From: a virus
Strand: one strand, 5' to 3'
Virus record (IMG/VR): IMGVR_UViG_3300023192_003818
Location: 1 to 64,000 of that record
DNA length: 64,000 nt
Under the pieces are notes generated by a model, which was not told where the DNA came from, ran no database searches, and saw nothing but the letters and a program-made list of their open reading frames with translations. Position numbers and translations under genes: made by a program. Shown here in pieces: positions 1-64,000 of the stretch (positions are counted from its first letter, which is position 1; each line of letters starts with the position of its first letter).

Positions 1-79
1 CACAAGAGGCTAAACTAATTAGTAAACCTAAAGCACCTATCAGACGCATTTTAGATTTTTGGTTGTTATTAAATTGCAT
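1..79 (-). CDS. Lipoprotein, N-terminal part only
   Basis: The first 26 codons of a minus-strand gene that runs off the left edge. It opens with ATG at 79; a second in-frame ATG at 49 gives the peptide MRLIGALGLLISLASC. A short basic start, a hydrophobic stretch and LASC form a classical lipobox, so the product should be exported and lipidated at that Cys. In a phage this fits an outer-membrane spanin subunit or a superinfection-exclusion lipoprotein, but nothing beyond the signal peptide is visible, so the function is open. The second ATG is the better start because it places the basic residue next to the hydrophobic core. Confidence 0.6.
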   Translation of the reverse strand, partial: MQFNNNQKSKMRLIGALGLLISLASC

Positions 80-110
80 ATCTCTATAAATTAATTGTTG
101 AACATAACAA

Positions 111-136
111 AAATAGTTAGTTTTGTCGAACTATTT
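111..136 (-). terminator. Stem-loop after the FAD gene
   Basis: An 8-bp perfect inverted repeat (AAATAGTT / AACTATTT, 10-base loop) lies 84 bases downstream of the oxidoreductase stop. On the minus strand it is followed by TTTGTT. The stem is A/T-rich and the T run short, so termination is plausible but weakly supported. Confidence 0.4.
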
Positions 137-219
137 CATTATTTTATTTTCTTTATTTTTTACCAAATATTTATAAGGTCTTATATTTTATTATAAATAG
201 ATGTCCTAGACGTAAAAAA

Positions 220-1599
220 TTATTTCCCTTTCAAAATATTAGATACACTCAATATTCCTTGAGAACCTGATACTGTTATACCTCTAGCACTTAATGCATC
301 CCCTACAAAGTGAACGTTTGGGTATTGGGTTAAACTGAGATCTTTGTAATTGACAATAGGTTCAGAAGAAAGATATTTAACCTCGGGAATATAAATCCCA
401 TAATTATTTTTAAGTGTTGGAAATATCTTTTTAAGGCCCTCAATAAAATCTTCTATGTATTGAAAATAACCTTGAAATATTTCTTTAACATTTTCCAACC
501 CAATTTCATTTATTTCAAAAGATGTTACATAATTTCCTTCACTTGTTCGGCTTGGCCTTATTTTAGGTGAGTTTGGAGAATAAAATAAACCACATTTACC
601 ACTACCCAAAGCATGGTCTCCTGATTCTTCTACTCTTTTTTGTGTTTTTTTAACTAATTCTCTACACCATTCAAAAGGTTTATCAATACCTTGAATTTCC
701 ATTAAAATCCCAAAATTAGTCATTCCGTTTTCAAATTTTTTATCTTTCTTAGCATGACCATTATATGAAATATCACCATAAGTTTTTTCAACAGCAACAT
801 AAGCAGCTGTATTGTTTGTACAAAATGTTCTTAATGATACTCCTTTATCTTCAAATTTTTTATATAATTTAAAGTCATAAGCTAAATCTATTAATTTTTG
901 GAAATGGTGGGAAGGAGCTTCAAATCTTACTCCTATTTGAACTGGTTTAGGTTCTGTAGGTAATTCGTAGTTTTCAATTAATCCTTTTGAAAAATCAATT
1001 CCTGATTTACCTACACAAAATATAAGAGTATCATATGTAAAGGAAGGGAAATAACCTGGGGTATCAGGAGTTGGTTCTACATTACACATAACTTTTTGGT
1101 CTTTAAAGTCTATTAATTTTACTCTAGTTTTCCAAATAAAATTCACCCCTTTCTCAACTAAATAATCATACCAAGCCTTATTTATTTCAAATAGATAATC
1201 AGTACCTATATGCCAAACCGGAAATAATCTTAAACCAAAATGGGGTTTTATAAAATCGGGTTCTTCAATAGGATTTGAACATTGTATTTGTTCAGGGTGA
1301 GGGTGGAATCTTCTAAAATTATTTATAACTTCATCCATTAAAGACATTGCTTTTTCTTCTCCACAGTACTTTGATAATTGTCCTCCTATTGAAGTGTGAT
1401 AAGTTAATTTACCATCTGACCAACCTCCTGCACCTAAGAATCCTTCCATTACTTCTTCAGGTTTTCTTTCATAAGGAGATTTACCCATATCAATTATAGT
1501 AATTAATTCTCCCGGATAATCATTATCAACTAATTTAGTTGCAGCATTTACTCCTGCAACTCCTGATCCTACTATTAATATTTTTTTATTATACTCCAT
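220..1599 (-). CDS. FAD-dependent oxidoreductase (COG2509-like)
   Basis: A 459-residue flavoprotein. Residues 7-18 (ILIVGSGVAGVNAA) form the Rossmann dinucleotide-binding GxGxxG near the N-terminus. A GAGGWSDGKL segment near residue 56 and a C-terminal HFVGDALSARGITVSGSQG segment (the second FAD contact) are typical of the uncharacterised FAD-dependent dehydrogenase family COG2509. Substrate unknown; cytoplasmic. It lies last in a minus-strand pair and overlaps the SLOG gene upstream by 11 bases, suggesting translational coupling. No truncation is seen. A full-length oxidoreductase of this kind is unusual in a phage and is probably host-derived. Family call good, role in infection unknown. 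Confidence 0.8.
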   Translation of the reverse strand: MEYNKKILIVGSGVAGVNAATKLVDNDYPGELITIIDMGKSPYERKPEEVMEGFLGAGGWSDGKLTYHTSIGGQLSKYCGEEKAMSLMDEVINNFRRFHPHPEQIQCSNPIEEPDFIKPHFGLRLFPVWHIGTDYLFEINKAWYDYLVEKGVNFIWKTRVKLIDFKDQKVMCNVEPTPDTPGYFPSFTYDTLIFCVGKSGIDFSKGLIENYELPTEPKPVQIGVRFEAPSHHFQKLIDLAYDFKLYKKFEDKGVSLRTFCTNNTAAYVAVEKTYGDISYNGHAKKDKKFENGMTNFGILMEIQGIDKPFEWCRELVKKTQKRVEESGDHALGSGKCGLFYSPNSPKIRPSRTSEGNYVTSFEINEIGLENVKEIFQGYFQYIEDFIEGLKKIFPTLKNNYGIYIPEVKYLSSEPIVNYKDLSLTQYPNVHFVGDALSARGITVSGSQGILSVSNILKGK

Positions 1600-1942
1600 A
1601 TTTTATAATTCTTATTTTCAAATTATATTTTTTAGCTAAATCAATCATATGTTTAGTTCCTTTACTTTTACCATCCCAAAATGCAATTAAAGAATCAGCA
1701 TATTTTGCCATTTCTTCATTTCTTATAAAACCTGCTGCTTTTCCATGCTTATCCCAATCAGCAGGAAATTGTTTTAATTTATAACTATTTTTTATAGCAT
1801 AAAGTTCACCTAATTTATCAGCACCATTAGCCGTTCCACTTACTATTTCTATATTTTCTGAAGAATTTAATATATTATCACATTTTTTACTTAAAAAATT
1901 AAATAAGTTAAAATCTCTTCCTCCAGCCACAATAACTTTCAT
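1589..1942 (-). CDS. SLOG-fold nucleotide-binding protein (DUF2493/YspA-like)
   Basis: A 117-residue protein starting MKVIVAGGRDF. The N-terminal VIVAGGRDF and the central SGTANGADKLGELYA segment are the hallmark of the YspA/cpYpsA branch of the SLOG superfamily, which binds nucleotide-derived ligands. I chose the ATG at 1942, not one 48 bases upstream, because it directly follows a CGTATATTACG promoter-like element and the upstream residues do not match the family. Its 3' end overlaps the FAD gene. SLOG proteins are discussed as sensors of ADP-ribose-type ligands in conflict systems; what this one binds cannot be read from sequence. Confidence 0.75.
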   Translation of the reverse strand: MKVIVAGGRDFNLFNFLSKKCDNILNSSENIEIVSGTANGADKLGELYAIKNSYKLKQFPADWDKHGKAAGFIRNEEMAKYADSLIAFWDGKSKGTKHMIDLAKKYNLKIRIIKYGV

Positions 1943-1962
1943 ACACGTAATATACGAAAAAA
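1943..1962 (-). promoter_or_regulatory. CGTATATTACG-type promoter element
   Basis: On the minus strand TTCGTATATTACG ends a few bases before the SLOG start. This is the core of the module found upstream of many non-structural genes here. The upstream part differs: GGCACC/GGAGCC can form an imperfect hairpin but the CTAGG block is absent. Confidence 0.45.
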
Positions 1963-2042
1963 AAGCCATGGCTCCAAATAATGGTGCCACAGCTACCTAA
2001 TTTTTTTATAAAATCGAACTGGCTATGAATCAGTTCTATAAT

Positions 2043-2111
2043 TTAACAATCACAACAAGGACAATCACAGGATGTGCCACAGTTGCATGTTTTACAATTA
2101 CATTTATTCAT
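2043..2111 (-). CDS. 22-residue Cys-rich (metallothionein-like) peptide
   Basis: A 22-codon ORF whose product is MNKCNCKTCNCGTSCDCPCC plus Asp-Cys: nine cysteines in 22 residues, in CxC, CxxC and CC arrangements. This density is found in metallothionein-like metal-binding peptides; that role is an inference. The ATG lies about 10 bases downstream of an AATATTTATAA promoter-like motif and is preceded by A/T-rich sequence like other starts here, supporting expression. Downstream an inverted repeat GAACTG/CAGTTC (about 2010-2035) may end the transcript. Such a short ORF could arise by chance, but its composition is far from that of the surrounding AT-rich DNA. Confidence 0.55.
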   Translation of the reverse strand: MNKCNCKTCNCGTSCDCPCCDC

Positions 2112-2120
2112 TTTATTTAA

Positions 2121-2130
2121 TTATAAATAT
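2121..2130 (-). promoter_or_regulatory. Late-type promoter motif (AATATTTATAA)
   Basis: Minus strand AATATTTATAA, 10 bases upstream of the Cys-rich peptide start. Confidence 0.45.
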
Positions 2131-2169
2131 TGAAAATTTTTTAATGTTATGAATCTAGTATCTATTTTT

Positions 2170-2481
2170 TTATACATGAGAACTTAACCCACTACCTCCT
2201 GCAGGGTCTAAATCTCCATCATCAAACATATCTTCTCCTTCATGTTCATCTCTCTGTAGATCTTCTATCCAATCTTCATTATCTTCTAACCAATAACTAA
2301 ATGAATCATTATATTCATAAAAAGGGTCAATGAATTCTTCAACTATAGTTTTAATATTTTCAGGTTTTGATATTCCTATCCCTTTTAAGATTTCAATTAC
2401 ATTTTTTGGAATTGTAATTGTAATTTGAAGAGATTCCTCTTCATTAATAAATTTGTTAAATTCTTCTTGATATTGTTCCAT
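2170..2481 (-). CDS. Leader-tagged acidic protein, putative internal head protein
   Basis: A 103-residue acidic protein opening MEQYQEEFNKFINEEES. The first 14 residues match the pattern of T4 capsid-targeting sequences (MKTYQEFIAE), and INE|E fits the (I/L)xE cleavage rule of the T4 prohead protease gp21. The rest (ITITIPKNVIEILKGIGI, then Asp/Glu-rich) has no family I recognise. The start overlaps the stop of the next leader-tagged gene (TAATG), so the two are coupled. Packaging into the head is inferred from the leader and from the neighbours, which carry the same signal. Confidence 0.65.
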   Translation of the reverse strand: MEQYQEEFNKFINEEESLQITITIPKNVIEILKGIGISKPENIKTIVEEFIDPFYEYNDSFSYWLEDNEDWIEDLQRDEHEGEDMFDDGDLDPAGGSGLSSHV

Positions 2482-3086
2482 TATATTTTATCTACTAAAA
2501 AGTTCATCATTATTTTTATTTGATATTTATAAAATCCTTCTTGTAACCAATCCCCACCTTGAATTTGAATTAAATCTCTTAATAATTTAAAGTCTCTTAT
2601 ATTGGCCAAATCATCCATATTATTTAATAGTTCTGCTTTATCTCCTGCTGATTTCCATTCTCCATAGTTTTCTTCTTCAGAATCATTATAATCTTCTGTA
2701 ATATTATAGTTAATAGCATGTTTTAATTTCATTATTACTTCATCCGGATGAAGAACAACTTCATCTCCCTCTAAGAAATTTTCCCATTCTTCAGTGTAAA
2801 ATAAAATAGCATTAGAACCATCATCAAAATCTAACTCATGATAGCCACTTTCTTTTAACTCTACTCTATCAATCTTTACTTCTCTTTCACTTCCACCACC
2901 ATGGTAATAATAGCTACCAAGGCCATCAGATATATCTGTAATTATTACTGTTTGATCTTTTAATAAATCAGTTATAGTAGTTACATCATTTTTTATTTCA
3001 TCATCAAAGCTTACACCTCCTGTGTAGTCTTGGGTTTCATAAAGTTTGCCTTCGCTAATATATTTTTTTAAATTGAAGTTTTTCAT
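2481..3086 (-). CDS. Leader-tagged acidic protein, putative internal head protein
   Basis: 201 residues opening MKNFNLKKYISEGKLYE. This is the clearest example of the second leader type (NFNLKKYISEG), with ISE|G as a candidate prohead-protease site. The mature part is acidic (many Asp/Glu pairs), with a HYGGG-type loop near residue 62 and a helical C-terminus; no known domain seen. It starts 2 bases after the stop of the upstream gene and ends by overlapping the downstream start, inside a tightly packed run of minus-strand genes. The leader recurs at 6416-7210, 21972-22082 and 46647-47105. Confidence 0.7.
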   Translation of the reverse strand: MKNFNLKKYISEGKLYETQDYTGGVSFDDEIKNDVTTITDLLKDQTVIITDISDGLGSYYYHGGGSEREVKIDRVELKESGYHELDFDDGSNAILFYTEEWENFLEGDEVVLHPDEVIMKLKHAINYNITEDYNDSEEENYGEWKSAGDKAELLNNMDDLANIRDFKLLRDLIQIQGGDWLQEGFYKYQIKIMMNFLVDKI

Positions 3087-3088
3087 AA

Positions 3089-3400
3089 TTATATTATCTT
3101 TTTAAGCTTCATTAATTTTGTATCATTCTCTCCTAAATCAAGCATTCCACGAGAATATAATCTTCTTGCTTCTTTAATAAGTTTTATAAATTCCTTTTTA
3201 GGTAAAACTCCTAAACTTTCAATTAAGGGGATTTTACTATTTATTAAATTTTTAAGATTATTAGATAATATCGGTTCTATCCATTCCTCTTTTAAGATTG
3301 GATAATTTTTTTCACATTTATTACATCCACATTTACACATATTAAACAAATAATTTTTTAAAATCTCCATAAATTGAACTTTGGTTAACTCCAAAGTCAC
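3089..3400 (-). CDS. Cys-rich small protein, 5' end probably frameshifted
   Basis: An open frame of 103 codons whose first ATG-type codon is GTG; a better internal start would be the ATG at 3370 (MEILKNYLFNMCKCGCNKCE). The CKCGCNKC segment is a likely metal-binding knuckle, followed by a helical region. Directly upstream, in another frame, a leader starting MKNFNLEKIKDSESLLSDFG begins at 3449 with an ATGA overlap to the previous gene. A one-base shift around 3375-3400 would join leader and body into one leader-tagged protein like its neighbours. Either a real frameshift, a programmed one, or a sequence error. Confidence 0.6.
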   Translation of the reverse strand: MTLELTKVQFMEILKNYLFNMCKCGCNKCEKNYPILKEEWIEPILSNNLKNLINSKIPLIESLGVLPKKEFIKLIKEARRLYSRGMLDLGENDTKLMKLKKII

Positions 3401-3449
3401 TTAATAAAGATTCACTATCTTTTATTTTTTCTAGATTAAAGTTTTTCAT
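3342..3449 (-). CDS. 35-residue leader ORF upstream of 3089-3400
   Basis: ATG at 3449 overlaps the TGA of the upstream gene (ATGA), the usual junction in this cassette. The product starts MKNFNLEKIKDSESLLSDFG, the same leader type as 2481-3086, and ends at TAA 3342. The body gene continues in the +1 frame. Best explained as the true N-terminus of the 3089-3400 protein separated by a single-base indel. Confidence 0.55.
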   Translation of the reverse strand: MKNFNLEKIKDSESLLSDFGVNQSSIYGDFKKLFV

Positions 3450-3907
3450 AATTCTATATCATCTATTTCGGAGTTGGTAGAAATATCTAAAGGTTCTTCA
3501 CTTCCATCTATATCTGCTCCCCCTTCACTTGAATTGGTTTCTGATTTTCCCCCATACTGTAAAATACGAGCAATGGAAACAATTGCTCTTTGTTCTTCAT
3601 CTAAATTGAGTAAAAAATATTTTTTACCTTCAACTTGAGCTATCCAACTATTTTCATTATAAGTTAATATAAAACTTTGACCATTTAATAAATTAATTCT
3701 AAATGTTGTGGGTTTAGGTGCTACCCAATCTATACTTTCCAAAAATTTATCAAAATCAGTAGTTAATAAATCAACAATAACTACTTTAAGTTCTGGAAAA
3801 TTTGTTAATTCATCATAAGCTAAAGAAGCATCATCAACTTTGAACTTATCAGCCCAAACATTTAATACTAATCTTTTTATTTTATCTTTTAAATCTGCTT
3901 TAGTCAT
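3446..3907 (-). CDS. Putative structural/internal head protein, unknown
   Basis: 153 residues opening MTKADLKDKIKRLVLNVWAD, an amphipathic helix, then a compact alpha/beta body (FRINLLNGQSFILTY) and a disordered, acidic, Ser-rich tail from about residue 125. No enzyme motif. It overlaps its neighbours on both sides by ATGA junctions, so it is part of the same translation unit as the leader-tagged proteins. I cannot assign a family; a virion-associated role is inferred only from position. Confidence 0.6.
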   Translation of the reverse strand: MTKADLKDKIKRLVLNVWADKFKVDDASLAYDELTNFPELKVVIVDLLTTDFDKFLESIDWVAPKPTTFRINLLNGQSFILTYNENSWIAQVEGKKYFLLNLDEEQRAIVSIARILQYGGKSETNSSEGGADIDGSEEPLDISTNSEIDDIEL

Positions 3908-6408
3908 TTTTTATTAAGAATGTAGGCCTTTAAATCTTCACTTATTATATAAATATCATCTTGCAATTGTTCTAAATCTTCATGAGATAAAGCAACAACT
4001 AATTTTTTGTAAGGGTTTTGATATAAACCTTTACCTTTATATTCTTTATTAAATATATAAACTCCTGGAATTATATTTTGACCATTATGTTGGACATAAC
4101 TATCTGACCTAAATCTTTTAGGGTATTTGGGGGAATTTTCTTTACCTAATTTACCTGCTAGATTTGAGAATTTGTCTTCCTTTAAATTGCTTATCATTTC
4201 ATCTAAAGATAAAGTAATACCTGCTTTTTTGGCTGCTTGATTAAGTGGTTTTTTTAATTTAGGTTTATCTTTATAGTTTGCTCTTTTATACTGGTCTAAA
4301 ATATTTAAATATTGTTTTCTATCAGAATCTTCATCTTCTTTAATATTTCCCCTTTTTTTTAATTCTCCTTTCATTATAGAAGATCTCAGTTTTGCAGAAC
4401 GACCATAACCTTTATAATCTGTTGAATCTATTTTACTTATTTCTCCCTTTAATTCTTCATCTGACATATTTTTTATTTCATCTCCATCAGAAGTTTTGTT
4501 TTTTAATCCCCCATGGAAGGATGTTAAATCATATATTCCAGATTCTTTTAAATTTACAGACTTTTTAAGATTTTCTCTCCACTTATTACCATAAAGCTTC
4601 TTCATTAAACTTACTAACACTTTAGTATTTATTTTCTCTCCATCTGCTGAATATAACTTATCATTTTTTTGAATTATATGACCATCTTTTTTAATATAGT
4701 CTTGTAATTGTTGTTGTAATTTAGTTAAATTTTTATTATCTTCTTCATTAACTTTTTTACCTTTTTCTGAATCTGTGATTTTTTTTAACATTTCTTCAGC
4801 AGTATCATTTATATTACCATACATTGGAGAATTTGGTAGTGAAACATTTATAATATCTCCAAAATTTTGCATTTCATAACTTCCTGCTCCACCTTCTTTA
4901 TCAGGTAAATCTAAACTAAAAATATTTTTCTCTAAAGAGTCTTTATTTAAAGTAACTTTAACATTTAAATATTTAGACATTGCTTGAGCTAAAGTATTAG
5001 CAGGATTAATTGTAGATTTTAGATCTTCATCATTAACTTTTTTACCTTTTTCTAAATCTGTGATTTTTTTTAACATTTCTTCAGCAGAATCATTTATATT
5101 ACCATACATTGGAGAATTTGGTAGTGAAATATTTATAATATCTCCAAAATTTTGCATTTCATAACTTCCTGCTCCACCTTCTTCATCAGGTAAATCTAAA
5201 CTAAAAATATTTTTCTCTAAAGAGTCTTTATTTAAAGTAACTTTAACATTTAAATGTTTAGACATTGCTTGAGCTAAAGTATTAGCAGGATTAATTGTAG
5301 ATTTTAGATCTTCATCAATAGTTTCATCTACTTCTATTCTATCTTTATAAAAATCTCTTTGAGCTTTTCCTTCTCTATTAAAAGCATCTGCAATTAATTC
5401 TTTTAATTTTTCAAATTCTTTAGGAGATAATTCTATTGGTGTATAATTACCATCTTTAAAATAACTGGATATTCCTACATATCTTGTATCTAATTTGTCT
5501 CTAAATCCTAATTTTGATAATTCTGATGTGTCAATTCTATCTTGAGATGTTATTATTCTAACAATAAAATTTTCATTTTCTTTTTTGAATTGAATAGTAC
5601 TATGATCACTATAATTTATATTCTTATAGTCTCTATAACCCTCTTTTTCTTCTCCCCATTCTTCATTCAATTCCTTAACAGGTTCAGGGTATTTCTTTTG
5701 TAATTGTTTTTTGGGGGAGTGTGTAGATGATGTTTCATCCTCATTCATATTATATCCTTTTTTATTGGATAATTTTAAACCCCTTTTTACAGCATATTTT
5801 ATAGCATCATCAGGTGAATCAAACGTCATATCAATTTGAGCTGAACCATCAGGTTTTTCTAAAATATAGTGATGTTTTTTATCACCCTCACGTTTTCCTG
5901 CTCTTGAAATCATTACTTCATCTCCTTTATTTCCCATATAACCTTCATTAGTATCTTCTTCAATTTGTTCACCAATTGGAATATAACCTAATTTAGTATC
6001 ATATTTTCCAATTTTTTCTTCTAATTTAAATATTAAATTTGAAATAGATGTTAAGGCTCTTTGCCAAGTAATATCAGAAGTTTTTGCTAATAATTCCTCA
6101 ATTTTTTCAGAAAGAGCTTCAGTATGAGTTCCAACCTCATCCCAAATATATGCTTCTCTATCTTTAACATTATCTTCTTCTGTTAAAGGGGGGTTTTGTA
6201 ATACTTTTCTTACTAGTTCTTTAAGATTATTTTTATTCATCTCTTCTATTTTTTTTCTACCTTGTTTTGTAGCAATTCCATACATAACCTTCTCAGCATC
6301 AGCTCCATATTTCTTAACTAGAGCACTTTTATTTTGTTTAAGACCTTGAATAGCACGTTCCCGTGCCTCTACTTCATTATCACTAAGTTTACTTTCATTA
6401 AGCATCAT
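3904..6408 (-). CDS. 834-residue modular head-cassette protein with a 95-residue tandem repeat
   Basis: Large hydrophilic protein. Residues about 8-50 (SDNEVEARERAIQGLKQ, then KYGADAEKVMYGIATKQG) form a helix found in phage virion proteins; NLKELVRKVLQ at 61-71 followed by LTEED resembles a leader/cleavage segment placed internally. A HHYILEKPDGSAQIDMTF module follows near 179. Residues about 366-460 and 461-555 are near-identical copies (see the repeat). The C-terminal part (600-834) is basic with no recognised fold; its last 80 residues, ending YIISEDLKAYILNKK, look like a separate module. Several LxE/IxE sites lie between modules. Overlaps 3446-3907 by ATGA. Probably a packaged polyprotein; the function of each module is unknown. 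Confidence 0.7.
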   Translation of the reverse strand: MMLNESKLSDNEVEARERAIQGLKQNKSALVKKYGADAEKVMYGIATKQGRKKIEEMNKNNLKELVRKVLQNPPLTEEDNVKDREAYIWDEVGTHTEALSEKIEELLAKTSDITWQRALTSISNLIFKLEEKIGKYDTKLGYIPIGEQIEEDTNEGYMGNKGDEVMISRAGKREGDKKHHYILEKPDGSAQIDMTFDSPDDAIKYAVKRGLKLSNKKGYNMNEDETSSTHSPKKQLQKKYPEPVKELNEEWGEEKEGYRDYKNINYSDHSTIQFKKENENFIVRIITSQDRIDTSELSKLGFRDKLDTRYVGISSYFKDGNYTPIELSPKEFEKLKELIADAFNREGKAQRDFYKDRIEVDETIDEDLKSTINPANTLAQAMSKHLNVKVTLNKDSLEKNIFSLDLPDEEGGAGSYEMQNFGDIINISLPNSPMYGNINDSAEEMLKKITDLEKGKKVNDEDLKSTINPANTLAQAMSKYLNVKVTLNKDSLEKNIFSLDLPDKEGGAGSYEMQNFGDIINVSLPNSPMYGNINDTAEEMLKKITDSEKGKKVNEEDNKNLTKLQQQLQDYIKKDGHIIQKNDKLYSADGEKINTKVLVSLMKKLYGNKWRENLKKSVNLKESGIYDLTSFHGGLKNKTSDGDEIKNMSDEELKGEISKIDSTDYKGYGRSAKLRSSIMKGELKKRGNIKEDEDSDRKQYLNILDQYKRANYKDKPKLKKPLNQAAKKAGITLSLDEMISNLKEDKFSNLAGKLGKENSPKYPKRFRSDSYVQHNGQNIIPGVYIFNKEYKGKGLYQNPYKKLVVALSHEDLEQLQDDIYIISEDLKAYILNKK
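4747..5316 (-). repeat. Tandem 285-bp (95-codon) duplication inside 3904-6408
   Basis: Two in-frame copies, 4747-5031 and 5032-5316, differ at only a handful of bases (for example Glu/Lys in LPDEE versus LPDKE, Ile/Val in DIINIS versus DIINVS). Each copy encodes DLKSTINPANTLAQAMSK through EKGKKVN. High identity points to a recent duplication. Confidence 0.92.
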
Positions 6409-6415
6409 TTAGTAT

Positions 6416-7210
6416 TTATTCATCCCCAAAAGGAGTATAACCTTCTGAATCTCTTCTATATTCACTAGGATTTCTTAATTTATTTCCCATTCTATTATAA
6501 AAATATTCTCCATCCCAATATTCATAACTATCTGAAGGAGAGTAATATTCTTTTTCTAAATCAGAAATATCAATTCTTTCATATTCTTCATCTAAATCCC
6601 TTAACCCATCCTCTGAAATTTTATCAAATAAAGAACCTTGCCCCATTTCTCTTCTATTTTTAGCATCAATAAAAGATATAGTACTATTTCCTTTTGTAAC
6701 TATTTCTCCTTTATGAAGTCTATCCATTTCAGATTTAGTAAGATTAAAAGTACCATCCTCTGTTGAAACAACAATAGGATCGTCATCTTCATTTTCTTTT
6801 AAAGATTCATAATTAATTTCTCCTTGGTCATCATAATCATCATAAGTATCAAAGTCTTCTTCATATTCTCGTTCTTGAGTATCTCCATCATTATTAAAAA
6901 CTCCTTCAAATCTAACACTAATATCTAAGGAATCAAATAATTGAGATAAATCTCCTTCTAATGCATCATAATTTTCCATTTTTTCAGGGAAAAACCAATA
7001 ATTTTCTATTGAATTCCATTCTCCAAAAAACGCTGAATCCTCTAGTGCACCACTAATTAAATCATTATCTGATTGGGTACTTCCAATTACAATTAATCCT
7101 TGTTCCTCTTCATCAAATCCTTCATCTAAAGATTCATAATTTATTTTACCTTTTTCATTGTAATGAATTCTACCTTCACTAATAAATTTTTTTATATTAA
7201 AGTCTTTCAT
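6416..7210 (-). CDS. Leader-tagged acidic protein, putative internal head protein
   Basis: 264 residues opening MKDFNIKKFISEGRIHY, the NFN-type leader with ISE|G. After the leader the sequence repeats the start of a similar module (GKINYESLDE near residue 21 and GEINYESLKE near 130), suggesting an internal duplication. Strongly acidic, ending in a Tyr/Asp-rich segment. No catalytic motif. Six bases separate it from its neighbours on either side. Like T4 internal proteins it is small, charged and leader-tagged; packaging is inferred. Confidence 0.7.
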   Translation of the reverse strand: MKDFNIKKFISEGRIHYNEKGKINYESLDEGFDEEEQGLIVIGSTQSDNDLISGALEDSAFFGEWNSIENYWFFPEKMENYDALEGDLSQLFDSLDISVRFEGVFNNDGDTQEREYEEDFDTYDDYDDQGEINYESLKENEDDDPIVVSTEDGTFNLTKSEMDRLHKGEIVTKGNSTISFIDAKNRREMGQGSLFDKISEDGLRDLDEEYERIDISDLEKEYYSPSDSYEYWDGEYFYNRMGNKLRNPSEYRRDSEGYTPFGDE

Positions 7211-7216
7211 AATTTT

Positions 7217-7927
7217 TTAATATTTACTTCTTCTTAATCCACTATGTTCATCTTCTTCTTCACTATCACCAATATCTTTCCATTTAGGTTTTCTTTTTAA
7301 TTTCACATCTGAATCAGGAATACCACCTTTTGTGTAATCTTTAAACACATCATATTCTTTTGCAAAAAAATCACCATCTACATCATCTTCAGCTACTTGA
7401 TTACCTCCTACAATATGAGTACGAGTAAACATTGTAATAGTATTACCTATTTGTTTTGCTAATTTATCATCTGCAATCTGAAGTGCATTATCATAAGCCA
7501 ATTTTAAAGCATCTTGAATTTGTTTTTCATCTTTTGTTAAACCTTCTTCAGGTGAGAATTGTATTTCTTCATCTCCACCTTCATCAGGAATATCATCTAT
7601 AACCGGTTCATCCACAACATCTTCTCCATCTCCTAAGTCAATATCATCTAAATTGATATCTTCAACATCATCCTTTTCATCTTCTTCATCCTTTTTCTTA
7701 TCTTTTTCATTAAGATTAAATAATATTTCTTCTCTTATTTTAAATTTTAATTCAGAAATTTTAATTTTAGTAGGTACTGATTCTTCAATTTCATTATCAG
7801 AATTAGAATCAACTACTTTATATCTTGGTTTAGTAGATTTTAATTCAGTTAGTAATTTGCTTTTTTTTTCATCATATTTAAATAAGACTTTGCTTTTTAA
7901 ATAGGCTTTATAATCGAAATTATCCAT
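7217..7927 (-). CDS. Leader-like acidic protein (degenerate leader)
   Basis: 236 residues opening MDNFDYKAYLKSKVLFKYDE, aligned with the NFN leader but without the ISE|G site. Residues about 85-135 are an extreme Asp/Glu run (for example EEDEKDDVEDINLDD), followed by a helical part and a basic RRSKY tail. Highly acidic low-complexity segments of this kind occur in phage scaffold/core proteins. An AATATTTATAA motif lies 11 bases upstream of the ATG, so this gene probably starts a transcript. Confidence 0.6.
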   Translation of the reverse strand: MDNFDYKAYLKSKVLFKYDEKKSKLLTELKSTKPRYKVVDSNSDNEIEESVPTKIKISELKFKIREEILFNLNEKDKKKDEEDEKDDVEDINLDDIDLGDGEDVVDEPVIDDIPDEGGDEEIQFSPEEGLTKDEKQIQDALKLAYDNALQIADDKLAKQIGNTITMFTRTHIVGGNQVAEDDVDGDFFAKEYDVFKDYTKGGIPDSDVKLKRKPKWKDIGDSEEEDEHSGLRRSKY

Positions 7928-7937
7928 GTGTTTTTAG

Positions 7938-7947
7938 TTATAAATAT
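7938..7947 (-). promoter_or_regulatory. Late-type promoter motif (AATATTTATAA)
   Basis: Minus strand AATATTTATAA, 11 bases before the start of 7217-7927. Confidence 0.5.
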
Positions 7948-8018
7948 TATTTTTTCTTCTAGATTTATTTTTAACAATATTAGGTGTTATTTATGTTTTT
8001 TTTCTTACTTTAATTTTA

Positions 8019-8525
8019 TTAACTTACATCCATACTATCATCCCAAGTTGCTTCTATTTCTAAAGAGGTTAACTTATCAACAATGTCATTTAAAAGAGAA
8101 ATACCATTAAAATCTGATATTTTTGGTAATTTTAGGTTAATTCCTAAATAATTAAGTAAACTATTTGTATCATCACCCCCAATTTTAATAGTTTCACCAC
8201 CTTTAACTAATATAGTTTTATAAAATCTTCCTCTATCTGTATAATTAATATCTATTTTTTCAATAGATTTATAACCACTTTCAGTAAGTGAACCTAATCC
8301 ATGGTTTTGTAACCCAAAATAAAAACTGGTTGCTGTTGGAAATTCTTGCTGAAAAATAGACATTCTTAATCCTGATTTTTTTGATGGTGATTCTAAATAA
8401 TTCTTTAACCAATTCCATATTTTAAAGGAATCTTGAGGAGAAATATTAGCATCATTATTATTTTCTTCAAATTCTCTAAGTCTTTGCTTGTATGACCAAG
8501 TCTTTATATTAAAATTATCTGGCAT
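8019..8525 (-). CDS. Unknown protein with partial NFNIK leader
   Basis: 168 residues opening MPDNFNIKTWSYKQRLREFEE. NFNIK matches the leader core, but the second half of the leader differs and no clear (I/L)xE|G follows. The body has a predicted alpha/beta character (KTILVKGGETIKIGG) with no family I recognise. It overlaps the GAF-like gene upstream by 11 bases. Likely the same cassette, function unknown. Confidence 0.55.
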   Translation of the reverse strand: MPDNFNIKTWSYKQRLREFEENNNDANISPQDSFKIWNWLKNYLESPSKKSGLRMSIFQQEFPTATSFYFGLQNHGLGSLTESGYKSIEKIDINYTDRGRFYKTILVKGGETIKIGGDDTNSLLNYLGINLKLPKISDFNGISLLNDIVDKLTSLEIEATWDDSMDVS

Positions 8526-9159
8526 TTTTTTTAGGTTTTATTTTTTCATCATATAAATAAGTACCAATAAGTGTACCTAATGAAATTGCTTTATCACTTA
8601 ACTCACTAATTTGTTCTTCATTTAATTTTTTAGTTTTATGAACATAATCAATGCCAAAAGTTCCTATAAAATCTCCTTCTATAGTTTTAAGAGCAAAGAT
8701 ATAAGAAGATTTAGTTTTTAAACCTTCAGCAAATGTTTTTAACCCAAATGTTGGGGAATTTTTTGAAGTAAAAGATGGAATTATTATTTGATTATTTTTA
8801 TATAATTCCATTAAAGGTTTGTTAAATAATGAAACTGGTATTGATGTAAAGGTACTCATTTTACTTTCAACTCCCAATTTTATATGTTCAAACATTACTG
8901 AAAATTTAGTAATTGCTTTCCCGGTTGGGAAAAAATGACCACCATTGTGAAATTGTGATAACCAAACTCTGTCTGATTTAAAGTCCTCTTGTATTTTTTC
9001 TAGCATTTCATCCACAACCATGTTGGATTTAATTATGCAATATATAGGGTCTTCTTTTGGTTTTTTAGATTCCAAGTAAGATTTATACCTAATATTAATC
9101 ATAGGTCCTATTATTGCAGTAATAAGAACCAATATTATAGCTATGTCCAATTCTAACAC
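8515..9159 (-). CDS. Membrane-anchored GAF-like domain protein
   Basis: 214 residues with one N-terminal transmembrane helix (residues about 5-22, IAIILVLITAIIGPM) and a cytoplasmic alpha/beta domain containing RVWLSQFHNGG and IEGDFIGTFGIDY, a pattern I associate with GAF-type sensor folds in phage genomes. The start is a GTG overlapping the TAG of the upstream gene (TAGTG). An AATATTTATAA motif about 40 bases upstream, inside the previous gene, can drive it. Ligand unknown; the topology suggests signalling or membrane association during infection. Confidence 0.6.
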   Translation of the reverse strand: MLELDIAIILVLITAIIGPMINIRYKSYLESKKPKEDPIYCIIKSNMVVDEMLEKIQEDFKSDRVWLSQFHNGGHFFPTGKAITKFSVMFEHIKLGVESKMSTFTSIPVSLFNKPLMELYKNNQIIIPSFTSKNSPTFGLKTFAEGLKTKSSYIFALKTIEGDFIGTFGIDYVHKTKKLNEEQISELSDKAISLGTLIGTYLYDEKIKPKKNAR

Positions 9160-9731
9160 TATTTTTTAAGTTTTAACAAATATTTTATTACTTCTTGTTT
9201 ATAAATATTGACCCTTTCTTCGTCTAATTGCCCTACCCATTTTTCCATTTGGCCTCCTTCAGATATAAATGACTCATTATCTTCTCCTTTTTTCTCTTCA
9301 ATCCATAATTTAAATTCTTTTATTTTATTATTAATTTCATCATTGTGAATCTTAATTTCATATTCTTTCCACTTTCCTTCTTTTTTAATTTCTATTTCCA
9401 TATCAATAACACAATTGTAACACTTTTTATGAATTCTATAAAAATCTTTATCATTTCTATTTTTCATAATTTTGGTACATTTAGGACAAAATAGTGGAAG
9501 TTTATATAATTTTTTAGCATTATCTAATTTAGTAACATTTTGTTTTATTCCATCTTTAATCGTCCATTCCCTATCATCCTCTACCCAAATATCTCCTTCT
9601 TTATAAATTTCACGTTTTTTAGAATACCCTATAACTGTTTTAGTTTTATCTCCATATTTACCTTGTATGAGATTTCTTAAACGTTGTACATCGTTTCTAT
9701 TAAACTGTTTCTTTAAAACTGATTCTTTCAT
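9159..9731 (-). CDS. Conserved phage zinc-binding protein
   Basis: 190 residues opening MKESVLKKQFNRNDVQRLRN, a sequence start I recognise from marine T4-like phages. A four-Cys zinc site (FCPKCTKIM near 82 and KKCYNCVIDME near 103) is intact. C-terminally FISEGGQMEK repeats the ISE|G pattern, so processing there is possible. The gene overlaps the 992-residue gene upstream by 32 bases and ends in TAG. Function unknown; a structural zinc fold near a virion cassette. Confidence 0.65.
   Translation of the reverse strand: MKESVLKKQFNRNDVQRLRNLIQGKYGDKTKTVIGYSKKREIYKEGDIWVEDDREWTIKDGIKQNVTKLDNAKKLYKLPLFCPKCTKIMKNRNDKDFYRIHKKCYNCVIDMEIEIKKEGKWKEYEIKIHNDEINNKIKEFKLWIEEKKGEDNESFISEGGQMEKWVGQLDEERVNIYKQEVIKYLLKLKK
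9199..9208 (-). promoter_or_regulatory. Late-type promoter motif inside a gene end
   Basis: Minus strand AATATTTATAA, 40 bases before the GTG start of 8515-9159. Confidence 0.35.
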
Positions 9732-12678
9732 TAACTATATTTTTTAGGTCTGATATGGTTTGTTGTGTATTTTTGTAAAAAATTCCTGTTCCTCCTGCTT
9801 TATTCCAAGTATCTATTGTTCTTTGTTTATCATCAACAAGGATATCATATTTGGTTAATTTGGGTTTTATTGTATGTTTTTCTTTTGAGAATTTGAAATT
9901 AATTTTAGGTATGGAAGGGAAGACGTCTCCTACATGATTTTTAACCCATAATCTTTTACCTAATTTTGATTGGTCTTTTAATGATGGAGAAGTTAAAATT
10001 TCATAGTCATAATCTTTTGCAAAATCAACTAATTCTTTTGCTCCATCCATTACAGGAATTCCTACCCAAAATTTTACTTTATTTTTTTCATCTATAAAAT
10101 CCCAAAATTCATTTCTTCCATATTTATCTTCAAAGTCTCCAGGTGACATCCCTGATAGGTCTCTAAAACGTTGATCAAAATCTGCTAAAACTCCATCTTG
10201 GTCTAAATAAATTTTATATTCTTGTTCTTTTGCAAGTTCTTTTATAAATTCTACTAAACCAAAAGGGTCATTTTCATTTATTTGTTCTATATTTTTAACT
10301 AGTACTATTTCATCCCCCTCTAGGTCCATTATCCAACCCTTAGGTAAATTCTTTTTTATATAAGCTTTATATAAGTTAAATCTTCTAGTATCATCCTTAA
10401 AATTTTTGGTTGGATCAATCAATATAAATTCCACATCTTTATTTTCAGATATAAATTCTTCTATAATACTTGTTATAGTAGACATTACTCTAAATATTTC
10501 TCCTTTATTTATAGTTCTTATAAAAGTATCATCTTTATCAAAATCCTCTAAAGTAAAAAACTCAATACTAGCTCTCTCATCCGCTATATGAATTTTTACT
10601 TCATATTGTGTATCTTTATCAGTTACAAATTTATAAGATTTAACAAAATATGAATCTTCGTCTTGGAAATAAGCATATGACTTAGCAGAACCATCTCCTA
10701 TTTCATTAATTTCTTTTAATGGGGAATTAAAAATTTGATCTTCTTTATAACCTAATAATTGGCCTATTCTATATATGTCTTTTTGTAAATTTTCTACATT
10801 TTCAGCATTATAATGACTAACATCTTCTAAATTACAAGGCTCGCATGCTGGGAGATAACCTCCATATTTTTCTACTAATGCTAATAATTCTTTTGCTTGT
10901 TCTATAAAACCCTCCCTATAAATTATAATTCCATTATTAGGACTTGAAGGAGCTTTTAAGGTTTTTATATCACTATATTTAGGTAAATCTTTAATAAAAT
11001 CAGGTTCAATATACCATGCCGCCCACATCACATTTCTTTTTTTATCTAATAAAGTTTGAAATGCATCATCATCCTCATATGCTTCTGAAGGATCAATTTC
11101 TTCGTTCAATTTATTACCTGTTTGTTTATCAGTCCAACTTCTAAACATAATATTTCCTTTCTCATATGCTTCACTTTCAAGTTTAGTAAGATATGCGTCT
11201 GTATTTATATCAGTAGTGTGAGATGCTTGATTTAAACGGTCTTCTACGTTTTGATACACATGAATAAGCTCATGACAGTAACTACGTAATATATCTTTGG
11301 GATGGCGGTTAAAAGTGTATAAGACAATAATATTAGTATTGGGGTCATAATGAGCAGTTTTACCTAATATACCTTTACTATTTTTTACATCATCTTCAAT
11401 AAATTGAACTTTTGGGTAAGGCTTTAAATTTATACCTTTTTCTTCCATGTGTTTAACAATAGAGGTAAGGTAAGGTTTTAATTCATTCTCTATGTTTGGG
11501 ATTTGTTCTTGTAGAGATTCTTTATTATCAATCTTATCTACAGATAAAATATAATCTTTAATATTTTCTATATACCCTTTAGGTGTAATAATAACTTCTT
11601 CATCTTCATCTTGAGTTTGGGGATTATTTGGAATATTATAGTCTCTCCTCCAATAATCATTAGGTAATATTTTGTAATTATTAGATAATTTATCCCCATC
11701 TAGTACTATTTGAACTTCATTATCATCGTATTTAAAATTTTTGTTTCTTGTAGTTGAAACCCCTGTTGTTTCTTCTCCATGAATGTTAATATAAGAACCT
11801 TTTAATTTATTTTGACTTAAAATATTCTTTAAATTTGGAAGAGAGGTATAATGATAAATTATTCCTACTTGTTTACCTTCTTCCAAACCTACCTTTCCCA
11901 ACTTTGAATAATATTGAGGGTCTTCATAAATATTATCCATTGCTATTTCAAAAGCAATATCTATGTTATCAGTATGTTCTAATTCTTCTTGTGAACCTAT
12001 TGTAATTTGATTTATTATATCTCTTAAATCAACCTTATGCATGTCTGCTAAATCTTCAAGAGTTGAACTTTTGGCAATTCCTCCTGAAATAATATTCTCA
12101 TGAAGGGTTGAAGATAAAATTCCGTAAACTTCTTGTTGTTCTTCATCATTTAATTCATTAGGTAAAAATGGTATTAATTTTTCTAAGGATACTTCAGCGG
12201 CATTACGAGCAGCAGTTCCACTTACTCCTTCTTGAGTAACAATTGTTCTTAAATCTATGTTAGGATATTTATTTATTGAAGTTGTTCTTGAGGAAATATC
12301 TTTAAAATCTTCCTCATTTCCTTCCCTGGCTCCTATTACCCATAATATTTTTTTATCAGGGTTGTTTTTAGAATAACGATAAATATCTCGAATTGGTTCT
12401 ACACTTGAAGGAACAAATTTAACTTTATTAGGTAAATATTTGTTATAAATTTCCCATATTAAAAGTGATTGGTCTTGAGTAACTCCTTCTCTTTCTTTTT
12501 TACCAATAAAAACTATAAATTCATCTATTTCAGGGTTTTCTTTTAAAGCTTGTTTAATTACTTCAAAATGTCCTCTTGTTGCAGGTTTAAATCCCCCACC
12601 ATATACAGCAATTATTTTTGTAGGTTCTTGATCTTCAGGTATAAGATCTTTTATCATATGTTTAACTAAAAAATTCAT
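9700..12678 (-). CDS. Five-module polyvalent protein: nucleotidyltransferase, ART-like, zincin, unknown, HAD
   Basis: 992 residues. Residues 22-190: HIGH-superfamily nucleotidyltransferase (YGGGFKPATRGHFE 26-39, GVSGTAARNA 151-160). About 272-385: ADP-ribosyltransferase/RNA 2'-phosphotransferase-like domain (HYTSLPNLKNIL 276-287, VSTTRN 307-312, QIVLDGDKLS). About 400-510: zincin metalloprotease with HELIH at 469-473 and a possible third ligand in ESEAYE (501-506). About 550-795: uncharacterised modules. 820-970: HAD phosphatase/5'-nucleotidase (DQDGVLADF 826-834, ILVDD near 946). (I/L)xE sites lie near the joints: LEE|G 265-268, LQE 389-391, LNE|E 524-527, INE|N 800-803. Such fusions fit polyvalent proteins delivered with phage DNA; packaging is inferred. 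Confidence 0.75.
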   Translation of the reverse strand: MNFLVKHMIKDLIPEDQEPTKIIAVYGGGFKPATRGHFEVIKQALKENPEIDEFIVFIGKKEREGVTQDQSLLIWEIYNKYLPNKVKFVPSSVEPIRDIYRYSKNNPDKKILWVIGAREGNEEDFKDISSRTTSINKYPNIDLRTIVTQEGVSGTAARNAAEVSLEKLIPFLPNELNDEEQQEVYGILSSTLHENIISGGIAKSSTLEDLADMHKVDLRDIINQITIGSQEELEHTDNIDIAFEIAMDNIYEDPQYYSKLGKVGLEEGKQVGIIYHYTSLPNLKNILSQNKLKGSYINIHGEETTGVSTTRNKNFKYDDNEVQIVLDGDKLSNNYKILPNDYWRRDYNIPNNPQTQDEDEEVIITPKGYIENIKDYILSVDKIDNKESLQEQIPNIENELKPYLTSIVKHMEEKGINLKPYPKVQFIEDDVKNSKGILGKTAHYDPNTNIIVLYTFNRHPKDILRSYCHELIHVYQNVEDRLNQASHTTDINTDAYLTKLESEAYEKGNIMFRSWTDKQTGNKLNEEIDPSEAYEDDDAFQTLLDKKRNVMWAAWYIEPDFIKDLPKYSDIKTLKAPSSPNNGIIIYREGFIEQAKELLALVEKYGGYLPACEPCNLEDVSHYNAENVENLQKDIYRIGQLLGYKEDQIFNSPLKEINEIGDGSAKSYAYFQDEDSYFVKSYKFVTDKDTQYEVKIHIADERASIEFFTLEDFDKDDTFIRTINKGEIFRVMSTITSIIEEFISENKDVEFILIDPTKNFKDDTRRFNLYKAYIKKNLPKGWIMDLEGDEIVLVKNIEQINENDPFGLVEFIKELAKEQEYKIYLDQDGVLADFDQRFRDLSGMSPGDFEDKYGRNEFWDFIDEKNKVKFWVGIPVMDGAKELVDFAKDYDYEILTSPSLKDQSKLGKRLWVKNHVGDVFPSIPKINFKFSKEKHTIKPKLTKYDILVDDKQRTIDTWNKAGGTGIFYKNTQQTISDLKNIVNERISFKETV

Positions 12679-12684
12679 TTTATT

Positions 12685-13098
12685 TTAAGAACATTGACAA
12701 GTTCCGTAAGGATTTTCATCACTTATATTTCTTGGTTCATCACAACTTTTACACCATGAAGAATCATATTCTTCATCTTCTTGTTCATTTACAGGTTGTT
12801 CAGACATTCCATAATTTTTCAAAAAATTAAAAAAAGATGAGTATTTATCTAAATATTCAGATATAAATCTTAATTCTTTATACTTATCATCAGAAAGAGT
12901 ATTTAATAAAATTAAAGGATTCATTTCGTCTTTCAAATCTACATACCCTTCCATTATTTCTTCTAAATTTTCTAAATTATGAAGTATCCCTAAAGCTTTA
13001 TCCCAAACTGTTTCTAGTTGATTTTTTAAATCCTGTGAGTTATCTAAATCTCTATCTTCTTTTAAATATTCTTGAAATGCTTTTTTATAATCTTCCAT
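12685..13098 (-). CDS. Leader-tagged protein with C-terminal zinc knuckle
   Basis: 137 residues opening MEDYKKAFQEYLKEDRDLD, the DY-type leader (compare T4 MKTYQEFIAE), with LKE|D as the possible cleavage point. A helical middle follows and a C-terminal CKSCDEPRN...CQCS segment forms a probable four-Cys zinc site. It lies between the kinase and the polyvalent protein with gaps of only 3-6 bases. Putative internal head protein. Confidence 0.6.
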   Translation of the reverse strand: MEDYKKAFQEYLKEDRDLDNSQDLKNQLETVWDKALGILHNLENLEEIMEGYVDLKDEMNPLILLNTLSDDKYKELRFISEYLDKYSSFFNFLKNYGMSEQPVNEQEDEEYDSSWCKSCDEPRNISDENPYGTCQCS

Positions 13099-13101
13099 TT
13101 T

Positions 13102-13902
13102 TTAATTTAAAAATTGTTTTATTTTATTTTGTGCTTCTTCTTTCGAAACTGAATTATCTACTATATTTTGTACTACTTTATTATTTAATAAAGATTTAAC
13201 TGATAGAGTTAATTGTTCTTTTGATTTATTTGACCTTGCCTGTGCTTTATCATCTTTTGGTATTGTGTTTTTAGCTTTGAAAGGGTCTAAATATTGTTTT
13301 GTTAAAGATTCTAAATCTCTTAATTCCTCATCTTCTAAAGTATTAGCAACACTTATAAAATTATTCCCAAATAATTCTCTATAAGGATTATAATTTTGTG
13401 TTACACTATTCCAAGTACGTAATACTAAAGAAGGAGCAATGCTTCTATCTTCACCACCACTTTTTTCAAATCTATCCTGATTTTGAATTAAAGAACGTTC
13501 TAAACTGGTATAAACATATAACATAAATACCTCATATTCTGCTTCTTCTAACTTATTTTTTAATAATGATGTTTGCTTAAATGAAGCAGCAGTACCATCT
13601 AATACAAATGATTCTTTGTTTAAAATAGAGTTTGGTATTTGTTGTTTTTTTAATTGTTGAGTAGCCTGTACCATCGCTTGGGCAGATTTACTTCTATCAT
13701 CAGCACTTGCTCTTTTTAAATCTAAAGAAACATTAGCTTGTTTTAACAATTTGATATAATTATCATCAAGATTAAAGACTTTTAATCCACCTAAATCCAA
13801 ACCTTTTAAAACAAATCCTTTACCTGAGCCTGGAGCTCCTGCAAGGATTATTGCTTTAGGGGATTGTAATACTTCTTTAAGAATTTCTATTAAACTTATC
13901 AC
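13102..13902 (-). CDS. P-loop kinase / zeta-toxin-like ATPase
   Basis: 266 residues. Walker A GAPGSGKG at 22-29, preceded by the helix VISLIEILKEVLQ that resembles the internal leader of the 834-residue protein. FVLDGTAAS near 108 fits the second strand of AAA-type small kinases and zeta toxins. The open frame begins with GTG at 13902, but ATGAA lies five bases upstream in another frame: one extra G would give MKVISLIEIL, so the start may carry a one-base deletion. Substrate unknown; position suggests a packaged or early enzyme. Confidence 0.65.
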   Translation of the reverse strand: MISLIEILKEVLQSPKAIILAGAPGSGKGFVLKGLDLGGLKVFNLDDNYIKLLKQANVSLDLKRASADDRSKSAQAMVQATQQLKKQQIPNSILNKESFVLDGTAASFKQTSLLKNKLEEAEYEVFMLYVYTSLERSLIQNQDRFEKSGGEDRSIAPSLVLRTWNSVTQNYNPYRELFGNNFISVANTLEDEELRDLESLTKQYLDPFKAKNTIPKDDKAQARSNKSKEQLTLSVKSLLNNKVVQNIVDNSVSKEEAQNKIKQFLN

Positions 13903-13914
13903 TTCATAGATTTA

Positions 13915-13924
13915 TCATAAATAT
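13915..13924 (-). promoter_or_regulatory. Late-type promoter motif (ATATTTATGA variant)
   Basis: Minus strand CAATATTTATGATAAA, 8-13 bases before the kinase start. One mismatch to AATATTTATAA. Confidence 0.4.
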
Positions 13925-13934
13925 TGATTGGTAA

Positions 13935-14297
13935 TTATTTAATTAATTTTAGTGCTTCTTGTAATCCTTTTTCTAATGCTTCTTCGTAAGTATTAAATTC
14001 AAACCCTGCTTTTAAATTAATTTTTAATTTTTTGATATTACTTACTTTATATTTATAAAACATAAAATCTTCTGCTCTTAAAGATATAACTTCAATATTA
14101 TGTTTTTCTCTTAACCACTTTTGAAGTAATGATTGTGTTGGACAAGATATAAAATCACTACCATTCCAATCCATAGGTAAATTATATTTGCCTGATTTTA
14201 TAACATTATATTCTGTAATTCCATTTACAGTTAATAAATCAAATCCTTTCTTTTTAGCTAATTTAGCTGTATTAAAGGATATTAATTGATCTTTCAT
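13935..14297 (-). CDS. Conserved protein of Bacteroidota phages, function unknown
   Basis: 120 residues starting MKDQLISFNTAKLAKKKGF; PTQSLLQKWLREKHNIEV in the middle and a YEEALEKGLQEALKLI C-terminal helix complete a pattern I know from proteins in Bacteroidota and their phages. I prefer the ATG at 14297 over one 24 bases upstream because it sits after AAAAGTTATG, the common start context here, and downstream of a full control module. No catalytic motif. The composition does not differ from its neighbours. Confidence 0.7.
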   Translation of the reverse strand: MKDQLISFNTAKLAKKKGFDLLTVNGITEYNVIKSGKYNLPMDWNGSDFISCPTQSLLQKWLREKHNIEVISLRAEDFMFYKYKVSNIKKLKINLKAGFEFNTYEEALEKGLQEALKLIK

Positions 14298-14310
14298 AAC
14301 TTTTATTAAT

Positions 14311-14365
14311 TTATATACCATAAATATACGAAGGCTTCCTGTGGAAGCCTAGTTTTTTAGTGGAT
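14311..14365 (-). promoter_or_regulatory. Hairpin/CGTATATT control module
   Basis: Minus strand order: AAAAAACTAGG, hairpin, then CGTATATTTATGGTATAT. The hairpin AGGCTTCC/GGAAGCCT at 14332-14350 has a 3-base loop. Compared with the modules at 48026 and 55298 (AGGCTCCC/GGGAGCCT), T:A pairs are replaced by C:G on both arms, a compensatory change that keeps the stem. Confidence 0.6.
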
Positions 14366-14428
14366 ATTGTTAATTAATTTCTATCTGAATTTGGGAGTTT
14401 TAATTTTTCTATTTCTAACCATATCTTT

Positions 14429-14482
14429 TCATCTAATATAGTTCCATACATCTTTGCAATATTGTTTTGTTCTTTTCCACAT
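14429..14482 (-). pseudogene. Truncated duplicate of the 52088-52330 gene start
   Basis: A 17-residue ORF MWKRTKQYCKDVWNYIR that repeats the N-terminus of the 80-residue protein 38 kb away (MWKRTKQYCKDAWKYVWG). The DNA match continues into the 5' untranslated region: about 14449-14520 matches 52293-52366 with few differences. It stops at TGA where the other copy continues; the frame then reads on to a second stop. Best seen as a partial duplication of promoter plus gene start. Confidence 0.7.
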
Positions 14483-14518
14483 AATATTATTATTTATTGT
14501 TAAATTTATTTTTATCTA

Positions 14519-14938
14519 TTAATATTTAGAAGCAATATTGATCTCATCAATAGCACTTTGCACTTCACTTAAACTAGTTGGTAATAATAAATCCAACCCA
14601 GCTTTAAATATTTTTTCTTTTATACCCTCTTTAAATATTATAATAGTGGGTGGCATTCTTACTTCATATTTTTTCTTAGCTATTGGAGCTTGCGCGAGAT
14701 CAACTCTATAATAAATTGCGTTTTCAATTTTATCCCAATCGGCAAAACAGTTTTTAGCGTTAAAGGAAGCCCAAAACTCCACAACAATAGGTAATTTATT
14801 ATCATCTCCAAATATATTAGACCCTTTAATTTTTTCTTCGAAGTTTGAATCTTCAATCCAAAATCTTTCGGGGACTGTAACTTGCGCATATACTATTAAA
14901 CTTAGAAGTGATATTAAAATAAATAATATTGTTTTCAT
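14519..14938 (-). CDS. Secreted thioredoxin-like protein lacking CxxC
   Basis: 139 residues. Residues 1-19 are a signal peptide (MKTILFILISLLSLIVYAQ, cleavage after the small-residue box near 18). The mature part follows a thioredoxin plan: VVEFWASFNAKNC where WCxxC is usual, YYRVDLA, and the cis-Pro loop RMPPTIIIFKEG. Only one Cys remains in the active-site region, so a redox role is doubtful; a periplasmic binding or chaperone role is equally possible. It starts 7 bases after the stop of the membrane protein upstream. Confidence 0.65.
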   Translation of the reverse strand: MKTILFILISLLSLIVYAQVTVPERFWIEDSNFEEKIKGSNIFGDDNKLPIVVEFWASFNAKNCFADWDKIENAIYYRVDLAQAPIAKKKYEVRMPPTIIIFKEGIKEKIFKAGLDLLLPTSLSEVQSAIDEINIASKY

Positions 14939-14944
14939 TTGATT

Positions 14945-15232
14945 TTATATTTGTTTTAGTGATATTTCATATAGTCTTTCGTCTAGTTTCTCTAACTTCT
15001 CTAAAATGCTTTCTATATCTTTTTGAGTTTCTATTATTGTTTGACGTATTAATTCATCTTTTAAATCATATTCAATTCTTTCTATAGAAGGTTTAGGTAA
15101 TTCTTTGGCTTCTTGTATGTCAGCTTGTAAAGTAAACCACATACCCACCATTACTATTAAACCACCAATTACTAACCCTATGGTTTTAAGATTAATCGTT
15201 ATTTTTGTATTTTCCCCAATTTCTTTTGCCAT
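14945..15232 (-). CDS. Small membrane protein with coiled-coil tail
   Basis: 95 residues. One strong transmembrane helix at about 14-32 (IGLVIGGLIVMVGMWFTL) followed by a charged, heptad-like helix (IETQKDIESILEKLEKLDERLYE). This layout resembles i-spanins or membrane tethers, but lysis genes are not adjacent, so no assignment is made. An AATATTTATAA motif sits 9 bases upstream of the ATG. Confidence 0.6.
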   Translation of the reverse strand: MAKEIGENTKITINLKTIGLVIGGLIVMVGMWFTLQADIQEAKELPKPSIERIEYDLKDELIRQTIIETQKDIESILEKLEKLDERLYEISLKQI

Positions 15233-15241
15233 ACCTTTTAT

Positions 15242-15251
15242 TTATAAATAT
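15242..15251 (-). promoter_or_regulatory. Late-type promoter motif (AATATTTATAA)
   Basis: Minus strand TAATATTTATAAATAAAAGG before the ATG at 15232; overlaps the stop of the nuclease gene upstream. Confidence 0.5.
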
Positions 15252-16027
15252 TAAGATTTTCTCTGAATTATAATTGGAAAACTTTCAGTAAAGGGCTTAT
15301 GTTTAGGGTTTTCTAAATCAAATATTTTTCTTACTGCTTTGTATATTTCAAGATTATCTTCTTGACTACGAGAAGATTCATGAATTATCCATCTTTTACC
15401 TTGGATTTTTTTACCTGTATTATCATGGCCTCTTGATTTTGATTTTAACCACATTATTCCTATTCTATCTATTTTTTTACCAAAACATTCTTCATAACAT
15501 TTAGCATAAAGAGCAACTTGTAATTCATGGGTTGTTTGAATTTGATTAGAGGTCTTAAAATCAATTACCCATCTTTCCACATTACCGTTTAATTTAATTT
15601 CACATACCAAATCACAAGTGCCTGCTATTTTCAATTCATCTGAAAATAAATGAATTTCTGTTTCAATTAATGTAGGTTTATAAGTTTCCCAAAAATCAAC
15701 AAATTTTAAAAACATTTGCCAAACATGGGGTCCCATTTTAGGATTACCAAATCCATCTAAATATTCTAATTCAACTCCTTTAAGATAATATTCAATTAAG
15801 CTATGAACTTTAGTACCTTCTTCAGATGCTTTTTTTACAATCCAATCAGCACTATGTCCAACTTTTTTTAACCAATCTTCAAAATGTTTTCCTTTAGGGT
15901 AAGAAGATAAAACATAAGTAACTGAAGGGTAATATTCTCCATGTCTTCTATAATACCTTGAATCAGGTAAAGTTACCATTTTATGGTCTTCTGAAATTTT
16001 TAAAATACGGTTGTATGATTTTTTCAT
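15251..16027 (-). CDS. PD-(D/E)XK nuclease (RecB/Cas4-like)
   Basis: 258 residues. Motifs in order: GTKVHSLIEY (H75, E79), GTCDLV (D139), VIDFKTS (D156, K158) and QVALYAKCY (Q170), the standard arrangement of the PDDEXK_1 family. All catalytic residues are present. It overlaps the primase gene upstream by an ATGA junction, so a role in replication, recombination or host DNA degradation is likely. No iron-sulphur Cys cluster is evident. Confidence 0.85.
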   Translation of the reverse strand: MKKSYNRILKISEDHKMVTLPDSRYYRRHGEYYPSVTYVLSSYPKGKHFEDWLKKVGHSADWIVKKASEEGTKVHSLIEYYLKGVELEYLDGFGNPKMGPHVWQMFLKFVDFWETYKPTLIETEIHLFSDELKIAGTCDLVCEIKLNGNVERWVIDFKTSNQIQTTHELQVALYAKCYEECFGKKIDRIGIMWLKSKSRGHDNTGKKIQGKRWIIHESSRSQEDNLEIYKAVRKIFDLENPKHKPFTESFPIIIQRKS

Positions 16028-16965
16028 ATATTAAGTTTTCTCTCTATTAGATTCCTATAAGTTAATGGGAAAGTTTGTTGTATTAGGTTAGTAAATTTTT
16101 CAAAACCTAAGTCACTGGGATCTTTGTCTTGCATCTCAACAAGATAAACTTCTTTACCTTCGTTCATTAATGTTTCACAGAACTGTAAAGCTTGTTTTAT
16201 TGCGTCCTTATCCAATGCAATATAAATTTTAGATACTTTTGAAGTAACTAATTTTTTCATTAAAGATTTTTGTATATTTTTCCCTAATAAAGGAATAACA
16301 TTTCGTTTTATAGCAAGAGCATCAAATAATCCTTCACATAAAATAATTGGTAAATTCCAATTAATTAAATGTTCGTTAGGTATAATATCTCTTGAATATG
16401 AAGGATTTTTATATTTAAAATATTCATCTTTTTCATAAGCACGGGAAATGAAATAATTTAATTTTCCTTCTTTATCATAAGTGGGTATAATAACTCTTTT
16501 AGAATATTTACCATATTCACAATACCCTATATTATATTTAATTATATCTTCTTTTGTTACCTTTCTTCTTTTCAAATAACTTAAAGCATGTCTACCTATT
16601 ATATCAGTGGTTTTAATATCTAAGAGGGATTTGAATTCTTTGGGTAACTGTAAGATAGTAGTATTTGTAGGAGGTATGTTAACAGGTGGAGATGAAGAAG
16701 TAGTTAAAGAATATAATTCTTTAATTTTTTGTTGGGATATTTTTGCTTTATAAAATAAATCTATTAATCTTTTACCTTTAAATCCTTTATCTTCTCCACT
16801 ACATATCCAACATTGGAATTGATGAGTTGTTAAATTTATTTCTAATTTATGTTTAGTAGGATGACATTTGTTAGGACAAAAAAAAGCATAATTATTCCTT
16901 GCAGTTTTATGACATTCTCCTAAAACTTCTTGCAAAAGATTTAAGACTAATAAATCATTCTCCAT
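16024..16965 (-). CDS. DNA primase (CHC2-type zinc finger plus Toprim)
   Basis: 313 residues. An N-terminal zinc finger uses C30, C34, H39 or H35, C52 and C55 (CPNKC, then CWIC). The Toprim domain carries ILCEGLFDAL (E211, D215), YIALDKDA (D252, D254) and DKDPSD (280-285). No helicase domain follows, so this is a stand-alone primase working with a separate helicase, as in T4-like phages (gp61 role). It is coupled to the nuclease downstream. The 35-residue linker between the domains is Pro/Thr-rich. Confidence 0.88.
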   Translation of the reverse strand: MENDLLVLNLLQEVLGECHKTARNNYAFFCPNKCHPTKHKLEINLTTHQFQCWICSGEDKGFKGKRLIDLFYKAKISQQKIKELYSLTTSSSPPVNIPPTNTTILQLPKEFKSLLDIKTTDIIGRHALSYLKRRKVTKEDIIKYNIGYCEYGKYSKRVIIPTYDKEGKLNYFISRAYEKDEYFKYKNPSYSRDIIPNEHLINWNLPIILCEGLFDALAIKRNVIPLLGKNIQKSLMKKLVTSKVSKIYIALDKDAIKQALQFCETLMNEGKEVYLVEMQDKDPSDLGFEKFTNLIQQTFPLTYRNLIERKLNI

Positions 16966-17097
16966 ATTACCATATAAATTTATATAATGTTTTTTTGGTC
17001 GTTTCTACAACACTCACTTATATTAATACTAAGTGGGGTTTTGAATTTATATAAAAATTAAGTGATTAATCATATACATTAATGTACAATCAATATG

Positions 17098-17586
17098 TTA
17101 AGATTCCAAAAAATCTTTAGTAAAAAACTTTCCAAGAATATTTACGTTAAAATATTTTTCTGGTTTTTCTAATATTTCGTATTTGAATAAATATTTTGTT
17201 TCGAGATAAGTTAAATGTTTTTTATTATGAGCTAATTCTAATATTTCACGTTTAAAATTATTTTTACCCTCTTTTTTTATGAATTCTTTTAAAGGTTTAT
17301 TAGAACTCCAATAATTTAACCAATTAGATTCTTTTACTACTAATTTTTTAGAAGGAGCTCTTCCACGCATTTTTAAACGTTTTCGTTCTTCTTTTAATTT
17401 TATTAACTCTTTTTTACCTAATTTAATATTTTGCCGTGTTGCTAAATTTTTCCGACCTATATATTTTTTATTAGTAGATAATTGAGTAATTAAATATACA
17501 AAACCAAAACATTGTAAAGGATACATAATTTTATCTAAATCTTTTAAACTTTCTATAACTTTATTTTTATATAACCATTTTTCCAT
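17098..17586 (-). CDS. GIY-YIG-like nuclease
   Basis: 162 residues from ATG 17586 (MEKWLYKNKV). FGFVYLITQLSTNKKYIGRK is the GIY...YIG core with a FVY variant; a conserved Glu lies in TYLETKYLF and the terminal Asn in YFNVNILGKF. The region between holds the basic helix expected for DNA contact. No NUMOD DNA-binding modules follow, so it looks more like a phage recombination or repair nuclease than a homing enzyme, though homing cannot be excluded. An alternative upstream ATG would overlap the preceding gene. Confidence 0.7.
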   Translation of the reverse strand: MEKWLYKNKVIESLKDLDKIMYPLQCFGFVYLITQLSTNKKYIGRKNLATRQNIKLGKKELIKLKEERKRLKMRGRAPSKKLVVKESNWLNYWSSNKPLKEFIKKEGKNNFKREILELAHNKKHLTYLETKYLFKYEILEKPEKYFNVNILGKFFTKDFLES

Positions 17587-17597
17587 TGTTTTTATTT

Positions 17598-17903
17598 TTA
17601 TGATATACAACCACTAAAAGAACCTAAAAGACCATTAGAATCTATTTGATAAACTACGAGAGCACTTATTTTATACCATTTATTTCCACCATTAAATTTA
17701 TTTGAAGGGGTTCCAGGATCTCCTGTGTATAATGTATCACCCCCTTCAGGAAGAATATAATCTCCATCATGATACCTAGTCCAATTTAATACTCCTGAAC
17801 TACAGGCATTAGGACCAGTAGTATCTCCATGTCGATCCATTGAAAAAGAGGTTACTGATAATGATTGAGTTTCTATAAATGATGCTGCTATTATTCCATT
17901 CAT
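17598..17903 (-). CDS. Small tail-associated protein
   Basis: 101 residues starting MNGIIAASFIETQSLSVTSF, rich in Gly, Ser, Asp, with three Cys (one in NACSSG, two near the C-terminus including SGCIS). Located directly after the tail fibre gene with a 2-base gap. Composition and position suggest a small adhesin or fibre-tip protein; no named family recognised. Confidence 0.55.
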   Translation of the reverse strand: MNGIIAASFIETQSLSVTSFSMDRHGDTTGPNACSSGVLNWTRYHDGDYILPEGGDTLYTGDPGTPSNKFNGGNKWYKISALVVYQIDSNGLLGSFSGCIS

Positions 17904-17905
17904 AA

Positions 17906-18973
17906 TTATGATGGTGTTAATTCTCCAAATACTCTATATTCTGTGGCTGTCATTTTTTGTATTGCTACTCTACTATATTGTCCATCCATTACAAGAGTTG
18001 CACTACTATTAACTTTTAAAGTAGCATTCCCTTCATAAATAGTTATAGTACCTGAACCATAATTCTCTATTTCTGAGGTATCACCTATATTAGATAATGA
18101 ACTACTATTTACTGTTACGTTAAAAGTTCCACCACTTATTTTTCTAATAGTTGTAGAATCTGTAGGAGTAACTGTAAAAGCAGTAGAGGCACTAACTATA
18201 CTTCTTCTTAAGTCATTATTAAATATACCTAATGGAATTGAACTAATCACTTGTCTACTTTCAACATTTGAATTATTTGCAATTAACCAATCAGTCCCTA
18301 CCAATGCATCACCTAATGGTAATCCTGAGAATTCTAAACTAATTGTTTGTACGTGATCTCCACTTGTAGTATTTAAAGTACCATCAAGTCCTGTACTAGT
18401 AGTAATATTAACTTGAGTTATATCACCAGTATTTGATGTCCAACTTAAATTGTTATTGAAGAAACCTAATTGAATTTCACTTGCAGCTTTCCTACTTTCG
18501 GTTGAACCGTTTTGAATAATAAATTCAGTTGTACCAGCAATATCGCCAGTCATATCTGTAAGGGTTGAAAATTCAAGATCTATAGTTTGAGTATGGTCAC
18601 CTGAAGTTGTGTCTTGATCACCTGTTAGGCCTATTCCTGCCGTAATGTTGACTCTTGTGATGTTGCCAACCGGTAAACCCGTTAAACCTGAGCCGTCTCC
18701 TTCAAAACTTCCTGAAAATGAGCCACTTCTAATAATATTATAATTATTGTAAAATATTTGACCTGTTGAAGTATCAAAAGCAAGGAAATTTTCCTGAGTA
18801 ACTGTAAGAAGTTTATTAGGATCCAAATATAAAGAACCTGTTAAAGTTAAAGAACCTGATAAGATTATATCATATTCTTCAGTTCCCGAAAAAGCATCTA
18901 TTGATTGTGTTACATCCCAAGAATTAATTGTTTGACCTTGGGTTATGTTGGTTTTATCTAAATTTCTAGCCAT
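17906..18973 (-). CDS. Tail fibre-like protein with internal repeats
   Basis: 355 residues. Two similar blocks (NITRVNITAGIGLTGDQDTT near 105 and DITQVNITTSTGLDGTLNTT near 190), each followed by SGDHTQTIDLEF or SGDHVQTISLEF, mark a repeated beta module typical of phage fibres. The C-terminal part is Ser/Thr-rich beta (FNVTVNSSSLSNIGDTSEI). Likely a trimeric receptor-binding or fibre shaft protein. An AATATTTATAA motif lies 16 bases upstream. Confidence 0.75.
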   Translation of the reverse strand: MARNLDKTNITQGQTINSWDVTQSIDAFSGTEEYDIILSGSLTLTGSLYLDPNKLLTVTQENFLAFDTSTGQIFYNNYNIIRSGSFSGSFEGDGSGLTGLPVGNITRVNITAGIGLTGDQDTTSGDHTQTIDLEFSTLTDMTGDIAGTTEFIIQNGSTESRKAASEIQLGFFNNNLSWTSNTGDITQVNITTSTGLDGTLNTTSGDHVQTISLEFSGLPLGDALVGTDWLIANNSNVESRQVISSIPLGIFNNDLRRSIVSASTAFTVTPTDSTTIRKISGGTFNVTVNSSSLSNIGDTSEIENYGSGTITIYEGNATLKVNSSATLVMDGQYSRVAIQKMTATEYRVFGELTPS

Positions 18974-18988
18974 TTGTTTTTTTATATA

Positions 18989-18998
18989 TTATAAATAT
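18989..18998 (-). promoter_or_regulatory. Late-type promoter motif (ATATTTATAA)
   Basis: Minus strand TATATTTATAATATA, 16 bases before the fibre start at 18973. Confidence 0.5.
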
Positions 18999-19002
18999 AA
19001 TA

Positions 19003-19971
19003 TTATCTATCGATATTTATTAAAATGTTAGTATCTACAAAATTATTTTTAGGTAAGGGTTTGGCTAATTTACCTAAAGCTAATAATTCAAATTTTTCAT
19101 TATATAAACCTATTGTTGTAATATAAGGTTCAAAATAAGAACTTGTAACATAATCGTATACATCTCCTTCACTTCCCTTTAAAATTGTTGGGTTTAAACT
19201 ATAATTAAATTCATCGGAATTTATTTCACATTTATATTGAGTTTCATAAAATTTATAAGAACTTGAAAATGAACAAGTTATATTACTTTCATCTATATAA
19301 GTAGAAATAAAATTACTATATATAACACCTTCTCCTCCATAACTTCCTGTTCCATACTCTGATTCTCCATAAGATTCAAGAATTTCTTCAACAATAATCT
19401 CATCTTTACATATTATTATTAAACCATGTTGATATATTATATTACCTATAAAATTATCCTTATATTTTAATCTTCCTTCCCCATCATCTGTTATACTTCC
19501 ACTTATAGGACTTATAAGTTCAAATGAATTAGGTTGTATAAAATCCCCAAATAATTTAGAAGGAATAGAAATTACTCCTATTATATCACCACTTGAGGTT
19601 GGGAAATTTTTTTGAGGGTTTAAATCTGTTTGTTCATAATTATAAAATGAAGTTTGATATGTACTTCCCTCTATAGTTCCATCATTATTATAACTTGCCG
19701 TACTTGCTTCAGAAATTTCACCCTCACTTCCTGATAAATAATTATTATAATAAAGTTGCTTTATCGAATCATATATTAATACTTCAGATTGGGGGTTAAA
19801 ATCTCCTGTTAATGTTTTATTATCCAGGTAAGAATCTACTAATCCAGTATATCTATTTATTTGAACATCAGACGCAGAAAATTCAGTTTCTCCTTTGAAA
19901 GTAAAGCTTTTATTTACTTCAAAAGGAGATATTATTATATCTTGAGAATTGAATTGTTTGTAAGCCCCCAT
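19003..19971 (-). CDS. Tail protein, paralogue of 20249-21283
   Basis: 322 residues starting MGAYKQFNSQDIIISPFEVN. The C-terminal 70 residues (EFNYSLNPTILKGSEGDVYD, then TTIGLYNEKFELLALGKLAK and ILINIDR) align with the end of the 344-residue protein two genes upstream, so the two arose by duplication. Ser/Thr/Gly-rich virion composition. Probably a distal tail or baseplate-attached component. Confidence 0.7.
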   Translation of the reverse strand: MGAYKQFNSQDIIISPFEVNKSFTFKGETEFSASDVQINRYTGLVDSYLDNKTLTGDFNPQSEVLIYDSIKQLYYNNYLSGSEGEISEASTASYNNDGTIEGSTYQTSFYNYEQTDLNPQKNFPTSSGDIIGVISIPSKLFGDFIQPNSFELISPISGSITDDGEGRLKYKDNFIGNIIYQHGLIIICKDEIIVEEILESYGESEYGTGSYGGEGVIYSNFISTYIDESNITCSFSSSYKFYETQYKCEINSDEFNYSLNPTILKGSEGDVYDYVTSSYFEPYITTIGLYNEKFELLALGKLAKPLPKNNFVDTNILINIDR

Positions 19972-19972
19972 T

Positions 19973-20230
19973 TTACATTAAAGGTTTGATTTTATCTATT
20001 ATAATTTCAGGTTTATTATAAATATCACTTTCCCAAAATCTTAACAAATTATATCCTTTATTTTTAGCAAACTTATTTTTAAATTTATCATTTTTCTTAA
20101 CTTCTTCTAATTTATAAAAATATTTATCTAAACTAGGACCTCCATGCCAATAATCACCATCAATTTCTAATAATAAATTTGTGTTTTTAATTCTAAAATC
20201 ATATGATTTACAAACTTTATTATTAGAAAT
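19973..20230 (-). pseudogene. 5'-truncated Vsr/DUF559-like endonuclease remnant
   Basis: An open stretch with no start codon and an in-frame TGA at 20231-20233. It encodes ISNNKVCKSYDFRIKNTNLL followed by LEIDGDYWHGGPS, then KNKFAKNKGYNLLRFWESDI and a short C-terminus. EIDGDYWHG, the N-FA-x-x-x-GY-LLRFWE-D-I spacing and the length match the C-terminal half of Vsr/EDxHD-type (DUF559-related) endonucleases used by free-standing homing genes. The N-terminal half is missing. It sits exactly between the two paralogous tail genes. Confidence 0.7.
20016..20025 (-). promoter_or_regulatory. Late-type promoter motif within the remnant
   Basis: Minus strand ATATTTATAATAAACC, 45 bases before the start at 19971; it may be why this piece of the remnant was kept. 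Confidence 0.3.
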
Positions 20231-20248
20231 TCATTAGTAAAAATTAAA

Positions 20249-21283
20249 TCAAAAATCTAACTTTATTCTTATAAGTATTTCTTTTGTAAAATCTTTATTT
20301 AAAGGTCTTGACATTTTTGCTACAGCTACTAATTCATTAGCATCATTATACAAACCAATTGTTGTTGGGTAAACTTGAGGATTATCTATAAAATAAGTGA
20401 ATATAACTTCTCCGGTAGTACCTGAAATAAAACTAGGATTTTCAGAATAATTAAATTCAGAATTCCGTGCTCTAACGAATATATAATCTGAAGTAATAGT
20501 TTCTTCAGCATTTAATTTAAATACATCATCTCCAGATGAACCCGATAAATGAATATATAATTTTTCAGGATTTTTAGCAGATCCTGATGTTCTATCAGTA
20601 TTCAGATTAATTCCCCCACCATCTAAAGTATTATCATCAAGTGCAGCCCCATTTAGTAAAATTGTTGAAATATCGGGAAGAAATAAACCATACGAACCTG
20701 AATTAGGAGTATGACCTGTTCCTTCGTCATATGAAGTTCCATCTGAACCACTTATGATTTGATATGCTCTTTGTGTTCCATAATATATAGGCAATGATAC
20801 CATTCCTGAATCATCTGTTAAGTGGATTTTTTCATAATTTATATTACTACTACTTAAAATTAAATTAAAAGAACCAGGTAAAAGTTTTTCTTTATATCTT
20901 GCTCTTTCAATATTTATAGCATAAAAATAACTTCCTGTAAAACTTGTACCAAACATAAATTGAGAATTTTCATCTTCTAATATTAAAGTTCTATACTGAC
21001 CATAAATTGTTTTGGTAGGAGAAACTCCGGGTACTGAAGAATCAAAATCTGTACCTCCACCTCCTGTATCATCTCCATATGCAATTGAAAATTGTACTTG
21101 TGCAGTACTATCTTCTGATGCGGTTTGGTATGTATTTAAATAATATGGTCCTGAACTTCCTTCTTTCTGTGTTGAAGAAGTATAATAAGTATTTAATGAT
21201 AATGAATTGTTTGACCAAACTGTAGAAGTTACTGTATTTGAACTTACTAAAAAATCTTCGGCATCTAATTTTTTGAAACCCAT
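20249..21283 (-). CDS. Tail protein, paralogue of 19003-19971
   Basis: 344 residues starting MGFKKLDAEDFLVSSNTVTS. Rich in Ser, Thr, Gly, with YGTQRAYQIISGSDG and a C-terminal block (EFNYSENPSFISGTTGEVIF, TTIGLYNDANELVAVAKMSR) shared with the downstream paralogue. A virion tail role follows from composition and from the neighbouring baseplate and fibre genes. Ends in TGA, 18 bases upstream of the endonuclease remnant. Confidence 0.72.
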   Translation of the reverse strand: MGFKKLDAEDFLVSSNTVTSTVWSNNSLSLNTYYTSSTQKEGSSGPYYLNTYQTASEDSTAQVQFSIAYGDDTGGGGTDFDSSVPGVSPTKTIYGQYRTLILEDENSQFMFGTSFTGSYFYAINIERARYKEKLLPGSFNLILSSSNINYEKIHLTDDSGMVSLPIYYGTQRAYQIISGSDGTSYDEGTGHTPNSGSYGLFLPDISTILLNGAALDDNTLDGGGINLNTDRTSGSAKNPEKLYIHLSGSSGDDVFKLNAEETITSDYIFVRARNSEFNYSENPSFISGTTGEVIFTYFIDNPQVYPTTIGLYNDANELVAVAKMSRPLNKDFTKEILIRIKLDF

Positions 21284-21287
21284 AATA

Positions 21288-21956
21288 TTATGTTAATTGG
21301 TTTTTAGTTATTGTTATAGGAATAGCTACACGTGCCCCACTATCCAAACCTACAACGGTAAGAGTAGTTCTTATCTGAGTATTATCACCAAATAAAGTGT
21401 TGATAGTTGTTGCTGTTAAATTAAATTGTGTTCCTATTACTGTTTTAGAAACATTTGTTCCTATTGTTGTAGTTGAATTAATATTTTGATTTATTGATGA
21501 TTTATTATTAATCCCTACCCCATTAAATTGACTTAATAATCTTATATCTCCAATTGTAACACTATAACCATTTGATTCAAATGTTTGAGTATTACCTAAA
21601 TAATTTAGAGTTTGAGGGGTAATTGCTAATTTAGCTCCTTGTTTAAGAGTAATAGCAGCAAAACCTAAATCTAATACAGGTAATTTAGCTGTTCCTCTTG
21701 GTAAAGTTACTAATTTAAATTTCATTATTTGTTGTTCATCTGGGAAGGCTTCTAGTAAAGGCATATTATCTATTGCTTCCCCATAATAAGCAGAACCTGA
21801 TGGATGAATTGGGTTATACAAAGTATAATCTATTTCATCATCTGCTAATGCAAATTGTGTAATTCTAAAAGAACCATCACCTTTGGCTATTAGTTCTCTT
21901 CCTTTTTTTGTTAATATTGCGTCTACAGTAATAACACTATTGTTAAGATAACCCAC
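21288..21956 (-). CDS. Tail/structural protein
   Basis: 222 residues opening MGYLNNSVITVDAILTKKGR. TKKGRELIAKGDGSFRITQFALADDEIDY is a pattern I recognise from virion proteins of environmental T4-like phages. The remainder is beta-rich with a KQGAKLAITPQTLNYLG segment. Four bases separate it from the paralogue downstream. Exact position in the virion unknown. Confidence 0.7.
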   Translation of the reverse strand: MGYLNNSVITVDAILTKKGRELIAKGDGSFRITQFALADDEIDYTLYNPIHPSGSAYYGEAIDNMPLLEAFPDEQQIMKFKLVTLPRGTAKLPVLDLGFAAITLKQGAKLAITPQTLNYLGNTQTFESNGYSVTIGDIRLLSQFNGVGINNKSSINQNINSTTTIGTNVSKTVIGTQFNLTATTINTLFGDNTQIRTTLTVVGLDSGARVAIPITITKNQLT

Positions 21957-21971
21957 TGAATTTTTTGTTTT

Positions 21972-22082
21972 TTAATTAATGTATGAAAAGGTATGTCCTT
22001 TTCTTATTTTTTTATTATTTCCTATTAATATTGATATAATTGTTCTTTTCTTTATATATTTTTTTAAATTAAAATTATTCAT
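21972..22082 (-). CDS. 36-residue orphan leader peptide
   Basis: ATG at 22082 opens MNNFNLKKYIKKRTIISILI, the NFN-type leader of the head cassette, here with KK in place of the SEG cleavage site and only about 16 further residues before TAA at 21972. An AATATTTATAA-type motif sits 5 bases upstream, so it is placed for expression. No body gene follows in frame. It is either a functional short peptide or a remnant of a leader-tagged gene lost from between the tail genes. Confidence 0.5.
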   Translation of the reverse strand: MNNFNLKKYIKKRTIISILIGNNKKIRKGHTFSYIN

Positions 22083-22086
22083 TTTA

Positions 22087-22096
22087 TTATAAATAT
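22087..22096 (-). promoter_or_regulatory. Late-type promoter motif (ATATTTATAA)
   Basis: Minus strand CATATTTATAATAAAATG; the last three bases are the start of the orphan leader. Also upstream of 21288-21956. Confidence 0.5.
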
Positions 22097-22097
22097 G

Positions 22098-25000
22098 TTA
22101 TTTTATTACTCCTTTACCTATTAAATTGGTAATTATTTCGGAAGCATTTTCTTGTAATGAAATTACAGGGAATTCTGGAAATAAAAGTCCTGATGTTGAT
22201 GATTCTTTTGGGGGATTTGAATAAGGATAAGTTAATCCTAATAATATACTATTGGCATTATCAATATATCTTCTTACTAAAAAGAAATCTTTATTTATAG
22301 ATGTTGGTACTTCCTTGTCTAACTCTATTTTTAATCTACCTTTTCCATCACTTTCAATATTTTGTTGTGGTGGAGTTATTTTTTTAATTTTATAAGTATA
22401 ATTTTCATTATTACCAAATCTTATTTCATCTCCTTCTTCAAAATTTATTGGGTAAATAATAGTATCAAATCTTGTACCTTCAGGTTCTTCTCCTCCAGGA
22501 TGGTATTCTGAAGGTCCTACTTCATAATTTAATTCTCCTTGATAATGAGAACCTCCGTATGCTTCATTTATATTAGATGAAGACATTATTAATATTCTTT
22601 GATCTAAAATATCATTTCCACCTCCTGCTGAACCTGTAAATACCCAAAATGGGGCTGAACCTGTATTATCTCCTGATAATAAATGGGATTTAGAACCAAA
22701 GTTTGTAATTTTGGTTGGAAGTTTTTTTCCCTCATATCCTTCAGGGTAAAATACACTTTGAATTTTTCCTTTACTTTTATTTATTTCCCCATTTATTTCC
22801 CATTTAATAATATCATTTCTATTAAATATGTAATTTCCTGAATTAGCTTTTATACCCCATTCTAAAGCTACGATATCTCCTTTATCTTCTATACCTCCAT
22901 CTCCAGATTTATATAATCCTTTTTGTTTTAAGAAAGTTTTAATAGCACGATTTAATAATACTATTTCTATTTGAGAACTTGAATTTAAACCTATTGCATG
23001 AGTTGAATTTTTACTTAACCTTTTATTAAAATGGGTAAATTTATTAACAGAATTGATCTTAATAAATCTTACAATATCATTATTTTTTCCTATAACAGAA
23101 CCTACATTAAAACTTTTCCCTCCTTTTTTATGAACTATTAAAAATATATCTTCTAATTCAAAAGGAATATTATTGCTTCCACTTAATAAACTTAATTTTA
23201 CATTTAATTCTGCTCCATTACTATTATATAACCAGTTTGTAGTAAAAGAAGTTTCTAAAAATATATGTTGAGTATCTCCTAAATTATCACCAATTCCAGG
23301 GTCTCCACCAGGGAAAGTAATAATACCTAATGAATAAGGATTAGTAGCATAACTTTTAACTTCTATTTCTTCAGTAGGGTCTAAAACTTTATATATTGTC
23401 TTTGAAGGGAGACCATCTAATGAAGAAGAACCTAGAGCTGAAAAACTATAATCATCAAAAGCATTCTCATCATCATTATCATATAGACTTATACGACCTG
23501 ACCCAGTTAAAGGGATATCCCTTGAATAACCAATACTTGAAGTTTGAGTATATAATATAGGGGTTATTAATTTTCCTACTAAATGTGTTGGGTATAAACT
23601 ATTTAATTCTTTTAATTCTTTACTTCCTGAATTAATAGAAATACTTGCTAACCCTCCTTCTGGGAAAGATTGGATTAAAGTTGTTAATCCTGTTCCTTGT
23701 AAACTAGGTGGAATTGCATTTCCTTCTTCATCTATTAAATAAGTTAAATTTATATTAACAGTATCATTAAGGTTAGGATAGACATCTCTAATTGAATCAA
23801 AATATCCAAAGAAAGCTGTTCTTAATTCTATAGTAGGTAATTTACCATAAGTTCCTGTATCTTTGGGAGTCCAAACATTTAATCTTTCACTTGTTGATTT
23901 TGAACCAATATATCTAGAAGTAATAATACTTAAAGAAGAATAATTTGAATCAGGTACTTTTGCGGGGGTTGCAGTTCCTTCAAATATAGATGCTGAATTA
24001 ATAGGATTATAGATATCTGTTGTATAATCTACTTCCATTAACCAAGTATTATCTCTTGAATTTACATAATTATTTAATAATGGTTGGCAATCTAAAGCTA
24101 AATTAAAAGGTAAAACTCCTGACCCAAAGAAGGTTGGGAGTATAACTGCTGAACTTGTTGGTTCATTAAAATTTCCATATTCATAAGGTTCATCAAGTGG
24201 GGATAAAACTGAATCATTAGGATGAATACTCATAGTATATTCACTAATAGTTAAACCCCCATTAAGACTTTTATTAACATGGATTGCCATTCTAAAGGCA
24301 TCATCATAATCAAAATTTCCTTGGAAAGAACCAGATATTGTAACTCTATCTTTTGAACTACTATCAGGAACAATAAAATCCTCTGATAGTATAATATCAC
24401 CCTCCTCTATATTAGAATCATTTTTATTTCCTTGATATACTCTTAAAGAACCTGTAAGCCTAAAAGTTTCTTCAGTACCTACCTTAATAGATTGAGTTAT
24501 ATATAATTTAGGATAATCATTATCTTTTTGGAAACCAACCTTAATACTTGAAGTTATATTAGTAAATTCATATTGTACATAATACATACTTTCAGTAAGA
24601 TTAGAGTGAGGAGTTGTTCCTGATATAGGACTATCAGTAAAATTGTAATAACCTGAACTACTTATGATTTGGGAGGATAAGGTATCTGATGAAGTAATTT
24701 CGTAATCTCCAGCAGATGAAGTATTTTTTAATATTACTCTAATGTCAGCCGTTCCTTCATTATTTCCACTTGTTAAATTAAGATTCATCAATGCTGGTTG
24801 CAATAGAGTTCCTTGAGATTGGATAAAAGAATCCCCACTATTGTTTCCACTCTCATCATTATACTCATAAGCACATTGCCAATTATCTATTATATATTCA
24901 AAATCAGTATCAGTTTGAACTTCCATTCTAAAGTAGAAAGGACGAGAATCATTTCCTAATCTTGAAACAAACCATGCTTTGTTAAGAATATAATAAAAAG

Positions 25001-28000
25001 CCGCTTGACCTGCAACTATTGGGTTTGATTCTATTGGAGTCCAACCCCCTGAAAGAGATGAAGTTGTTCTAGAATAAGTTAATCCTAATCTCTTTCCACC
25101 CTCTCCATCTATATCTAAATAAAATTTGAGTTGCAAAGATGTTACCGAATTGGTTTCTAAGAAAGAATCTGCATCAAATTCCCATCTTCCATCTTCATGT
25201 TCTTTATTAAATACTCCGTTACCCCCAGGTTCTCCTCCACCACTTTCATATCCTTCAAAATCAAGATTTAATAAATTCCACCCACTTCCTGAAAAGGGGT
25301 AATAAAAAGATTTATCTGCTCCCATATCTGTAACAGTTCCTATATTTAAATCATCAAAATGAAAATCAAAACTTGCTGAACCTGAAGATAATATCATAGG
25401 ATGTCCTGAAGAAGTAGCCCCTGCATTATCATAAGACCAAATATTACCTTCTAAGTTTGAGTCCCATTCTGATACTGAAAAATAATTTTCTTCTAAATCT
25501 ACAATTTTTGTTCCGGGATTAAATGAAGAGGTTTGTCCCTCTGTAAAGTTAATTGTTTTTGCAGTACTACTTCCTGAATGGTATATCCCTAAAGTATTAA
25601 AGAAAGAACCTGTAGCCCCATTATCTGAAGCACTATAATAAATAGAAGCAGATATTATCCAAGGTATATTAGAAGTTCTTTGGGGATTGTATGTTCCTTT
25701 ATCAAAATTATCATTTGTAAATAAATTGCTTGAAGTAAAATTAACTGAGCCCGTATCCATAAAGTTTTGGTCATCATTAAGAGTACCATTCCAATATTGA
25801 AAATATTGTAATTGGATAGGTGTCGCTCTTTTTAATTCTCCTTGTGATTGATTATCTGTATCTTGTGATGATGAGAAATTACCATCTACATATAAACTCC
25901 AATTTTCTGAACCTTTATTTTCGGTTAAATCTTCAGTAGAATAATCTCCTTGAGATTGGTCTATTGTTAATAATATATTAGAAGAATTCACTTGGAACCC
26001 ATTTATAAAATACTTCTTACTACCCTCTGGGAATGTAAAGGTAATAAAATTTAAATCATATGTTATAAAATCTGAGATTTGATTACCATTAATATCAACA
26101 TTAGATAATTTAATATGAGTAACTTCATATTCATTTAGATCAGCATTAAACAGAGTTAAAAACCATGCATATCCATTTATTGGAGAGTTTTTAGGATTTG
26201 AAAAATCTGAAGAATTAACTGTTCCCCCAATATGAGAACCTATATCAACATTAAAAAATATTGGATTAAAATTTAAAGGAGTATCTATAACTTGTATGTA
26301 AGGATTACAATCAGGGTTTAAATCTTGTTGTGTTGCTATTATACAAGAACCACTAAATACCCCATCATAAAATTCAGCTTGGTCCCAAACTTCTACAGTT
26401 TCTTGACCTAATTTTCCTTTTTTAGTTTCAAACCAACTTTGAGTTATTTCAAACCTATTTGTTAAACCATAAGCAGAAGCAGAGGGTGACGTATATAATC
26501 CATTAAATATTTCAAATGTTCCCCCTGTTCCTCCTTTAAATCTATAAATAGAAGAACCACTATTATATTCATATTGCCCTGTATCTCCTGAACCTGTATT
26601 ATAATTTCGTGATTGGGGTTTAATAGTTCCTAAATATTGTTGATCTTCAGTTGAGATTTGTGCTGGCCTTTGTCTATTTCTTTCTAAAATATGTTGTTTA
26701 ACTACAACCCCTGATGATAAACTCATTCTTGCAGGAATAAAATCTTTAATCATATTAAATAAAGAATTATCAAAAAATTTCATTAATCTTATAAAATCTC
26801 TCACATCATAACTTTTAATATATTTATTAAAATATGAATCTCTTAATATATCTAAATCTGTATAACTTCTATCTGATGATGAAATTTGTCTTGGGTCACC
26901 TATATATTCTCCTATATTAAAATATCCTAATTGGGCATTAATATCATCATTTATTTCATCTTGTGGGGAGAAAACAACCTCTAAATAATTTATATCAGGA
27001 CCATAACTTCCACTATTTACAGAAGTTTGTTCTAAACTTATAAAAGGAGAAAGTTGATTATCCGAAGGTTGATTACTATTTTTTATTTGTATTTTATCTG
27101 TAACTCTATTTTTTATACCTGCTGGTACTTGATCTTGAAATATGTTTTCTACATTAGTAACCCATTTTTCACCAGAGATAAAAAATTCACTACCAACATC
27201 AAATGATGATGTTATTTGTGATGCTGATCCGGTTACTCTAGGATGTATTGATGTTCTACTACCTGTATCTAATTGAGTACCTAAAGCTGCTCTAAAATAT
27301 AATTGGTCGGGGGTACCATTAATACCATTTCCTTCTGTAGAGTATGGATTAACAGTATAATCATAAAAATTATTTTGAGATGGAGATTGTGTCCAATACC
27401 TTAGTTCTTGAAAAGAACCGGAAAAAGGTTGGTAAACCCCCAAACCTGAAGGGGTTACATCTACACCTTTATTTAAATAACCAATTGAAGCATCACCCCA
27501 AAAAGAACCATCAAACCCTGTATTAGATGAAGATTCATTAAAACCAACTTTCCCATCTATTTCATTTGCGACATATAAAGATGCAGTATTAGAATTTACA
27601 TTTATTTGTACTGCCCACCAATCTTCGTTAAAGAAGGGTAAATAAACACTAGCTGAAAGAGAAGGGTCATCATCTGCTGCAGGTATAAATTTAAGTCTTC
27701 CGTAAGTATCATAAGGACTAGCAACTGAGCCTGAATATGAGCCTGATACAAAACCATAACCTGTATATTCTAGTACTACATTACCACCATCATCCGTTGA
27801 GAATAAAGATTGAGAATATCTAATACTAGTGCTAGCTATGTTATTGGTAGGTGAAGGTATACTTGGAGATTTAAATCTAAATTGAACAGATGCAGGGGAA
27901 GAATCACCACTTGGAAATTTAGGATTTGAATCCCAAGATGATGAAATAAAATTATTTGCATCTTCACCAGTGTCAAATGCATAGTTAAATACATCTTGTT

Positions 28001-29759
28001 CTAAATCCCAAGCTTGGGTATTATTTTTATCTTTTCCTCCAAATTCATTTATTCTTAAAACAGTATTAGGAATTCCATATGACGTAATTAATGCCCTTAA
28101 ACCTGCTTTTGTTCCTTTTGTTTTAAGTAAATAAGGAATGTTATGGTATATACGTTTATATAAACGCTTATTAGCATCATCTAACGGTATTATATCATTT
28201 GACGCTGATACGCGTGTATCTATGTATTCAAACCCATTATTCACGGGAATTGTGCTACTTATATTATTAACAGGGAATGTATCAAAAGTTGATGTAAATC
28301 CTAGAAAAGCATTATATAAATCATCAACATTAAATTTATTAGAATATAATTTAATTCCAAATTCTTTAATAGCATCAGAAACTAAATCTTTTGATATCCC
28401 ATATTCTAATCTATTGTCATTATTAAATTTATTAGTAATATCTTTTGTATAAACCCAAATATTATCAAAATGTTGCCCCACCATATCCATAAACAACTCA
28501 TATTGTCTATTTTCAGAATCTTCTTTTAAATATTCTGGAATGGTAAAATATAACCAATCATTATTATTTTCATCATATAAAGAGGCTGTTAAAGTAATAT
28601 TATCTACCCAATTTATAACTTCACTACTTCCTGTTGGGTATAAAACATAAGGAACTTTTGAACTTGATTTAGGCCACGAATAATTTGAACCACTATCATA
28701 ATATAAGAAATATTCATAACCATCAAAATTTTTTATTATATTATCAATTTGTGAAGTTAATATTGTTTTACTAGATATATATGGTAAAGTATTAGTTGTG
28801 TCTCCTGTAATATTATCTAAAGTATTACCTAATTCAATATTTATATCTTCTATTAATTTTACTTTAAAATAAAAATTTTCTAATCTTGTTTTTGCAGAAG
28901 AAAAATTAATAAATTCACTAAAATTTTCATAATTAATATTAATATTTATTTCTTTTTTGTTTAGTAATGATTGGAGTTGGTTAAGAGAACTAGTTAAAGA
29001 AGTATCAACTAAATCTTGGTAACAATATTCTATATCTGAACTCCCTTTTTCTTTTTTAATATTTAAATTAAAATTAGGACCCGAAATATATTCAAAATCT
29101 TGTATTATAATTTCCTCTTCAATAAAAGATACTGAATATAATTGTGGTTCTGATATAATTTCTATTATCCATAATTCAGATTTAATATCAAACTCTGAAG
29201 GTAATGGTTCATATAATTTAATTAATAAAGTATCATTATCATCAACTTTTAAATTATTAGATATTATAGTTTTGTTATTACCAAAATTTAAATAAAAATC
29301 TACAAAATATAAGGACTTATCTCTATATTCTATAAAATCCAAACTTGAAGAAATAAGTGATTCTTTATCCTCAATATTAATATCTAATCTAACTTCAGTT
29401 CTATCTGAACTTATTTCTTTTATAAAAAATTTATTATTAAGATTTGAATTAGCAACATTTCTATAAAAATTATAAAATATATTATATGTTCCTAAATCAA
29501 AATTATAACTTTTTAAGTCTTCTATTGGATTTAATAATATGTCTCCTCCTTTAATATTAAAAGAAGTTAATATTGTTGTTGTGGAGGGAAAGATTAAATT
29601 TTGATTTTCATCATATATATAAAATTCTATATAATCTGTAGATGATATAAAAGAGGTATCTAAATTAAAAGAAGATATTAGTCTTTCATCTGATTCTATA
29701 TAATTTTGGAATTCAAATGTAGTTGGATTTAATTGAGTTATTTTTGTCGTAGGGTTCAT
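22098..29759 (-). CDS. Giant tail structural protein
   Basis: 2553 residues, the largest gene of the window. N-terminal 300 residues are beta-rich with repeated DIEDK-type loops; the middle holds YLLKTKGTKAGLRALITSYG near 535, a motif I associate with large tail proteins of environmental T4-like phages, and RLMKFFDNSLFNMIKDFIPA near 1000. The C-terminal half is Ser/Gly/Asn-rich with many SGS-type turns, suited to a long fibre or baseplate-attached tail rod. No transmembrane or lytic motif seen. It overlaps the upstream gene by ATGA. Its size suggests a host-contact structure spanning many folded modules. Confidence 0.78.
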   Translation of the reverse strand: MNPTTKITQLNPTTFEFQNYIESDERLISSFNLDTSFISSTDYIEFYIYDENQNLIFPSTTTILTSFNIKGGDILLNPIEDLKSYNFDLGTYNIFYNFYRNVANSNLNNKFFIKEISSDRTEVRLDINIEDKESLISSSLDFIEYRDKSLYFVDFYLNFGNNKTIISNNLKVDDNDTLLIKLYEPLPSEFDIKSELWIIEIISEPQLYSVSFIEEEIIIQDFEYISGPNFNLNIKKEKGSSDIEYCYQDLVDTSLTSSLNQLQSLLNKKEINININYENFSEFINFSSAKTRLENFYFKVKLIEDINIELGNTLDNITGDTTNTLPYISSKTILTSQIDNIIKNFDGYEYFLYYDSGSNYSWPKSSSKVPYVLYPTGSSEVINWVDNITLTASLYDENNNDWLYFTIPEYLKEDSENRQYELFMDMVGQHFDNIWVYTKDITNKFNNDNRLEYGISKDLVSDAIKEFGIKLYSNKFNVDDLYNAFLGFTSTFDTFPVNNISSTIPVNNGFEYIDTRVSASNDIIPLDDANKRLYKRIYHNIPYLLKTKGTKAGLRALITSYGIPNTVLRINEFGGKDKNNTQAWDLEQDVFNYAFDTGEDANNFISSSWDSNPKFPSGDSSPASVQFRFKSPSIPSPTNNIASTSIRYSQSLFSTDDGGNVVLEYTGYGFVSGSYSGSVASPYDTYGRLKFIPAADDDPSLSASVYLPFFNEDWWAVQINVNSNTASLYVANEIDGKVGFNESSSNTGFDGSFWGDASIGYLNKGVDVTPSGLGVYQPFSGSFQELRYWTQSPSQNNFYDYTVNPYSTEGNGINGTPDQLYFRAALGTQLDTGSRTSIHPRVTGSASQITSSFDVGSEFFISGEKWVTNVENIFQDQVPAGIKNRVTDKIQIKNSNQPSDNQLSPFISLEQTSVNSGSYGPDINYLEVVFSPQDEINDDINAQLGYFNIGEYIGDPRQISSSDRSYTDLDILRDSYFNKYIKSYDVRDFIRLMKFFDNSLFNMIKDFIPARMSLSSGVVVKQHILERNRQRPAQISTEDQQYLGTIKPQSRNYNTGSGDTGQYEYNSGSSIYRFKGGTGGTFEIFNGLYTSPSASAYGLTNRFEITQSWFETKKGKLGQETVEVWDQAEFYDGVFSGSCIIATQQDLNPDCNPYIQVIDTPLNFNPIFFNVDIGSHIGGTVNSSDFSNPKNSPINGYAWFLTLFNADLNEYEVTHIKLSNVDINGNQISDFITYDLNFITFTFPEGSKKYFINGFQVNSSNILLTIDQSQGDYSTEDLTENKGSENWSLYVDGNFSSSQDTDNQSQGELKRATPIQLQYFQYWNGTLNDDQNFMDTGSVNFTSSNLFTNDNFDKGTYNPQRTSNIPWIISASIYYSASDNGATGSFFNTLGIYHSGSSTAKTINFTEGQTSSFNPGTKIVDLEENYFSVSEWDSNLEGNIWSYDNAGATSSGHPMILSSGSASFDFHFDDLNIGTVTDMGADKSFYYPFSGSGWNLLNLDFEGYESGGGEPGGNGVFNKEHEDGRWEFDADSFLETNSVTSLQLKFYLDIDGEGGKRLGLTYSRTTSSLSGGWTPIESNPIVAGQAAFYYILNKAWFVSRLGNDSRPFYFRMEVQTDTDFEYIIDNWQCAYEYNDESGNNSGDSFIQSQGTLLQPALMNLNLTSGNNEGTADIRVILKNTSSAGDYEITSSDTLSSQIISSSGYYNFTDSPISGTTPHSNLTESMYYVQYEFTNITSSIKVGFQKDNDYPKLYITQSIKVGTEETFRLTGSLRVYQGNKNDSNIEEGDIILSEDFIVPDSSSKDRVTISGSFQGNFDYDDAFRMAIHVNKSLNGGLTISEYTMSIHPNDSVLSPLDEPYEYGNFNEPTSSAVILPTFFGSGVLPFNLALDCQPLLNNYVNSRDNTWLMEVDYTTDIYNPINSASIFEGTATPAKVPDSNYSSLSIITSRYIGSKSTSERLNVWTPKDTGTYGKLPTIELRTAFFGYFDSIRDVYPNLNDTVNINLTYLIDEEGNAIPPSLQGTGLTTLIQSFPEGGLASISINSGSKELKELNSLYPTHLVGKLITPILYTQTSSIGYSRDIPLTGSGRISLYDNDDENAFDDYSFSALGSSSLDGLPSKTIYKVLDPTEEIEVKSYATNPYSLGIITFPGGDPGIGDNLGDTQHIFLETSFTTNWLYNSNGAELNVKLSLLSGSNNIPFELEDIFLIVHKKGGKSFNVGSVIGKNNDIVRFIKINSVNKFTHFNKRLSKNSTHAIGLNSSSQIEIVLLNRAIKTFLKQKGLYKSGDGGIEDKGDIVALEWGIKANSGNYIFNRNDIIKWEINGEINKSKGKIQSVFYPEGYEGKKLPTKITNFGSKSHLLSGDNTGSAPFWVFTGSAGGGNDILDQRILIMSSSNINEAYGGSHYQGELNYEVGPSEYHPGGEEPEGTRFDTIIYPINFEEGDEIRFGNNENYTYKIKKITPPQQNIESDGKGRLKIELDKEVPTSINKDFFLVRRYIDNANSILLGLTYPYSNPPKESSTSGLLFPEFPVISLQENASEIITNLIGKGVIK

Positions 29760-30175
29760 CCAATAATTTTATCAAGCTCTTCATCAACATTAATATTAAG
29801 TTGATTTAATTGTCCAGTTTTTATTTTTTTACCTGTAGTTAATTCTAAATTTTTGATTTGTTCATTTAATAAATTTTGGCGTAAATTAGATATTTCTAAC
29901 CTTAAAGCTTCTATTTCTATATTATTATCTTCAAATTTATTATATTCACTACTTGTTTTAATTAAAAATTCATGAGAATTGGTTTCACCCAAAGCCGGTA
30001 TATCATAAAAAAGAGTATTATAATCCCCAAAGAATTTATCAACACTAATTTCTTCTTCTATTTCTTCATTTATAGTTTTTACACCTAATTCTTGAAATAA
30101 AGTATCTATTGTATTAGAATATTGAGATTTATTAAAAACCTCTTTATTTAAATCTACTTGTTTTTCTGTATTCAT
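29756..30175 (-). CDS. Coiled-coil protein of the tail operon
   Basis: 139 residues starting MNTEKQVDLNKEVFNKSQYS. The C-terminal half is a heptad-like helix (IEIEALRLEISNLRQNLLNE) ending DEELDKIIG. Overlaps both neighbours by start/stop codons. Likely an assembly or attachment protein for the giant tail protein; no family recognised. Confidence 0.6.
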   Translation of the reverse strand: MNTEKQVDLNKEVFNKSQYSNTIDTLFQELGVKTINEEIEEEISVDKFFGDYNTLFYDIPALGETNSHEFLIKTSSEYNKFEDNNIEIEALRLEISNLRQNLLNEQIKNLELTTGKKIKTGQLNQLNINVDEELDKIIG

Positions 30176-31323
30176 TATCCATTTATGATTTTAAAATAAT
30201 AACTATCATCCAAAATTAAAGTATTATCATTTATTAAGGTTTTAATTAAAATTTTATAATATCTTTCCGGTTGTAACCCATTCATATAAATATCAAAATA
30301 GCTTCCTTCGGAATCAGAACTTATTTTTGTAAAATCATTATCAAAATTTATTAAAAATTCATTAGTATCTAAATCTTTAATGGCATAATAAGAATTTTGT
30401 GGTAATACATAATTTTGTGTATAAATAGAAGAGGTTTGGAAAACTCTTACAGGATATTTAGGTCTTACATTTAATCTAAATCTATTAACACTTTCATTAA
30501 AAAATATGCCAGGATTTTCATTTAATCCTACAAATAGTTGTGGGGTGTCTATTACAGAAAGACTACCTGTTACATATGAAGAATCATCCCATTTTATCTC
30601 TAATACTGGAGGGTAAATTGTATGGGTATCTGTAGAATAATATTGCATTACCGGTTGGGTTGAAGGTGAAGAATTAAATTCTAAAATATCTTCCCACTTT
30701 ATTAAAAACCCTTCATTTATTATATTAGTATTTTCCCCGATATCATTTGAACTAGAATACCAAACATTAACAATATCTGTTACATTAACATTTAAATCCT
30801 TTTCACTTCTTAAACTAAAGGATTGGGTTACTTTAATATTAATATTTAAAATATCTGATGAACCTGTAAACCAATTTCCTCCTCCAATACTCTCAGAATA
30901 ATAAGCATTTACATAGGATGGTAAAGAACCTGTAGGTAACCAAGCATTACCATCTTCAAATGTTCTCCAAGTCCAACTTGCACCATTTGTAGAAGCAGGA
31001 GAATCTAAATATGTTCCTGAACCATTATCCCAAGAACCTGAAATAGGATATATTTCTAATTCAGATTCCATAATAATTCCTTGGGCTTCTGCTATAAAAA
31101 CTCTTAAAGTACTCTCAAAATTTGAACCACTTACTTTATTATTAATAACATCTTCTAATTCATCATTATCAAATTTAATTAAAAATCTTGATGTTTGAGC
31201 AATAGGATTATAATGTACATTTATATTAAGAGTTTCAATTATAGGGTCTATCCCAGTATTCATTGAAGGATAAAATGAATATAAAGTTGTATCTTGTGAT
31301 GGAAAAAGTTTGTAATTCGCCAT
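30175..31323 (-). CDS. Tail/baseplate structural protein, beta-sandwich type
   Basis: 382 residues starting MANYKLFPSQDTTLYSFYPS. TSRFLIKFDNDELEDVI and VNVTDIVNVWYSSSNDIGEN follow the plan of beta-sandwich domains such as the DNRLRE/CBM96-like group in surface proteins. The C-terminal third is a second beta domain (YYKILIKTLINDNTLILDDS). Could bind host glycans or form part of the baseplate periphery. Assignment by composition and position. Confidence 0.65.
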   Translation of the reverse strand: MANYKLFPSQDTTLYSFYPSMNTGIDPIIETLNINVHYNPIAQTSRFLIKFDNDELEDVINNKVSGSNFESTLRVFIAEAQGIIMESELEIYPISGSWDNGSGTYLDSPASTNGASWTWRTFEDGNAWLPTGSLPSYVNAYYSESIGGGNWFTGSSDILNINIKVTQSFSLRSEKDLNVNVTDIVNVWYSSSNDIGENTNIINEGFLIKWEDILEFNSSPSTQPVMQYYSTDTHTIYPPVLEIKWDDSSYVTGSLSVIDTPQLFVGLNENPGIFFNESVNRFRLNVRPKYPVRVFQTSSIYTQNYVLPQNSYYAIKDLDTNEFLINFDNDFTKISSDSEGSYFDIYMNGLQPERYYKILIKTLINDNTLILDDSYYFKIING

Positions 31324-31326
31324 TAT

Positions 31327-31578
31327 TTATTTTATTAAGTAATCATATATTTCATCTAAATTAGGGTCTCCAGGACTTAAACTATCATCATAATCATATA
31401 ATTGATTTGCAATATCTATTGAAATATCTATATCAATAATAGCCATTTCATCTCCTCTCCAAAAATCAAAGTTTGTAAAGTTTTTTAATGTATCTCTAGT
31501 TGACCACTCGTTAGGTGTATTTTTTAAGTTAGTAATTTTATCTAATATTTCTTGTTTAACTTCTTCATCAGACATCAT
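31327..31578 (-). CDS. Small protein downstream of an amber-separated leader
   Basis: 83 residues starting MMSDEEVKQEILDKITNLKN, acidic and mostly helical, ending YDYLIK. A WRGDEMAIIDIDISIDIANQ segment is distinctive but unplaced. Upstream and in the same frame lies a 16-codon leader (31582-31632) closed by TAG; two codons after the ORF resumes (GAT ATG). It may therefore be the body of a leader-tagged protein made either by amber suppression or, more simply, from its own ATG. Confidence 0.6.
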   Translation of the reverse strand: MMSDEEVKQEILDKITNLKNTPNEWSTRDTLKNFTNFDFWRGDEMAIIDIDISIDIANQLYDYDDSLSPGDPNLDEIYDYLIK

Positions 31579-31581
31579 ATC

Positions 31582-31632
31582 CTATTCATTTTCATTTATA
31601 AATTTTTTAAATGCTTCTATATAATCTTTCAT
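31582..31632 (-). CDS. 16-residue leader peptide ended by an in-frame amber
   Basis: MKDYIEAFKKFINENE followed by TAG. It matches the DY-type leader of 2170-2481, 12685-13098 and 50651-51037, including INE|N. It starts 6 bases after the stop of the gp6-like gene, in the usual A/T-rich start context, and shares its frame with the gene downstream. Expression is plausible; whether it is processed or packaged is unknown. Confidence 0.5.
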   Translation of the reverse strand: MKDYIEAFKKFINENE

Positions 31633-31637
31633 AATTT

Positions 31638-33482
31638 TTATATTGATACTACTTTACCTTTTATATCTTGGTTTAAAAATTTTATTTCAAAAATACTTGG
31701 GTCCAATGAAGGATAAACTACATCGTTTTGTGTTGCACTTTCAATATCATAAGCATATTTTGAATAATTTAAGGTTGTTCCTGTTTTATTTTTTATTTTT
31801 ACTTGTTTTACTGTTTGTACCCCATTAATATTATCTAATAATACTGTTATATCTCTTATTATAATAGGTTGATTAATTTGCCATTTATCAATAATAAAAT
31901 AGTTTTGAAGAACTAAGATACAACTATTTAATACTTCTTTATTATTAAAATTAGGTAAAGTTATAATTTCAAAATTACATGAAATGTTAATTATAAATCC
32001 ATCTCTTATATTAATAGAATCCCCAACCATTTTATATTGATTGAGGTAGGTTTTTAAATTTTGTTTTAAGGTAGTAGAAGCTGTAGTTAAATTTTTATTT
32101 ATATCATAAGTTAAAACATATAAATCTAAAGTATTTCCTTCATCTTTAATTAAAGGTTTTTGAATATGGGCTTTAGATATAACACCAAATTTTGAAGGCA
32201 TACTTAAACTTCTAATTAAATAATCATCCGCTGTAACATTTCTCAATTGGGTAGAGAATGAAGATAAGGAATTTTGTCTTATTTCTTCAATATTATCCCC
32301 CCCTTTTCCCCCACTTGCTGCTAATTCATTATTAACTGCTAATGAATTAAAAACATATTGAGATGTTGAATCATTTAAATTAGAATTAATAAAAAAAGTA
32401 TTTGAAGTATTTAAACTTGTTAAACTATTAGATGGTACATTTGATTCAACTCCCCCCCCTGTTATATATCTTACTGTTAATGTTATATTTGAAGGAGCAA
32501 TTCCATAAGTGTTTGTAAACAGAAAATTTGTTGGTGAATATGCAGTAGTTAATTTATTTTTTTCAAAGGGTAAACCTAATCCCACGTTATTAGGGTTGGG
32601 AATAATTTCTTCATCATTATTGATAGAATTTCCGGCTCCAAATTGTATTTGTAAAGTATCTTCACTTAAAAATCTTGTAACAAATCTTCTTTGAATTTTT
32701 TTAGTTTTTAAAATATAAGGAGAATCATTACTATTTATATAATTATTTGGGTCATTTATGTTAGTATTTTTTAAACTATCATAAATTAATTCTTGGGCTA
32801 AATAATCTACTTCATACCAAATGTTCCCATCAGAATCTACAATATCTAAAATTTCAGCTATATTAGAAACATTAATTTCAACGGTTGGGAATTCTTGATA
32901 ATTACCAAAAGTAAAATTTATAGTATTTATATTACCTGAATTTGATTTTCTAGTTTTTTTTAGTAAATAATATTGTGGTTGTCCATCTGCAATTTGAGCA
33001 ATACTAACTTCTGTAGGGTCTAAAGAATTAGAAATACTAAAATCTATTGAATCTTCAATTATAAAATTAACACCAGAATTACTTATTGGAGAAATAATGG
33101 TATTTGCTTGTATGAAAAGAGAATAATCAAAATCTGGTATTACTTGGCTCCCCATAACCTTAGAAGGAACTAATTGGAAAAAATCTAAATCTACATTTGA
33201 TAAACCTGTTACTTTAGGTTTATAATGCATCATATAAGCTAATTCATATAAATTATTGGTTTGTTTGGCATGTTGTAAAAATACTTCTTGTATTTGATTA
33301 TCAAAATAAAAAGATAATACATCTCCAACATAAGAAGCCATTTCCATAAACATCATACCTGGAGATGAAGGGCTGAAATCTGTGTAAGTGGTTGGGAAAT
33401 AGGTTTTAGAAAAATTGATTAATTGGCTTCTAAAATCATCAAAGTCCTTGTTTAAATATTTTATTGTTCTATTAATACCCAT
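31638..33482 (-). CDS. 6: Baseplate wedge protein, gp6-like
   Basis: 614 residues. The N-terminus (MGINRTIKYLNKDFDDFRSQ, then FPTTYTDFSPSSPGMMFMEM) and the VGDVLSFYFDNQIQEVFL helix are the signature of T4 gp6-like wedge proteins. The C-terminal region with GFIINISCNFEIITLPNFN and a final beta part fits the baseplate-J core. In T4, gp6 links the wedges around the hub. It directly follows gp25 (stop/start overlap at 33482), the expected order. Length is close to T4 gp6 (660). Confidence 0.88.
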   Translation of the reverse strand: MGINRTIKYLNKDFDDFRSQLINFSKTYFPTTYTDFSPSSPGMMFMEMASYVGDVLSFYFDNQIQEVFLQHAKQTNNLYELAYMMHYKPKVTGLSNVDLDFFQLVPSKVMGSQVIPDFDYSLFIQANTIISPISNSGVNFIIEDSIDFSISNSLDPTEVSIAQIADGQPQYYLLKKTRKSNSGNINTINFTFGNYQEFPTVEINVSNIAEILDIVDSDGNIWYEVDYLAQELIYDSLKNTNINDPNNYINSNDSPYILKTKKIQRRFVTRFLSEDTLQIQFGAGNSINNDEEIIPNPNNVGLGLPFEKNKLTTAYSPTNFLFTNTYGIAPSNITLTVRYITGGGVESNVPSNSLTSLNTSNTFFINSNLNDSTSQYVFNSLAVNNELAASGGKGGDNIEEIRQNSLSSFSTQLRNVTADDYLIRSLSMPSKFGVISKAHIQKPLIKDEGNTLDLYVLTYDINKNLTTASTTLKQNLKTYLNQYKMVGDSINIRDGFIINISCNFEIITLPNFNNKEVLNSCILVLQNYFIIDKWQINQPIIIRDITVLLDNINGVQTVKQVKIKNKTGTTLNYSKYAYDIESATQNDVVYPSLDPSIFEIKFLNQDIKGKVVSI

Positions 33483-33889
33483 TATCTAAAATTTAACTTT
33501 ATTTGGTCATTTATATTAGTGTTTCGTATACTATAATTTATAACTACATTAATTTCATTAAAATCAGGATTAGTTTTTATTTCTATTTTATTTAATAAAA
33601 TTTGGGGAAAATTATTTACAATTTTCATTTGTAAATCTTCTTTTAAAAAATCTAGATTATTATCACTAATTTGGTTAAATATAAATTTTCTTATTCCTGA
33701 TCCAAATGAAGGATTACCAACTCTTTCTCCAGGATTAGTTAGGAAATAATTAATTAAATTATTTCTAAGAGCATCTTTAGTTTGAAAATTTTGAGTAAAT
33801 ACTCCTTTACCATTAAAAGGAATACCTACCCCTATGGCAACACTTGCTCTTAAATCATTAGGATGTATTTGTTTTATTCCAAAAGCCAT
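33482..33889 (-). CDS. 25: Baseplate wedge protein, gp25-like
   Basis: 135 residues. NLINYFLTNPGERVGNPSFG is the conserved core of the gp25/GPW family, followed by IRKFIFNQ and a C-terminal beta segment. In the virion it bridges the sheath-proximal end of the wedge. Length and order (before gp6) match T4. No anomalies. Confidence 0.92.
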   Translation of the reverse strand: MAFGIKQIHPNDLRASVAIGVGIPFNGKGVFTQNFQTKDALRNNLINYFLTNPGERVGNPSFGSGIRKFIFNQISDNNLDFLKEDLQMKIVNNFPQILLNKIEIKTNPDFNEINVVINYSIRNTNINDQIKLNFR

Positions 33890-33891
33890 TA

Positions 33892-34272
33892 TTATACTTT
33901 ACCTAAATTTAAAATTGTATCTAAAGATACTTCTCCAGGAGGTAAAGTACCATTTTCATTATCTATAGGGGTACCCTTTGGTTGAAATTCACCATGGAAT
34001 TGGGAAGTATTAAAATTTGCAGTTTCATTTATAACATTTTTATATGCTTCTCTCATTTCTAATTTATTCATCTCAGGACCATTAGGAGATGGAATTGGGT
34101 TAAAACTAGTAGAGTTTGAGTTTAAACCTTCTTGAAGTGGAACTATTTTAAAATTTTCTCTATTACTTTTAACAGATTCTAATATAATTTCTTTAAGGTC
34201 TTCTTTAAATGCAGTTTTAACTTCTTCTCTAACTACTTTTCTTAAAAGTTCAGTTAATTCTTTTATTTTCAT
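33892..34272 (-). CDS. Structural protein of the baseplate operon, unknown
   Basis: 126 residues. An N-terminal amphipathic helix (MKIKELTELLRKVVREEVKT) is followed by a low-complexity Asn/Pro/Ser segment (FNPIPSPNGPEMNKLEMREA) and GTLPPGEVSLDTILNLGKV. The N-terminal helix resembles the LKELVRKVL segment of the 834-residue protein. An AATATTTATAA motif lies 15 bases upstream, so a transcript carrying gp25 and gp6 probably starts here. Confidence 0.6.
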   Translation of the reverse strand: MKIKELTELLRKVVREEVKTAFKEDLKEIILESVKSNRENFKIVPLQEGLNSNSTSFNPIPSPNGPEMNKLEMREAYKNVINETANFNTSQFHGEFQPKGTPIDNENGTLPPGEVSLDTILNLGKV

Positions 34273-34286
34273 TTTAAATAAGTTTA

Positions 34287-34296
34287 TTATAAATAT
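34287..34296 (-). promoter_or_regulatory. Late-type promoter motif (ATATTTATAA)
   Basis: Minus strand CATATTTATAATAAAC, 15 bases before the ATG at 34272; heads the gp25/gp6 genes. Confidence 0.5.
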
Positions 34297-34300
34297 GTAA

Positions 34301-35608
34301 TTAAAAAGGTTTTAAATTATTAGACTTAATGTAAAATACTAATTCATCAATTAAAATTTGTTCACTTGAACTAAAAGACACTTCGCCTTCTAATAAAATT
34401 ACCCCTGATTTATTTTTTGCCACAGCATGTTTTCTTTTTATATTACCAATTAATTTATCATCAAACACAGTACTTATTTCAAAACCATTTATAAAAGCAA
34501 CTTTTGGGGAGTTGGGTTCATTTTGTTTTATTAATAATTCTTGTAATTCGGGATTAATTATTTCTAATTCTGGTAGTTCTATGGATTCTTCAATATTTCC
34601 ATAACAACTAACTAATAATTTATCAATTTGGTTTAATAATATTAATATGAATATAATAGAAGCAATTAAAAATACTAAAGACATTAAAATTTGTTTATTT
34701 AATTTTTTATTATCTTCTTCTAGTTCCTCAAAAATATCTTCTAAATTTATTAATTTAGATACAATAGGATAAGCAACCCCAACACCTACAGGAGCACCTA
34801 AAGGTAAAATTATATTAGAAATTATAATTTTTCCACTTTTAAATAATTTTGATAAGGCAATAAAACCACCTGCAATAACAATATTTAATATTAAAGATTT
34901 GTAAAATTTATTTAATTGTTTTACAACATTATTTCTTTTATTTATTATTTTTTTAGAAGTACCAATACTGGGGCATACTTTTTGAGAAATTTGACTTATT
35001 TTTGTAATCCCAAATTCTACTAATAACCCTAAGACAATTGGTAATAGTCCAGTTTGTATTTGAGTTATAATTTTAGATATTGATTTTTTTCTTTCTATTA
35101 TAACTCTTTCGGGTATGGATAAAATTATAGAATTTAATTTACTTATTTTATCATCTATTTGATTTTGAACTGAAATTAATTCAGCTTCAGCGGCTTTTTT
35201 TATATTTAATAAATTTAAAGTTGGAAGCGATTGTTTTATTTCTCTATTTAAAGTCAATAATTCTTGAATACCTGGAAGAAATCCTTCTTTACTATAATAT
35301 AATAAGGGTTTACTTAAAATTATACTAGATAAAATTGGAACTTTGATTTTTATTTCAAAATTACCATTAACATCTGTTTTAGTTTTTTTTGCTTTAGCTA
35401 ATATTGCTTTAATATTAACTCCTTCTAAAGGTTGTACTGTTAACTTATCATAAATTTTTCCCCTTATAGTATATTCTTCAATGGTTGGGATTTTTTCAGC
35501 AATTTCCTTAATATCTTCCTTAACATCCTCAAATTTTTCTAATAATGCTTTACCTTCATCTGTTTGTAGGAAAAAATTTGCTATTTGTAATAATTGTTTT
35601 TCTTCCAT
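34301..35608 (-). CDS. Membrane-helix protein with carboxypeptidase-regulatory-like domain
   Basis: 435 residues. Residues about 47-90 (TIRGKIYDKLTVQPLEGVNI, then TDVNGNFEIKI) are a carboxypeptidase-regulatory-like (CarboxypepD_reg) beta-sandwich, common in Bacteroidota envelope proteins. Hydrophobic helices follow near 185-205 (LLPIVLGLLVEFGI), 240-258 (LNIVIAGGFIALSKLF), 262-285 and 308-330 (ILMSLVFLIASIIFILILL). Placed between the gp5-like hub and gp25 genes, it could be a virion protein that inserts into the host envelope during DNA entry; that is inference. The beta domain supports a Bacteroidota host. Confidence 0.65.
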   Translation of the reverse strand: MEEKQLLQIANFFLQTDEGKALLEKFEDVKEDIKEIAEKIPTIEEYTIRGKIYDKLTVQPLEGVNIKAILAKAKKTKTDVNGNFEIKIKVPILSSIILSKPLLYYSKEGFLPGIQELLTLNREIKQSLPTLNLLNIKKAAEAELISVQNQIDDKISKLNSIILSIPERVIIERKKSISKIITQIQTGLLPIVLGLLVEFGITKISQISQKVCPSIGTSKKIINKRNNVVKQLNKFYKSLILNIVIAGGFIALSKLFKSGKIIISNIILPLGAPVGVGVAYPIVSKLINLEDIFEELEEDNKKLNKQILMSLVFLIASIIFILILLNQIDKLLVSCYGNIEESIELPELEIINPELQELLIKQNEPNSPKVAFINGFEISTVFDDKLIGNIKRKHAVAKNKSGVILLEGEVSFSSSEQILIDELVFYIKSNNLKPF

Positions 35609-35611
35609 TTT

Positions 35612-36853
35612 TTAAGACAATTTTACTTTATTAGATAAAAAAGTATCCATATTATTATTTATTGAAGATAATAAATTTTTAAAAGAAGCAGCATATATGG
35701 AAGTAGGACCTAAATAAGGTTCATTTTCAAGAGAGGTACATAAATTTTTTAAAGCCTGAATTAATCCTTTGAAATTATTAATAAAATTATCCCCCAATAC
35801 TGCAGATTGGGTAGAATTTACTTGTCCTAAATTAATTATATTTCCTATTAAATTTATATTTTTATTGGAAGATATTCCTATATCATCCACTGATGATAAA
35901 ATTATATTCTTACCTGATGTAAATATTATATTGTCTTTTTTTGAATTTAAAAATATCCTATCAGTATTAAATATTATTTGTGGTTTACTATATGATGAGG
36001 GTGATTGAGGTGTTTGATTTTTTGAAACAATATTACCAAAAGGAGCTTGACCTTTTTTAACCCCTACAATATCTAAAGGTAATTTTTGGTTAGAAGTTAA
36101 ATAAATTGAGGATAAATCTTTATTTATATTCTCTATTCTTGGAACCCATCCCCTAGAATCTAGATCAGGATTTTGACCATTACTTATTATTGTAATAGGA
36201 TTACCATTATCTCCAGTAGTTGACCAAGGATTTTTATCTTTGTTAGTTGAACCTAATCTTACAGCATTACCAAATCTTCCCTCAATAATAACATCCCCTG
36301 CAAAGTTAAATAATGGGTGAATATCAGACTTTTCTTTGAAGGTTCCCCCTATTCTTGGACTATTTAAATTAATACCCTCATTTTGATTTGAAACTTTTTC
36401 AGAAGAACCATCTTCTATGTCATTATAAGATTTAACCTTAGAATTAGAATTAATTTGGAAAGAATTAGGATAAGCATTATGATGGGGATGATTCCATAAA
36501 TTTATAGTACTTAAATAATAATAACTTGTGTTTGAAGTTCCAATTCCTATTTGATTATTAGATAATTCAATTATTAAAACTAACTCATTTACTAAAGGAA
36601 ACTGTTTTATATTTGATAATAAGGGTTTAGCAATAGGTTTAGATTTTGTATTCCCAACTTGAAAATTTACTATCTCAAATTCTATATAACCAATACTTTG
36701 CCATCCTCCTAAATTACCAAATAAGGGGTGAGAATCATCTAAAACTATATCTTTAACTCTAGCTGAGATAAATGTTGATGATAAGTTTTGAAGTTGATTT
36801 TGATTTGAATTACCTAAAGTTTTAAGATTACTAAATCCATATTTAAGTTTCAT
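35612..36853 (-). CDS. Baseplate hub/spike protein, gp5-like
   Basis: 413 residues starting MKLKYGFSNLKTLGNSNQNQ. An OB-fold-like N-terminal region (SIGYIEFEIVNFQVG, FPLVNELVLIIELSN) and NLWNHPHHNAYP are recognisable from gp5-type hub proteins of environmental T4-like phages. The C-terminal segment has short repeating strands (DRIFLNSKKDNIIFTSGKNI, then LSSVDDIGISSNKNINLIG) typical of VgrG/gp5 beta-helix spikes. No lysozyme domain is evident, unlike T4 gp5. Overlaps the upstream gene by 11 bases. Confidence 0.75.
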   Translation of the reverse strand: MKLKYGFSNLKTLGNSNQNQLQNLSSTFISARVKDIVLDDSHPLFGNLGGWQSIGYIEFEIVNFQVGNTKSKPIAKPLLSNIKQFPLVNELVLIIELSNNQIGIGTSNTSYYYLSTINLWNHPHHNAYPNSFQINSNSKVKSYNDIEDGSSEKVSNQNEGINLNSPRIGGTFKEKSDIHPLFNFAGDVIIEGRFGNAVRLGSTNKDKNPWSTTGDNGNPITIISNGQNPDLDSRGWVPRIENINKDLSSIYLTSNQKLPLDIVGVKKGQAPFGNIVSKNQTPQSPSSYSKPQIIFNTDRIFLNSKKDNIIFTSGKNIILSSVDDIGISSNKNINLIGNIINLGQVNSTQSAVLGDNFINNFKGLIQALKNLCTSLENEPYLGPTSIYAASFKNLLSSINNNMDTFLSNKVKLS

Positions 36854-37193
36854 CGTTTATAGAATTATTTAATTTATTTAATTCTTCCATTAATTCAGTT
36901 TTTTCTTGTTCAGTTAAACCCAAACTATTTCCTTGTGTAGTATTATTATTCATTATTTTTTGGATAAGATTTGCCATTTTTATTAAATGGTCATCATTTT
37001 TTATACCTATTTCTAAATAATCTTTTATAAGAGGAACAACAATTGTAGCATCTCCTACATCATTAATTAAAAGTTTTAACTCATTTATTAATACATTAAC
37101 TTGATTTTTTACCCTATGTTGGTTGGTATATATTTCTTTAATAATATCAGAATATTTTTTATTACCAAATATTTTTTTATCTAGTTCTTTCAT
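36843..37193 (-). CDS. Small helical protein of the baseplate operon
   Basis: 116 residues starting MKELDKKIFGNKKYSDIIKE, mostly helical with an Asn-rich linker (MNNNTTQGN) and a terminal helix (EQEKTELMEELNKLNN). Sits between the sigma factor and the hub gene. An AATATTTATAA motif lies 10 bases upstream. No family recognised; may be a tail assembly chaperone. Confidence 0.55.
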   Translation of the reverse strand: MKELDKKIFGNKKYSDIIKEIYTNQHRVKNQVNVLINELKLLINDVGDATIVVPLIKDYLEIGIKNDDHLIKMANLIQKIMNNNTTQGNSLGLTEQEKTELMEELNKLNNSINDET

Positions 37194-37202
37194 AGTATTT
37201 TA

Positions 37203-37212
37203 TTATAAATAT
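37203..37212 (-). promoter_or_regulatory. Late-type promoter motif (ATATTTATAA)
   Basis: Minus strand TATATTTATAATAAAATAC, 10 bases before the ATG at 37193. Confidence 0.5.
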
Positions 37213-37219
37213 AAAAAAT

Positions 37220-38134
37220 TTAGGGTTTGAAATTCACCCAATTATGTTCTAAATAAAAATCATAATTTTTTTTAAATATATCTCCTAATCTATCAGCTAT
37301 TTTAGTAATTTTGGGGGTTTTCACTTTAAGACCACTTAATGACATTGTTTCTCTTATATTTATATATAATGCTTTTTTATTAAATATCTCTAAATATTCT
37401 TTTTTTCTAAATAATTCTAGAATAGCATCAGCAACTTGGGCGTCATTTTTTTTAGGAAATAATGATAGAAGATTTTCATCACAATATTTAATATAATATT
37501 CTAAAAAAATCTCAAGGTCTTTTTTTTTATTCTCGTTAATAGTATAAAAATGTTTTGTGTTTTCTTTAAATAATTCTGATATATCTATTTTTTGAATTCT
37601 TTTTTTATAAATTTCCTCAGTGTATAACATTAACCAACGTTTAACTATTGTCCCAAAATAAGAATAGGCTTTTGGAGGTGTTAGTTTTTTTAATTTTTTC
37701 ATACATTCCTCTGAAACTTTTATATTTTTAATAAAATCGTTTATTTGTTGTTGAGTAACAATATCAGCTTTACCTATGTATTTTACAAAGTCTCCATCAT
37801 AACTTTCTTCAAATTCTTTAGTAATTATTTTTATTAATCTTTTTTGGATATTTTGTTTATGACTATATAAATGAATTTTACTTAAAAGAAATACAATAAT
37901 TTCATGTTGGAGATCTTCTAAATTATCTACCTCTGTATAATAAAATTTGTATGTATGAATTATATTTTCGGTTAACTTGAAAAAAGCATAATGTATATCT
38001 TTTTCATATATATTACTTCTTATTTTTGAATCAGAAGTTTTATTATATAAAATTATAGAATTTTCAGTATTCTTTGTGAAATAATTTTTAGATTTTTTCT
38101 TTCTCTTTGGAGGAGGTGTTTGGGGTGTTATCAT
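37220..38134 (-). CDS. Late-transcription sigma factor, gp55-like
   Basis: 304 residues. After a basic, disordered N-terminus (PPPKRKKKSKNYFTKNTE) come ENIIHTYKFYYTEVDNLEDL (about 54-73), QHEIIVFLLSKIHLY and KAYSYFGTIVKRWLMLY (about 154-170), the helices of the divergent sigma-70 region 2 in T4 gp55-like factors. gp55 directs host polymerase to late promoters together with gp33 and the sliding clamp. The recurring AATATTTATAA motif before virion genes is the obvious candidate target. The C-terminal 120 residues are lineage-specific. Confidence 0.78.
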   Translation of the reverse strand: MITPQTPPPKRKKKSKNYFTKNTENSIILYNKTSDSKIRSNIYEKDIHYAFFKLTENIIHTYKFYYTEVDNLEDLQHEIIVFLLSKIHLYSHKQNIQKRLIKIITKEFEESYDGDFVKYIGKADIVTQQQINDFIKNIKVSEECMKKLKKLTPPKAYSYFGTIVKRWLMLYTEEIYKKRIQKIDISELFKENTKHFYTINENKKKDLEIFLEYYIKYCDENLLSLFPKKNDAQVADAILELFRKKEYLEIFNKKALYINIRETMSLSGLKVKTPKITKIADRLGDIFKKNYDFYLEHNWVNFKP

Positions 38135-38402
38135 TTATAGGTTTAAATTGTGAGAGTAACTCATCAATGTATTTTATTTGTTTAAAAAACCAACCTATTT
38201 CGTCATCACTTTCAAATGAACCTTTTGTATCAATTTCCTTTAATTTTATTGATGAGAAGGTAATTGTTTCTTGAATTTTTTCTATAAATTCTTCTTGATA
38301 TAAAATAATATCTTCTTGTTTTTCATTTTTATTTAATAAATTAAAAGTAGTATATACTAAAATTAATACTATTACTATTAAAATTATTATAGAAGTTTCC
38401 AT
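38088..38402 (-). CDS. Small single-pass membrane protein
   Basis: 104 residues. Residues 4-22 (SIIILIVIVLILVYTTFNLL) are a transmembrane helix; the rest is a charged cytoplasmic or periplasmic tail ending SSKEKEKI. It overlaps the sigma gene downstream by 47 bases, a long overlap for this genome, and the HD gene upstream by one base. Function unknown. Confidence 0.55.
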   Translation of the reverse strand: METSIIILIVIVLILVYTTFNLLNKNEKQEDIILYQEEFIEKIQETITFSSIKLKEIDTKGSFESDDEIGWFFKQIKYIDELLSQFKPINDNTPNTSSKEKEKI

Positions 38403-39181
38403 TATATTTTATTTAACATATCTTTTAATCCTTGACTTTTTATTGAACTAAGTGAAAGGTTAGATATAGTTGAGTTGGTTTTATCCTTTAATATAAAACC
38501 TTTTTTTGGAGATTCCACATTATTTTTAAATTCTCCTGAATATTCTGTTTCAAATTCAATTCTTGATGCTAACATATCTGCTTGATGCAAAATATATGGT
38601 AAAGAAGACCTGAATTTAGTTTCAGGCATAAATGATTTTAAATATACTTCATTTCCTGGATCATATAAACCATCATGAGTTTGTATAGCAATATATTCAT
38701 TTTCACTTACTAAAATCCTATTTTTTTGAAGAATATATAATCCTCTGTCGGGAACTTTCATAAATTGGATTTTGGTATTAAAACTATAATTTTCCCCTAA
38801 ATTTTTCTTTCTCCAAGCATCTTTGGAGGGCAAATGAATATATTCCCCATCATCATTTCCCATTTTTCCTAAATCATGATTTATTGCTGAAAACATTAAT
38901 TCTTCTTTTGTAAAAGTAGAAGAATCCATTCCCATTTTCTTCCAAAGAATATAAAGACTTTGAGAAACACTAATTACTCTATTAACATGGTCTATATAAC
39001 CACCTGGAATAGCATTATGGTATGCCCTTTTATGTGAAGCAGGCATTAACATTAATTCCTCTTCATGTTTTTTATAAAAATTTAGTAATTGTTTTCTTCT
39101 TGGTTCTGATATATTAGTTTTAATATTATTTAAAAATTCATTCCAATTTTCTAACATTTTTTCAGCTGATATGTTATTCAT
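38402..39181 (-). CDS. HD-domain hydrolase
   Basis: 259 residues. GGYIDHVNRV (about 81-90) and INHDLGKMG (about 119-127) are the metal-binding His and His-Asp pair of HD phosphohydrolases; a later IQTHDGLYDPG supplies the distal motif. HD enzymes act on nucleotides or cyclic nucleotides; the substrate here is open. A virus-encoded HD enzyme may protect against nucleotide-based host signalling or adjust dNTP pools. Starts 20 bases after the upstream gene. Confidence 0.75.
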   Translation of the reverse strand: MNNISAEKMLENWNEFLNNIKTNISEPRRKQLLNFYKKHEEELMLMPASHKRAYHNAIPGGYIDHVNRVISVSQSLYILWKKMGMDSSTFTKEELMFSAINHDLGKMGNDDGEYIHLPSKDAWRKKNLGENYSFNTKIQFMKVPDRGLYILQKNRILVSENEYIAIQTHDGLYDPGNEVYLKSFMPETKFRSSLPYILHQADMLASRIEFETEYSGEFKNNVESPKKGFILKDKTNSTISNLSLSSIKSQGLKDMLNKI

Positions 39182-39201
39182 AACTTTTATTTATTTAATT
39201 A

Positions 39202-39405
39202 TTAATTTCTTTTTCTTGAAAATTCATTTGGGGAAAAAGGTTCTGCTTCTATCATACTTTTTAATTCTGCAATTATTTCTGATGTTGCTTCAATTTCTTT
39301 TCTATAAGCTGAAAGTGGTTCATTCATTGCTGGTATTCTTTCTAATCTTACCATTTTAATTTCTAATTGCTCTAATCTTTTACTTATTAAGTTTCTATTT
39401 CTCAT
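39202..39405 (-). CDS. Small coiled-coil protein
   Basis: 67 residues, MRNRNLISKRLEQLEIKMVR, followed by a short Pro-containing turn and a second helix (AYRKEIEATSEIIAELKSMI). A two-helix hairpin with no further motif. Located between the HD gene and an acidic small protein. Unknown function. Confidence 0.5.
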   Translation of the reverse strand: MRNRNLISKRLEQLEIKMVRLERIPAMNEPLSAYRKEIEATSEIIAELKSMIEAEPFSPNEFSRKRN

Positions 39406-39459
39406 AACATTGTTATTATTTATAATTTGAAGTTATATAATTTATTTGGGGTCTCCAAA

Positions 39460-39888
39460 TTATTTTAAAAATTCTTTACCTTTTTTTATGATTTTTAATA
39501 AAAAATTGCATTTTTCATATTCTTCTTCTGTTTCAAAAAATTCAATAGCTAAATTGAAATTTTGAATTACTTCTTCATCTTCAAAACATTGATTTAAGGC
39601 ATTTAAATGAGTAATATCATACAAATCAAAATTTTTAATATAAAAATATGAACGATTAAAATTTTTAAAACCCACGGATTTTATAGATTCATCAACGTTA
39701 GTATAATATTGGTCTTTATTATGTAATAATTTTTTTAATTTATTACAAAAGGCAAAATGGTTATTTATAATTTTTGAAAATGTATATATGTTGGTTGCCA
39801 TTTCATCTTCCTTACCAAATAGAACATCAAATTCTTCTTTCTCTACTTCTTCATCAAAAACTATAAATATCTTATTTTTATCCATCAT
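39460..39888 (-). CDS. Unknown acidic protein
   Basis: 142 residues starting MMDKNKIFIVFDEEVEKEEF. Predicted alpha/beta, with Phe/Tyr/Asn-rich helices (SIKSVGFKNFNRSYFYIKNF). The C-terminal segment EFFETEEEYEKCNFLLKIIK resembles the C-terminal helix of the 99-residue protein at 56086-56385 (PIYESEENYEDCEKIIKIIK), so the two may be distant paralogues. Function unknown. Confidence 0.55.
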   Translation of the reverse strand: MMDKNKIFIVFDEEVEKEEFDVLFGKEDEMATNIYTFSKIINNHFAFCNKLKKLLHNKDQYYTNVDESIKSVGFKNFNRSYFYIKNFDLYDITHLNALNQCFEDEEVIQNFNLAIEFFETEEEYEKCNFLLKIIKKGKEFLK

Positions 39889-39904
39889 TAATAAATATGG
39901 AGAA

Positions 39905-39929
39905 TAATACCCCTAAAAAAGGGGTATTA
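39905..39929 (-). terminator. Strong stem-loop after the DUF932 gene
   Basis: TAATACCCC / GGGGTATTA form a 9-bp perfect stem with a 7-base A-rich loop, 16 bases downstream of the DUF932 stop. The G/C core is striking in this AT-rich DNA. No long T run follows on the minus strand, so it may act as a 3' stabiliser as well as a terminator. Confidence 0.65.
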
Positions 39930-39944
39930 AATTTGTATAAATAA

Positions 39945-40826
39945 TTAGGCAACATATTCCAAAGCTAAAGTAAATAACTCTGAATTAACTTTCATATCTT
40001 GTTTAAAATTTTTAATTTTACGTGCTTTTCTTAATTTAACACCATTTGAATATTCAAAACCACCACCAATAATTTTTTCTTGTACTCTATTAAATACTTT
40101 CCAAAGATCATTTCCTTTATCAGCTGTTCTTATTGGGAAAACTAAATCTTCAATATCAACAACAATATTATTTAATTCATCTGGTGTAAAACGACATTCA
40201 AGAGCTTTTGAAGCAAATTCTAAAATTTGGTTTTCTGATAACTCTGTTTCTCTCATTTTATTCATTGAATCAACAGTTAAAGGTAATTGTTCTACTAAAG
40301 CTTTAATTTGTTCTTGCAATACTTCAAATTCATATCCCATATGAACTATTTTAATATCTGCAAATTCTTCAGTAGAAATAACAATCCCATTTTCACAAAT
40401 CATTCTAAAAAGACCTGCTGTGAAATGGAAAGCATTTTTTCCATCATGTGAATTTGTACATAAAATTTGTGGAAAAATTTGGTCATAACCTTCATCTTTT
40501 ATGAATTGACCTTTTGAATTTCTATAACCTGTTGGAGAAGTAGAATCTTTAACAACTCCTTTAGGTAAATCATTAATTACAACATCAGGATTTCTAAATA
40601 CTACTAAATGTTTTTGGAAACCTCTTGTTCCTTCTGTTCTTGCAACAACTTCTTTTACATCAACAACATTCCAACCTAATAATTCCATATCTTTTATAAC
40701 ACGATCAGTTGGAATATGTGTATATTTATCTGTAACCTCAGAAGAAGGTTCAGTTGTAAAAATACTTGGGGCTAAATCTCTAATTTTAGCCATACTTAAA
40801 AAATCATTTTTACTTAAATCTAACAT
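39945..40826 (-). CDS. DUF932 protein
   Basis: 293 residues. The central NSHDGKNAFHFTAGLFRMIC segment with the following NG is the hallmark of DUF932, a family found in phages, plasmids and ICEs with no settled function. Starts MLDLSKNDFLSMAKIRDLAP and ends with a helical, basic region. Preceded by AAAAGTTATG and a control module, and followed by a strong stem-loop, so it is probably a single-gene transcript made early. Confidence 0.82.
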   Translation of the reverse strand: MLDLSKNDFLSMAKIRDLAPSIFTTEPSSEVTDKYTHIPTDRVIKDMELLGWNVVDVKEVVARTEGTRGFQKHLVVFRNPDVVINDLPKGVVKDSTSPTGYRNSKGQFIKDEGYDQIFPQILCTNSHDGKNAFHFTAGLFRMICENGIVISTEEFADIKIVHMGYEFEVLQEQIKALVEQLPLTVDSMNKMRETELSENQILEFASKALECRFTPDELNNIVVDIEDLVFPIRTADKGNDLWKVFNRVQEKIIGGGFEYSNGVKLRKARKIKNFKQDMKVNSELFTLALEYVA

Positions 40827-40853
40827 AACTTTTATTTATTTAATTATTAATCT

Positions 40854-40905
40854 ATCTTACGTCCCGTAAGATACGAAAGCTTCCTGTGGACTCCAAGTCT
40901 TTTTG
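40854..40905 (-). promoter_or_regulatory. Control module with a palindromic operator
   Basis: Minus strand: TTATGCAAAAAGACTTGG, CCACAGGAAGC, CGTATCTTACG. Here the core overlaps a perfect palindrome ATCTTACG-TCC-CGTAAGAT (40854-40872). Upstream of the DUF932 gene; a candidate operator. Confidence 0.5.
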
Positions 40906-40918
40906 CATAAGTTTTCAA

Positions 40919-41083
40919 TTATTTTTGTACTAAACCAAAGGCGCTTGAGATTTCATTTATAAATTCATCCAATTCTTCATCATTTAAGTGTTTAAAGGTA
41001 GTGGCTCTTAATCTATCGATTACTTTACGGGCTTCTTTATAACCTTTCCCGGCATTTATATTGTTAAAAGTTGAATTTCCCAT
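40919..41083 (-). CDS. 54-residue conserved-type small protein
   Basis: MGNSTFNNINAGKGYKEARK opens a 54-residue helical, charged protein ending FINEISSAFGLVQK. ATG at 41083 sits 6 bases after an AATATTTATAA motif. The G/C-rich codons of KGYKEARKVIDRLRA differ from chance AT-rich ORFs. Unknown function. Confidence 0.6.
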   Translation of the reverse strand: MGNSTFNNINAGKGYKEARKVIDRLRATTFKHLNDEELDEFINEISSAFGLVQK

Positions 41084-41088
41084 TTTAT

Positions 41089-41098
41089 TTATAAATAT
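41089..41098 (-). promoter_or_regulatory. Late-type promoter motif (AATATTTATAA)
   Basis: Minus strand TAATATTTATAAATAAAATG; the final ATG is the start of 40919-41083. Confidence 0.45.
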
Positions 41099-41184
41099 TA
41101 AATATCTTTTTTACAAATTGAACATTTACCATTTTTTACTAATGTCATGGTGCAACATTTTTTACAAAATTTAAATTTGCTCAT
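41098..41184 (-). CDS. 28-residue zinc-ribbon mini-protein
   Basis: MSKFKFCKKCCTMTLVKNGK followed by CSICKKDI. Two Cys pairs (CKKC and CSIC) at the spacing of a minimal zinc ribbon. It lies 6 bases downstream of the RadA-like gene's stop, in the same orientation. Too short for family assignment but unlikely to be chance given the Cys spacing. Confidence 0.55.
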   Translation of the reverse strand: MSKFKFCKKCCTMTLVKNGKCSICKKDI

Positions 41185-41190
41185 AATTTA

Positions 41191-41979
41191 TTAAATTTGT
41201 TCGTAACTATAAAATACACTATCTTGATAAAATGAAAAACACAACTTAAAATCTTTATCACAATCTCTATTTTTACTAAATTGTAATGTTCTTTCTGTTT
41301 TATCTTTATTTACTTCCACGTGACACATTGCATCGGTCATATGTTTTAATCTATTTGAACCTGAAAATTCCCCACCTTTTGTGACTTGTTGAATGTTAAT
41401 AAAAGTAGTATAATAATCTCCTTTATTTTTTCCACCTTTAACTTTATCTTGAAGGCTTAAAAACCAAGATTCTGCAACTCCCATTGGTACTTTGTAAGTA
41501 TCTTTATACATTCCTAAAACTTCGGCAATGCTATCAATTACTATTACATCATAACCATCATTAAAAATATATTCAATTACTTCTTTTACATTTTCTCTAT
41601 GATGTTTTAAAAATAAGGTTTCAACACATTTAAATTTGGGCATTCTTTTACAATATTTGTAAAAACCAATTTCATCCATCTCTCCACTTACAAATAAACA
41701 TTTGTAACCTTTTTTAGTTAATGAAGAAACAATATCTAATGCAATTGTAGTTTTCCCACTTCCCGGACCACCTACTAATAACATATTTGTGGCAGGCATT
41801 AATCCACCTTCTGTAGACAAAATAATATCAATCTCTCTACTTGTTTTAAGAGGGATAAATATACTTTTATCAAATGATAATTCTGATGCTCTTATTAGTT
41901 TAATTGAAGAAGGGTTAAATTTTTTAGTAATAATTACTTTTTTTGGGCGACCTCTACCTCTTTTTTTAACTATTGACAT
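41191..41979 (-). CDS. RadA/KaiC-like P-loop ATPase with AT-hook
   Basis: 262 residues. N-terminal KKRGRGRPKKV is an AT-hook-like DNA-binding motif. Walker A GGPGSGKTT at 70-78, a CLFVSGEMDEIGFYKYC strand-helix as in RadA/KaiC, and Walker B VIVIDSIAEV. No zinc finger or Lon-like domain, so it is a minimal RecA-fold ATPase, probably in replication or recombination. Start context AAAGGTTATG and an upstream control module indicate early or middle expression. Confidence 0.8.
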   Translation of the reverse strand: MSIVKKRGRGRPKKVIITKKFNPSSIKLIRASELSFDKSIFIPLKTSREIDIILSTEGGLMPATNMLLVGGPGSGKTTIALDIVSSLTKKGYKCLFVSGEMDEIGFYKYCKRMPKFKCVETLFLKHHRENVKEVIEYIFNDGYDVIVIDSIAEVLGMYKDTYKVPMGVAESWFLSLQDKVKGGKNKGDYYTTFINIQQVTKGGEFSGSNRLKHMTDAMCHVEVNKDKTERTLQFSKNRDCDKDFKLCFSFYQDSVFYSYEQI

Positions 41980-41999
41980 AACCTTTATTGTATTTTAAT

Positions 42000-42058
42000 T
42001 ATTAATATAACGTGAATATACGCAATATATTTCAGGTATCCTAGTTTTTCCGCATAAG
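42000..42058 (-). promoter_or_regulatory. Control module upstream of the RadA-like gene
   Basis: Minus strand: AACTTATGCGGAAAAACTAGG, then GATACCTG, CGTATATTCACGTTATATT. The hairpin arms are weak here (no GGC/GCC pairing), so the conserved parts are the TTATGCG, CTAGG and CGTATATTnACG blocks. Confidence 0.5.
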
Positions 42059-42076
42059 TTTTTAAAAATTATTTGG

Positions 42077-42086
42077 AATATTTATA
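42077..42086 (+). promoter_or_regulatory. Late-type promoter motif, plus strand
   Basis: AATATTTATA on the plus strand, about 23 bases before the CAP-domain gene. Finding the motif in the sense orientation of a rightward gene supports its directionality. Confidence 0.45.
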
Positions 42087-42108
42087 TATTAATTGTATAT
42101 TATGTCAT

Positions 42109-42555
42109 ATGAAATTATTTCAATGTTTCAAACGAAAAAAAATAGAATGGATTAAACCTGTCCCATTAATAATACCTTTTGAAGTAACTGAAGATACATT
42201 GTATTTAATAGATTTAATAAATGAATATAGAAATGAAAATAATTTAAATGTTTTACCTTTAAATAATTATTTAATGTCTTTATCTAAACATAGAACAAAT
42301 TATTATTTAGAAAAAAACATAAAAGATGGAAACTTACATGCAGGTTTATTAGCCCATACGGAAAAATATTTGGAATCCCAGTTTAGTAAAATAGGGGAAA
42401 TTACTATGTATAAATACAGTGATGCTTTTAATAAATTTATGCAAAGCAAACCTCACAATAAATCAATATTGGGAAATTGGGATGAAATAGGGGGTTCTAT
42501 CCAATTTAATAAATATAATCACCCCTATTATAATATAACATTTGGTAAAATATAA
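42109..42555 (+). CDS. CAP/SCP-domain protein
   Basis: 148 residues from the ATG at 42109 (MKLFQCFKRKK); an in-frame ATG 36 bases upstream is possible. LIDLINEYRNENNLNVLPLN, then LSKHRTNYYLEKN, HAGLLAHT, GEITMYKY and the tail HNKSILGNWDEIGGSI follow the order of CAP (cysteine-rich secretory/SCP) domains, with the conserved His and Glu residues. No signal peptide is evident in front, though the basic start is short. CAP proteins are usually secreted; the role in a phage is unclear. First gene of the rightward block. Confidence 0.7.
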   Translation: MKLFQCFKRKKIEWIKPVPLIIPFEVTEDTLYLIDLINEYRNENNLNVLPLNNYLMSLSKHRTNYYLEKNIKDGNLHAGLLAHTEKYLESQFSKIGEITMYKYSDAFNKFMQSKPHNKSILGNWDEIGGSIQFNKYNHPYYNITFGKI

Positions 42556-42558
42556 AAA

Positions 42559-42753
42559 ATGGAAGAATTAACATTAATTGAACAAGCTTTAGATAAAGCC
42601 ACATTAAAGGGATCGTATAATTTAAAAGAAGCCACACTTGTGGGAAATAATTTTTATGGAATTATAAATTTATTTGAAACAATGAAACAGGATGATTTAG
42701 ATAAAACCGAAAAAATCATCTCATTAGAAAATAAACTTAAAAAAAAATCATAG
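42559..42753 (+). CDS. Small helical protein
   Basis: 64 residues, MEELTLIEQALDKATLKGSY, ending EKIISLENKLKKKS. Mostly helical, coiled-coil-like C-terminus. Three bases after the CAP gene; stops at TAG. No family recognised. Confidence 0.5.
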   Translation: MEELTLIEQALDKATLKGSYNLKEATLVGNNFYGIINLFETMKQDDLDKTEKIISLENKLKKKS

Positions 42754-42756
42754 AAA

Positions 42757-42904
42757 ATGTTAAAAAAAATAGGAAGTATTGAGAACCTACAACACTCATA
42801 TAGAGTAATTTGATAAATCAACTGATGGAATCCTCCCTAATGGAGATTTTCAAGACGAGGTGTTTAAAATAAAAGAGAATATTTGTATAAAAGAGGTTAT
42901 ATGA
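42757..42904 (+). pseudogene. Small gene broken by one frameshift
   Basis: ATG at 42757 reads MLKKIGSIENLQHSYRVI then stops at TGA. In the next frame the sequence continues directly as FDKSTDGILPNGDFQDEVFK and IKENICIKEVI, ending at a TGA that overlaps the start of the glycosyltransferase (ATGA). The smooth join and the overlap junction argue that the two parts were one gene of about 48 codons. A one-base deletion near 42807-42815 explains it. Confidence 0.55.
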
Positions 42905-43536
42905 AATATGCATTTTTAGTTCCAATATACAACCATATTAGTGGTAGGTTATTCAAACGTTTTTTGAATTTACAAGAATGGTGCCCACAATTAGATGGTA
43001 AAATTTATACCGTAGTAGGTAGAACACATGTAGATGCACGAAATTGGTTATGTACTAATGGGGGAGGTTTTTATAATCCTCTAAGTTTAATCAATAAAGT
43101 AGATTATTTAATATGGATTGATGCAGATCAAGACTTTAATTATACTGAGTTAAATACATTATTAAAATATGATTCACAATTTTGTGCAGGATGGTATGTA
43201 AAAGATTTAAGTGGTATTGGGATGATAGCAGATTGGGATGAACATAATTTTAAGAAAACGGGCACAATGAAATTTTGGCATAGTGATGATATAGTTAAAC
43301 AAAAAAAACCATTTAAAGTAGATTATTGTGGGTTTGGTTTTACTAAAGTATCTACTAATATATTAAAAGAAATGGAATATCCATATTTTAGACAGAGAGT
43401 AGTTGAAATAGGAAAATATAAAGAAAATGTATCAGAAGATGCTACATTTTGTTTAGACGTAAAAGATAAATTAGGTATAAAACCAACAATATTACCAGAA
43501 TTAAGAATTAGACATTTAAAGGAATTATATGTTTAA
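42901..43536 (+). CDS. GT-A-fold glycosyltransferase
   Basis: 211 residues from ATG 42901 (MKYAFLVPIYNHISGRLFKR). DYLIWIDADQDF supplies the DxD metal site; CAGWYVKDLSG and SEDATFCLDVKDKLG are further conserved segments of a family I know from environmental phages. Upstream context AAAGAGGTTATATG and an overlap with the preceding broken gene support this start. Substrate unknown; likely modifies phage DNA or virion, or host surface glycans. Confidence 0.72.
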   Translation: MKYAFLVPIYNHISGRLFKRFLNLQEWCPQLDGKIYTVVGRTHVDARNWLCTNGGGFYNPLSLINKVDYLIWIDADQDFNYTELNTLLKYDSQFCAGWYVKDLSGIGMIADWDEHNFKKTGTMKFWHSDDIVKQKKPFKVDYCGFGFTKVSTNILKEMEYPYFRQRVVEIGKYKENVSEDATFCLDVKDKLGIKPTILPELRIRHLKELYV

Positions 43537-43548
43537 TATATAGAAACT

Positions 43549-43650
43549 ATGGAAGTGTGGTAAGAATAAATAAAATATGGTAGTAAAAGAGATCAATTAA
43601 GTTTTGATTATATGGTTTGGAAGAGTAATTTTAAATTTAAATATATATAA
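43549..43650 (+). pseudogene. 3' remnant of a DUF616-like glycosyltransferase
   Basis: One frame reads MEVW, two stop codons, then IKYGSKRDQLSFDYMVWKSN and a few more residues. RDQLSFxYxxWK is the C-terminal signature of DUF616/TOD1-like glycosyltransferases. Nothing of the rest remains. Follows an intact glycosyltransferase, so sugar-transfer genes have been lost here. Confidence 0.55.
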
Positions 43651-43668
43651 TTATTAAAAATTAATAAC

Positions 43669-44010
43669 ATGAAAAAATTTTATAGAAGTAGTAAAAATTC
43701 AAAAATAGGTGGGGTTTGTGAAGGATTAGCTAAACTCACAAACACAGATCCTATTTTTTGGAGGGTAGTTTTTATTGCCTTCTTATTTACAATTATTCCT
43801 GCATTTTTAATTTATATATTATTATGGATTGCTATTCCTTTAAAAATAGATGAAAATGAAGAAATACCCATAATCTTAAAAGATATAAAAGAAGAAAATA
43901 TAAAATTTGAAATAGAAGAACTTCAATATAAGTTAGATAATGATTATAATGCAATTGAAGTAATTAATGAATTAAAATCTCAAATAAGGGCATTAAATAA
44001 AAAATTATGA
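43669..44010 (+). CDS. PspC-domain membrane protein
   Basis: 113 residues. MKKFYRSSKNSKIGGVCEGL plus TDPIFWRVVFI and a transmembrane segment FLIYILLWIAIPL are a complete PspC domain; a cytoplasmic helical tail follows. PspC senses or stabilises membranes under stress. Stand-alone PspC domains are common in Bacteroidota, and a phage copy could counter envelope stress during infection (inference). Start context TTAATAACATG. Confidence 0.82.
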   Translation: MKKFYRSSKNSKIGGVCEGLAKLTNTDPIFWRVVFIAFLFTIIPAFLIYILLWIAIPLKIDENEEIPIILKDIKEENIKFEIEELQYKLDNDYNAIEVINELKSQIRALNKKL

Positions 44011-44153
44011 AATGCCCTCATTCAATCTTAACAAAGATAAATCATTGGTGGTTTAACCTTAAATGTGGGGGCTGCAATAAAAGATTTAGAAAACTCCCCA
44101 AAGGAAATTGGGGAACAATGGAATTAATTAAAAAAGAAACTAAACGAAAATAA
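44007..44153 (+). CDS. 48-residue zinc-ribbon protein
   Basis: ATG overlaps the TGA of the PspC gene (ATGA). MKCPHSILTKINHWWFNLKC continues GGCNKRFRKLPKGNWG and a basic tail. CPH and CGGC give a C/H plus CxxC metal site. The overlap suggests co-translation with PspC. No named family. Confidence 0.6.
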   Translation: MKCPHSILTKINHWWFNLKCGGCNKRFRKLPKGNWGTMELIKKETKRK

Positions 44154-44271
44154 GTTAGAAACATTAATATGTATATAATTTGTATTTCCATCACACACCC
44201 CACCAAAAATAATCCGTATATATAGGTTAGGTATGATAATATATATTTAAATAATAAGTTAAAATTCACAT

Positions 44272-44484
44272 ATGAAAACTAAAATACTAACCGCTGAATA
44301 TAAATTAATTAGAGAAGGGGAACATACAAAAATGGAGATAATAAAACCCTTATTAAATGTAGTTGAAGATTTTATAAAAGATTTACCATCTTCAGACAAT
44401 GTTACCCAAATAACAGTACATAATGATCAATGTTTAATATTATATAAAAAACGATTAATACAGACCGGATTTTTGAGAAAATGA
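44272..44484 (+). CDS. Unknown small protein
   Basis: 70 residues, MKTKILTAEYKLIREGEHTK, ending KKRLIQTGFLRK. Alternating strand and helix; no motif. It is preceded by about 118 bases without any gene (44154-44271), which probably holds its promoter; no known motif seen there. Confidence 0.5.
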   Translation: MKTKILTAEYKLIREGEHTKMEIIKPLLNVVEDFIKDLPSSDNVTQITVHNDQCLILYKKRLIQTGFLRK

Positions 44485-44521
44485 GATATATCTTTCTTTA
44501 ATGAATTTAAATCTTAACATT

Positions 44522-44692
44522 ATGAAAAATTCAACAACAAAATTACATTTAGAAGAACTTGCAATGCTAGAAAATGCACACAATACTATCACTAATCTAT
44601 TTGATATGGGATACTCTTATGATTCATCTATTGACATCATTGCAGACCTTGAAACAGACATTGAGGATCTGTATTTCACTATCTACTTTTAA
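44522..44692 (+). CDS. Small early-type protein with MKNSTTK start (1)
   Basis: 56 residues from the second ATG: MKNSTTKLHLEELAMLENAH, acidic and helical, ending DLYFTIYF. Shares the first seven residues and 5' region with the next two genes while the rest differs. If the first ATG at 44501 were used, seven residues (MNLNLNI) would be added. Function unknown. Confidence 0.55.
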   Translation: MKNSTTKLHLEELAMLENAHNTITNLFDMGYSYDSSIDIIADLETDIEDLYFTIYF

Positions 44693-44725
44693 ATTAAATA
44701 ATAAATGAATTTAAATTTTAATGTT

Positions 44726-44947
44726 ATGAAAAATTCAACAACAAAATTATGTGTATATGAATCACCCCAAGGTTGGTACTTTGCAGAATCATTCTGGGAC
44801 TACTGGGCAGAAGAATTTGCACCTGAAGTAGAGCATGAATTAACAGACTGTATTTACTATTCTACAAAAAAGTTAGCTTTACTTGCTTTAAAATTATTTA
44901 AGCAACAAAATATAAGTCTTATCGACGAATCAGACTTACCTTTTTAA
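44726..44947 (+). CDS. Small early-type protein with MKNSTTK start (2)
   Basis: 73 residues from the second ATG: MKNSTTKLCVYESPQGWYFA, with FWDYWAEEF and a STKKLALLALKLFK helix. The KKLALLALK segment is repeated in the remnant at 45433 (KKQALLALKIF), so this gene has a broken paralogue. Followed by an intrinsic terminator. Function unknown. Confidence 0.6.
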   Translation: MKNSTTKLCVYESPQGWYFAESFWDYWAEEFAPEVEHELTDCIYYSTKKLALLALKLFKQQNISLIDESDLPF

Positions 44948-44951
44948 TCTT

Positions 44952-44974
44952 AAAGGGGACTTTGTCCCCTTTTT
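44952..44974 (+). terminator. Intrinsic terminator
   Basis: AAAGGGGAC / GTCCCCTTT stem with a 3-base loop followed by a T run (TTTTT), just after the gene ending at 44947. All features of a rho-independent terminator are present. Confidence 0.85.
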
Positions 44975-45008
44975 AATTAAACAATAAATGAATTTAAATT
45001 TTAATGTT

Positions 45009-45224
45009 ATGAAAAATTCAACAACAAAATTTAGTGTATTGAAAACAATCGATGAACCCATTAAAGAAGGTGATTGGTATTTATACAACTCTAATAATGA
45101 TTCTAAAAAAACTAAATGGGTATTACTTAAAGCTAAAAAAGTACTTAATGATGGGTTATATGAATATATTGATACCCATGTACATATTTGGTGTAAAAAA
45201 ATACTAACAACTAATAAATCTTAA
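45009..45224 (+). CDS. Small early-type protein with MKNSTTK start (3)
   Basis: 71 residues from the second ATG: MKNSTTKFSVLKTIDEPIKE, then GDWYLYNSNNDSKKTKW and THVHIWCKK. It restarts after the terminator, so the repeated block probably includes its own promoter or is read by leak-through. Function unknown. Confidence 0.55.
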   Translation: MKNSTTKFSVLKTIDEPIKEGDWYLYNSNNDSKKTKWVLLKAKKVLNDGLYEYIDTHVHIWCKKILTTNKS

Positions 45225-45228
45225 TGTT

Positions 45229-45432
45229 ATGGAAAATTTAAAAAATTTAAAAGCTCATAAATTATTACAAATGATTAAAGATTCTCTTAATTCTCTAAAA
45301 TATGGTGATAATTTAATTATAATAGTTACACAATCCGGTGGTACGATAGATGTAAATGGGGATTGGGTTGTGACTCCTTCGATTGAATATAATGCCGAAT
45401 TTGAAATTCAATGTATTAGACCTGAGGGTTAA
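45229..45432 (+). CDS. Unknown small protein
   Basis: 67 residues, MENLKNLKAHKLLQMIKDSL, then a beta part (NLIIIVTQSGGTIDVNGDWV). Its start region carries the short form of the repeated block. Beyond its stop the same frame stays open and resembles the neighbouring gene's helix (see 45433-45592). Confidence 0.55.
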   Translation: MENLKNLKAHKLLQMIKDSLNSLKYGDNLIIIVTQSGGTIDVNGDWVVTPSIEYNAEFEIQCIRPEG

Positions 45433-45592
45433 AAACAGTTTACTATTAATACTAAAAAACAAGCTTTACTTGCTTTAAAAATATTTACTAATCAATCTTC
45501 TCCTTATTGGTTGGGAGAACAGGAAATAATATATAAATATATAGATGTATATTACAAAAGAATCTTCCGAATTTCTTCTTTCAATATTACCT
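45433..45592 (+). pseudogene. Remnant related to 44726-44947
   Basis: In frame after the TAA at 45432: KQFTINTKKQALLALKIFTN, then about 30 residues to a TGA. TKKQALLALKIF matches TKKLALLALKLF of the gene at 44726. No start codon. The 5' part has probably been replaced by the end of the preceding gene. Confidence 0.5.
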
Positions 45593-45667
45593 GAATGGAC
45601 CACAAAAGATGTTAAAGGGGTAAGTAATACTTTTTATGGGACTGGTAGTCAAGAAGGGGATAATTAA
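45545..45667 (+). CDS. Possible 40-residue protein
   Basis: MYITKESSEFLLSILPEWTT followed by KDVKGVSNTFYGTGSQEGDN. It overlaps the remnant in another frame. Amino-acid composition looks protein-like, but the start context is weak. Low confidence. Confidence 0.35.
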   Translation: MYITKESSEFLLSILPEWTTKDVKGVSNTFYGTGSQEGDN

Positions 45668-45676
45668 TAGAAATTA

Positions 45677-45793
45677 ATGAAATATTTTATGGAAAATCAA
45701 GATGAAAAGAATTTTTTAAAAGGAATGATTTTAATTTTATTAATAATATTTGGGTGGTGGATAATACATGAATTATTTTCATTGTTTGTTTAA
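45677..45793 (+). CDS. 38-residue membrane peptide
   Basis: MKYFMENQDEKNFLKGMILI continues LLIIFGWWIIHELFSLFV: a charged start and one transmembrane helix. A second ATG lies 12 bases in. Last rightward gene before the convergent boundary. Could be a small holin-like or regulatory membrane peptide; not assigned. Confidence 0.45.
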   Translation: MKYFMENQDEKNFLKGMILILLIIFGWWIIHELFSLFV

Positions 45794-45978
45794 GATTATG
45801 ATATAAGTATATAGGGGGGGGGAGGGTCGTAAAGATCGTTTTTGATTCACTAATTGGTACACATCTTTTTTTTCATATATCCACTGTATATGGATACCAA
45901 CGCACATGGGATATAGTACATAATGACATAGTTATATATACGGGCGTATATCGCATGAAGTATACGGGTTGGACATAA
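45794..45978. other. Convergent intergenic region with inverted repeats
   Basis: Lies between rightward and leftward genes. Contains a run of nine G at about 45824, ATATACG-GG-CGTATAT (perfect 7-bp arms, about 45936-45951) and an ATATCCA...TGGATA repeat near 45875. Suited to bidirectional termination, though no stem with a T run is obvious. No gene seen. Confidence 0.45.
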
Positions 45979-46041
45979 TTACTTGGGTTTACCATCCAAC
46001 CAAAATCTATATTCTTTATAACACTCTTTTATTCCACACAT
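45979..46041 (-). CDS. Possible 20-residue peptide
   Basis: MCGIKECYKEYRFWLDGKPK starts in the typical context AATAAAGGTATG. It is first after the convergent region on the minus strand side. Very short; the start context is the only support. Confidence 0.3.
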   Translation of the reverse strand: MCGIKECYKEYRFWLDGKPK

Positions 46042-46049
46042 ACCTTTAT

Positions 46050-46238
46050 TTATTTGATTTTAATTAACCAACCCCATTTTATACCATTTGTTACTCTGTT
46101 TTTAATAGTAGAATAATCCTGGATCTCTTCACAGTATTTAAAATCACTTAATATTTGTTCTTGCCTTTGAATATTAAGATTCCACTCATCTTTTATTACA
46201 ATTTGATAGGTTACACCTCCATATTCGTAAGTAGTCAT
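46050..46238 (-). CDS. Unknown small protein
   Basis: 62 residues, MTTYEYGGVTYQIVIKDEWN, ending GIKWGWLIKIK. YEYGGVTYQI suggests a small beta element; no family recognised. Located after the small tail-type gene at 46278. Confidence 0.5.
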   Translation of the reverse strand: MTTYEYGGVTYQIVIKDEWNLNIQRQEQILSDFKYCEEIQDYSTIKNRVTNGIKWGWLIKIK

Positions 46239-46277
46239 ATATTTATTTGTTAATTAATGTATAAATTAAATAAATCT

Positions 46278-46616
46278 CTATGTAATTTCTAAAGTAAACA
46301 TTCCAGTGCCTCTTAAATATAATGTTGTGCCGGCTATAGATGTGGATGGTGTGTAGGTAAAGGAACTATCACCTTTAGGTACAACTACACTAGAGATATA
46401 AGATGAGGTAATTAAACTCATTGAAGATGGAACTATATAAGTACCTGCACAGTTAGTAGGAGAGTTACTATCATAAAAACCACTTGATGTTCTGACTGTT
46501 TCCATTGTGAAATAAGAAGAACCTGAGGGATTAGTGAAAGTAAAGGTTTTGGAGCCATTTAAATTTTCACTTATAGAACCTGATCCGTATAGTTGGGTTG
46601 ATGTATATGTTGCCAT
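46278..46616 (-). CDS. Small virion-type beta protein
   Basis: 112 residues, MATYTSTQLYGSGSISENLN, Ser/Thr/Gly-rich throughout (KTFTFTNPSGSSYFTMETVR, SSVVVPKGDSSFTYTPS). The composition is that of tail decoration or fibre proteins in this window although it lies far from them. Stops at TAG, showing that amber is an ordinary stop in this genome. Confidence 0.6.
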   Translation of the reverse strand: MATYTSTQLYGSGSISENLNGSKTFTFTNPSGSSYFTMETVRTSSGFYDSNSPTNCAGTYIVPSSMSLITSSYISSVVVPKGDSSFTYTPSTSIAGTTLYLRGTGMFTLEIT

Positions 46617-46646
46617 TTATTTTTTATTGTTCCGCTTCTCCATTCA

Positions 46647-47105
46647 TTAAAAATAATAATCATCTGATACTATATCAATATGGTCTCTTATCATAGCATC
46701 TAAATATAAATTAACATCACTAGCAGACATTGCTTTTATCATAGATGTAATAATATAATCATCATCATCAATAGCATCTCTAAGTCTATCTAATTTATCC
46801 CATGCTTTTTCATCTAATGTTTCACCCATTATTTTCTTTTGCTTAACTGCAGGTCCTGATCCACAACTTTCTTCAACATCTAACGGAAAAGTGTCTGGAT
46901 CGAGTAAAATATTGGGTTGATTGCGAATAACACCACCTCCCACTATTTCTTCAATAACATTAGCTAATTCATCACCACCTATATTGCCGTTTCTGTATTG
47001 GTCTAAGTGCATTTTTATTTCATCTGCATTAACTTCTACAAATTCATCTTCTTCATTTAATAAACTGCCTTCTGTTAAATACTTTCTTAAATCGAAATTG
47101 TTCAT
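46647..47105 (-). CDS. Leader-tagged acidic protein, outlying copy
   Basis: 152 residues from ATG 47105: MNNFDLRKYLTEGSLLNEED. A complete NFN-type leader with LTE|G, 33 kb from the main cassette. The body is acidic and helical, with EEIVGGGVIRNQPNILLDPD and a C-terminal SASDVNLYLDAMIRDHIDIV. A CGTATATTTATATG element lies about 40 bases upstream. Probably another internal head protein. Longer upstream starts were rejected because they lack the leader. Confidence 0.65.
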   Translation of the reverse strand: MNNFDLRKYLTEGSLLNEEDEFVEVNADEIKMHLDQYRNGNIGGDELANVIEEIVGGGVIRNQPNILLDPDTFPLDVEESCGSGPAVKQKKIMGETLDEKAWDKLDRLRDAIDDDDYIITSMIKAMSASDVNLYLDAMIRDHIDIVSDDYYF

Positions 47106-47135
47106 TTTATTATGTTTCAGTTGTTGCATATAAAT

Positions 47136-47158
47136 ATACGATCTCCTTCTAAGATTTA
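47136..47158 (-). promoter_or_regulatory. CGTATATTTATA promoter-like element
   Basis: Minus strand GATCGTATATTTATATGC about 25-45 bases before the leader-tagged gene. It combines the CGTATATT core with the TATTTATA core of the late motif. Confidence 0.4.
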
Positions 47159-47184
47159 ACAATAACAAATATAACTATAAACTC

Positions 47185-47257
47185 GTGCGGGAGGGGGACT
47201 CGAACCCCCGACCTAGAGCTTATGAGGCTCTCGAGATACCATCTTCTCCACCCCGCA
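47185..47257 (-). tRNA. tRNA-Met (anticodon CAT)
   Basis: Full cloverleaf on the minus strand: acceptor TGCGGGG/TCCCGCA, D stem GAGA/TCTC, anticodon stem AGAGC/GCTCT with loop CTCATAA (CAT), T stem GGGGG/CCCCC with TTCGAGT loop. No CCA encoded. The base after the acceptor stem reads C, an unusual discriminator. Lacks the three G:C anticodon pairs of initiator tRNA, so it is elongator Met or, if C34 is lysidine-modified, Ile2. Confidence 0.9.
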
Positions 47258-47260
47258 TAT

Positions 47261-47455
47261 TCAATTACATATTTTTTCTTGAAATTCTTTATTATCAAGT
47301 AATAGTTTCCATACATCACTATAAGCTCGGGCTTGGGCTAACTTACAAATTCTATCATATAAATTTTCCTCAATTTTAGGCATTTCATCATGCTCCTTGA
47401 GAAATTTTACAGCCCTATTCATTATTATTTCATGAATTGTTTCTAATTCAGACAT
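47261..47455 (-). CDS. Unknown small protein upstream of the tRNA
   Basis: 64 residues, MSELETIHEIIMNRAVKFLK, helical, ending LLLDNKEFQEKICN. Ends three bases before the tRNA, so both are likely on one transcript. No family recognised. Confidence 0.5.
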   Translation of the reverse strand: MSELETIHEIIMNRAVKFLKEHDEMPKIEENLYDRICKLAQARAYSDVWKLLLDNKEFQEKICN

Positions 47456-47467
47456 ATTTTTATTTTA

Positions 47468-47626
47468 TTAATTAATTTTATAATAATCCTTTACTTCTCG
47501 TAATTCTTTTTCTAAATCTTTAGTATTTTTATCCCTGTTTTTTTTATAAATTATAATCTCTCTTAATGTATTAATATATAAATTAATGTGGTATTTACTT
47601 GCTTTAGGTTTAAATTTTGGTTTCAC
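47468..47626 (-). CDS. Small basic protein (GTG start)
   Basis: 52 residues, VKPKFKPKASKYHINLYINT, ending LEKELREVKDYYKIN. Strong helical, charged character. GTG at 47626 lies 13 bases after the upstream stop. Moderate support. Confidence 0.45.
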   Translation of the reverse strand: MKPKFKPKASKYHINLYINTLREIIIYKKNRDKNTKDLEKELREVKDYYKIN

Positions 47627-47638
47627 AATATTTTAATT

Positions 47639-47986
47639 CTACTTGAAGGCAATCCTTAACATTGAAGGTGGAGCACTAATTATTGTTTTTCCGTTTTGGA
47701 CCTTAATTTTTTTATTATTTATTTTAATGACATTAAATACTTGACCATTATTATACTTTTTATGATCAATAGTAACCATATCCCCTACAGTAAAATCACT
47801 TATAGTTGGTAAGTTTTTTCCAAATTCTGCAGCTCCTTCACGGGCTGTGATTTTTACTCGAAATCCTTCATCATCATACGTAATTGCTCCCAAAGACATA
47901 TTAATTCCATGTTTGTTCTCTAGTGCCTGTACAGCTTCAGTGAAATCTTTTCTAAATTCTGTAAAACCTTGTTGGTTGTAATTCAT
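47639..47986 (-). CDS. Conserved-type small protein with SH3-like tail
   Basis: 115 residues, MNYNQQGFTEFRKDFTEAVQ, then VGDMVTIDHKKYNNGQVFNV, a KOW/SH3-like beta segment, and NGKTIISAPPSMLRIAFK. The first half has a GINMSLGAITYDDEGFRVKI stretch found in small phage proteins. Start context AAAGGTCTTATG behind a full control module: early or middle gene. Stops at TAG. Confidence 0.6.
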   Translation of the reverse strand: MNYNQQGFTEFRKDFTEAVQALENKHGINMSLGAITYDDEGFRVKITAREGAAEFGKNLPTISDFTVGDMVTIDHKKYNNGQVFNVIKINNKKIKVQNGKTIISAPPSMLRIAFK

Positions 47987-48005
47987 AAGACCTTTATTTA
48001 TTTTA

Positions 48006-48060
48006 ATTATACCGTCAATATACGAAGGCTCCCTTAGGGAGCCTAGCCTCTTCGCATAAA
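48006..48060 (-). promoter_or_regulatory. Hairpin/CGTATATT control module
   Basis: Minus strand: TTTATGCGAAGAGGCTAGG, hairpin AGGCTCCC/GGGAGCCT (48026-48044, loop of three), then CGTATATTGACGGTATAAT. The best-formed example of the module, before 47639-47986. Confidence 0.65.
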
Positions 48061-48073
48061 TCTTTAATTTATT

Positions 48074-48238
48074 TTATAAATCCAAATTAACTTCCAGTTG
48101 ACTAATCATATCTACACATTTTATGCAAATGAGTTTTGAATCATGATTACAATACTCGGAAAAAGATTTTTTATCTTCCGTATACTTCTCATTAACTGTT
48201 TTCATACAACATCCGCATACTATATATTTTGTTTTCAT
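48074..48238 (-). CDS. 54-residue Cys-rich protein
   Basis: MKTKYIVCGCCMKTVNEKYT, then SEYCNHDSKLICIKCVDM. CxCC, CNH and CIKC give a probable zinc site. Preceded directly by its own control module. Too small for the usual gene callers but well supported by context. Confidence 0.6.
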   Translation of the reverse strand: MKTKYIVCGCCMKTVNEKYTEDKKSFSEYCNHDSKLICIKCVDMISQLEVNLDL

Positions 48239-48244
48239 TTTATT

Positions 48245-48300
48245 TTAATTATACCGTCAATATACGAAGGGTATCTTGGGTAGCCTAGCCTCTTCGCATA
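48245..48300 (-). promoter_or_regulatory. Control module, hairpin degenerate
   Basis: Minus strand: TTTATGCGAAGAGGCTAGG, CTACCCAAGATACCC, CGTATATTGACGGTATAAT. The two ends are identical to the module at 48006, while the central stem pairs only partly. Confidence 0.6.
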
Positions 48301-48305
48301 AATCT

Positions 48306-48782
48306 TTAATTTATTTTATAAGCACTATAAACACTTCGGGTTAATCTTATTGAATCCCTTGGATCTCCCATTATCTCTCCATCCACTATTGCAAAGGCAT
48401 GCCCTTTAACTGTAATAAGATAATTACCCTCAGAAAATATTTTAATAAAATCTTTAACTTTATAAGAAACTTGTATTTTACGTTTACATTTACAAAACTT
48501 TTTCTTTTTCTCACTCCAAATCGTAATTTTACTATTTTGTGTGCGTGTTAATACTTTAGTACCATAATTTCCCTTTTTACCTAATTGTTTAATTTTTTTA
48601 CCAAATGCTTGTTGAATGTGAGGTAAACGAAGTTGAATCCATGTCCCACAATATTTTTCCCTATTTAATTTAATTCTACAAAAATTATGTGCCTTATTAT
48701 AATTTACACCAAAAGCTGCCGATACAGCTCTAACTACACAATCATTTGTTTCTCCCTCTTTTAAATAATCATTTTCTGACAT
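48306..48782 (-). CDS. Papain-like cysteine peptidase-type protein
   Basis: 158 residues. NDCVVRAVSAAFG (Cys15 after Asp14) and KGHAFAIVDGEI (His near 126, Asp near 132) with the terminal SVYSAYKI follow the plan of papain-fold cysteine proteins found in phages. FCKCKRKIQV in the middle adds a CxC. Whether it is an active peptidase is unproven. Own control module with start context AAAGGTTATATG. Confidence 0.65.
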   Translation of the reverse strand: MSENDYLKEGETNDCVVRAVSAAFGVNYNKAHNFCRIKLNREKYCGTWIQLRLPHIQQAFGKKIKQLGKKGNYGTKVLTRTQNSKITIWSEKKKKFCKCKRKIQVSYKVKDFIKIFSEGNYLITVKGHAFAIVDGEIMGDPRDSIRLTRSVYSAYKIN

Positions 48783-48789
48783 ATAACCT

Positions 48790-48845
48790 TTATTTAATTA
48801 TGCCGTCAATATACGCATTTTTCCGGTGGACTCCTAGTTTTTTGT
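48790..48845 (-). promoter_or_regulatory. Control module before the cysteine peptidase
   Basis: Minus strand: CCGCACAAAAAACTAGG, AGTCCACCGG, CGTATATTGACGGCATAAT. CTAGG and the core are conserved, the hairpin is not. Confidence 0.5.
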
Positions 48846-49183
48846 GCGGTATTATTTAATATTTATTGAATTCTCAGTAAAATGTGGTAAATTTGTGAAT
48901 AATACATAAGTCAGGAGAGGTAGTTTATATAAAATTGTGAATTCCGCAATTCTTCATATATATTTTGGAGTATTAAAAAATAGGTTGGGTGGGTGGGGGA
49001 AGGGGTTATCACCAACTCTACCCTAACCTTATCTTAATTTACCATACGCCCTAACACTTTGCGCTATATTTTAAAGTTTTTGTGGGTTGGCTACACTTTA
49101 TCAAGGTTGCCTCACCATATATAAATTAATACAAACATACATATACACATTGAGTTCTGATAATTCTATCATCTTAATATTTT
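48846..49183. other. 338-base non-coding stretch
   Basis: No credible gene on either strand. It holds GAATTC-CG-CAATTC-like inverted sequence near 48942, a G-rich run (GGTTGGGTGGGTGGGGGAAG near 48983), several C-rich tracts and a GGTTGGC...GGTTGCC direct pair near 49085-49110. The G/C-rich islands differ from the surrounding AT-rich DNA. Could be a non-coding RNA, an origin or a recombination scar. Confidence 0.4.
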
Positions 49184-49687
49184 TTATTTATTTACCTTTG
49201 TTATTATTTCATACCAAGGACTAAACCAATCAAGTATTTCTCTTTGACTTCCATATACCTTTAATAAATTTCTTTTCTTAATTAATATATTAATATCTAA
49301 TCTTTTTTTATGTTTATCAAATTGCCATAATATGTCTGGTCTTAAATGGTTTAATATTTCGTGAAGTGCTCGATGTCGTGGATGTCCATATTCACCTACC
49401 TTATTATGTGTAACTATTTTTACCCAATCTCGTTCTCGTAATACTCTCAATAATTCATAGATAAGTTTCTCTCTATTATAATCTTCTCTATCTTTATAAC
49501 CTGTCCAATGTTCATATTCTTTTATTCCTATAAACTTCATAGATGCTTTAAATTCTTTTCTTCTAATCTTATTATGGTACTCATCTACTACTATAACTTT
49601 ATATTCATCTGAATGTGTCAACAGTTCAGCACCACCAAATAGTGCTTCATCATCCGGGTGTGATGTAATCATTAATTTGTCAATCAC
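49184..49687 (-). CDS. PIG-L/LmbE-type deacetylase
   Basis: 167 residues. SHPDDE at 9-14 (His10, Asp13 metal ligands) and GEYGHPRHRALHE near 117 (third His) are complete. The family hydrolyses N-acetyl groups of GlcNAc-type sugars with zinc. It overlaps nagB by 8 bases, so the two are one translational unit: deacetylation plus amino-sugar phosphate conversion. G+C appears higher than in the neighbours, suggesting recent transfer. Role may be in a surface or DNA sugar; substrate unknown. Confidence 0.85.
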   Translation of the reverse strand: MIDKLMITSHPDDEALFGGAELLTHSDEYKVIVVDEYHNKIRRKEFKASMKFIGIKEYEHWTGYKDREDYNREKLIYELLRVLRERDWVKIVTHNKVGEYGHPRHRALHEILNHLRPDILWQFDKHKKRLDINILIKKRNLLKVYGSQREILDWFSPWYEIITKVNK

Positions 49688-50363
49688 AATAGAATATCTT
49701 TATATTATCATGTCTTTGTAATATTGATGCAGGAACATCTTCAGTTACTTCACCATGCATAGCCACATTTAATATATTCCATTTATGGGCTCCATTAGCA
49801 ATTAATACTATCTTCTTTGATTCCATTATAGTTTCTAATCCCATAGTAATTGCTTGTTTAGGTACATCATCGATTACATCAAAAAACCTTGAGTTATCTT
49901 TAATAGTTTGTTCAGATAAATCCACTACTCTTGTTCTTGATTTAAATGAAGAACCTGGCTCGTTAAATGCTATATGACCATTAGTACCTATTCCTAATAT
50001 ACATAAATCAATTCCCTTATTTCCAGGGTATTCTTTTATCTTATCTTCAAACGCTTCAGTAGGGCGGAATGGAAAATGGCAATGGTCAGGATAGATATTA
50101 ATTTTATCAAATAAATTCTCTCTCATATAACTTTGATAACTTTGTGGGTGATCTATATTCATAAGATAAACATCAAGATTAAATGTTATAACAGATTTCC
50201 AATCTAATTCTCTATTGACAAGTTCTTCATATATGCCAAGTGGTGTATCACCAGTTGGGAGAGCTAGTTTAGATTGGGGATATTCTTTGATTTGAGACTC
50301 AATTATATCAGCTACAGTTAAGCTTAGTTCTTTATAACCTTTATCTAATACATTGACCTTCAT
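49680..50363 (-). CDS. nagB: Glucosamine-6-phosphate deaminase-like (NagB)
   Basis: 227 residues. LPTGDTPLG (35-43) phosphate loop, FNLDVY (61-66; the usual FNMDEY has Glu where Val stands here) and LGIGTNGHIAFNEPGSS (123-139), followed by the VTEDVPASILQRH terminus. NagB converts glucosamine-6-P to fructose-6-P and ammonia. The Asp of FNxD and the His of NGHIAFNE are kept; TNGH instead of NDGH also occurs in Gram-positive NagB. Phages rarely carry it. Start context AAAGGTTATAGTAATG. Confidence 0.87.
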   Translation of the reverse strand: MKVNVLDKGYKELSLTVADIIESQIKEYPQSKLALPTGDTPLGIYEELVNRELDWKSVITFNLDVYLMNIDHPQSYQSYMRENLFDKINIYPDHCHFPFRPTEAFEDKIKEYPGNKGIDLCILGIGTNGHIAFNEPGSSFKSRTRVVDLSEQTIKDNSRFFDVIDDVPKQAITMGLETIMESKKIVLIANGAHKWNILNVAMHGEVTEDVPASILQRHDNIKIFYCD

Positions 50364-50426
50364 TACTATAACCTTTATTTATATATACATCAAATTAAAT
50401 CATTAAAATAGAAATTCTTCTTTGTT

Positions 50427-50654
50427 TTATATATGTTCTAAGCAGGTAGGACAAAGACCTACATCTTCAACTTCTCCTGTTATTTCATCACCACAGCAAG
50501 TGTATTCTAATTCTTCTACTTCTTTAAATAAGCGACGCTTAGCCGTAGGTCCAAATTCATTTTCTTCATACTTAATAGCTTCTTCTCCTACTAAATATTC
50601 TCCATTGTCTGCAATAGTGTATTTTTCTTTTTCTTTCATAACAAAGTGCATCAT
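50427..50654 (-). CDS. Small protein with zinc site and GPTAKRRLFKE motif
   Basis: 75 residues, MMHFVMKEKEKYTIADNGEY. FGPTAKRRLFKEVEE is shared with the gene upstream through a 32-base identical stretch. The C-terminus (YTCCGDEITGEVEDVGLCPT plus CLEHI) is a four-Cys zinc ribbon. Starts by overlapping the upstream stop (ATGATG). Function unknown. Confidence 0.6.
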   Translation of the reverse strand: MMHFVMKEKEKYTIADNGEYLVGEEAIKYEENEFGPTAKRRLFKEVEELEYTCCGDEITGEVEDVGLCPTCLEHI

Positions 50655-50986
50655 TCATCAGAATATTTCATAACTAATTCGTCATTTAATCTTATAATTG
50701 GTTCTTGAAAACTATCTAAATATCCATCTAAATAAGCACCGAATAATACCCTTATTGTTTGAATTGATGTTTCTTTTCCAAATCTATCTTCTAATTCTTG
50801 ATAACTTATATCTAAATTTTTAGGGAAAAAATCAGTTACGATAGGCATAAGTTTAGCTTTTATTGATGGATCTCCTGCTTTATCATCAAATAGACTTTTC
50901 ATATTTACATATTTACCTACAATTGATTTAGGAATACCCCTACCTGACTCTTCTTCTTTAAATAAGCGACGCTTAGCCGTAGGTCC
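50521..50986 (-). repeat. 32-base direct repeat encoding GPTAKRRLFKE
   Basis: Positions 50521-50552 and 50955-50986 are identical and in the same reading frame, encoding GPTAKRRLFKE in two otherwise different proteins. The CGACGC codons are G/C-rich for this genome. Identity of synonymous positions indicates recent copying rather than protein-level convergence. Confidence 0.85.
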
Positions 50987-51037
50987 TACTTTGTTTTCAT
51001 TTATATATTTATTGAATTCTTTTTCGTAATCTTCCAT
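50651..51037 (-). CDS. Leader-tagged protein with GPTAKRRLFKE motif
   Basis: 128 residues opening MEDYEKEFNKYINENKVGPT. A DY-type leader with INE|N is followed at once by GPTAKRRLFKE. The body (SIVGKYVNMKSLFDDKAGDP and YQELEDRFGKETSIQTIRVL) is helical and unplaced. Putative packaged protein outside the main cassette; coupled to 50427-50654. Confidence 0.62.
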   Translation of the reverse strand: MEDYEKEFNKYINENKVGPTAKRRLFKEEESGRGIPKSIVGKYVNMKSLFDDKAGDPSIKAKLMPIVTDFFPKNLDISYQELEDRFGKETSIQTIRVLFGAYLDGYLDSFQEPIIRLNDELVMKYSDE

Positions 51038-51088
51038 GGTGTAAATTGTTTTAGTTTATTTTTGTTATAGTTAAGTGGTTATTTGTTA

Positions 51089-51259
51089 TTATGATTTTTT
51101 GTCTTTCTCCTCCAAAATTTGTGGTGTTGCCCAATCATCATCTCCATAGGCATTTATTTCTATTTTTGGGTGGGGAGAATGTTTTTTGATACAAATAAAA
51201 CCTTGTTTCTTCCAACAAATGTTCCTTAAATATTTTTTTATGTAATAAAATGTTATCAT
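51089..51259 (-). CDS. 56-residue small protein
   Basis: MITFYYIKKYLRNICWKKQG, then KKHSPHPKIEINAYGDDDWA and TPQILEEKDKKS. One of three short genes in an otherwise empty 660-base interval. Plausible composition; function unknown. Confidence 0.45.
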   Translation of the reverse strand: MITFYYIKKYLRNICWKKQGFICIKKHSPHPKIEINAYGDDDWATPQILEEKDKKS

Positions 51260-51289
51260 TATAATTCTTTTACAGACTCCCTACATACC

Positions 51290-51412
51290 TTAAAAGGATT
51301 TATTACGACGTTGTCCCCTCCATTTAACCCCTTTGGTATTTCCTAAACCTTTTAATTTTTTAACCCTCCGGTTATAATCATTTCGTTCGGTATCTATTTG
51401 ATTATTTTTCAT
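51290..51412 (-). CDS. 40-residue basic peptide
   Basis: MKNNQIDTERNDYNRRVKKL followed by KGLGNTKGVKWRGQRRNKSF. Fourteen Lys/Arg in 40 residues: a nucleic-acid-binding or ribosomal-protein-like tail. Preceded by a CGTATATTAACG element about 80-100 bases upstream. Confidence 0.5.
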   Translation of the reverse strand: MKNNQIDTERNDYNRRVKKLKGLGNTKGVKWRGQRRNKSF

Positions 51413-51494
51413 CTTAATTTCTATTTTATTATTTTCTGTTTTTAAACGTATTAGTAATCTAATTATATCATCTCATGATTAGGATTTTACCTAA

Positions 51495-51520
51495 TAAATT
51501 ATACGTTAATATACGTAAAA
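51495..51520 (-). promoter_or_regulatory. CGTATATTAACGTATAAT promoter-like element
   Basis: Minus strand ACGTATATTAACGTATAATT, matching the core of the control modules without the hairpin. The next start downstream is the basic peptide at 51412. Confidence 0.5.
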
Positions 51521-51533
51521 TTTTGGGGGTATT

Positions 51534-51638
51534 CTAATATTTTTTAATATATCTTGTACGAGGAAGGGGTTGTTTTTTAAACGTTTTTAACCATTCCTTT
51601 AATTGTAAATACATTTGTTTACTTGAATTTTTACTCAT
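51534..51638 (-). CDS. 34-residue basic peptide
   Basis: MSKNSSKQMYLQLKEWLKTF continues KKQPLPRTRYIKKY, ending in TAG. Amphipathic helix plus basic tail. Only modest support. Confidence 0.4.
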   Translation of the reverse strand: MSKNSSKQMYLQLKEWLKTFKKQPLPRTRYIKKY

Positions 51639-51704
51639 TTTTTAATCAATAATTAATTTTAGTTTTAGTTATTTTAATTTCAGACCATCCACTACCTATC
51701 ATTT

Positions 51705-52028
51705 TTAGCTTTTATTAATATTTTTTATTTTAAATCCAAAATTTTCTATTTTAAATCCTAAATATTGTCCTAAACTGCCTCCAATAAAATAGGCTACAAT
51801 AGGCTGCCACAACAAATTCATTATTGCATCTATTCCTAAAAATATAGATGCTAACCAACATACTCCAATTATATTACCTGTTAAGATTGAAGCTAATACC
51901 TTTTTTTCAGCAGTATAAATTACATTTATAGTTCTAAATAATATAAATACCATTTGTAATATAAAAATAATTATAGCTGATGTCCAAGGGTTAATTATTA
52001 AATCATTCATTATAATACTAATTATCAT
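51705..52028 (-). CDS. Small multi-pass membrane protein (DUF5698-like)
   Basis: 107 residues; the first ATG or the one at 52010 (MNDLIINPW) may start it. Three hydrophobic helices: TSAIIIFILQMVFILF, ILTGNIIGVCWLASIF, and PIVAYFIGGSLGQYLG. The RTINVIYTAEKKVLA segment between helices one and two and the AYFIGGSLGQYLG end resemble the N-terminal domain of DUF2179/DUF5698 proteins. Function unknown; a holin is an alternative. Confidence 0.6.
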   Translation of the reverse strand: MIISIIMNDLIINPWTSAIIIFILQMVFILFRTINVIYTAEKKVLASILTGNIIGVCWLASIFLGIDAIMNLLWQPIVAYFIGGSLGQYLGFKIENFGFKIKNINKS

Positions 52029-52033
52029 TATTT

Positions 52034-52083
52034 AAACCTAGTCTTAGAGCCGTTGTGCTATACACACCTTCTTTTAGACTAAT
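52034..52083 (-). other. Structured intergenic hairpin
   Basis: Minus strand: TTAGTCT and AGACTAG pair across about 35 bases; inside, GTGTG...CACA pairs. Resembles a shortened tRNA-like fold but lacks a T arm, so it is not called a tRNA. It lies exactly between two genes. Confidence 0.4.
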
Positions 52084-52087
52084 ATGT

Positions 52088-52330
52088 TCACTTATTTTTT
52101 TTACTATATTTTCTACCTTTACGACTTTTACCTTTTAAAGCCCCTGGTATATCACCAATCTGGTTACCAACTTCTTTTATAGCTTTTGCTACATCATTTA
52201 ATTCAGTGACTGTTAATTTATATCTTTTTTGTATTTCTTTTACTGTAGCAATTGCTTTTTCGTCTACAGAGGTTTTACCCCAAACGTATTTCCATGCATC
52301 TTTGCAATATTGTTTTGTTCTTTTCCACAT
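52088..52330 (-). CDS. 80-residue basic helical protein
   Basis: MWKRTKQYCKDAWKYVWGKT, then an amphipathic helix (LTVTELNDVAKAIKEVGNQI) and a basic tail (KGKSRKGRKYSKKNK). Its start and 5' region have a partial copy at 14429-14520. The late-type motif lies upstream at 52372-52381. I recall related proteins in environmental T4-like phages; role unknown. Confidence 0.65.
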   Translation of the reverse strand: MWKRTKQYCKDAWKYVWGKTSVDEKAIATVKEIQKRYKLTVTELNDVAKAIKEVGNQIGDIPGALKGKSRKGRKYSKKNK

Positions 52331-52371
52331 AATGTTATTATTTATTGTTAAACTTATTTTTATTTATTTTT

Positions 52372-52381
52372 TTATAAATAT
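52372..52381 (-). promoter_or_regulatory. Late-type promoter motif (ATATTTATAA)
   Basis: Minus strand CATATTTATAAAAAAATA, about 42 bases before the ATG at 52330. In the duplicate at 14509 this motif is not conserved, so that copy may be silent. Confidence 0.45.
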
Positions 52382-52423
52382 GATATTTCTTTATCTAAAT
52401 ATTTATCTAGTGACTTCATAATT

Positions 52424-52654
52424 TTATAATAATAAATCATTTTTTTCAAGAAAAAGCCATCCTCTTTCCAACCAAAGACGTATTGTAACATCCTCAATCT
52501 TATCCATAACATCAGCCCCATCATGTCTTTTTGAAGCAATAAAAGCAATTATCATGTCCGCGTAGTCTCTTGCTTTATCTTTTTCTCCTAGTTTTATATG
52601 TTCCTTTGCTTTATCAAAGCAATGATGTAATACTTGTCTTTTATATTTTACCAT
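52424..52654 (-). CDS. Unknown small helical protein
   Basis: 76 residues, MVKYKRQVLHHCFDKAKEHI, then KDKARDYADMIIAFIASKRH and LERGWLFLEKNDLLL. A TPR-like helix pair is possible. Starts directly after the stop of the 58-residue gene. No family recognised. Confidence 0.55.
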   Translation of the reverse strand: MVKYKRQVLHHCFDKAKEHIKLGEKDKARDYADMIIAFIASKRHDGADVMDKIEDVTIRLWLERGWLFLEKNDLLL

Positions 52655-52831
52655 TTATTTTTTAAAAGATTTAGGTATTTTTTCTTCTTTAAGATTGTAA
52701 TATTCATCCAAAATAGAACTCAACACCCTTATTTCAATTTGAGCTTGTTCCAATTCCACATAATTTAAAGGCATACTATTTTTATATTTTTCTTCTAAAC
52801 TTATTATTTTATTAATTATTATATCTTCCAT
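52655..52831 (-). CDS. 58-residue helical protein
   Basis: MEDIIINKIISLEEKYKNSM, then PLNYVELEQAQIEIRVLSSI and a basic tail. Contiguous with genes on both sides (4-base gap and zero gap), typical of real small genes here. Confidence 0.5.
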   Translation of the reverse strand: MEDIIINKIISLEEKYKNSMPLNYVELEQAQIEIRVLSSILDEYYNLKEEKIPKSFKK

Positions 52832-52834
52832 AGC

Positions 52835-53119
52835 TTAATCTATTAATTCCTCTATATTAATATTATATTCTTCCATAAGTTTATTAAATTCATTAAATAC
52901 TAAATCAACTACTTTAGGGTTTGATAAATATATTATTTCTTTATAATTTCCATTATCATCTGTAAAGTTGTTCATCTCCTGTATTAACATCAATATCTTC
53001 TTTTTTGAATTTAATTGGAATTCAAATAATACACAAGCCATATCTAAAGCTTTAATACATCTTCTATGATCTTTTATATCTTCAAGTTCATTTAAATCAA
53101 ATTTTAATGTTGTTTTCAT
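52835..53119 (-). CDS. Unknown small protein
   Basis: 94 residues, MKTTLKFDLNELEDIKDHRR, then CIKALDMACVLFEFQLNSKK and a helical acidic C-terminus. The DHRRCIKALDMA pattern occurs in small phage proteins I cannot name. Overlaps the SWIM gene by ATGA. Confidence 0.55.
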   Translation of the reverse strand: MKTTLKFDLNELEDIKDHRRCIKALDMACVLFEFQLNSKKKILMLIQEMNNFTDDNGNYKEIIYLSNPKVVDLVFNEFNKLMEEYNINIEELID

Positions 53120-53535
53120 TTTAATTGTTTAATATGTTTACAATTTCCTCTACTTATCCAAGCTCCAGGACAAGTACAAGTATAAGTTATTTTGTTACCT
53201 CTTGTAAATCTTTTAGTAATATAAATTTTATTACTTGAACTTGATTTATTTTCAAATTTTTCGATACTTTTCTTAATAATTGGTTTAATCCATTCAATAT
53301 CAGATAATTCAGTTTTAGGATGAACTTTTACCCAACCGGGCATTAAATATTTTTGATTGCTTAAAATTACTAAAGTTGGGGAGATGATATTTGTAAACTT
53401 ATATTTAAAACATCTAACTCCAATGTATCCTCCCAACCCTTTAGGGTTTATTCCAAAACTTGTAGTAGGATTGTATATAATCCTGGAACGGATATTACCA
53501 TGTTTATTTAGATTTGAAAATTCGTGTAAAGGCAT
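53116..53535 (-). CDS. SWIM zinc-finger protein
   Basis: 139 residues. C-terminal YTCTCPGAWISRGNCKHIK has the CxC...CxH ligand order of SWIM domains. The N-terminal 100 residues are basic with GYIGVRCFKYKF. SWIM fingers bind DNA or protein in SNF2, MuDR and recombination factors. Intact zinc site; function in this phage unknown. Confidence 0.75.
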   Translation of the reverse strand: MPLHEFSNLNKHGNIRSRIIYNPTTSFGINPKGLGGYIGVRCFKYKFTNIISPTLVILSNQKYLMPGWVKVHPKTELSDIEWIKPIIKKSIEKFENKSSSSNKIYITKRFTRGNKITYTCTCPGAWISRGNCKHIKQLK

Positions 53536-53604
53536 TTTAATATATTATTATTTTAAATTATCCTACTTTATAATTACTCACAAAGTTAAAATGAGTATTT
53601 TATC

Positions 53605-53877
53605 TTAGTTTTTCACCTTATTGAATTTTTTATTTAGGAAATTATACATTATTGAAAATATTAATCCCCCAATAAAAGCATCACAAAAGCCAAAAAACAA
53701 CCCAATTATACTGCCCATGGGAGTGGCGGCAAACCCATAATATACGCTCCCGAAAAGCTCAATAAAGGGTAGGCCAAAATCAAACATCCATCCAAGCATT
53801 CCAGTTATAAACATGCCTATACCCCAGGTCATGCCTAAGGATAGAGCTACTGATAAAGTATGTATTTGCTTATTCAT
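53605..53877 (-). CDS. Holin-like membrane protein
   Basis: 90 residues with Gly-rich hydrophobic segments: ALSLGMTWGIGMFITGMLGW, SVYYGFAATPMGSIIGLFFG and FCDAFIGGLIFSIMYNFLNK. YxGYxxTxxGSxxG followed by DAFIGG...YN fits the family that databases call bacteriophage holin, found mainly in bacterial genomes. G+C and codon choice look higher than in adjacent genes, so it may be a recent acquisition. Lysis role inferred; a lysozyme-like gene lies 2 kb away. Confidence 0.6.
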   Translation of the reverse strand: MNKQIHTLSVALSLGMTWGIGMFITGMLGWMFDFGLPFIELFGSVYYGFAATPMGSIIGLFFGFCDAFIGGLIFSIMYNFLNKKFNKVKN

Positions 53878-54049
53878 AATAGTTACTCATCCAAAGTGTT
53901 AATAATTCATTTGCTTCTTTATTACTTACTTCAGAAAAATTTTTAATAATAAAAGAAGCAGCTCCAAACATATTAATTTCACCTGATTCTCTTAAAGCAT
54001 TTAAATACTTAAATACTTTTTTTTCTAATTTAGTTATTTTTCTTACCAT
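53870..54049 (-). CDS. 59-residue conserved-type phage protein
   Basis: MVRKITKLEKKVFKYLNALR, then ESGEINMFGAASFIIKNFSE. The RESGxxNMFGA segment is familiar from small proteins of environmental T4-like phages. Overlaps the holin-like gene start by 8 bases. Function unknown. Confidence 0.65.
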   Translation of the reverse strand: MVRKITKLEKKVFKYLNALRESGEINMFGAASFIIKNFSEVSNKEANELLTLWMSNYYE

Positions 54050-54058
54050 GGATTGAAA

Positions 54059-54202
54059 TTACGGGTTTTTTATATCATCAAACTCAACCTGATTGATTAA
54101 TTTTTCTAAATTTTTATGAGCTATTGAAAATTTTTTATCTTCCATATCTAAAAGTATATCCATTAACTTCAAATAAAGCACCTCTTTAGTTTCATTATCC
54201 AT
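54059..54202 (-). CDS. 47-residue small protein
   Basis: MDNETKEVLYLKLMDILLDM, then EDKKFSIAHKNLEKLINQVE. Starts by overlapping the stop of the gene upstream (TAATG). Helical; no family. Confidence 0.5.
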   Translation of the reverse strand: MDNETKEVLYLKLMDILLDMEDKKFSIAHKNLEKLINQVEFDDIKNP

Positions 54203-54489
54203 TATGACCATGTTTTTACCAGTTCATCTATATCTTCTCTACTTTGCCATCCAATTGGGTCCATTTCAAACTCACCCTCTTTATTAAATATAGCTACTTC
54301 GAATGATGATACACTATCTGGTTTTTTTAATTCACCAGTGAAATCTAATCCACCAGGTATACTGTATAAACCCTCACCTGCTGTTATTGATAATTCTCTT
54401 CCATTATCCAGCATTAATAATCCTTGAATTACACTTTTGATTCTCTGTTTCTTCCAAGTGATGTCTTTAAATGTTTTTAATTTACTCAT
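54202..54489 (-). CDS. Small beta protein, unknown
   Basis: 95 residues, MSKLKTFKDITWKKQRIKSV, then LDNGRELSITAGEGLYSIPG and MDPIGWQSREDIDELVKTWS. A short beta-rich fold of the kind seen in phage proteins that read as LxFxNGxxxSV. Start context AAAGGTCATG after a control module. Confidence 0.6.
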   Translation of the reverse strand: MSKLKTFKDITWKKQRIKSVIQGLLMLDNGRELSITAGEGLYSIPGGLDFTGELKKPDSVSSFEVAIFNKEGEFEMDPIGWQSREDIDELVKTWS

Positions 54490-54504
54490 GACCTTTATTT
54501 ATTT

Positions 54505-54562
54505 AATCATTAATACAACATAAATGTACGAATCTTTATTCAGGTATCCTAGTCTTTCATGC
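54505..54562 (-). promoter_or_regulatory. Control module, diverged
   Basis: Minus strand: ATGCATGAAAGACTAGG, ATACCTG, CGTACATTTATGTTGTATT. Matches the other modules at the CTAGG block and imperfectly at the core; no stem. Confidence 0.45.
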
Positions 54563-54636
54563 ATTATTTTAATTAATTGCATTTAATTTTTTCAATTATA
54601 GCCTTACAATTACTACATTGTTTTAATTTATATAAC

Positions 54637-55014
54637 TTATAACTTATATTTTTCTTTATATTCTTTAATAAATTTTGTTCCTAATCCTATCTCCAAATAA
54701 TCTGCATTTTCAGGTACTCCTGCTTGTTTATTAGTTATAATATCATCAATGTTCTTATTTTTGAATACTTTCATTTTAACTTTTGTATTCTTTCTTGGAG
54801 TTGAATAAACCAATACAATAGGATGATTACTATATTTTGATTTAGGGTCAAGTATAGGTTTATTAGGTTTACCTATTGCTTTAATAAGTACTTTGTAAGG
54901 AGCAGTATTATGTTTTTTCCTATCAAAATGCCATGTAGTCTCTTCTCCTTCAACTTTAAATCTAATTGGTACTTCTACATTATCTTTTGGCCTACCTCTA
55001 TGTTCTGTTTTCAT
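54637..55014 (-). CDS. Unknown basic protein
   Basis: 125 residues, MKTEHRGRPKDNVEVPIRFK, with TTWHFDRKKHNTAPYKVLIK and ending IKEYKEKYKL. Downstream of the stop another frame stays open (KLKQCSNCKAIIEKIKC), which could be a zinc-binding extension lost by a frameshift. No family recognised. Confidence 0.55.
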   Translation of the reverse strand: MKTEHRGRPKDNVEVPIRFKVEGEETTWHFDRKKHNTAPYKVLIKAIGKPNKPILDPKSKYSNHPIVLVYSTPRKNTKVKMKVFKNKNIDDIITNKQAGVPENADYLEIGLGTKFIKEYKEKYKL

Positions 55015-55038
55015 AAGGGTTGTTTTAAGTTAATAATT

Positions 55039-55257
55039 TTATTTGTTAGTTTTAATTGAATATGTAGCATAATCACATAACGGATTTCTTACCTTTCTGT
55101 TCAATTCTAATTCATCAAACTGACCCATTGAACAGTCAAAAGCTATATTCTCAATCTCACTACCTATTTTTAATGAAATCTTTCCATATTCGGAGTTTTC
55201 AATTCCATTTTGAATTTGATTCATTATAGTTATGGTTCTTATGATATTTGTTTTCAT
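55039..55257 (-). CDS. Unknown small protein
   Basis: 72 residues, MKTNIIRTITIMNQIQNGIE, then SMGQFDELELNRKVRNPLCD. Preceded by a complete control module with a well-formed hairpin; so probably early or middle. No family recognised. Confidence 0.55.
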   Translation of the reverse strand: MKTNIIRTITIMNQIQNGIENSEYGKISLKIGSEIENIAFDCSMGQFDELELNRKVRNPLCDYATYSIKTNK

Positions 55258-55269
55258 AATATTTGTTTT

Positions 55270-55332
55270 AACTAATTACTTATACGTGAATATACGAAGG
55301 CTCCCTCAGGGAGCCTAGTTTCTTCGCATAAG
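55270..55332 (-). promoter_or_regulatory. Hairpin/CGTATATT control module
   Basis: Minus strand: CTTATGCGAAGAAACTAGG, hairpin AGGCTCCC/GGGAGCCT (55298-55316, loop TGA), CGTATATTCACGTATAAG. Near-identical to the module at 48006 but 7 kb away. Confidence 0.65.
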
Positions 55333-55345
55333 TCTTTAAAATATT

Positions 55346-55522
55346 TTAACACCATATTGTTTCTGAATCAAATAACATTCCGGATTTGTGTTCTCTTAAT
55401 TTTTGAGAATCCAATGATATCATAAAACAAAATTCTTCCATTTCCCCATCATTAGTTAAATCTATTAATACAGAATCATCCATCATCTTCAATTGTTCTA
55501 TTGGTTGCCTAGGTCCTAACAT
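55346..55522 (-). CDS. 58-residue acidic protein
   Basis: MLGPRQPIEQLKMMDDSVLI, then DLTNDGEMEEFCFMISLDSQ. Two bases downstream of the lysozyme-like gene's stop, same strand. Composition is protein-like; no family. Confidence 0.5.
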   Translation of the reverse strand: MLGPRQPIEQLKMMDDSVLIDLTNDGEMEEFCFMISLDSQKLREHKSGMLFDSETIWC

Positions 55523-55523
55523 A

Positions 55524-56096
55524 TTATAAATTTAATTCATATCCCGAAAATTGTTCCATATAAGTGGTAATTTTAGTACCATTCCCGTCCTTGAATATTT
55601 CTCGGTGTTTAAAGAATTTTCTAACATTTCCTGCTCCTCCTAAATGGGCAGCTGCTAAAATTCCTGATTCTGTTATAAATATGTTACGAAATACTTTACC
55701 TTGATATTTTTTAATGTAATAATCAAGAGATTTTTTATTATGTTGTAATAATTGTAACATTGCACTTTCTTGAAGTTCAGGAGAATATAAAAAATTATAA
55801 GTTGTTGTTTTAATTCCTAAACTTTTTAATGTTGCTTTACCAAATTGATATTTACCTAAATAACCATACTTGTTAACTCTTAAATAGTTATTTCCTGATT
55901 CTCGAAACCCTATACTCATTAAAAAATCTAATAATGAGGGTTTGATTTCAATTTCAAAAACTTCTATCTCAGGGCAAATTTCTACAATGCCATAAGGAGT
56001 TATACTAGGAAGGGGTTTCATTGGTAGTGTATTAAAAGAAACTATAAATATAAATATAAATAATAATAATAATTTACTTAAATGTTTATTTTTCAT
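55524..56096 (-). CDS. Secreted lysozyme-like transglycosylase
   Basis: 190 residues. Signal peptide or signal anchor at 1-25 (LSKLLLLFIFIFIVSFNTLP). FRESGNNYLRVNKYGYLGKY holds the catalytic Glu of a lytic-transglycosylase/lysozyme fold (E near 73) followed by QFGKATLKSLGI; later GILAAAHLGGAGNVRKFF is the AAHxGG motif of the same family. Likely the endolysin or a virion-independent peptidoglycan hydrolase exported by Sec. Overlaps the gene upstream by 11 bases. Confidence 0.75.
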   Translation of the reverse strand: MKNKHLSKLLLLFIFIFIVSFNTLPMKPLPSITPYGIVEICPEIEVFEIEIKPSLLDFLMSIGFRESGNNYLRVNKYGYLGKYQFGKATLKSLGIKTTTYNFLYSPELQESAMLQLLQHNKKSLDYYIKKYQGKVFRNIFITESGILAAAHLGGAGNVRKFFKHREIFKDGNGTKITTYMEQFSGYELNL

Positions 56097-56385
56097 TTTC
56101 TAAATATTTAATTATTTTAATAATTTTTTCACAATCTTCATAATTTTCTTCACTCTCATAAATGGGTAAATGAAAATACAAAGCATCAATAAAATCTACC
56201 TTCTTTAAACTAACACTAATACTATACTTTTGTTCTTCTATTTTTATATTGGCAATGTAATATTCAGAATATATATCTGTATAATTTTCGAATATAACAT
56301 CTATAACTGCCTTTGAAAGCTCATAATCTTTGCTTTCAATTTTATTTAAAAATTCTTCATAATTTTGGTATGTAAAATGAGTCAT
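56086..56385 (-). CDS. Unknown small acidic protein
   Basis: 99 residues, MTHFTYQNYEEFLNKIESKD, ending YEDCEKIIKIIKYLENEK. C-terminal helix resembles that of the protein at 39460-39888. Short gaps or overlaps on both sides. Function unknown. Confidence 0.55.
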   Translation of the reverse strand: MTHFTYQNYEEFLNKIESKDYELSKAVIDVIFENYTDIYSEYYIANIKIEEQKYSISVSLKKVDFIDALYFHLPIYESEENYEDCEKIIKIIKYLENEK

Positions 56386-56386
56386 C

Positions 56387-56545
56387 TTAAAAATGTTTTA
56401 AGAAATTAGGATTAATAATTTTATTTTTTAATTTTTGAGTATTTTCATCTTTTTTTAAAATTCTATTAGCTAATACCTCTAATCTTTTATTTTTCATTTC
56501 TTCAAAATTAGTAATAACTTGTATATGTTTTTTACTTTTTTCCAT
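56387..56545 (-). CDS. 52-residue basic helical protein
   Basis: MEKSKKHIQVITNFEEMKNK, then RLEVLANRILKKDENTQKLK. Starts inside the stop of the HNH-like gene (TAATG) and ends just before the next start. Placement strongly suggests a real gene. Confidence 0.55.
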   Translation of the reverse strand: MEKSKKHIQVITNFEEMKNKRLEVLANRILKKDENTQKLKNKIINPNFLKHF

Positions 56546-57174
56546 TATAATCTTGAAATATATTGGTTAACATCATCATCATCACCAAATCCTAATTCTT
56601 TTAATCTCTTTAAATGATATTCATCTACTTCAAACTCAACGGTTTCGCTTGTACCGTGGTGTGGGGTTTGTTCTTCAATTTGCATTATATCTTTTTTATT
56701 AAATATATTACCTATTTGTAAAAAATAATCATTATAACAAAGTAATTCTATATTTTCTGTTGTATAATTATGTCTATTACCATCCTTAAAATGCATTAAT
56801 AAAGGTATTTTATAATCAAGAACTCTTCTTTCCTTAAATTTACAAACAGCACATTCCTCTAATAAATATCCTTCTTCTATAAGTTTATATTTTATTTTTG
56901 AAGAACTCCATGAAGAAGCATTAACCTTACCCGAAAGTATGTCCTTAAGTTGAATAGAATTATTACCTTTAGTAAATTTTGGAACACCTTTACCACCCCA
57001 ATTTATATGGATTTCATATAAAGATTTACCAGTTTTATTATCAGTATACATTTTGGCATACCTTTTATAATGTTTATATGAAACATGAAGATACCTTGAA
57101 GCTGCTAAATTAGATAAAGTACTAGCTTGGGCAGCAACAATCATTTCTTTACTCAAAGGTTTGACTCTTGGCAT
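56545..57174 (-). CDS. HNH-type zinc protein
   Basis: 209 residues. LLEECAVCKFKERRVLDYKI gives the first zinc pair; PLLMHFKDGNRHNYTTENIE with LLCYNDYFL replaces the usual HNH core (LxHxDGxxxN...ENI). This derived HNH family is common in T4-like marine phages. The N-terminus (QASTLSNLAASRYLHVSYKH) is a helix-turn-helix-like DNA reader. The C-terminal 40 residues are acidic. Probably DNA-binding; nuclease activity uncertain because the second Cys pair is incomplete. Confidence 0.65.
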   Translation of the reverse strand: MPRVKPLSKEMIVAAQASTLSNLAASRYLHVSYKHYKRYAKMYTDNKTGKSLYEIHINWGGKGVPKFTKGNNSIQLKDILSGKVNASSWSSSKIKYKLIEEGYLLEECAVCKFKERRVLDYKIPLLMHFKDGNRHNYTTENIELLCYNDYFLQIGNIFNKKDIMQIEEQTPHHGTSETVEFEVDEYHLKRLKELGFGDDDDVNQYISRL

Positions 57175-57175
57175 C

Positions 57176-57841
57176 TTATTTATATTTAAATTTAAATCCT
57201 TTAGTAGTCTTTAATCTTCCCTTACAACACATAGTTATACTCGAATCATAACATCCTGTTTGTCTTGCTGCTTCTCTTACTCCAATAAATTCCTTTATAA
57301 ATTCCATATTTTTATTATATTGAATTACCGGTTTTTTGTTAGGATTACTTTTAGAACGTTTCTCCCTAGTTTCGAGTGATACTTCTATTCCTATTCTATG
57401 TTTACCAAAATTTTCTTTATTTTTTTTAGGAACTCTTAATTTTTTCCTTTGTTGTTCGTTTAATGTTCTACCTTTTAAAGAGTTTGATATTTTTTCTTTC
57501 ACTTCAGGGGGAGTTATATATCCCTTTTTATTAGTGTTACCTAACGTGGATTTATTTATTTTATTTTTTATCTTTTTTGTTACAAATTCCATTTCACCCT
57601 CACCTTTATTTATATTTTGAATATCAAAACCCCAAGTTGAAAATTGTTCTATCCAATACTTTTCTAACCGTACCCAATCTTTTAATTTATTAGAATTAGA
57701 TTCATCAATATAAGTATAAGATATTTGATTTCCAAATATTTTTTTATGAATCTTTTTCCTAGAACTAAAAGTTTTACCTATATAAATTTTATTTTTATCT
57801 CCAAAACAATTTTCAACTAAATAAATTTTAATCTTTTCCAT
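57176..57841 (-). CDS. GIY-YIG homing endonuclease with NUMOD modules
   Basis: 221 residues. IYLVENCFGDKNKIYIGKTF is the GIY-YIG catalytic core. ISNSLKGRTLNEQQRKK matches NUMOD3-type repeats, and the C-terminal KPVIQYNKNMEFIKEFIGVR plus EAARQTGCYDSSITMCCKGR is a NUMOD1/intron-encoded nuclease repeat DNA-binding module. The enzyme is full length and free-standing. It starts after its own AATATTTATAA motif, so it moves as a small cassette between conserved genes. Confidence 0.85.
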   Translation of the reverse strand: MEKIKIYLVENCFGDKNKIYIGKTFSSRKKIHKKIFGNQISYTYIDESNSNKLKDWVRLEKYWIEQFSTWGFDIQNINKGEGEMEFVTKKIKNKINKSTLGNTNKKGYITPPEVKEKISNSLKGRTLNEQQRKKLRVPKKNKENFGKHRIGIEVSLETREKRSKSNPNKKPVIQYNKNMEFIKEFIGVREAARQTGCYDSSITMCCKGRLKTTKGFKFKYK

Positions 57842-57862
57842 TATTTACACGTTTTATACCAA

Positions 57863-57872
57863 TTATAAATAT
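57863..57872 (-). promoter_or_regulatory. Late-type promoter motif (ATATTTATAA)
   Basis: Minus strand CATATTTATAATTGG, 22 bases before the homing endonuclease start. Confidence 0.45.
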
Positions 57873-57905
57873 GAAAAAAAATATTTTAAAAGTTGGATTT
57901 TTATA

Positions 57906-58160
57906 CTATTTATTTATGTTTTCTTTAAGGGATTTTATGTTTTCTGTTTCTTGTATCAAAAAATTATTATATTCACTTTCTTCCATAATAATTATTTCAT
58001 TCCAAGTGTGATCTCCTTCACCTTTTTGAATGGGCAGAGCACGTTTTTTTCCAACTAAGTTGTGAGTATCTGAGCATTTTACACAAAAATTATAATTGTA
58101 TTGAGTTTTCCTCAACTCAGGCATAGGATTTGTGCATTTCACACAATTTATCATTTTCAT
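57906..58160 (-). CDS. Four-Cys zinc protein (DksA/TraR-like knuckle)
   Basis: 84 residues from ATG 58160: MKMINCVKCTNPMPELRKTQ, then YNYNFCVKCSDTHNLVGKKR. CVKC and CVKC form a zinc ribbon; GEGDHTWNEIIIMEESEYN follows. The zinc plan resembles DksA/TraR proteins but the coiled coil is absent. An upstream ATG at 58193 adds 11 unsupported residues. Possibly a transcription modulator. Confidence 0.6.
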   Translation of the reverse strand: MKMINCVKCTNPMPELRKTQYNYNFCVKCSDTHNLVGKKRALPIQKGEGDHTWNEIIIMEESEYNNFLIQETENIKSLKENINK

Positions 58161-58204
58161 ATTTATTTTTAGGGGATTTAATATTACTTGCATAAATATA
58201 ACTC

Positions 58205-58245
58205 TTTTGTATTAGACGTAAATATACCGAAAATATTTAAGGTAT
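58205..58245 (-). promoter_or_regulatory. Control module, core only
   Basis: Minus strand: AAAGACGTATATACC, then TTTCGGTATATTTACGTCTAAT. Matches CGTATATTnACGnnTAAT with one change; an ACGTATA...TTTACGT inverted pair overlaps it. Confidence 0.4.
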
Positions 58246-58275
58246 ATACGTCTTTTATGTGAAATTTTTAATTAT

Positions 58276-58611
58276 TTAAAGAAATCCTAATTCTAACTTT
58301 GCTTCTTCACTCATAAATTTTTGACTCCAAGGAGGATCGAAAGTGATTTCGACTTTAGCACTCTTAACTTCATCAATTAAACCTACTCTTTCTTCAACTT
58401 CCATTGGAAGTGTTTCAGCAACAGGACAATTTGGTGTAGTTAATGTCATAAGGATTTTTACATCAAGGTCTTCGTTTACAAAAACATCATAGATTAATCC
58501 TAATTCGTAAATATCTACAGGAATTTCCGGATCCAATACTGTTTTTATTACACGAATAATTTTTTTATCCAGTGCCTTTCTATCTACTATTTTTGTTCCT
58601 TTAAGTTCCAT
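58276..58611 (-). CDS. DUF59/MIP18-family Fe-S assembly protein (SufT-like)
   Basis: 111 residues. VLDPEIPVDIYELGLIYD (27-44), LMTLTTPNCPVAETLP with the conserved Cys, and EITFDPPWSQKFMSEEAKLE (89-108) make a complete DUF59 domain. Bacterial members (SufT, PaaD-like) help load iron-sulphur clusters. Length is exact and all motifs are intact. The G+C looks a little higher than in neighbours. An auxiliary metabolic gene from the host lineage is the likely origin. Confidence 0.88.
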   Translation of the reverse strand: MELKGTKIVDRKALDKKIIRVIKTVLDPEIPVDIYELGLIYDVFVNEDLDVKILMTLTTPNCPVAETLPMEVEERVGLIDEVKSAKVEITFDPPWSQKFMSEEAKLELGFL

Positions 58612-58619
58612 ACCCTTTA

Positions 58620-58916
58620 TTATCTATTTTCATATTGCCATAATACAGCATTACAATAATTATGTACTGCTCCTTCTGTCATTCCTGTATCATGGTTATG
58701 TTGTAAATGAATTTGAAAATTCATAAAATTTTTGGGGAACAATTTCCAATTAATGTTTTTATTGGTTATTTTATAAGGTGGGGGGTGTTTTAAATCCTCA
58801 CCACAATAATAACACATTCTATTTTGTTCTTTTATATATTGTTCTCTAACTTCTCCACGTTGATAAAATTCTAATTTATCATAATCAACAGGTAAATTGT
58901 ATTTCTTTATTTTCAT
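58620..58916 (-). CDS. HNH endonuclease (EndoVII-like)
   Basis: 98 residues. MCYYCGEDL, then IHLQHNHDTGMTEGAVHNYC ending NAVLWQYENR. CxxC, H-x-x-H-x-x-TG and HxxCNAxL are the recombination endonuclease VII-like HNH layout used by phages for branched DNA or homing. All zinc and catalytic His residues seem intact. Eight bases upstream of the DUF59 gene. Confidence 0.78.
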   Translation of the reverse strand: MKIKKYNLPVDYDKLEFYQRGEVREQYIKEQNRMCYYCGEDLKHPPPYKITNKNINWKLFPKNFMNFQIHLQHNHDTGMTEGAVHNYCNAVLWQYENR

Positions 58917-58956
58917 TTTATGTTGGGTATAATATACAAACCTCCTCCATCTTTTC

Positions 58957-59156
58957 CTAATAATTTTTATACCATTTTTTTATACCACAAATTGCACCAA
59001 ATTTATCAAATTCTGGAATTCCCCCCCCATTTATTTATAAATTTTATGATATTATCTTGTTCAGCTTTGATTTGTCTTTTTGATGAGGTTTTCCTATCTT
59101 CAGATTCTTCTAGTCTATGACTTCCTCTAGCCGAGAAATGATATATTAAACTTGAC
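58957..59156 (-). pseudogene. 3' remnant of a glycosyltransferase, frameshifted at G8
   Basis: Translation gives SLIYHFSARGSHRLEESEDR, then KQIKAEQDNIIKFINKWGG; this matches LVYHFGARGSHRLEENNNQS and the NKWGG region of the intact glycosyltransferase next door. At 59021-59028 eight G (minus strand) shift the frame; with seven, it continues IPEFDKFGAICGIKKWYKNY. The 5' part is absent: it is joined directly to the truncated gene at 59146-59253. Confidence 0.75.
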
Positions 59157-59253
59157 CTGACCAGAATACTTTGAACGAGCTGTCACCTAATAAATTACTT
59201 TCATATGTAGCAGTCTCTTCATTATCACCTGGCATCATTAAGAAATATTGCAT
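59146..59253 (-). pseudogene. 5' fragment of a conserved phage gene, cut at a recombination joint
   Basis: 35 codons: MQYFLMMPGDNEETATYESN, then LLGDSSFKVFWSGQV and stop. LLGxxSFxxFWxGQ is the N-terminus of a small protein family I know from environmental T4-like phages, normally over 80 residues. It breaks off where the glycosyltransferase remnant begins. It starts inside the end of the intact glycosyltransferase gene (16-base overlap). Confidence 0.65.
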
Positions 59254-60839
59254 CGTATTGGATTCCTTTTCGTTACTCGACCATCTATTATTCCCCACTT
59301 ATCAATAAGCTTGCGTTGTGAGACTCGCTCCACTATTGTGTACTCTCCGACTCTAGATGTTTTACTACCAAAGTGGTAAACAGTTGCTGGGGATACTATA
59401 TGTTTATATCCACCTAGTTTATAGCGTAAATGTATATCATCATCTTCACAGAATTTAACAAATGTGTCACCATCTATACCTATATAATCTCGCTTATATA
59501 CTGCAAAGAATAATTGTGATCCTCCTTCAATAACTTGATCATTTAATTGATAAGCATTAAATTTATCTTCATCGAAATCATCTAATCCATACCCACAATC
59601 TAATACGACCTTACCTGGATAAGTGTCAGTATATACAGGGGGTTCAATCCTAGTGTATGACAATACCGTCCCTGGAGATATATCTCTACGTATCTTCTCT
59701 ACAAACCCATCCTGGAGTACCATATCATTATGGAGAAGTACGATTATATCACCTGTAGCTTTAGCTACTGCATTATTGTAATTAGTGCCAAGTGTTACAT
59801 CAGGATTACATTCTTCTATTACTTCAACTGAATCATCGTCACCATATAGTGTTTGGATGTTACCACAAAGGTAATCTGTATATTCTTGATTAGTACCATT
59901 CGTAGGAATAATAAGAGACACTTTTTCTATAACATTTTGTATTCCACATATCTGATGATACTTATCAAAGGCTGGCATACCTCCCCATTTATTAACAAAC
60001 TTCTGAGTGTTCGCTATTTCAGCTTTCGCTTGTCTAGTTGAACTCTGATTGTTATTTTCCTCTAATCTATGACTACCTCGTGCACCAAAATGATATACTA
60101 AGCTCTTTGATGATGTTACAAACTTAAATCCTTCACGAACCATTCTCCAAAACAAGTCATGGTCATCCCAACTCGTAGGAGCAAACTGAGGATCATTACC
60201 TCCAATGAAATCCCAATCACGCTTCTTAATCAAGCAACTTACTCCAAGTCCCCTCGTATACTCTATATCATTTTCCTCTTTGAACTTTTTTGCCCACTCT
60301 TCAAATATTTCTGATTGAAATGAGTCATGGTAAGCTCCAAATGAATCTTTAGGTACAACTATATTACCAGGCGTTGTTTCAGAAGATGGGAACATCTGTG
60401 GCTCTATTCTAAATGAATTCACCCATAAACGCTCGTCAGGGTACTTATCAAATACATTTAGTAAATCTCTATCCCAATTTTCCGTAACATAAAAGTCTGA
60501 ATGTAAGAACATAATATATTCAGTCGTGACTTTATCTGCACAGAAATTCATACCACCTCCTATACCTTTAGGTGTATCATTCTTATCTGTATATACGTCT
60601 AGATTATATTTCTCTTTAACACTTTCTAACCACTCATCAGTTCCATCAGTACAATTCTCTGCATGTATAATGAATGGGGCGTCTTTATAAAATGAGTTTT
60701 TTCTAACAGAATCAACTGCTATTTTAAGGTATTCTAAATTGTTGTATGTTGAAATACAGAAAGTAAGGGGGCATTCTTTATAGTTATTAACATACATTTT
60801 AGAAGATACTACTTTTATTTTATTTCCTTTGGATTTCAT
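59238..60839 (-). CDS. Two-domain glycosyltransferase (GT2 plus GT2)
   Basis: 533 residues. Domain 1, about 20-300: CPLTFCISTYNNLEYLKIAV, MFLHSDFYV (DxD-like), SWDDHDLFWRM (acceptor-site acidic residues). Domain 2, about 312-533: VSLIIPTNGTNQEYTDYLCG, IVLLHNDMV, FCEDDDIHLRYKL. Both end with YHFG-x(K/R) and a KWG turn. Two GT-A domains in tandem suggest a disaccharide-adding or processive enzyme. G+C is clearly above that of neighbouring genes. Overlaps the HNH gene upstream by four bases. Confidence 0.8.
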   Translation of the reverse strand: MKSKGNKIKVVSSKMYVNNYKECPLTFCISTYNNLEYLKIAVDSVRKNSFYKDAPFIIHAENCTDGTDEWLESVKEKYNLDVYTDKNDTPKGIGGGMNFCADKVTTEYIMFLHSDFYVTENWDRDLLNVFDKYPDERLWVNSFRIEPQMFPSSETTPGNIVVPKDSFGAYHDSFQSEIFEEWAKKFKEENDIEYTRGLGVSCLIKKRDWDFIGGNDPQFAPTSWDDHDLFWRMVREGFKFVTSSKSLVYHFGARGSHRLEENNNQSSTRQAKAEIANTQKFVNKWGGMPAFDKYHQICGIQNVIEKVSLIIPTNGTNQEYTDYLCGNIQTLYGDDDSVEVIEECNPDVTLGTNYNNAVAKATGDIIVLLHNDMVLQDGFVEKIRRDISPGTVLSYTRIEPPVYTDTYPGKVVLDCGYGLDDFDEDKFNAYQLNDQVIEGGSQLFFAVYKRDYIGIDGDTFVKFCEDDDIHLRYKLGGYKHIVSPATVYHFGSKTSRVGEYTIVERVSQRKLIDKWGIIDGRVTKRNPIRCNIS

Positions 60840-61147
60840 ATAACTGATTTGTCAAAATATTTATCAAACATGTCTATAAAGAAATCTACATTAAATTTTA
60901 CTTTTTTTTTAATTAAAAAGTTGTAATGTTTTTTGAATAAGAAGTGCATATGTTGTTTTTTGTCTCCAAATTCTAAATGTTCTTCTCTTGTTAATACTAT
61001 TAAATTTTCTAAAATATCTTCACCTCCATGATCTCTACTAACTATATGATGTAAGTCTGCTATATGTAAACCAGATATTTCACTTTCTATATAATCGGTG
61101 TCTGTATAACCCATCCCTTTGATATATATTTTAGTATGTTTTTTCAT
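60836..61147 (-). CDS. HNH endonuclease
   Basis: 103 residues. LHIADLHHIVSRDHGGEDIL and ENLIVLTREEHLEFG give the HNH core (HH, GG, EN, EEH). The N-terminal Cys pair is missing, as in several free-standing homing HNH enzymes. It lies immediately after a truncated glycosyltransferase start, so it has probably interrupted or replaced the rest of that gene. Confidence 0.75.
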   Translation of the reverse strand: MKKHTKIYIKGMGYTDTDYIESEISGLHIADLHHIVSRDHGGEDILENLIVLTREEHLEFGDKKQHMHFLFKKHYNFLIKKKVKFNVDFFIDMFDKYFDKSVI

Positions 61148-61155
61148 CTTTAAAA

Positions 61156-61233
61156 TTAGGTTTGTCTAACAAATTTAACTGCCCATTTTAAATAATTTAA
61201 TGTATTATATGTAGAACAACAAAATGTTAACAT
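61156..61233 (-). pseudogene. Truncated glycosyltransferase N-terminus
   Basis: 25 codons, MLTFCCSTYNTLNYLKWAVK then FVRQT and stop. Matches LTFCISTYNNLEYLKIAVDSVRK of the intact gene at 59238. The rest of the enzyme is absent; the HNH gene starts 9 bases further on. Overlaps the end of the glycosyltransferase upstream. Confidence 0.7.
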
Positions 61234-61967
61234 TGATATCCAATCTCCATTATTTTATTATTTTCCCAATTAGCCCATTTTTCATTATAAATTTCATAAG
61301 ATTTTTGAACCTTATCCTTAAAATTATCTACGTCACCACCCACCTTATGATCAAAAGGTATAGATCTATGATCTCTATTGACATATATCATATAATTTTT
61401 ATACCCCACATCAAATACCTTATAACTAAAATCCTGACATTCCCTATCCCCAAAATATGATTCATCAAATATTCCAACCTCATTAAAAATATCAGTTGAC
61501 ATAAACATAACCCCGTCCGTCCACAATAGTTCATCCATCTGATAATGAACATTATTTTTAACCGGTACACAATATTTTTCTCTATGTGAATGGGGCCTAA
61601 CTCCTAAAACACCACATTTCAAATCTTCTGTATTATATATATCAATAAATTTTTGTATCCAGTCGTCATCTAAAATAAACATATCATCATGTATAAATAC
61701 AAAATAATCCTCATCTGATATTGTATCTATAACTAGATTCAATGCTTTCGATATTCCATATTGAGAATTCGATACCATTTTTATTACATTCTCATCACCA
61801 GTTTCCCAACTATTAAAATTCTCATCATCTGTGTTGGATATTAATACTATTTTATAATCCAAATTACTTTTCTCACATTGATTATATAAATGTTGGACAC
61901 ATTCAAATACCAATTCAGGTCTAGTAAATAACGTCGGTATTGCAAATATAATCTTATTATTTTTCAT
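61227..61967 (-). CDS. Glycosyltransferase family 2
   Basis: 246 residues. IIFAIPTLFTRPELVFECVQ, GISKALNLVID, YFVFIHDDMFILDDDW (metal site HDDM), and GIFDESYFGDRECQDFSYKV (acidic acceptor-site region) complete a single GT-A domain. Cytoplasmic, no membrane helices. Member of the contiguous glycosyltransferase island; acceptor unknown. Confidence 0.82.
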   Translation of the reverse strand: MKNNKIIFAIPTLFTRPELVFECVQHLYNQCEKSNLDYKIVLISNTDDENFNSWETGDENVIKMVSNSQYGISKALNLVIDTISDEDYFVFIHDDMFILDDDWIQKFIDIYNTEDLKCGVLGVRPHSHREKYCVPVKNNVHYQMDELLWTDGVMFMSTDIFNEVGIFDESYFGDRECQDFSYKVFDVGYKNYMIYVNRDHRSIPFDHKVGGDVDNFKDKVQKSYEIYNEKWANWENNKIMEIGYQC

Positions 61968-61993
61968 ATTAATCTACTAAGAACATATTTCTA

Positions 61994-62749
61994 TTATTTA
62001 TAATTTTCATGTATAATCTCCCACGATTGTTTCATTATATCCAATCTTTCTTCTTTATTAAATCCATTGAAATGCCATATATTTCCTATTTCTATAAATA
62101 AACCACCATCCAATATACCTTTACGATGTAAACCGGTCATATTATATATCTTAGGTAAATAATTTATCTCATATCCTAATTTTCTCACCATATAATTTAA
62201 AGGTGTCTGATCTGATCCTTTTCTCAAAATATTATATTGAAGATCTAATAAATGATCTCTATTATTATGATATAATTCTATCATACTACTAAATAATTTT
62301 TTATGTGATTTATTAATTACCAAAAATCCAGCATTTATATAATCCCACCAATCAAATTTTACATCAGGAAACATGTGTTGATAACCATTTTTACTGTTAT
62401 ATGTCCATTCAACAACTTCATTATCTTTAACCGCAGATAATTTATTATCCGTTAATTCAAAAAAATTAGGGGTGTCCCATTTAATCATTGTATCCAAATC
62501 AACCATAGCCACTTGATTATATTCTATATTTGAATTTTCCAATATATCAAATAAATAATATCTCTGCCAAGTAGCCGACATTTCACTCGGATCTTCAATA
62601 GCATCTTCCAATAAAATTAAATCTATATTATTTTTATCACACCACCATTTCCATGTATTTAAGCAAAATTCTTTATAATCCATATTATCCAAACCATCAG
62701 CAGTTTTTGCACCCGGAATTGATGTTATAAATACAATATCACTCATCAC
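61994..62749 (-). CDS. Glycosyltransferase, GT8-like
   Basis: 251 residues. ITSIPGAKTADGLDN at the start, YNQVAMVDLDTMIKWDTPNF with the DLDTM metal motif, INAGFLVINKS and RKGSDQTPLNYMVRKLG, then IWHFNG: the GT8/GT-A retaining-enzyme plan. Overlaps the gene upstream by 11 bases. G+C like the phage average. Acceptor unknown. Confidence 0.75.
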   Translation of the reverse strand: MMSDIVFITSIPGAKTADGLDNMDYKEFCLNTWKWWCDKNNIDLILLEDAIEDPSEMSATWQRYYLFDILENSNIEYNQVAMVDLDTMIKWDTPNFFELTDNKLSAVKDNEVVEWTYNSKNGYQHMFPDVKFDWWDYINAGFLVINKSHKKLFSSMIELYHNNRDHLLDLQYNILRKGSDQTPLNYMVRKLGYEINYLPKIYNMTGLHRKGILDGGLFIEIGNIWHFNGFNKEERLDIMKQSWEIIHENYK

Positions 62750-63602
62750 TTATATCAAAATTATCTTCTATGTATTTCAATATTTTAGGCATTTGGTTAT
62801 GCCATTGATTAACATCCCTACTTAAAAATCCACGCTCGCCCTCAAAACAATAATTACTGATTCTATATTGATTTGAAAATCTTTTAACCTTATCAGATAA
62901 ATTATTACTTTTTATAAAATTTCCAAAATTTCCAGCTATATGATTCCAATCAGATATGGAATTATCCATACTCCAACTTTTAAATGGTGTGTCGATTTCA
63001 CCCTCTCTAGTCAGAGTAACATTTTTAATATCAAAACTACCACCCATTCTCGAAATTAATGATGTTTTAAATATAGCAAATGAACCTCTCAAATTTGAAA
63101 TATTTTCCGGTACTATATCACCACCATTAGCTATGGTTAACCAATCATCCCAATCATATTGTAAAACACCAGATGTAAATAAATCATCTCTAAATATGAA
63201 ATTATCATCATGGGTTGATAATATAGCATCATATTCTTCATAATTATTATCTTCCATCCATTGATTTATAAAATTAAAGTCTCCCATAATATTAGGCTTT
63301 TCTGTATATTTCCAACCTAATTCTTCTATTTCTTTAATTGTAATTGGCTTTTCATAAAGGTGATGATCCATAGTATTTAAAATATTATTTTCATCAGTGC
63401 AATATTCTAATAACAATTTTTTTTTCTCATCATAAACAACTTCTAAATTCGGATTTCTATGTGATACACAAAAATAATCTATTTCCCAATTATTTGGTAT
63501 TTGTTGTTTTATCATTTCTCGATAAAAATGATTTGGAAAATGCCAACCACCAGCTATTACAGCTATTTTTCTTTTTTCTTCATTTATTCTCACTCCTGAC
63601 AT
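62739..63602 (-). CDS. Glycosyltransferase-like protein
   Basis: 287 residues. IAVIAGGWHFPNHFYREMIK at the start, EEYDAILSTHDDNFIFRDDL in the middle (HDD metal-site candidate), RGSFAIFKTSLISRMGGSFD and a C-terminal NYCFEGERGFLSRDVNQWH. The pattern suits a GT-A fold, but a clear DxD is not certain. Middle gene of the island. Confidence 0.65.
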   Translation of the reverse strand: MSGVRINEEKRKIAVIAGGWHFPNHFYREMIKQQIPNNWEIDYFCVSHRNPNLEVVYDEKKKLLLEYCTDENNILNTMDHHLYEKPITIKEIEELGWKYTEKPNIMGDFNFINQWMEDNNYEEYDAILSTHDDNFIFRDDLFTSGVLQYDWDDWLTIANGGDIVPENISNLRGSFAIFKTSLISRMGGSFDIKNVTLTREGEIDTPFKSWSMDNSISDWNHIAGNFGNFIKSNNLSDKVKRFSNQYRISNYCFEGERGFLSRDVNQWHNQMPKILKYIEDNFDISDE

Positions 63603-63703
63603 TATCTATATTTTTAAAAATTTCATACCAGTGTAAACATAAATTTTCAGGTTTGTATCCTTCTGTAAATTTCTGCCTAAAATTATTATTAATTTTATAT
63701 TTC
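63580..63703 (-). pseudogene. Possible remnant between glycosyltransferases
   Basis: One frame without a start reads KYKINNNFRQKFTEGYKPEN, then LCLHWYEIFKNIDNVRSENK and a TGA inside the next gene. FRxxFxxGYKxxxLCLHWYEIFK looks like a glycosyltransferase C-terminus. A competing frame from the ATG overlapping the upstream stop gives a 33-residue peptide. Either may be a decay product. Confidence 0.35.
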
Positions 63704-64000
63704 TCATAATGTATCGTAATATTTATTTTGAAACTCTTGTTTCTCTATAGTCTTATGATGATATAAAGACCATTCTTCTATTTTAGGTAAATTAGAAAAT
63801 GTTTTATAACCTTTTATTGTTTCATGTACATGGCCTTCCCAACGTAATTCAGGTATATTTCTTACAATTCTAGATTGTCTATCAGGATAATTAATCCATT
63901 TATTTTCATCTACTTTCCATCCCCACTTTTTTATATGTTCTTTTGTAATTCCCTTTACTGTATTAATTCTACTTATATACAACAAATCAATATCAGAATT
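63704..64000 (-). CDS. Glycosyltransferase, C-terminal part at window edge
   Basis: At least 98 residues; the frame is open to the right edge (DIDLLYISRINTVKGITKEH), so the 5' part lies outside. KKWGWKVDENKWINYPDRQS, then RWEGHVHETIKGYKTFSNLP and LYHHKTIEKQEFQNKYYDTL, is the C-terminal signature of a GT2 family in environmental phages (WINxPDxQxR, KVHE, HxKTIxRQ). First visible member of the island. Confidence 0.75.
   Translation of the reverse strand, partial: NSDIDLLYISRINTVKGITKEHIKKWGWKVDENKWINYPDRQSRIVRNIPELRWEGHVHETIKGYKTFSNLPKIEEWSLYHHKTIEKQEFQNKYYDTL

Follow-up and report, generated by a model that had tools for sequence, protein, structure and literature searches.

What is the role of the short N-terminal leaders that recur on otherwise unrelated proteins in the gene cassette at positions 2170-13098 of this DNA? 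The window, by which we mean the whole stretch of 64,000 nucleotides analysed, makes up the left-hand part of a virus record of 106,601 bp, itself a fragment, from an uncultured, T4-like phage whose nearest isolate infects Flavobacterium. A first-pass annotation had described two leader types on unrelated bodies, and all six leaders that it quoted are indeed found at the N-termini of open reading frames. The range it had given holds for four of them, type 1 with MKNFNLKKYISEG (2481-3086, minus) and MKDFNIKKFISEG (6416-7210, minus) and type 2 with MEQYQEEFNKFINEE (2170-2481) and MEDYKKAFQEYLKED (12685-13098), but not for type-1 MNNFDLRKYLTEG (46647-47105, minus) and type-2 MEDYEKEFNKYINEN (50651-51037). 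The search for more leaders elsewhere in the genome, which it had proposed, turned up a fourth type-1 gene at 102179-102487 of the record, past the window; the last three genes named lie beyond 2170-13098, and the record of 106.6 kb holds four type-1 and three type-2 leader genes. Judging from their sequences, the leaders most likely represent diversified, clade-specific propeptides of the capsid-targeting (CTS) kind known from T4. The genes concerned are as follows, with | marking the predicted cut in a leader:

2170..2481, minus: 103-aa protein with type-2 leader MEQYQEEFNKFINE|EE; its body has no relative among the fetched loci
2481..3086, minus: 201-aa protein with type-1 leader MKNFNLKKYISE|GKLYE|T, from the sequence; its match to other phages' proteins is confined to the N-terminal stretch
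3089..3400, minus: Cys-rich CKCGCNKCE protein; relatives start MCNCGCNTCETKGPLLTE|GKV, probably another leader class
3446..3907, minus: conserved cassette protein with N-terminus MTKADLKDKIKRLV; homologue of the C-terminal part of gp079 of Flavobacterium phage immuto
3904..6408, minus: 834-aa cassette protein, a probable polyprotein by its duplicated segment and standalone homologue
6416..7210, minus: 264-aa protein with type-1 leader MKDFNIKKFISE|GRIHYNE, from the sequence; in locus L137 its C-terminal part forms a separate protein with a type-5 leader
7217..7927, minus: 236-aa protein with degenerate type-1 leader MDNFDYKAYLKS...LLTE; relatives have MDNFDYQAYLKSGKI and MDNFNYQAYIKSGRI
8019..8525, minus: 168-aa protein with divergent type-1 leader MPDNFNIKTW; compare immuto gp069, MENNFDIHKW
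9159..9731, minus: conserved cassette protein; homologue of immuto gp086, 44% identity
9700..12678, minus: 992-aa multidomain protein with leader MNFLVKHMIKDLIPE|D, from sequence and homologues
12685..13098, minus: 137-aa protein with type-2 leader MEDYKKAFQEYLKE|D, from the sequence
13102..13902, minus: zeta-toxin/AAA-like kinase with leader MISLIEILKEV
46647..47105, minus: type-1 leader protein, MNNFDLRKYLTE|GSLLNE|E, outside 2170-13098
50651..51037, minus: type-2 leader protein, MEDYEKEFNKYINE|N, outside 2170-13098

Searching phage sequences with the leaders, as suggested at first pass, proved productive for type 1. A degenerate DNA pattern matches at least 119 viral stretches in IMG/VR, where a control with identical codons in permuted order gave 0 matches; within the record, the strict motif occurs four times near N-termini, never inside proteins, and on average 0.0 times in shuffled N-termini. 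The two controls rule out a chance origin of these leaders. Among 84,980 prokaryote genomes only five type-1 stretches were found, every one on MAG contigs, and among 50,697 phage records type 1 occurs in immuto alone, also when the leaders, which are very short queries, were searched by tblastn. Type 2 is known from this species alone, the sole outside match in a scan for it, L208, being a near-identical strain; its support is local.

Clustering of 147 proteins among the matches listed gave about 99 unrelated bodies, and in an alignment of 112 leader proteins, with a mean column identity of 4%, the consensus is the leader: it starts MDNFDLKKYLAExKL and then dissolves. Common to the family is the core hydrophobic-xx-[FY][LI]xE. 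Conserved as well, although absent from the search pattern, are position 14 (K or R) and position 15 (L), together with a further [LI]xE near 18 (LAEGKLLKE) or 24 (LVENKLTTNSKLLxE). Where leader residues are invariant, synonymous third codon positions vary, which argues for selection on the peptide and rules out conservation of the N-terminus at the level of translation. One might still suppose that the shared N-termini are unrelated to heads and represent a translation-start element, or an address for tail or host-protein handling, given an AT-rich upstream region, shared first codons and a few genes beside a tail tube gene. Yet the residues are kept while the codons vary, cut sites also turn up at internal seams, well away from any start codon, and the prohead protease has a site at both of its own ends (see below), which together make such a reading extremely improbable.

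The genomic surroundings of the leader genes are best seen in immuto (NC_055915), the closest isolate, although its identity to the window phage in the baseplate wedge is only about 44%. Its cassette is syntenic with the window, holds homologues of the proteins at 3446-3907, 9159-9731 and 9700-12678, and is followed immediately downstream by the genes for terminase, Gp20-type portal, S77 protease (gp070; PF03420, 8.9e-35), scaffold and Gp23-type capsid protein. Like the window phage it has type-1 leaders, on gp003, gp076, gp077 and gp092 and, in divergent form, on gp069; these proteins are annotated as hypothetical, gp077 as an adenosyltransferase, and we found no mention of leaders. Scored as hydrophobic-xx-hydrophobic-[LIVM]xE, the leader core is present at 9 of 21 cassette N-termini of the complete immuto genome; of the 188 N-termini that belong neither to the cassette nor to the head module, 6 have it (p=6e-7). 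In immuto and its relatives, leader genes flank those for terminase (TerL), portal, S77 (gp21-like) protease, gp22-like scaffold and gp23-like capsid protein. The gp21-like protease anticipated at first pass is present in 14 of 18 related records, namely immuto and 13 others, where it accompanies gp20- and gp23-like head proteins, as expected of a T4-type system; neither the window's own record nor a near-identical 41-kb contig, both of them fragments, contains one. Terminase, portal and capsid genes, and with them the whole head module, are likewise absent from the record. As the FAD-protein gene at the window's end lies a few kb from terminase in relatives, the window must have been cut just before the head module, which accounts for the missing S77 gene; an exact search for contigs extending the record's left end returned none.

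In several loci (L091, L139, L163, L182, L186 and L194), type-1 genes are found directly after the tail tube gene, outside the head module, a location that one would hardly expect for head cargo.

Some type-1 genes sit exactly between the protease and scaffold genes. As a general rule, this arrangement fails in records picked without regard to leaders, in which no type-1 gene lies between the two; there, type 1 is sometimes absent and the cassette is filled by other classes. The position, like the many bodies without known domains, would nevertheless suit a reading of the leader proteins as minor parts of the prohead core or scaffold, comparable to T4 gp67/gp68: the leader would bind the core, but the proteins would serve assembly and be degraded and cleared instead of being delivered. 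Here the distribution of cut sites is informative. The clade's S77 protease has an [LIV]xE|[GSA] close to the N-terminus and another site, almost invariant, close to the C-terminus; in immuto these read LLTE|S and SLNE|G. The Glu of the C-terminal site is conserved in at least 97% of 31 sequences. [LI]xE as such is a short, frequent motif. Relative to the expectation from composition, the density of [LI]xE[GANSD] amounts to 7.09x in the first 75 residues of the capsid protein, the propeptide, 2.29x in the scaffold (gp22) and 1.1x in the mature capsid protein. Leader regions reach nine times the expectation, whereas the bodies behind them show 1.11x, as do control (tail) proteins with 1.16x. 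Site density thus appears to separate front-trimmed cargo, with one or two cuts, from chopped-up scaffold, and since the bodies have no excess of sites, they look like cargo, which disfavours a degraded scaffold. In addition, the bodies are almost wholly replaced between phages, unlike essential core proteins, and some of them are enzymes (a zeta-toxin-like kinase, a nucleotidase). We therefore regard a role as core parts as improbable and favour targeting of cargo into the head.

That T-even phages bear CTS leaders, and exchange them on variable internal proteins, is well established. In the T4 CTS, residues 4 and 7 serve targeting and residues 8 and 10 cutting (PMC9026906). The leaders described here resemble those of T4 IPI, IPII, IPIII and Alt (PMC9026906, PMC5694885) in being N-terminal propeptides of 10-20 residues on unrelated bodies, in their hydrophobic targeting positions, in the [LI]xE, here presumably cut by an S77 protease as in T4, and in their variable cargo. 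Class-4 leaders such as MIKLIDILNEA even hold the T4 register (hydrophobic 4, 7 and 8; Glu 10), as no other class does. Type 1, in contrast, has F4, Y/F9 and E12, a register of 4, 9, 12 instead of 4, 7, 10, usually with a further site near 18 or 24; and compared with the three IPs and Alt of T4, this clade has tens of cargo families and several interchangeable leader classes. The giant phages phiKZ and SPN3US (PMC5694885, PMC10052503) possess a related prohead protease, and their diverged gp53/gp54 have an identical 15-residue N-terminus with two sites (PMC5694885, PMC10052503), but their propeptides differ in that several exceed 100 residues, cuts are of the AxE/SxE type, and no movable short tag is found on many bodies.

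By analogy with T4, the leaders would thus bind the prohead core and be removed by the S77 protease. The short N-terminal leader would be read by the prohead core of an immuto-like myovirus, that is, by the gp22-like scaffold or a partner, and would draw its protein into the assembling head; there, the S77 (gp21-like) protease would cut after [LI]xE and free the body within the capsid, from which it would presumably be ejected with the DNA. Packaging, cleavage, ejection and an effector function of the leader proteins are what we infer from this scheme. The first-pass proposal of prohead-targeting leaders cut after [LI]xE finds strong support in the comparison of phages, through gene context, shared sites, leader swaps and bodies without an excess of sites, while the protease to go with it has to be sought outside the fragment and packaging and cleavage are still to be read as predictions.

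The swaps concern orthologous bodies: one that has type 1 in a given phage has type 3, 4 or 5 in a second phage, and the junction falls at the predicted cut. In L104 and L169, one body follows two leaders, as MDNFDLKKYLAEGKLFEE|DFKNPILDKYLKLKK and MKELYRFRQFLTEG|DFKNPILDKYLKLKK, with DFKNPILDK right after the cut in both. Orthologues of the window's kinase (13102-13902) in L115, L185 and L195 have type 1 in place of MISLIEILKEV, and immuto gp095 (MKKSELVKLIKEEL) has type 1 instead in L096. Every leader class, moreover, fits the core hydrophobic-xx-[FYLI][LI]xE. Several distinct classes do occur together in one phage, and the first-pass annotation had suggested that its two classes might address different compartments or assembly times; exchange on orthologous bodies and the common core speak against this, with type 2 seen swapped on no body, and we consider such a division of labour very improbable. 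Leader residue 9 (F or Y) tracks the protease clade (10:1 versus 0:12, p=1e-5), as expected if the leaders of one phage fit one receptor or core, though shared ancestry alone could produce the match. The classes would then be variants of a single address, able to replace one another, and a new body would be recruited by gaining a leader.

How do the large cassette proteins fit into this picture? The 992-aa protein joins a leader, several enzyme-like domains and unassigned parts in one chain. Its assigned domains are:

12097..12621, minus: nucleotidyltransferase (NMNAT-like), residues 20-194; PF01467 with E 0.0025, below the Pfam cut-off; homologous to a NadR-like protein of immuto
11878..12096, minus: DUF5661, residues 195-267; PF18905, 8.8e-10; standalone with its own leader MKKSQLRQIIKEAL in immuto gp080
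11506..11877, minus: ADP-ribosyltransferase (ART)-like domain, tentative, residues 268-391; preceded by LEEG|KQVG; Tox-ART-HYD1
11101..11505, minus: zincin-like region with HELIH motif, residues 392-526; sub-threshold M76/M91 hits and homologues
9703..10236, minus: 5'(3')-deoxyribonucleotidase (NT5C/HAD), residues 815-992; phrog_2643, 2e-25; standalone with its own leader in relatives, and preceded within the 992-aa protein by the leader-like LVEFIKE

The ART label rests on Tox-ART-HYD1 matches in 15 of 50 relatives (best 1.1e-6), because an AlphaFold model of the domain (pLDDT 79) found no Foldseek match in the PDB and a profile search of the PDB gave a weak DarT hit only; the modelled fold is possibly unusual. 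The family to which this domain belongs (KQVGxLYHYT...SFTRNK...DGDKLSNKY...EER; L280-L359) is present in at least 80 viral loci and nearly absent from isolated phages.

Several of these domains occur alone behind their own leaders in relatives. With seams defined from homologue alignments, [LI]xE is found at 7 of 7 seams of the 992-aa protein (residues 15, 194, 267, 391, 526, 656/659 and 802/810/814), a result equalled by 14 of 991 circular shifts (p about 0.014, for this single protein) and by random placement at 0.0002. Of 65 pairs from all fetched proteins, 31 have an internal [LI]xE at the point where the leader of the standalone homologue ends; 16 would be expected. Directly before the KQVG of the ART-like domain, [LIVMF]xE-[GAS] is present in 18 of 18 internal and 57 of 58 standalone copies; E-[GAS]-KQVG was one of the two search patterns for these copies, and the hydrophobic P3 lies outside it. 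In L102, another cassette protein is interrupted by an ART-like domain precisely at its LKE|ADDP site; its following seam, KLKDIIREIIQE|DESLRKWF, closely resembles the whole leader of a standalone gene elsewhere, MIKLTDIILEMIKE|DESLHKWF (L240/L241). Similarly, the duplicated segment of the 834-aa protein starts IDE|DLKSTINPAN, at the place where the leader of a standalone homologue (L217:3272-4441) ends LNE|D. The duplication in this protein (3904-6408, minus) is a near-perfect tandem one of about 90 residues (DLKSTINPANTLAQAMSK...), with [IV]xE bounding each copy.

The nearest precedent for the seam cut sites is provided by the polyvalent proteins (PMC5512222), large multi-enzyme proteins of portal-terminase phages which are predicted to be packaged and injected, and which have zincin and ADP-ribosyltransferase-like parts, comparable to the zincin-like region and the tentative ART-like domain of the 992-aa protein. 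Two or more unrelated enzymatic domains, by which polyvalent proteins are recognised, are present here in the NMNAT-like, NT5C, DUF5661 and zincin-like parts, the zincin resting on its HELIH motif with sub-threshold Pfam matches only. The multidomain proteins could accordingly be polyvalent proteins packaged whole or cut by their own zincin, the seam [LI]xE being unused by the prohead protease; their domain mix and HELIH region are in keeping with this, release by embedded peptidases having been proposed for polyvalent proteins (PMC5512222). In our case, however, the seams have sites of the separate prohead protease and, unlike in polyvalent proteins, individual domains exist in relatives as separate proteins with leaders. 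The agreement of seam sites with standalone leader ends, the hydrophobic P3 and Glu P1 kept in every internal ART-like copy, and the seam in L102 that keeps a whole leader further render this alternative rather unlikely. We prefer to view the large cassette proteins as former single cargos strung together, with cut sites kept, which would probably be cut apart in the prohead. Whether cargos fuse in this manner, to be separated again by the prohead protease, is on the present sequences about an even call. We are similarly divided on the broader proposal that leader and protease site form a movable unit, such that any gene becomes cargo by acquiring a leader and fused cargos keep their sites at the seams. 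If true, the maturation protease would make separate effectors in the capsid from one chain, a polyprotein strategy for injected proteins, and its role would widen from the trimming of propeptides to the release of effectors.

In the open-paper literature we found no earlier description of these leaders. As far as searched, a clade-specific leader family with a spacing unlike T4 is new, as are about a hundred tagged proteins of no known kind, interchangeable leader classes and cut sites at seams. Pfam and PHROG scans of the 112 leader proteins matched a family for only a handful, and the tag therefore points to many uncharacterised candidates for host takeover or counter-defence. It offers a way to list proteins that these phages would probably inject into bacteria; if this is right, a tag of 12 residues reads out the injected proteome for a large group of aquatic phages, most of them uncultured, and the leaders could serve as packaging tags outside T4.

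Several further features of the record deserve mention. The adjacent genes at 50427-50654 and 50651-51037 (minus) have in common an internal 17-residue segment around GPTAKRRLFKE, 82% identical, which in 50651-51037 directly follows the type-2 leader. Two adjacent small genes on the plus strand, 44705-44947 and 44988-45224, have the same N-terminus, MNLNFNVMKNSTTK, and different bodies; lying on the strand opposite to the head cassette and having no [LI]xE site, they represent a partial duplication or some other shared N-terminal element. A protein of 2,553 aa is encoded at 22098-29759 (minus), in the tail or baseplate region, and a glycosyltransferase-like gene cluster, as in immuto, at 59238-66000. 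At about 72-74 kb and 80-89 kb of the record (L003, L004), there appear to be, by resemblance only, a phage-encoded GroEL/GroES pair and FolE-, QueE-, QueD- and QueC-like genes of 7-deazaguanine synthesis; the latter point to modified DNA, and immuto is annotated with QueC/D/E/F and DpdA.
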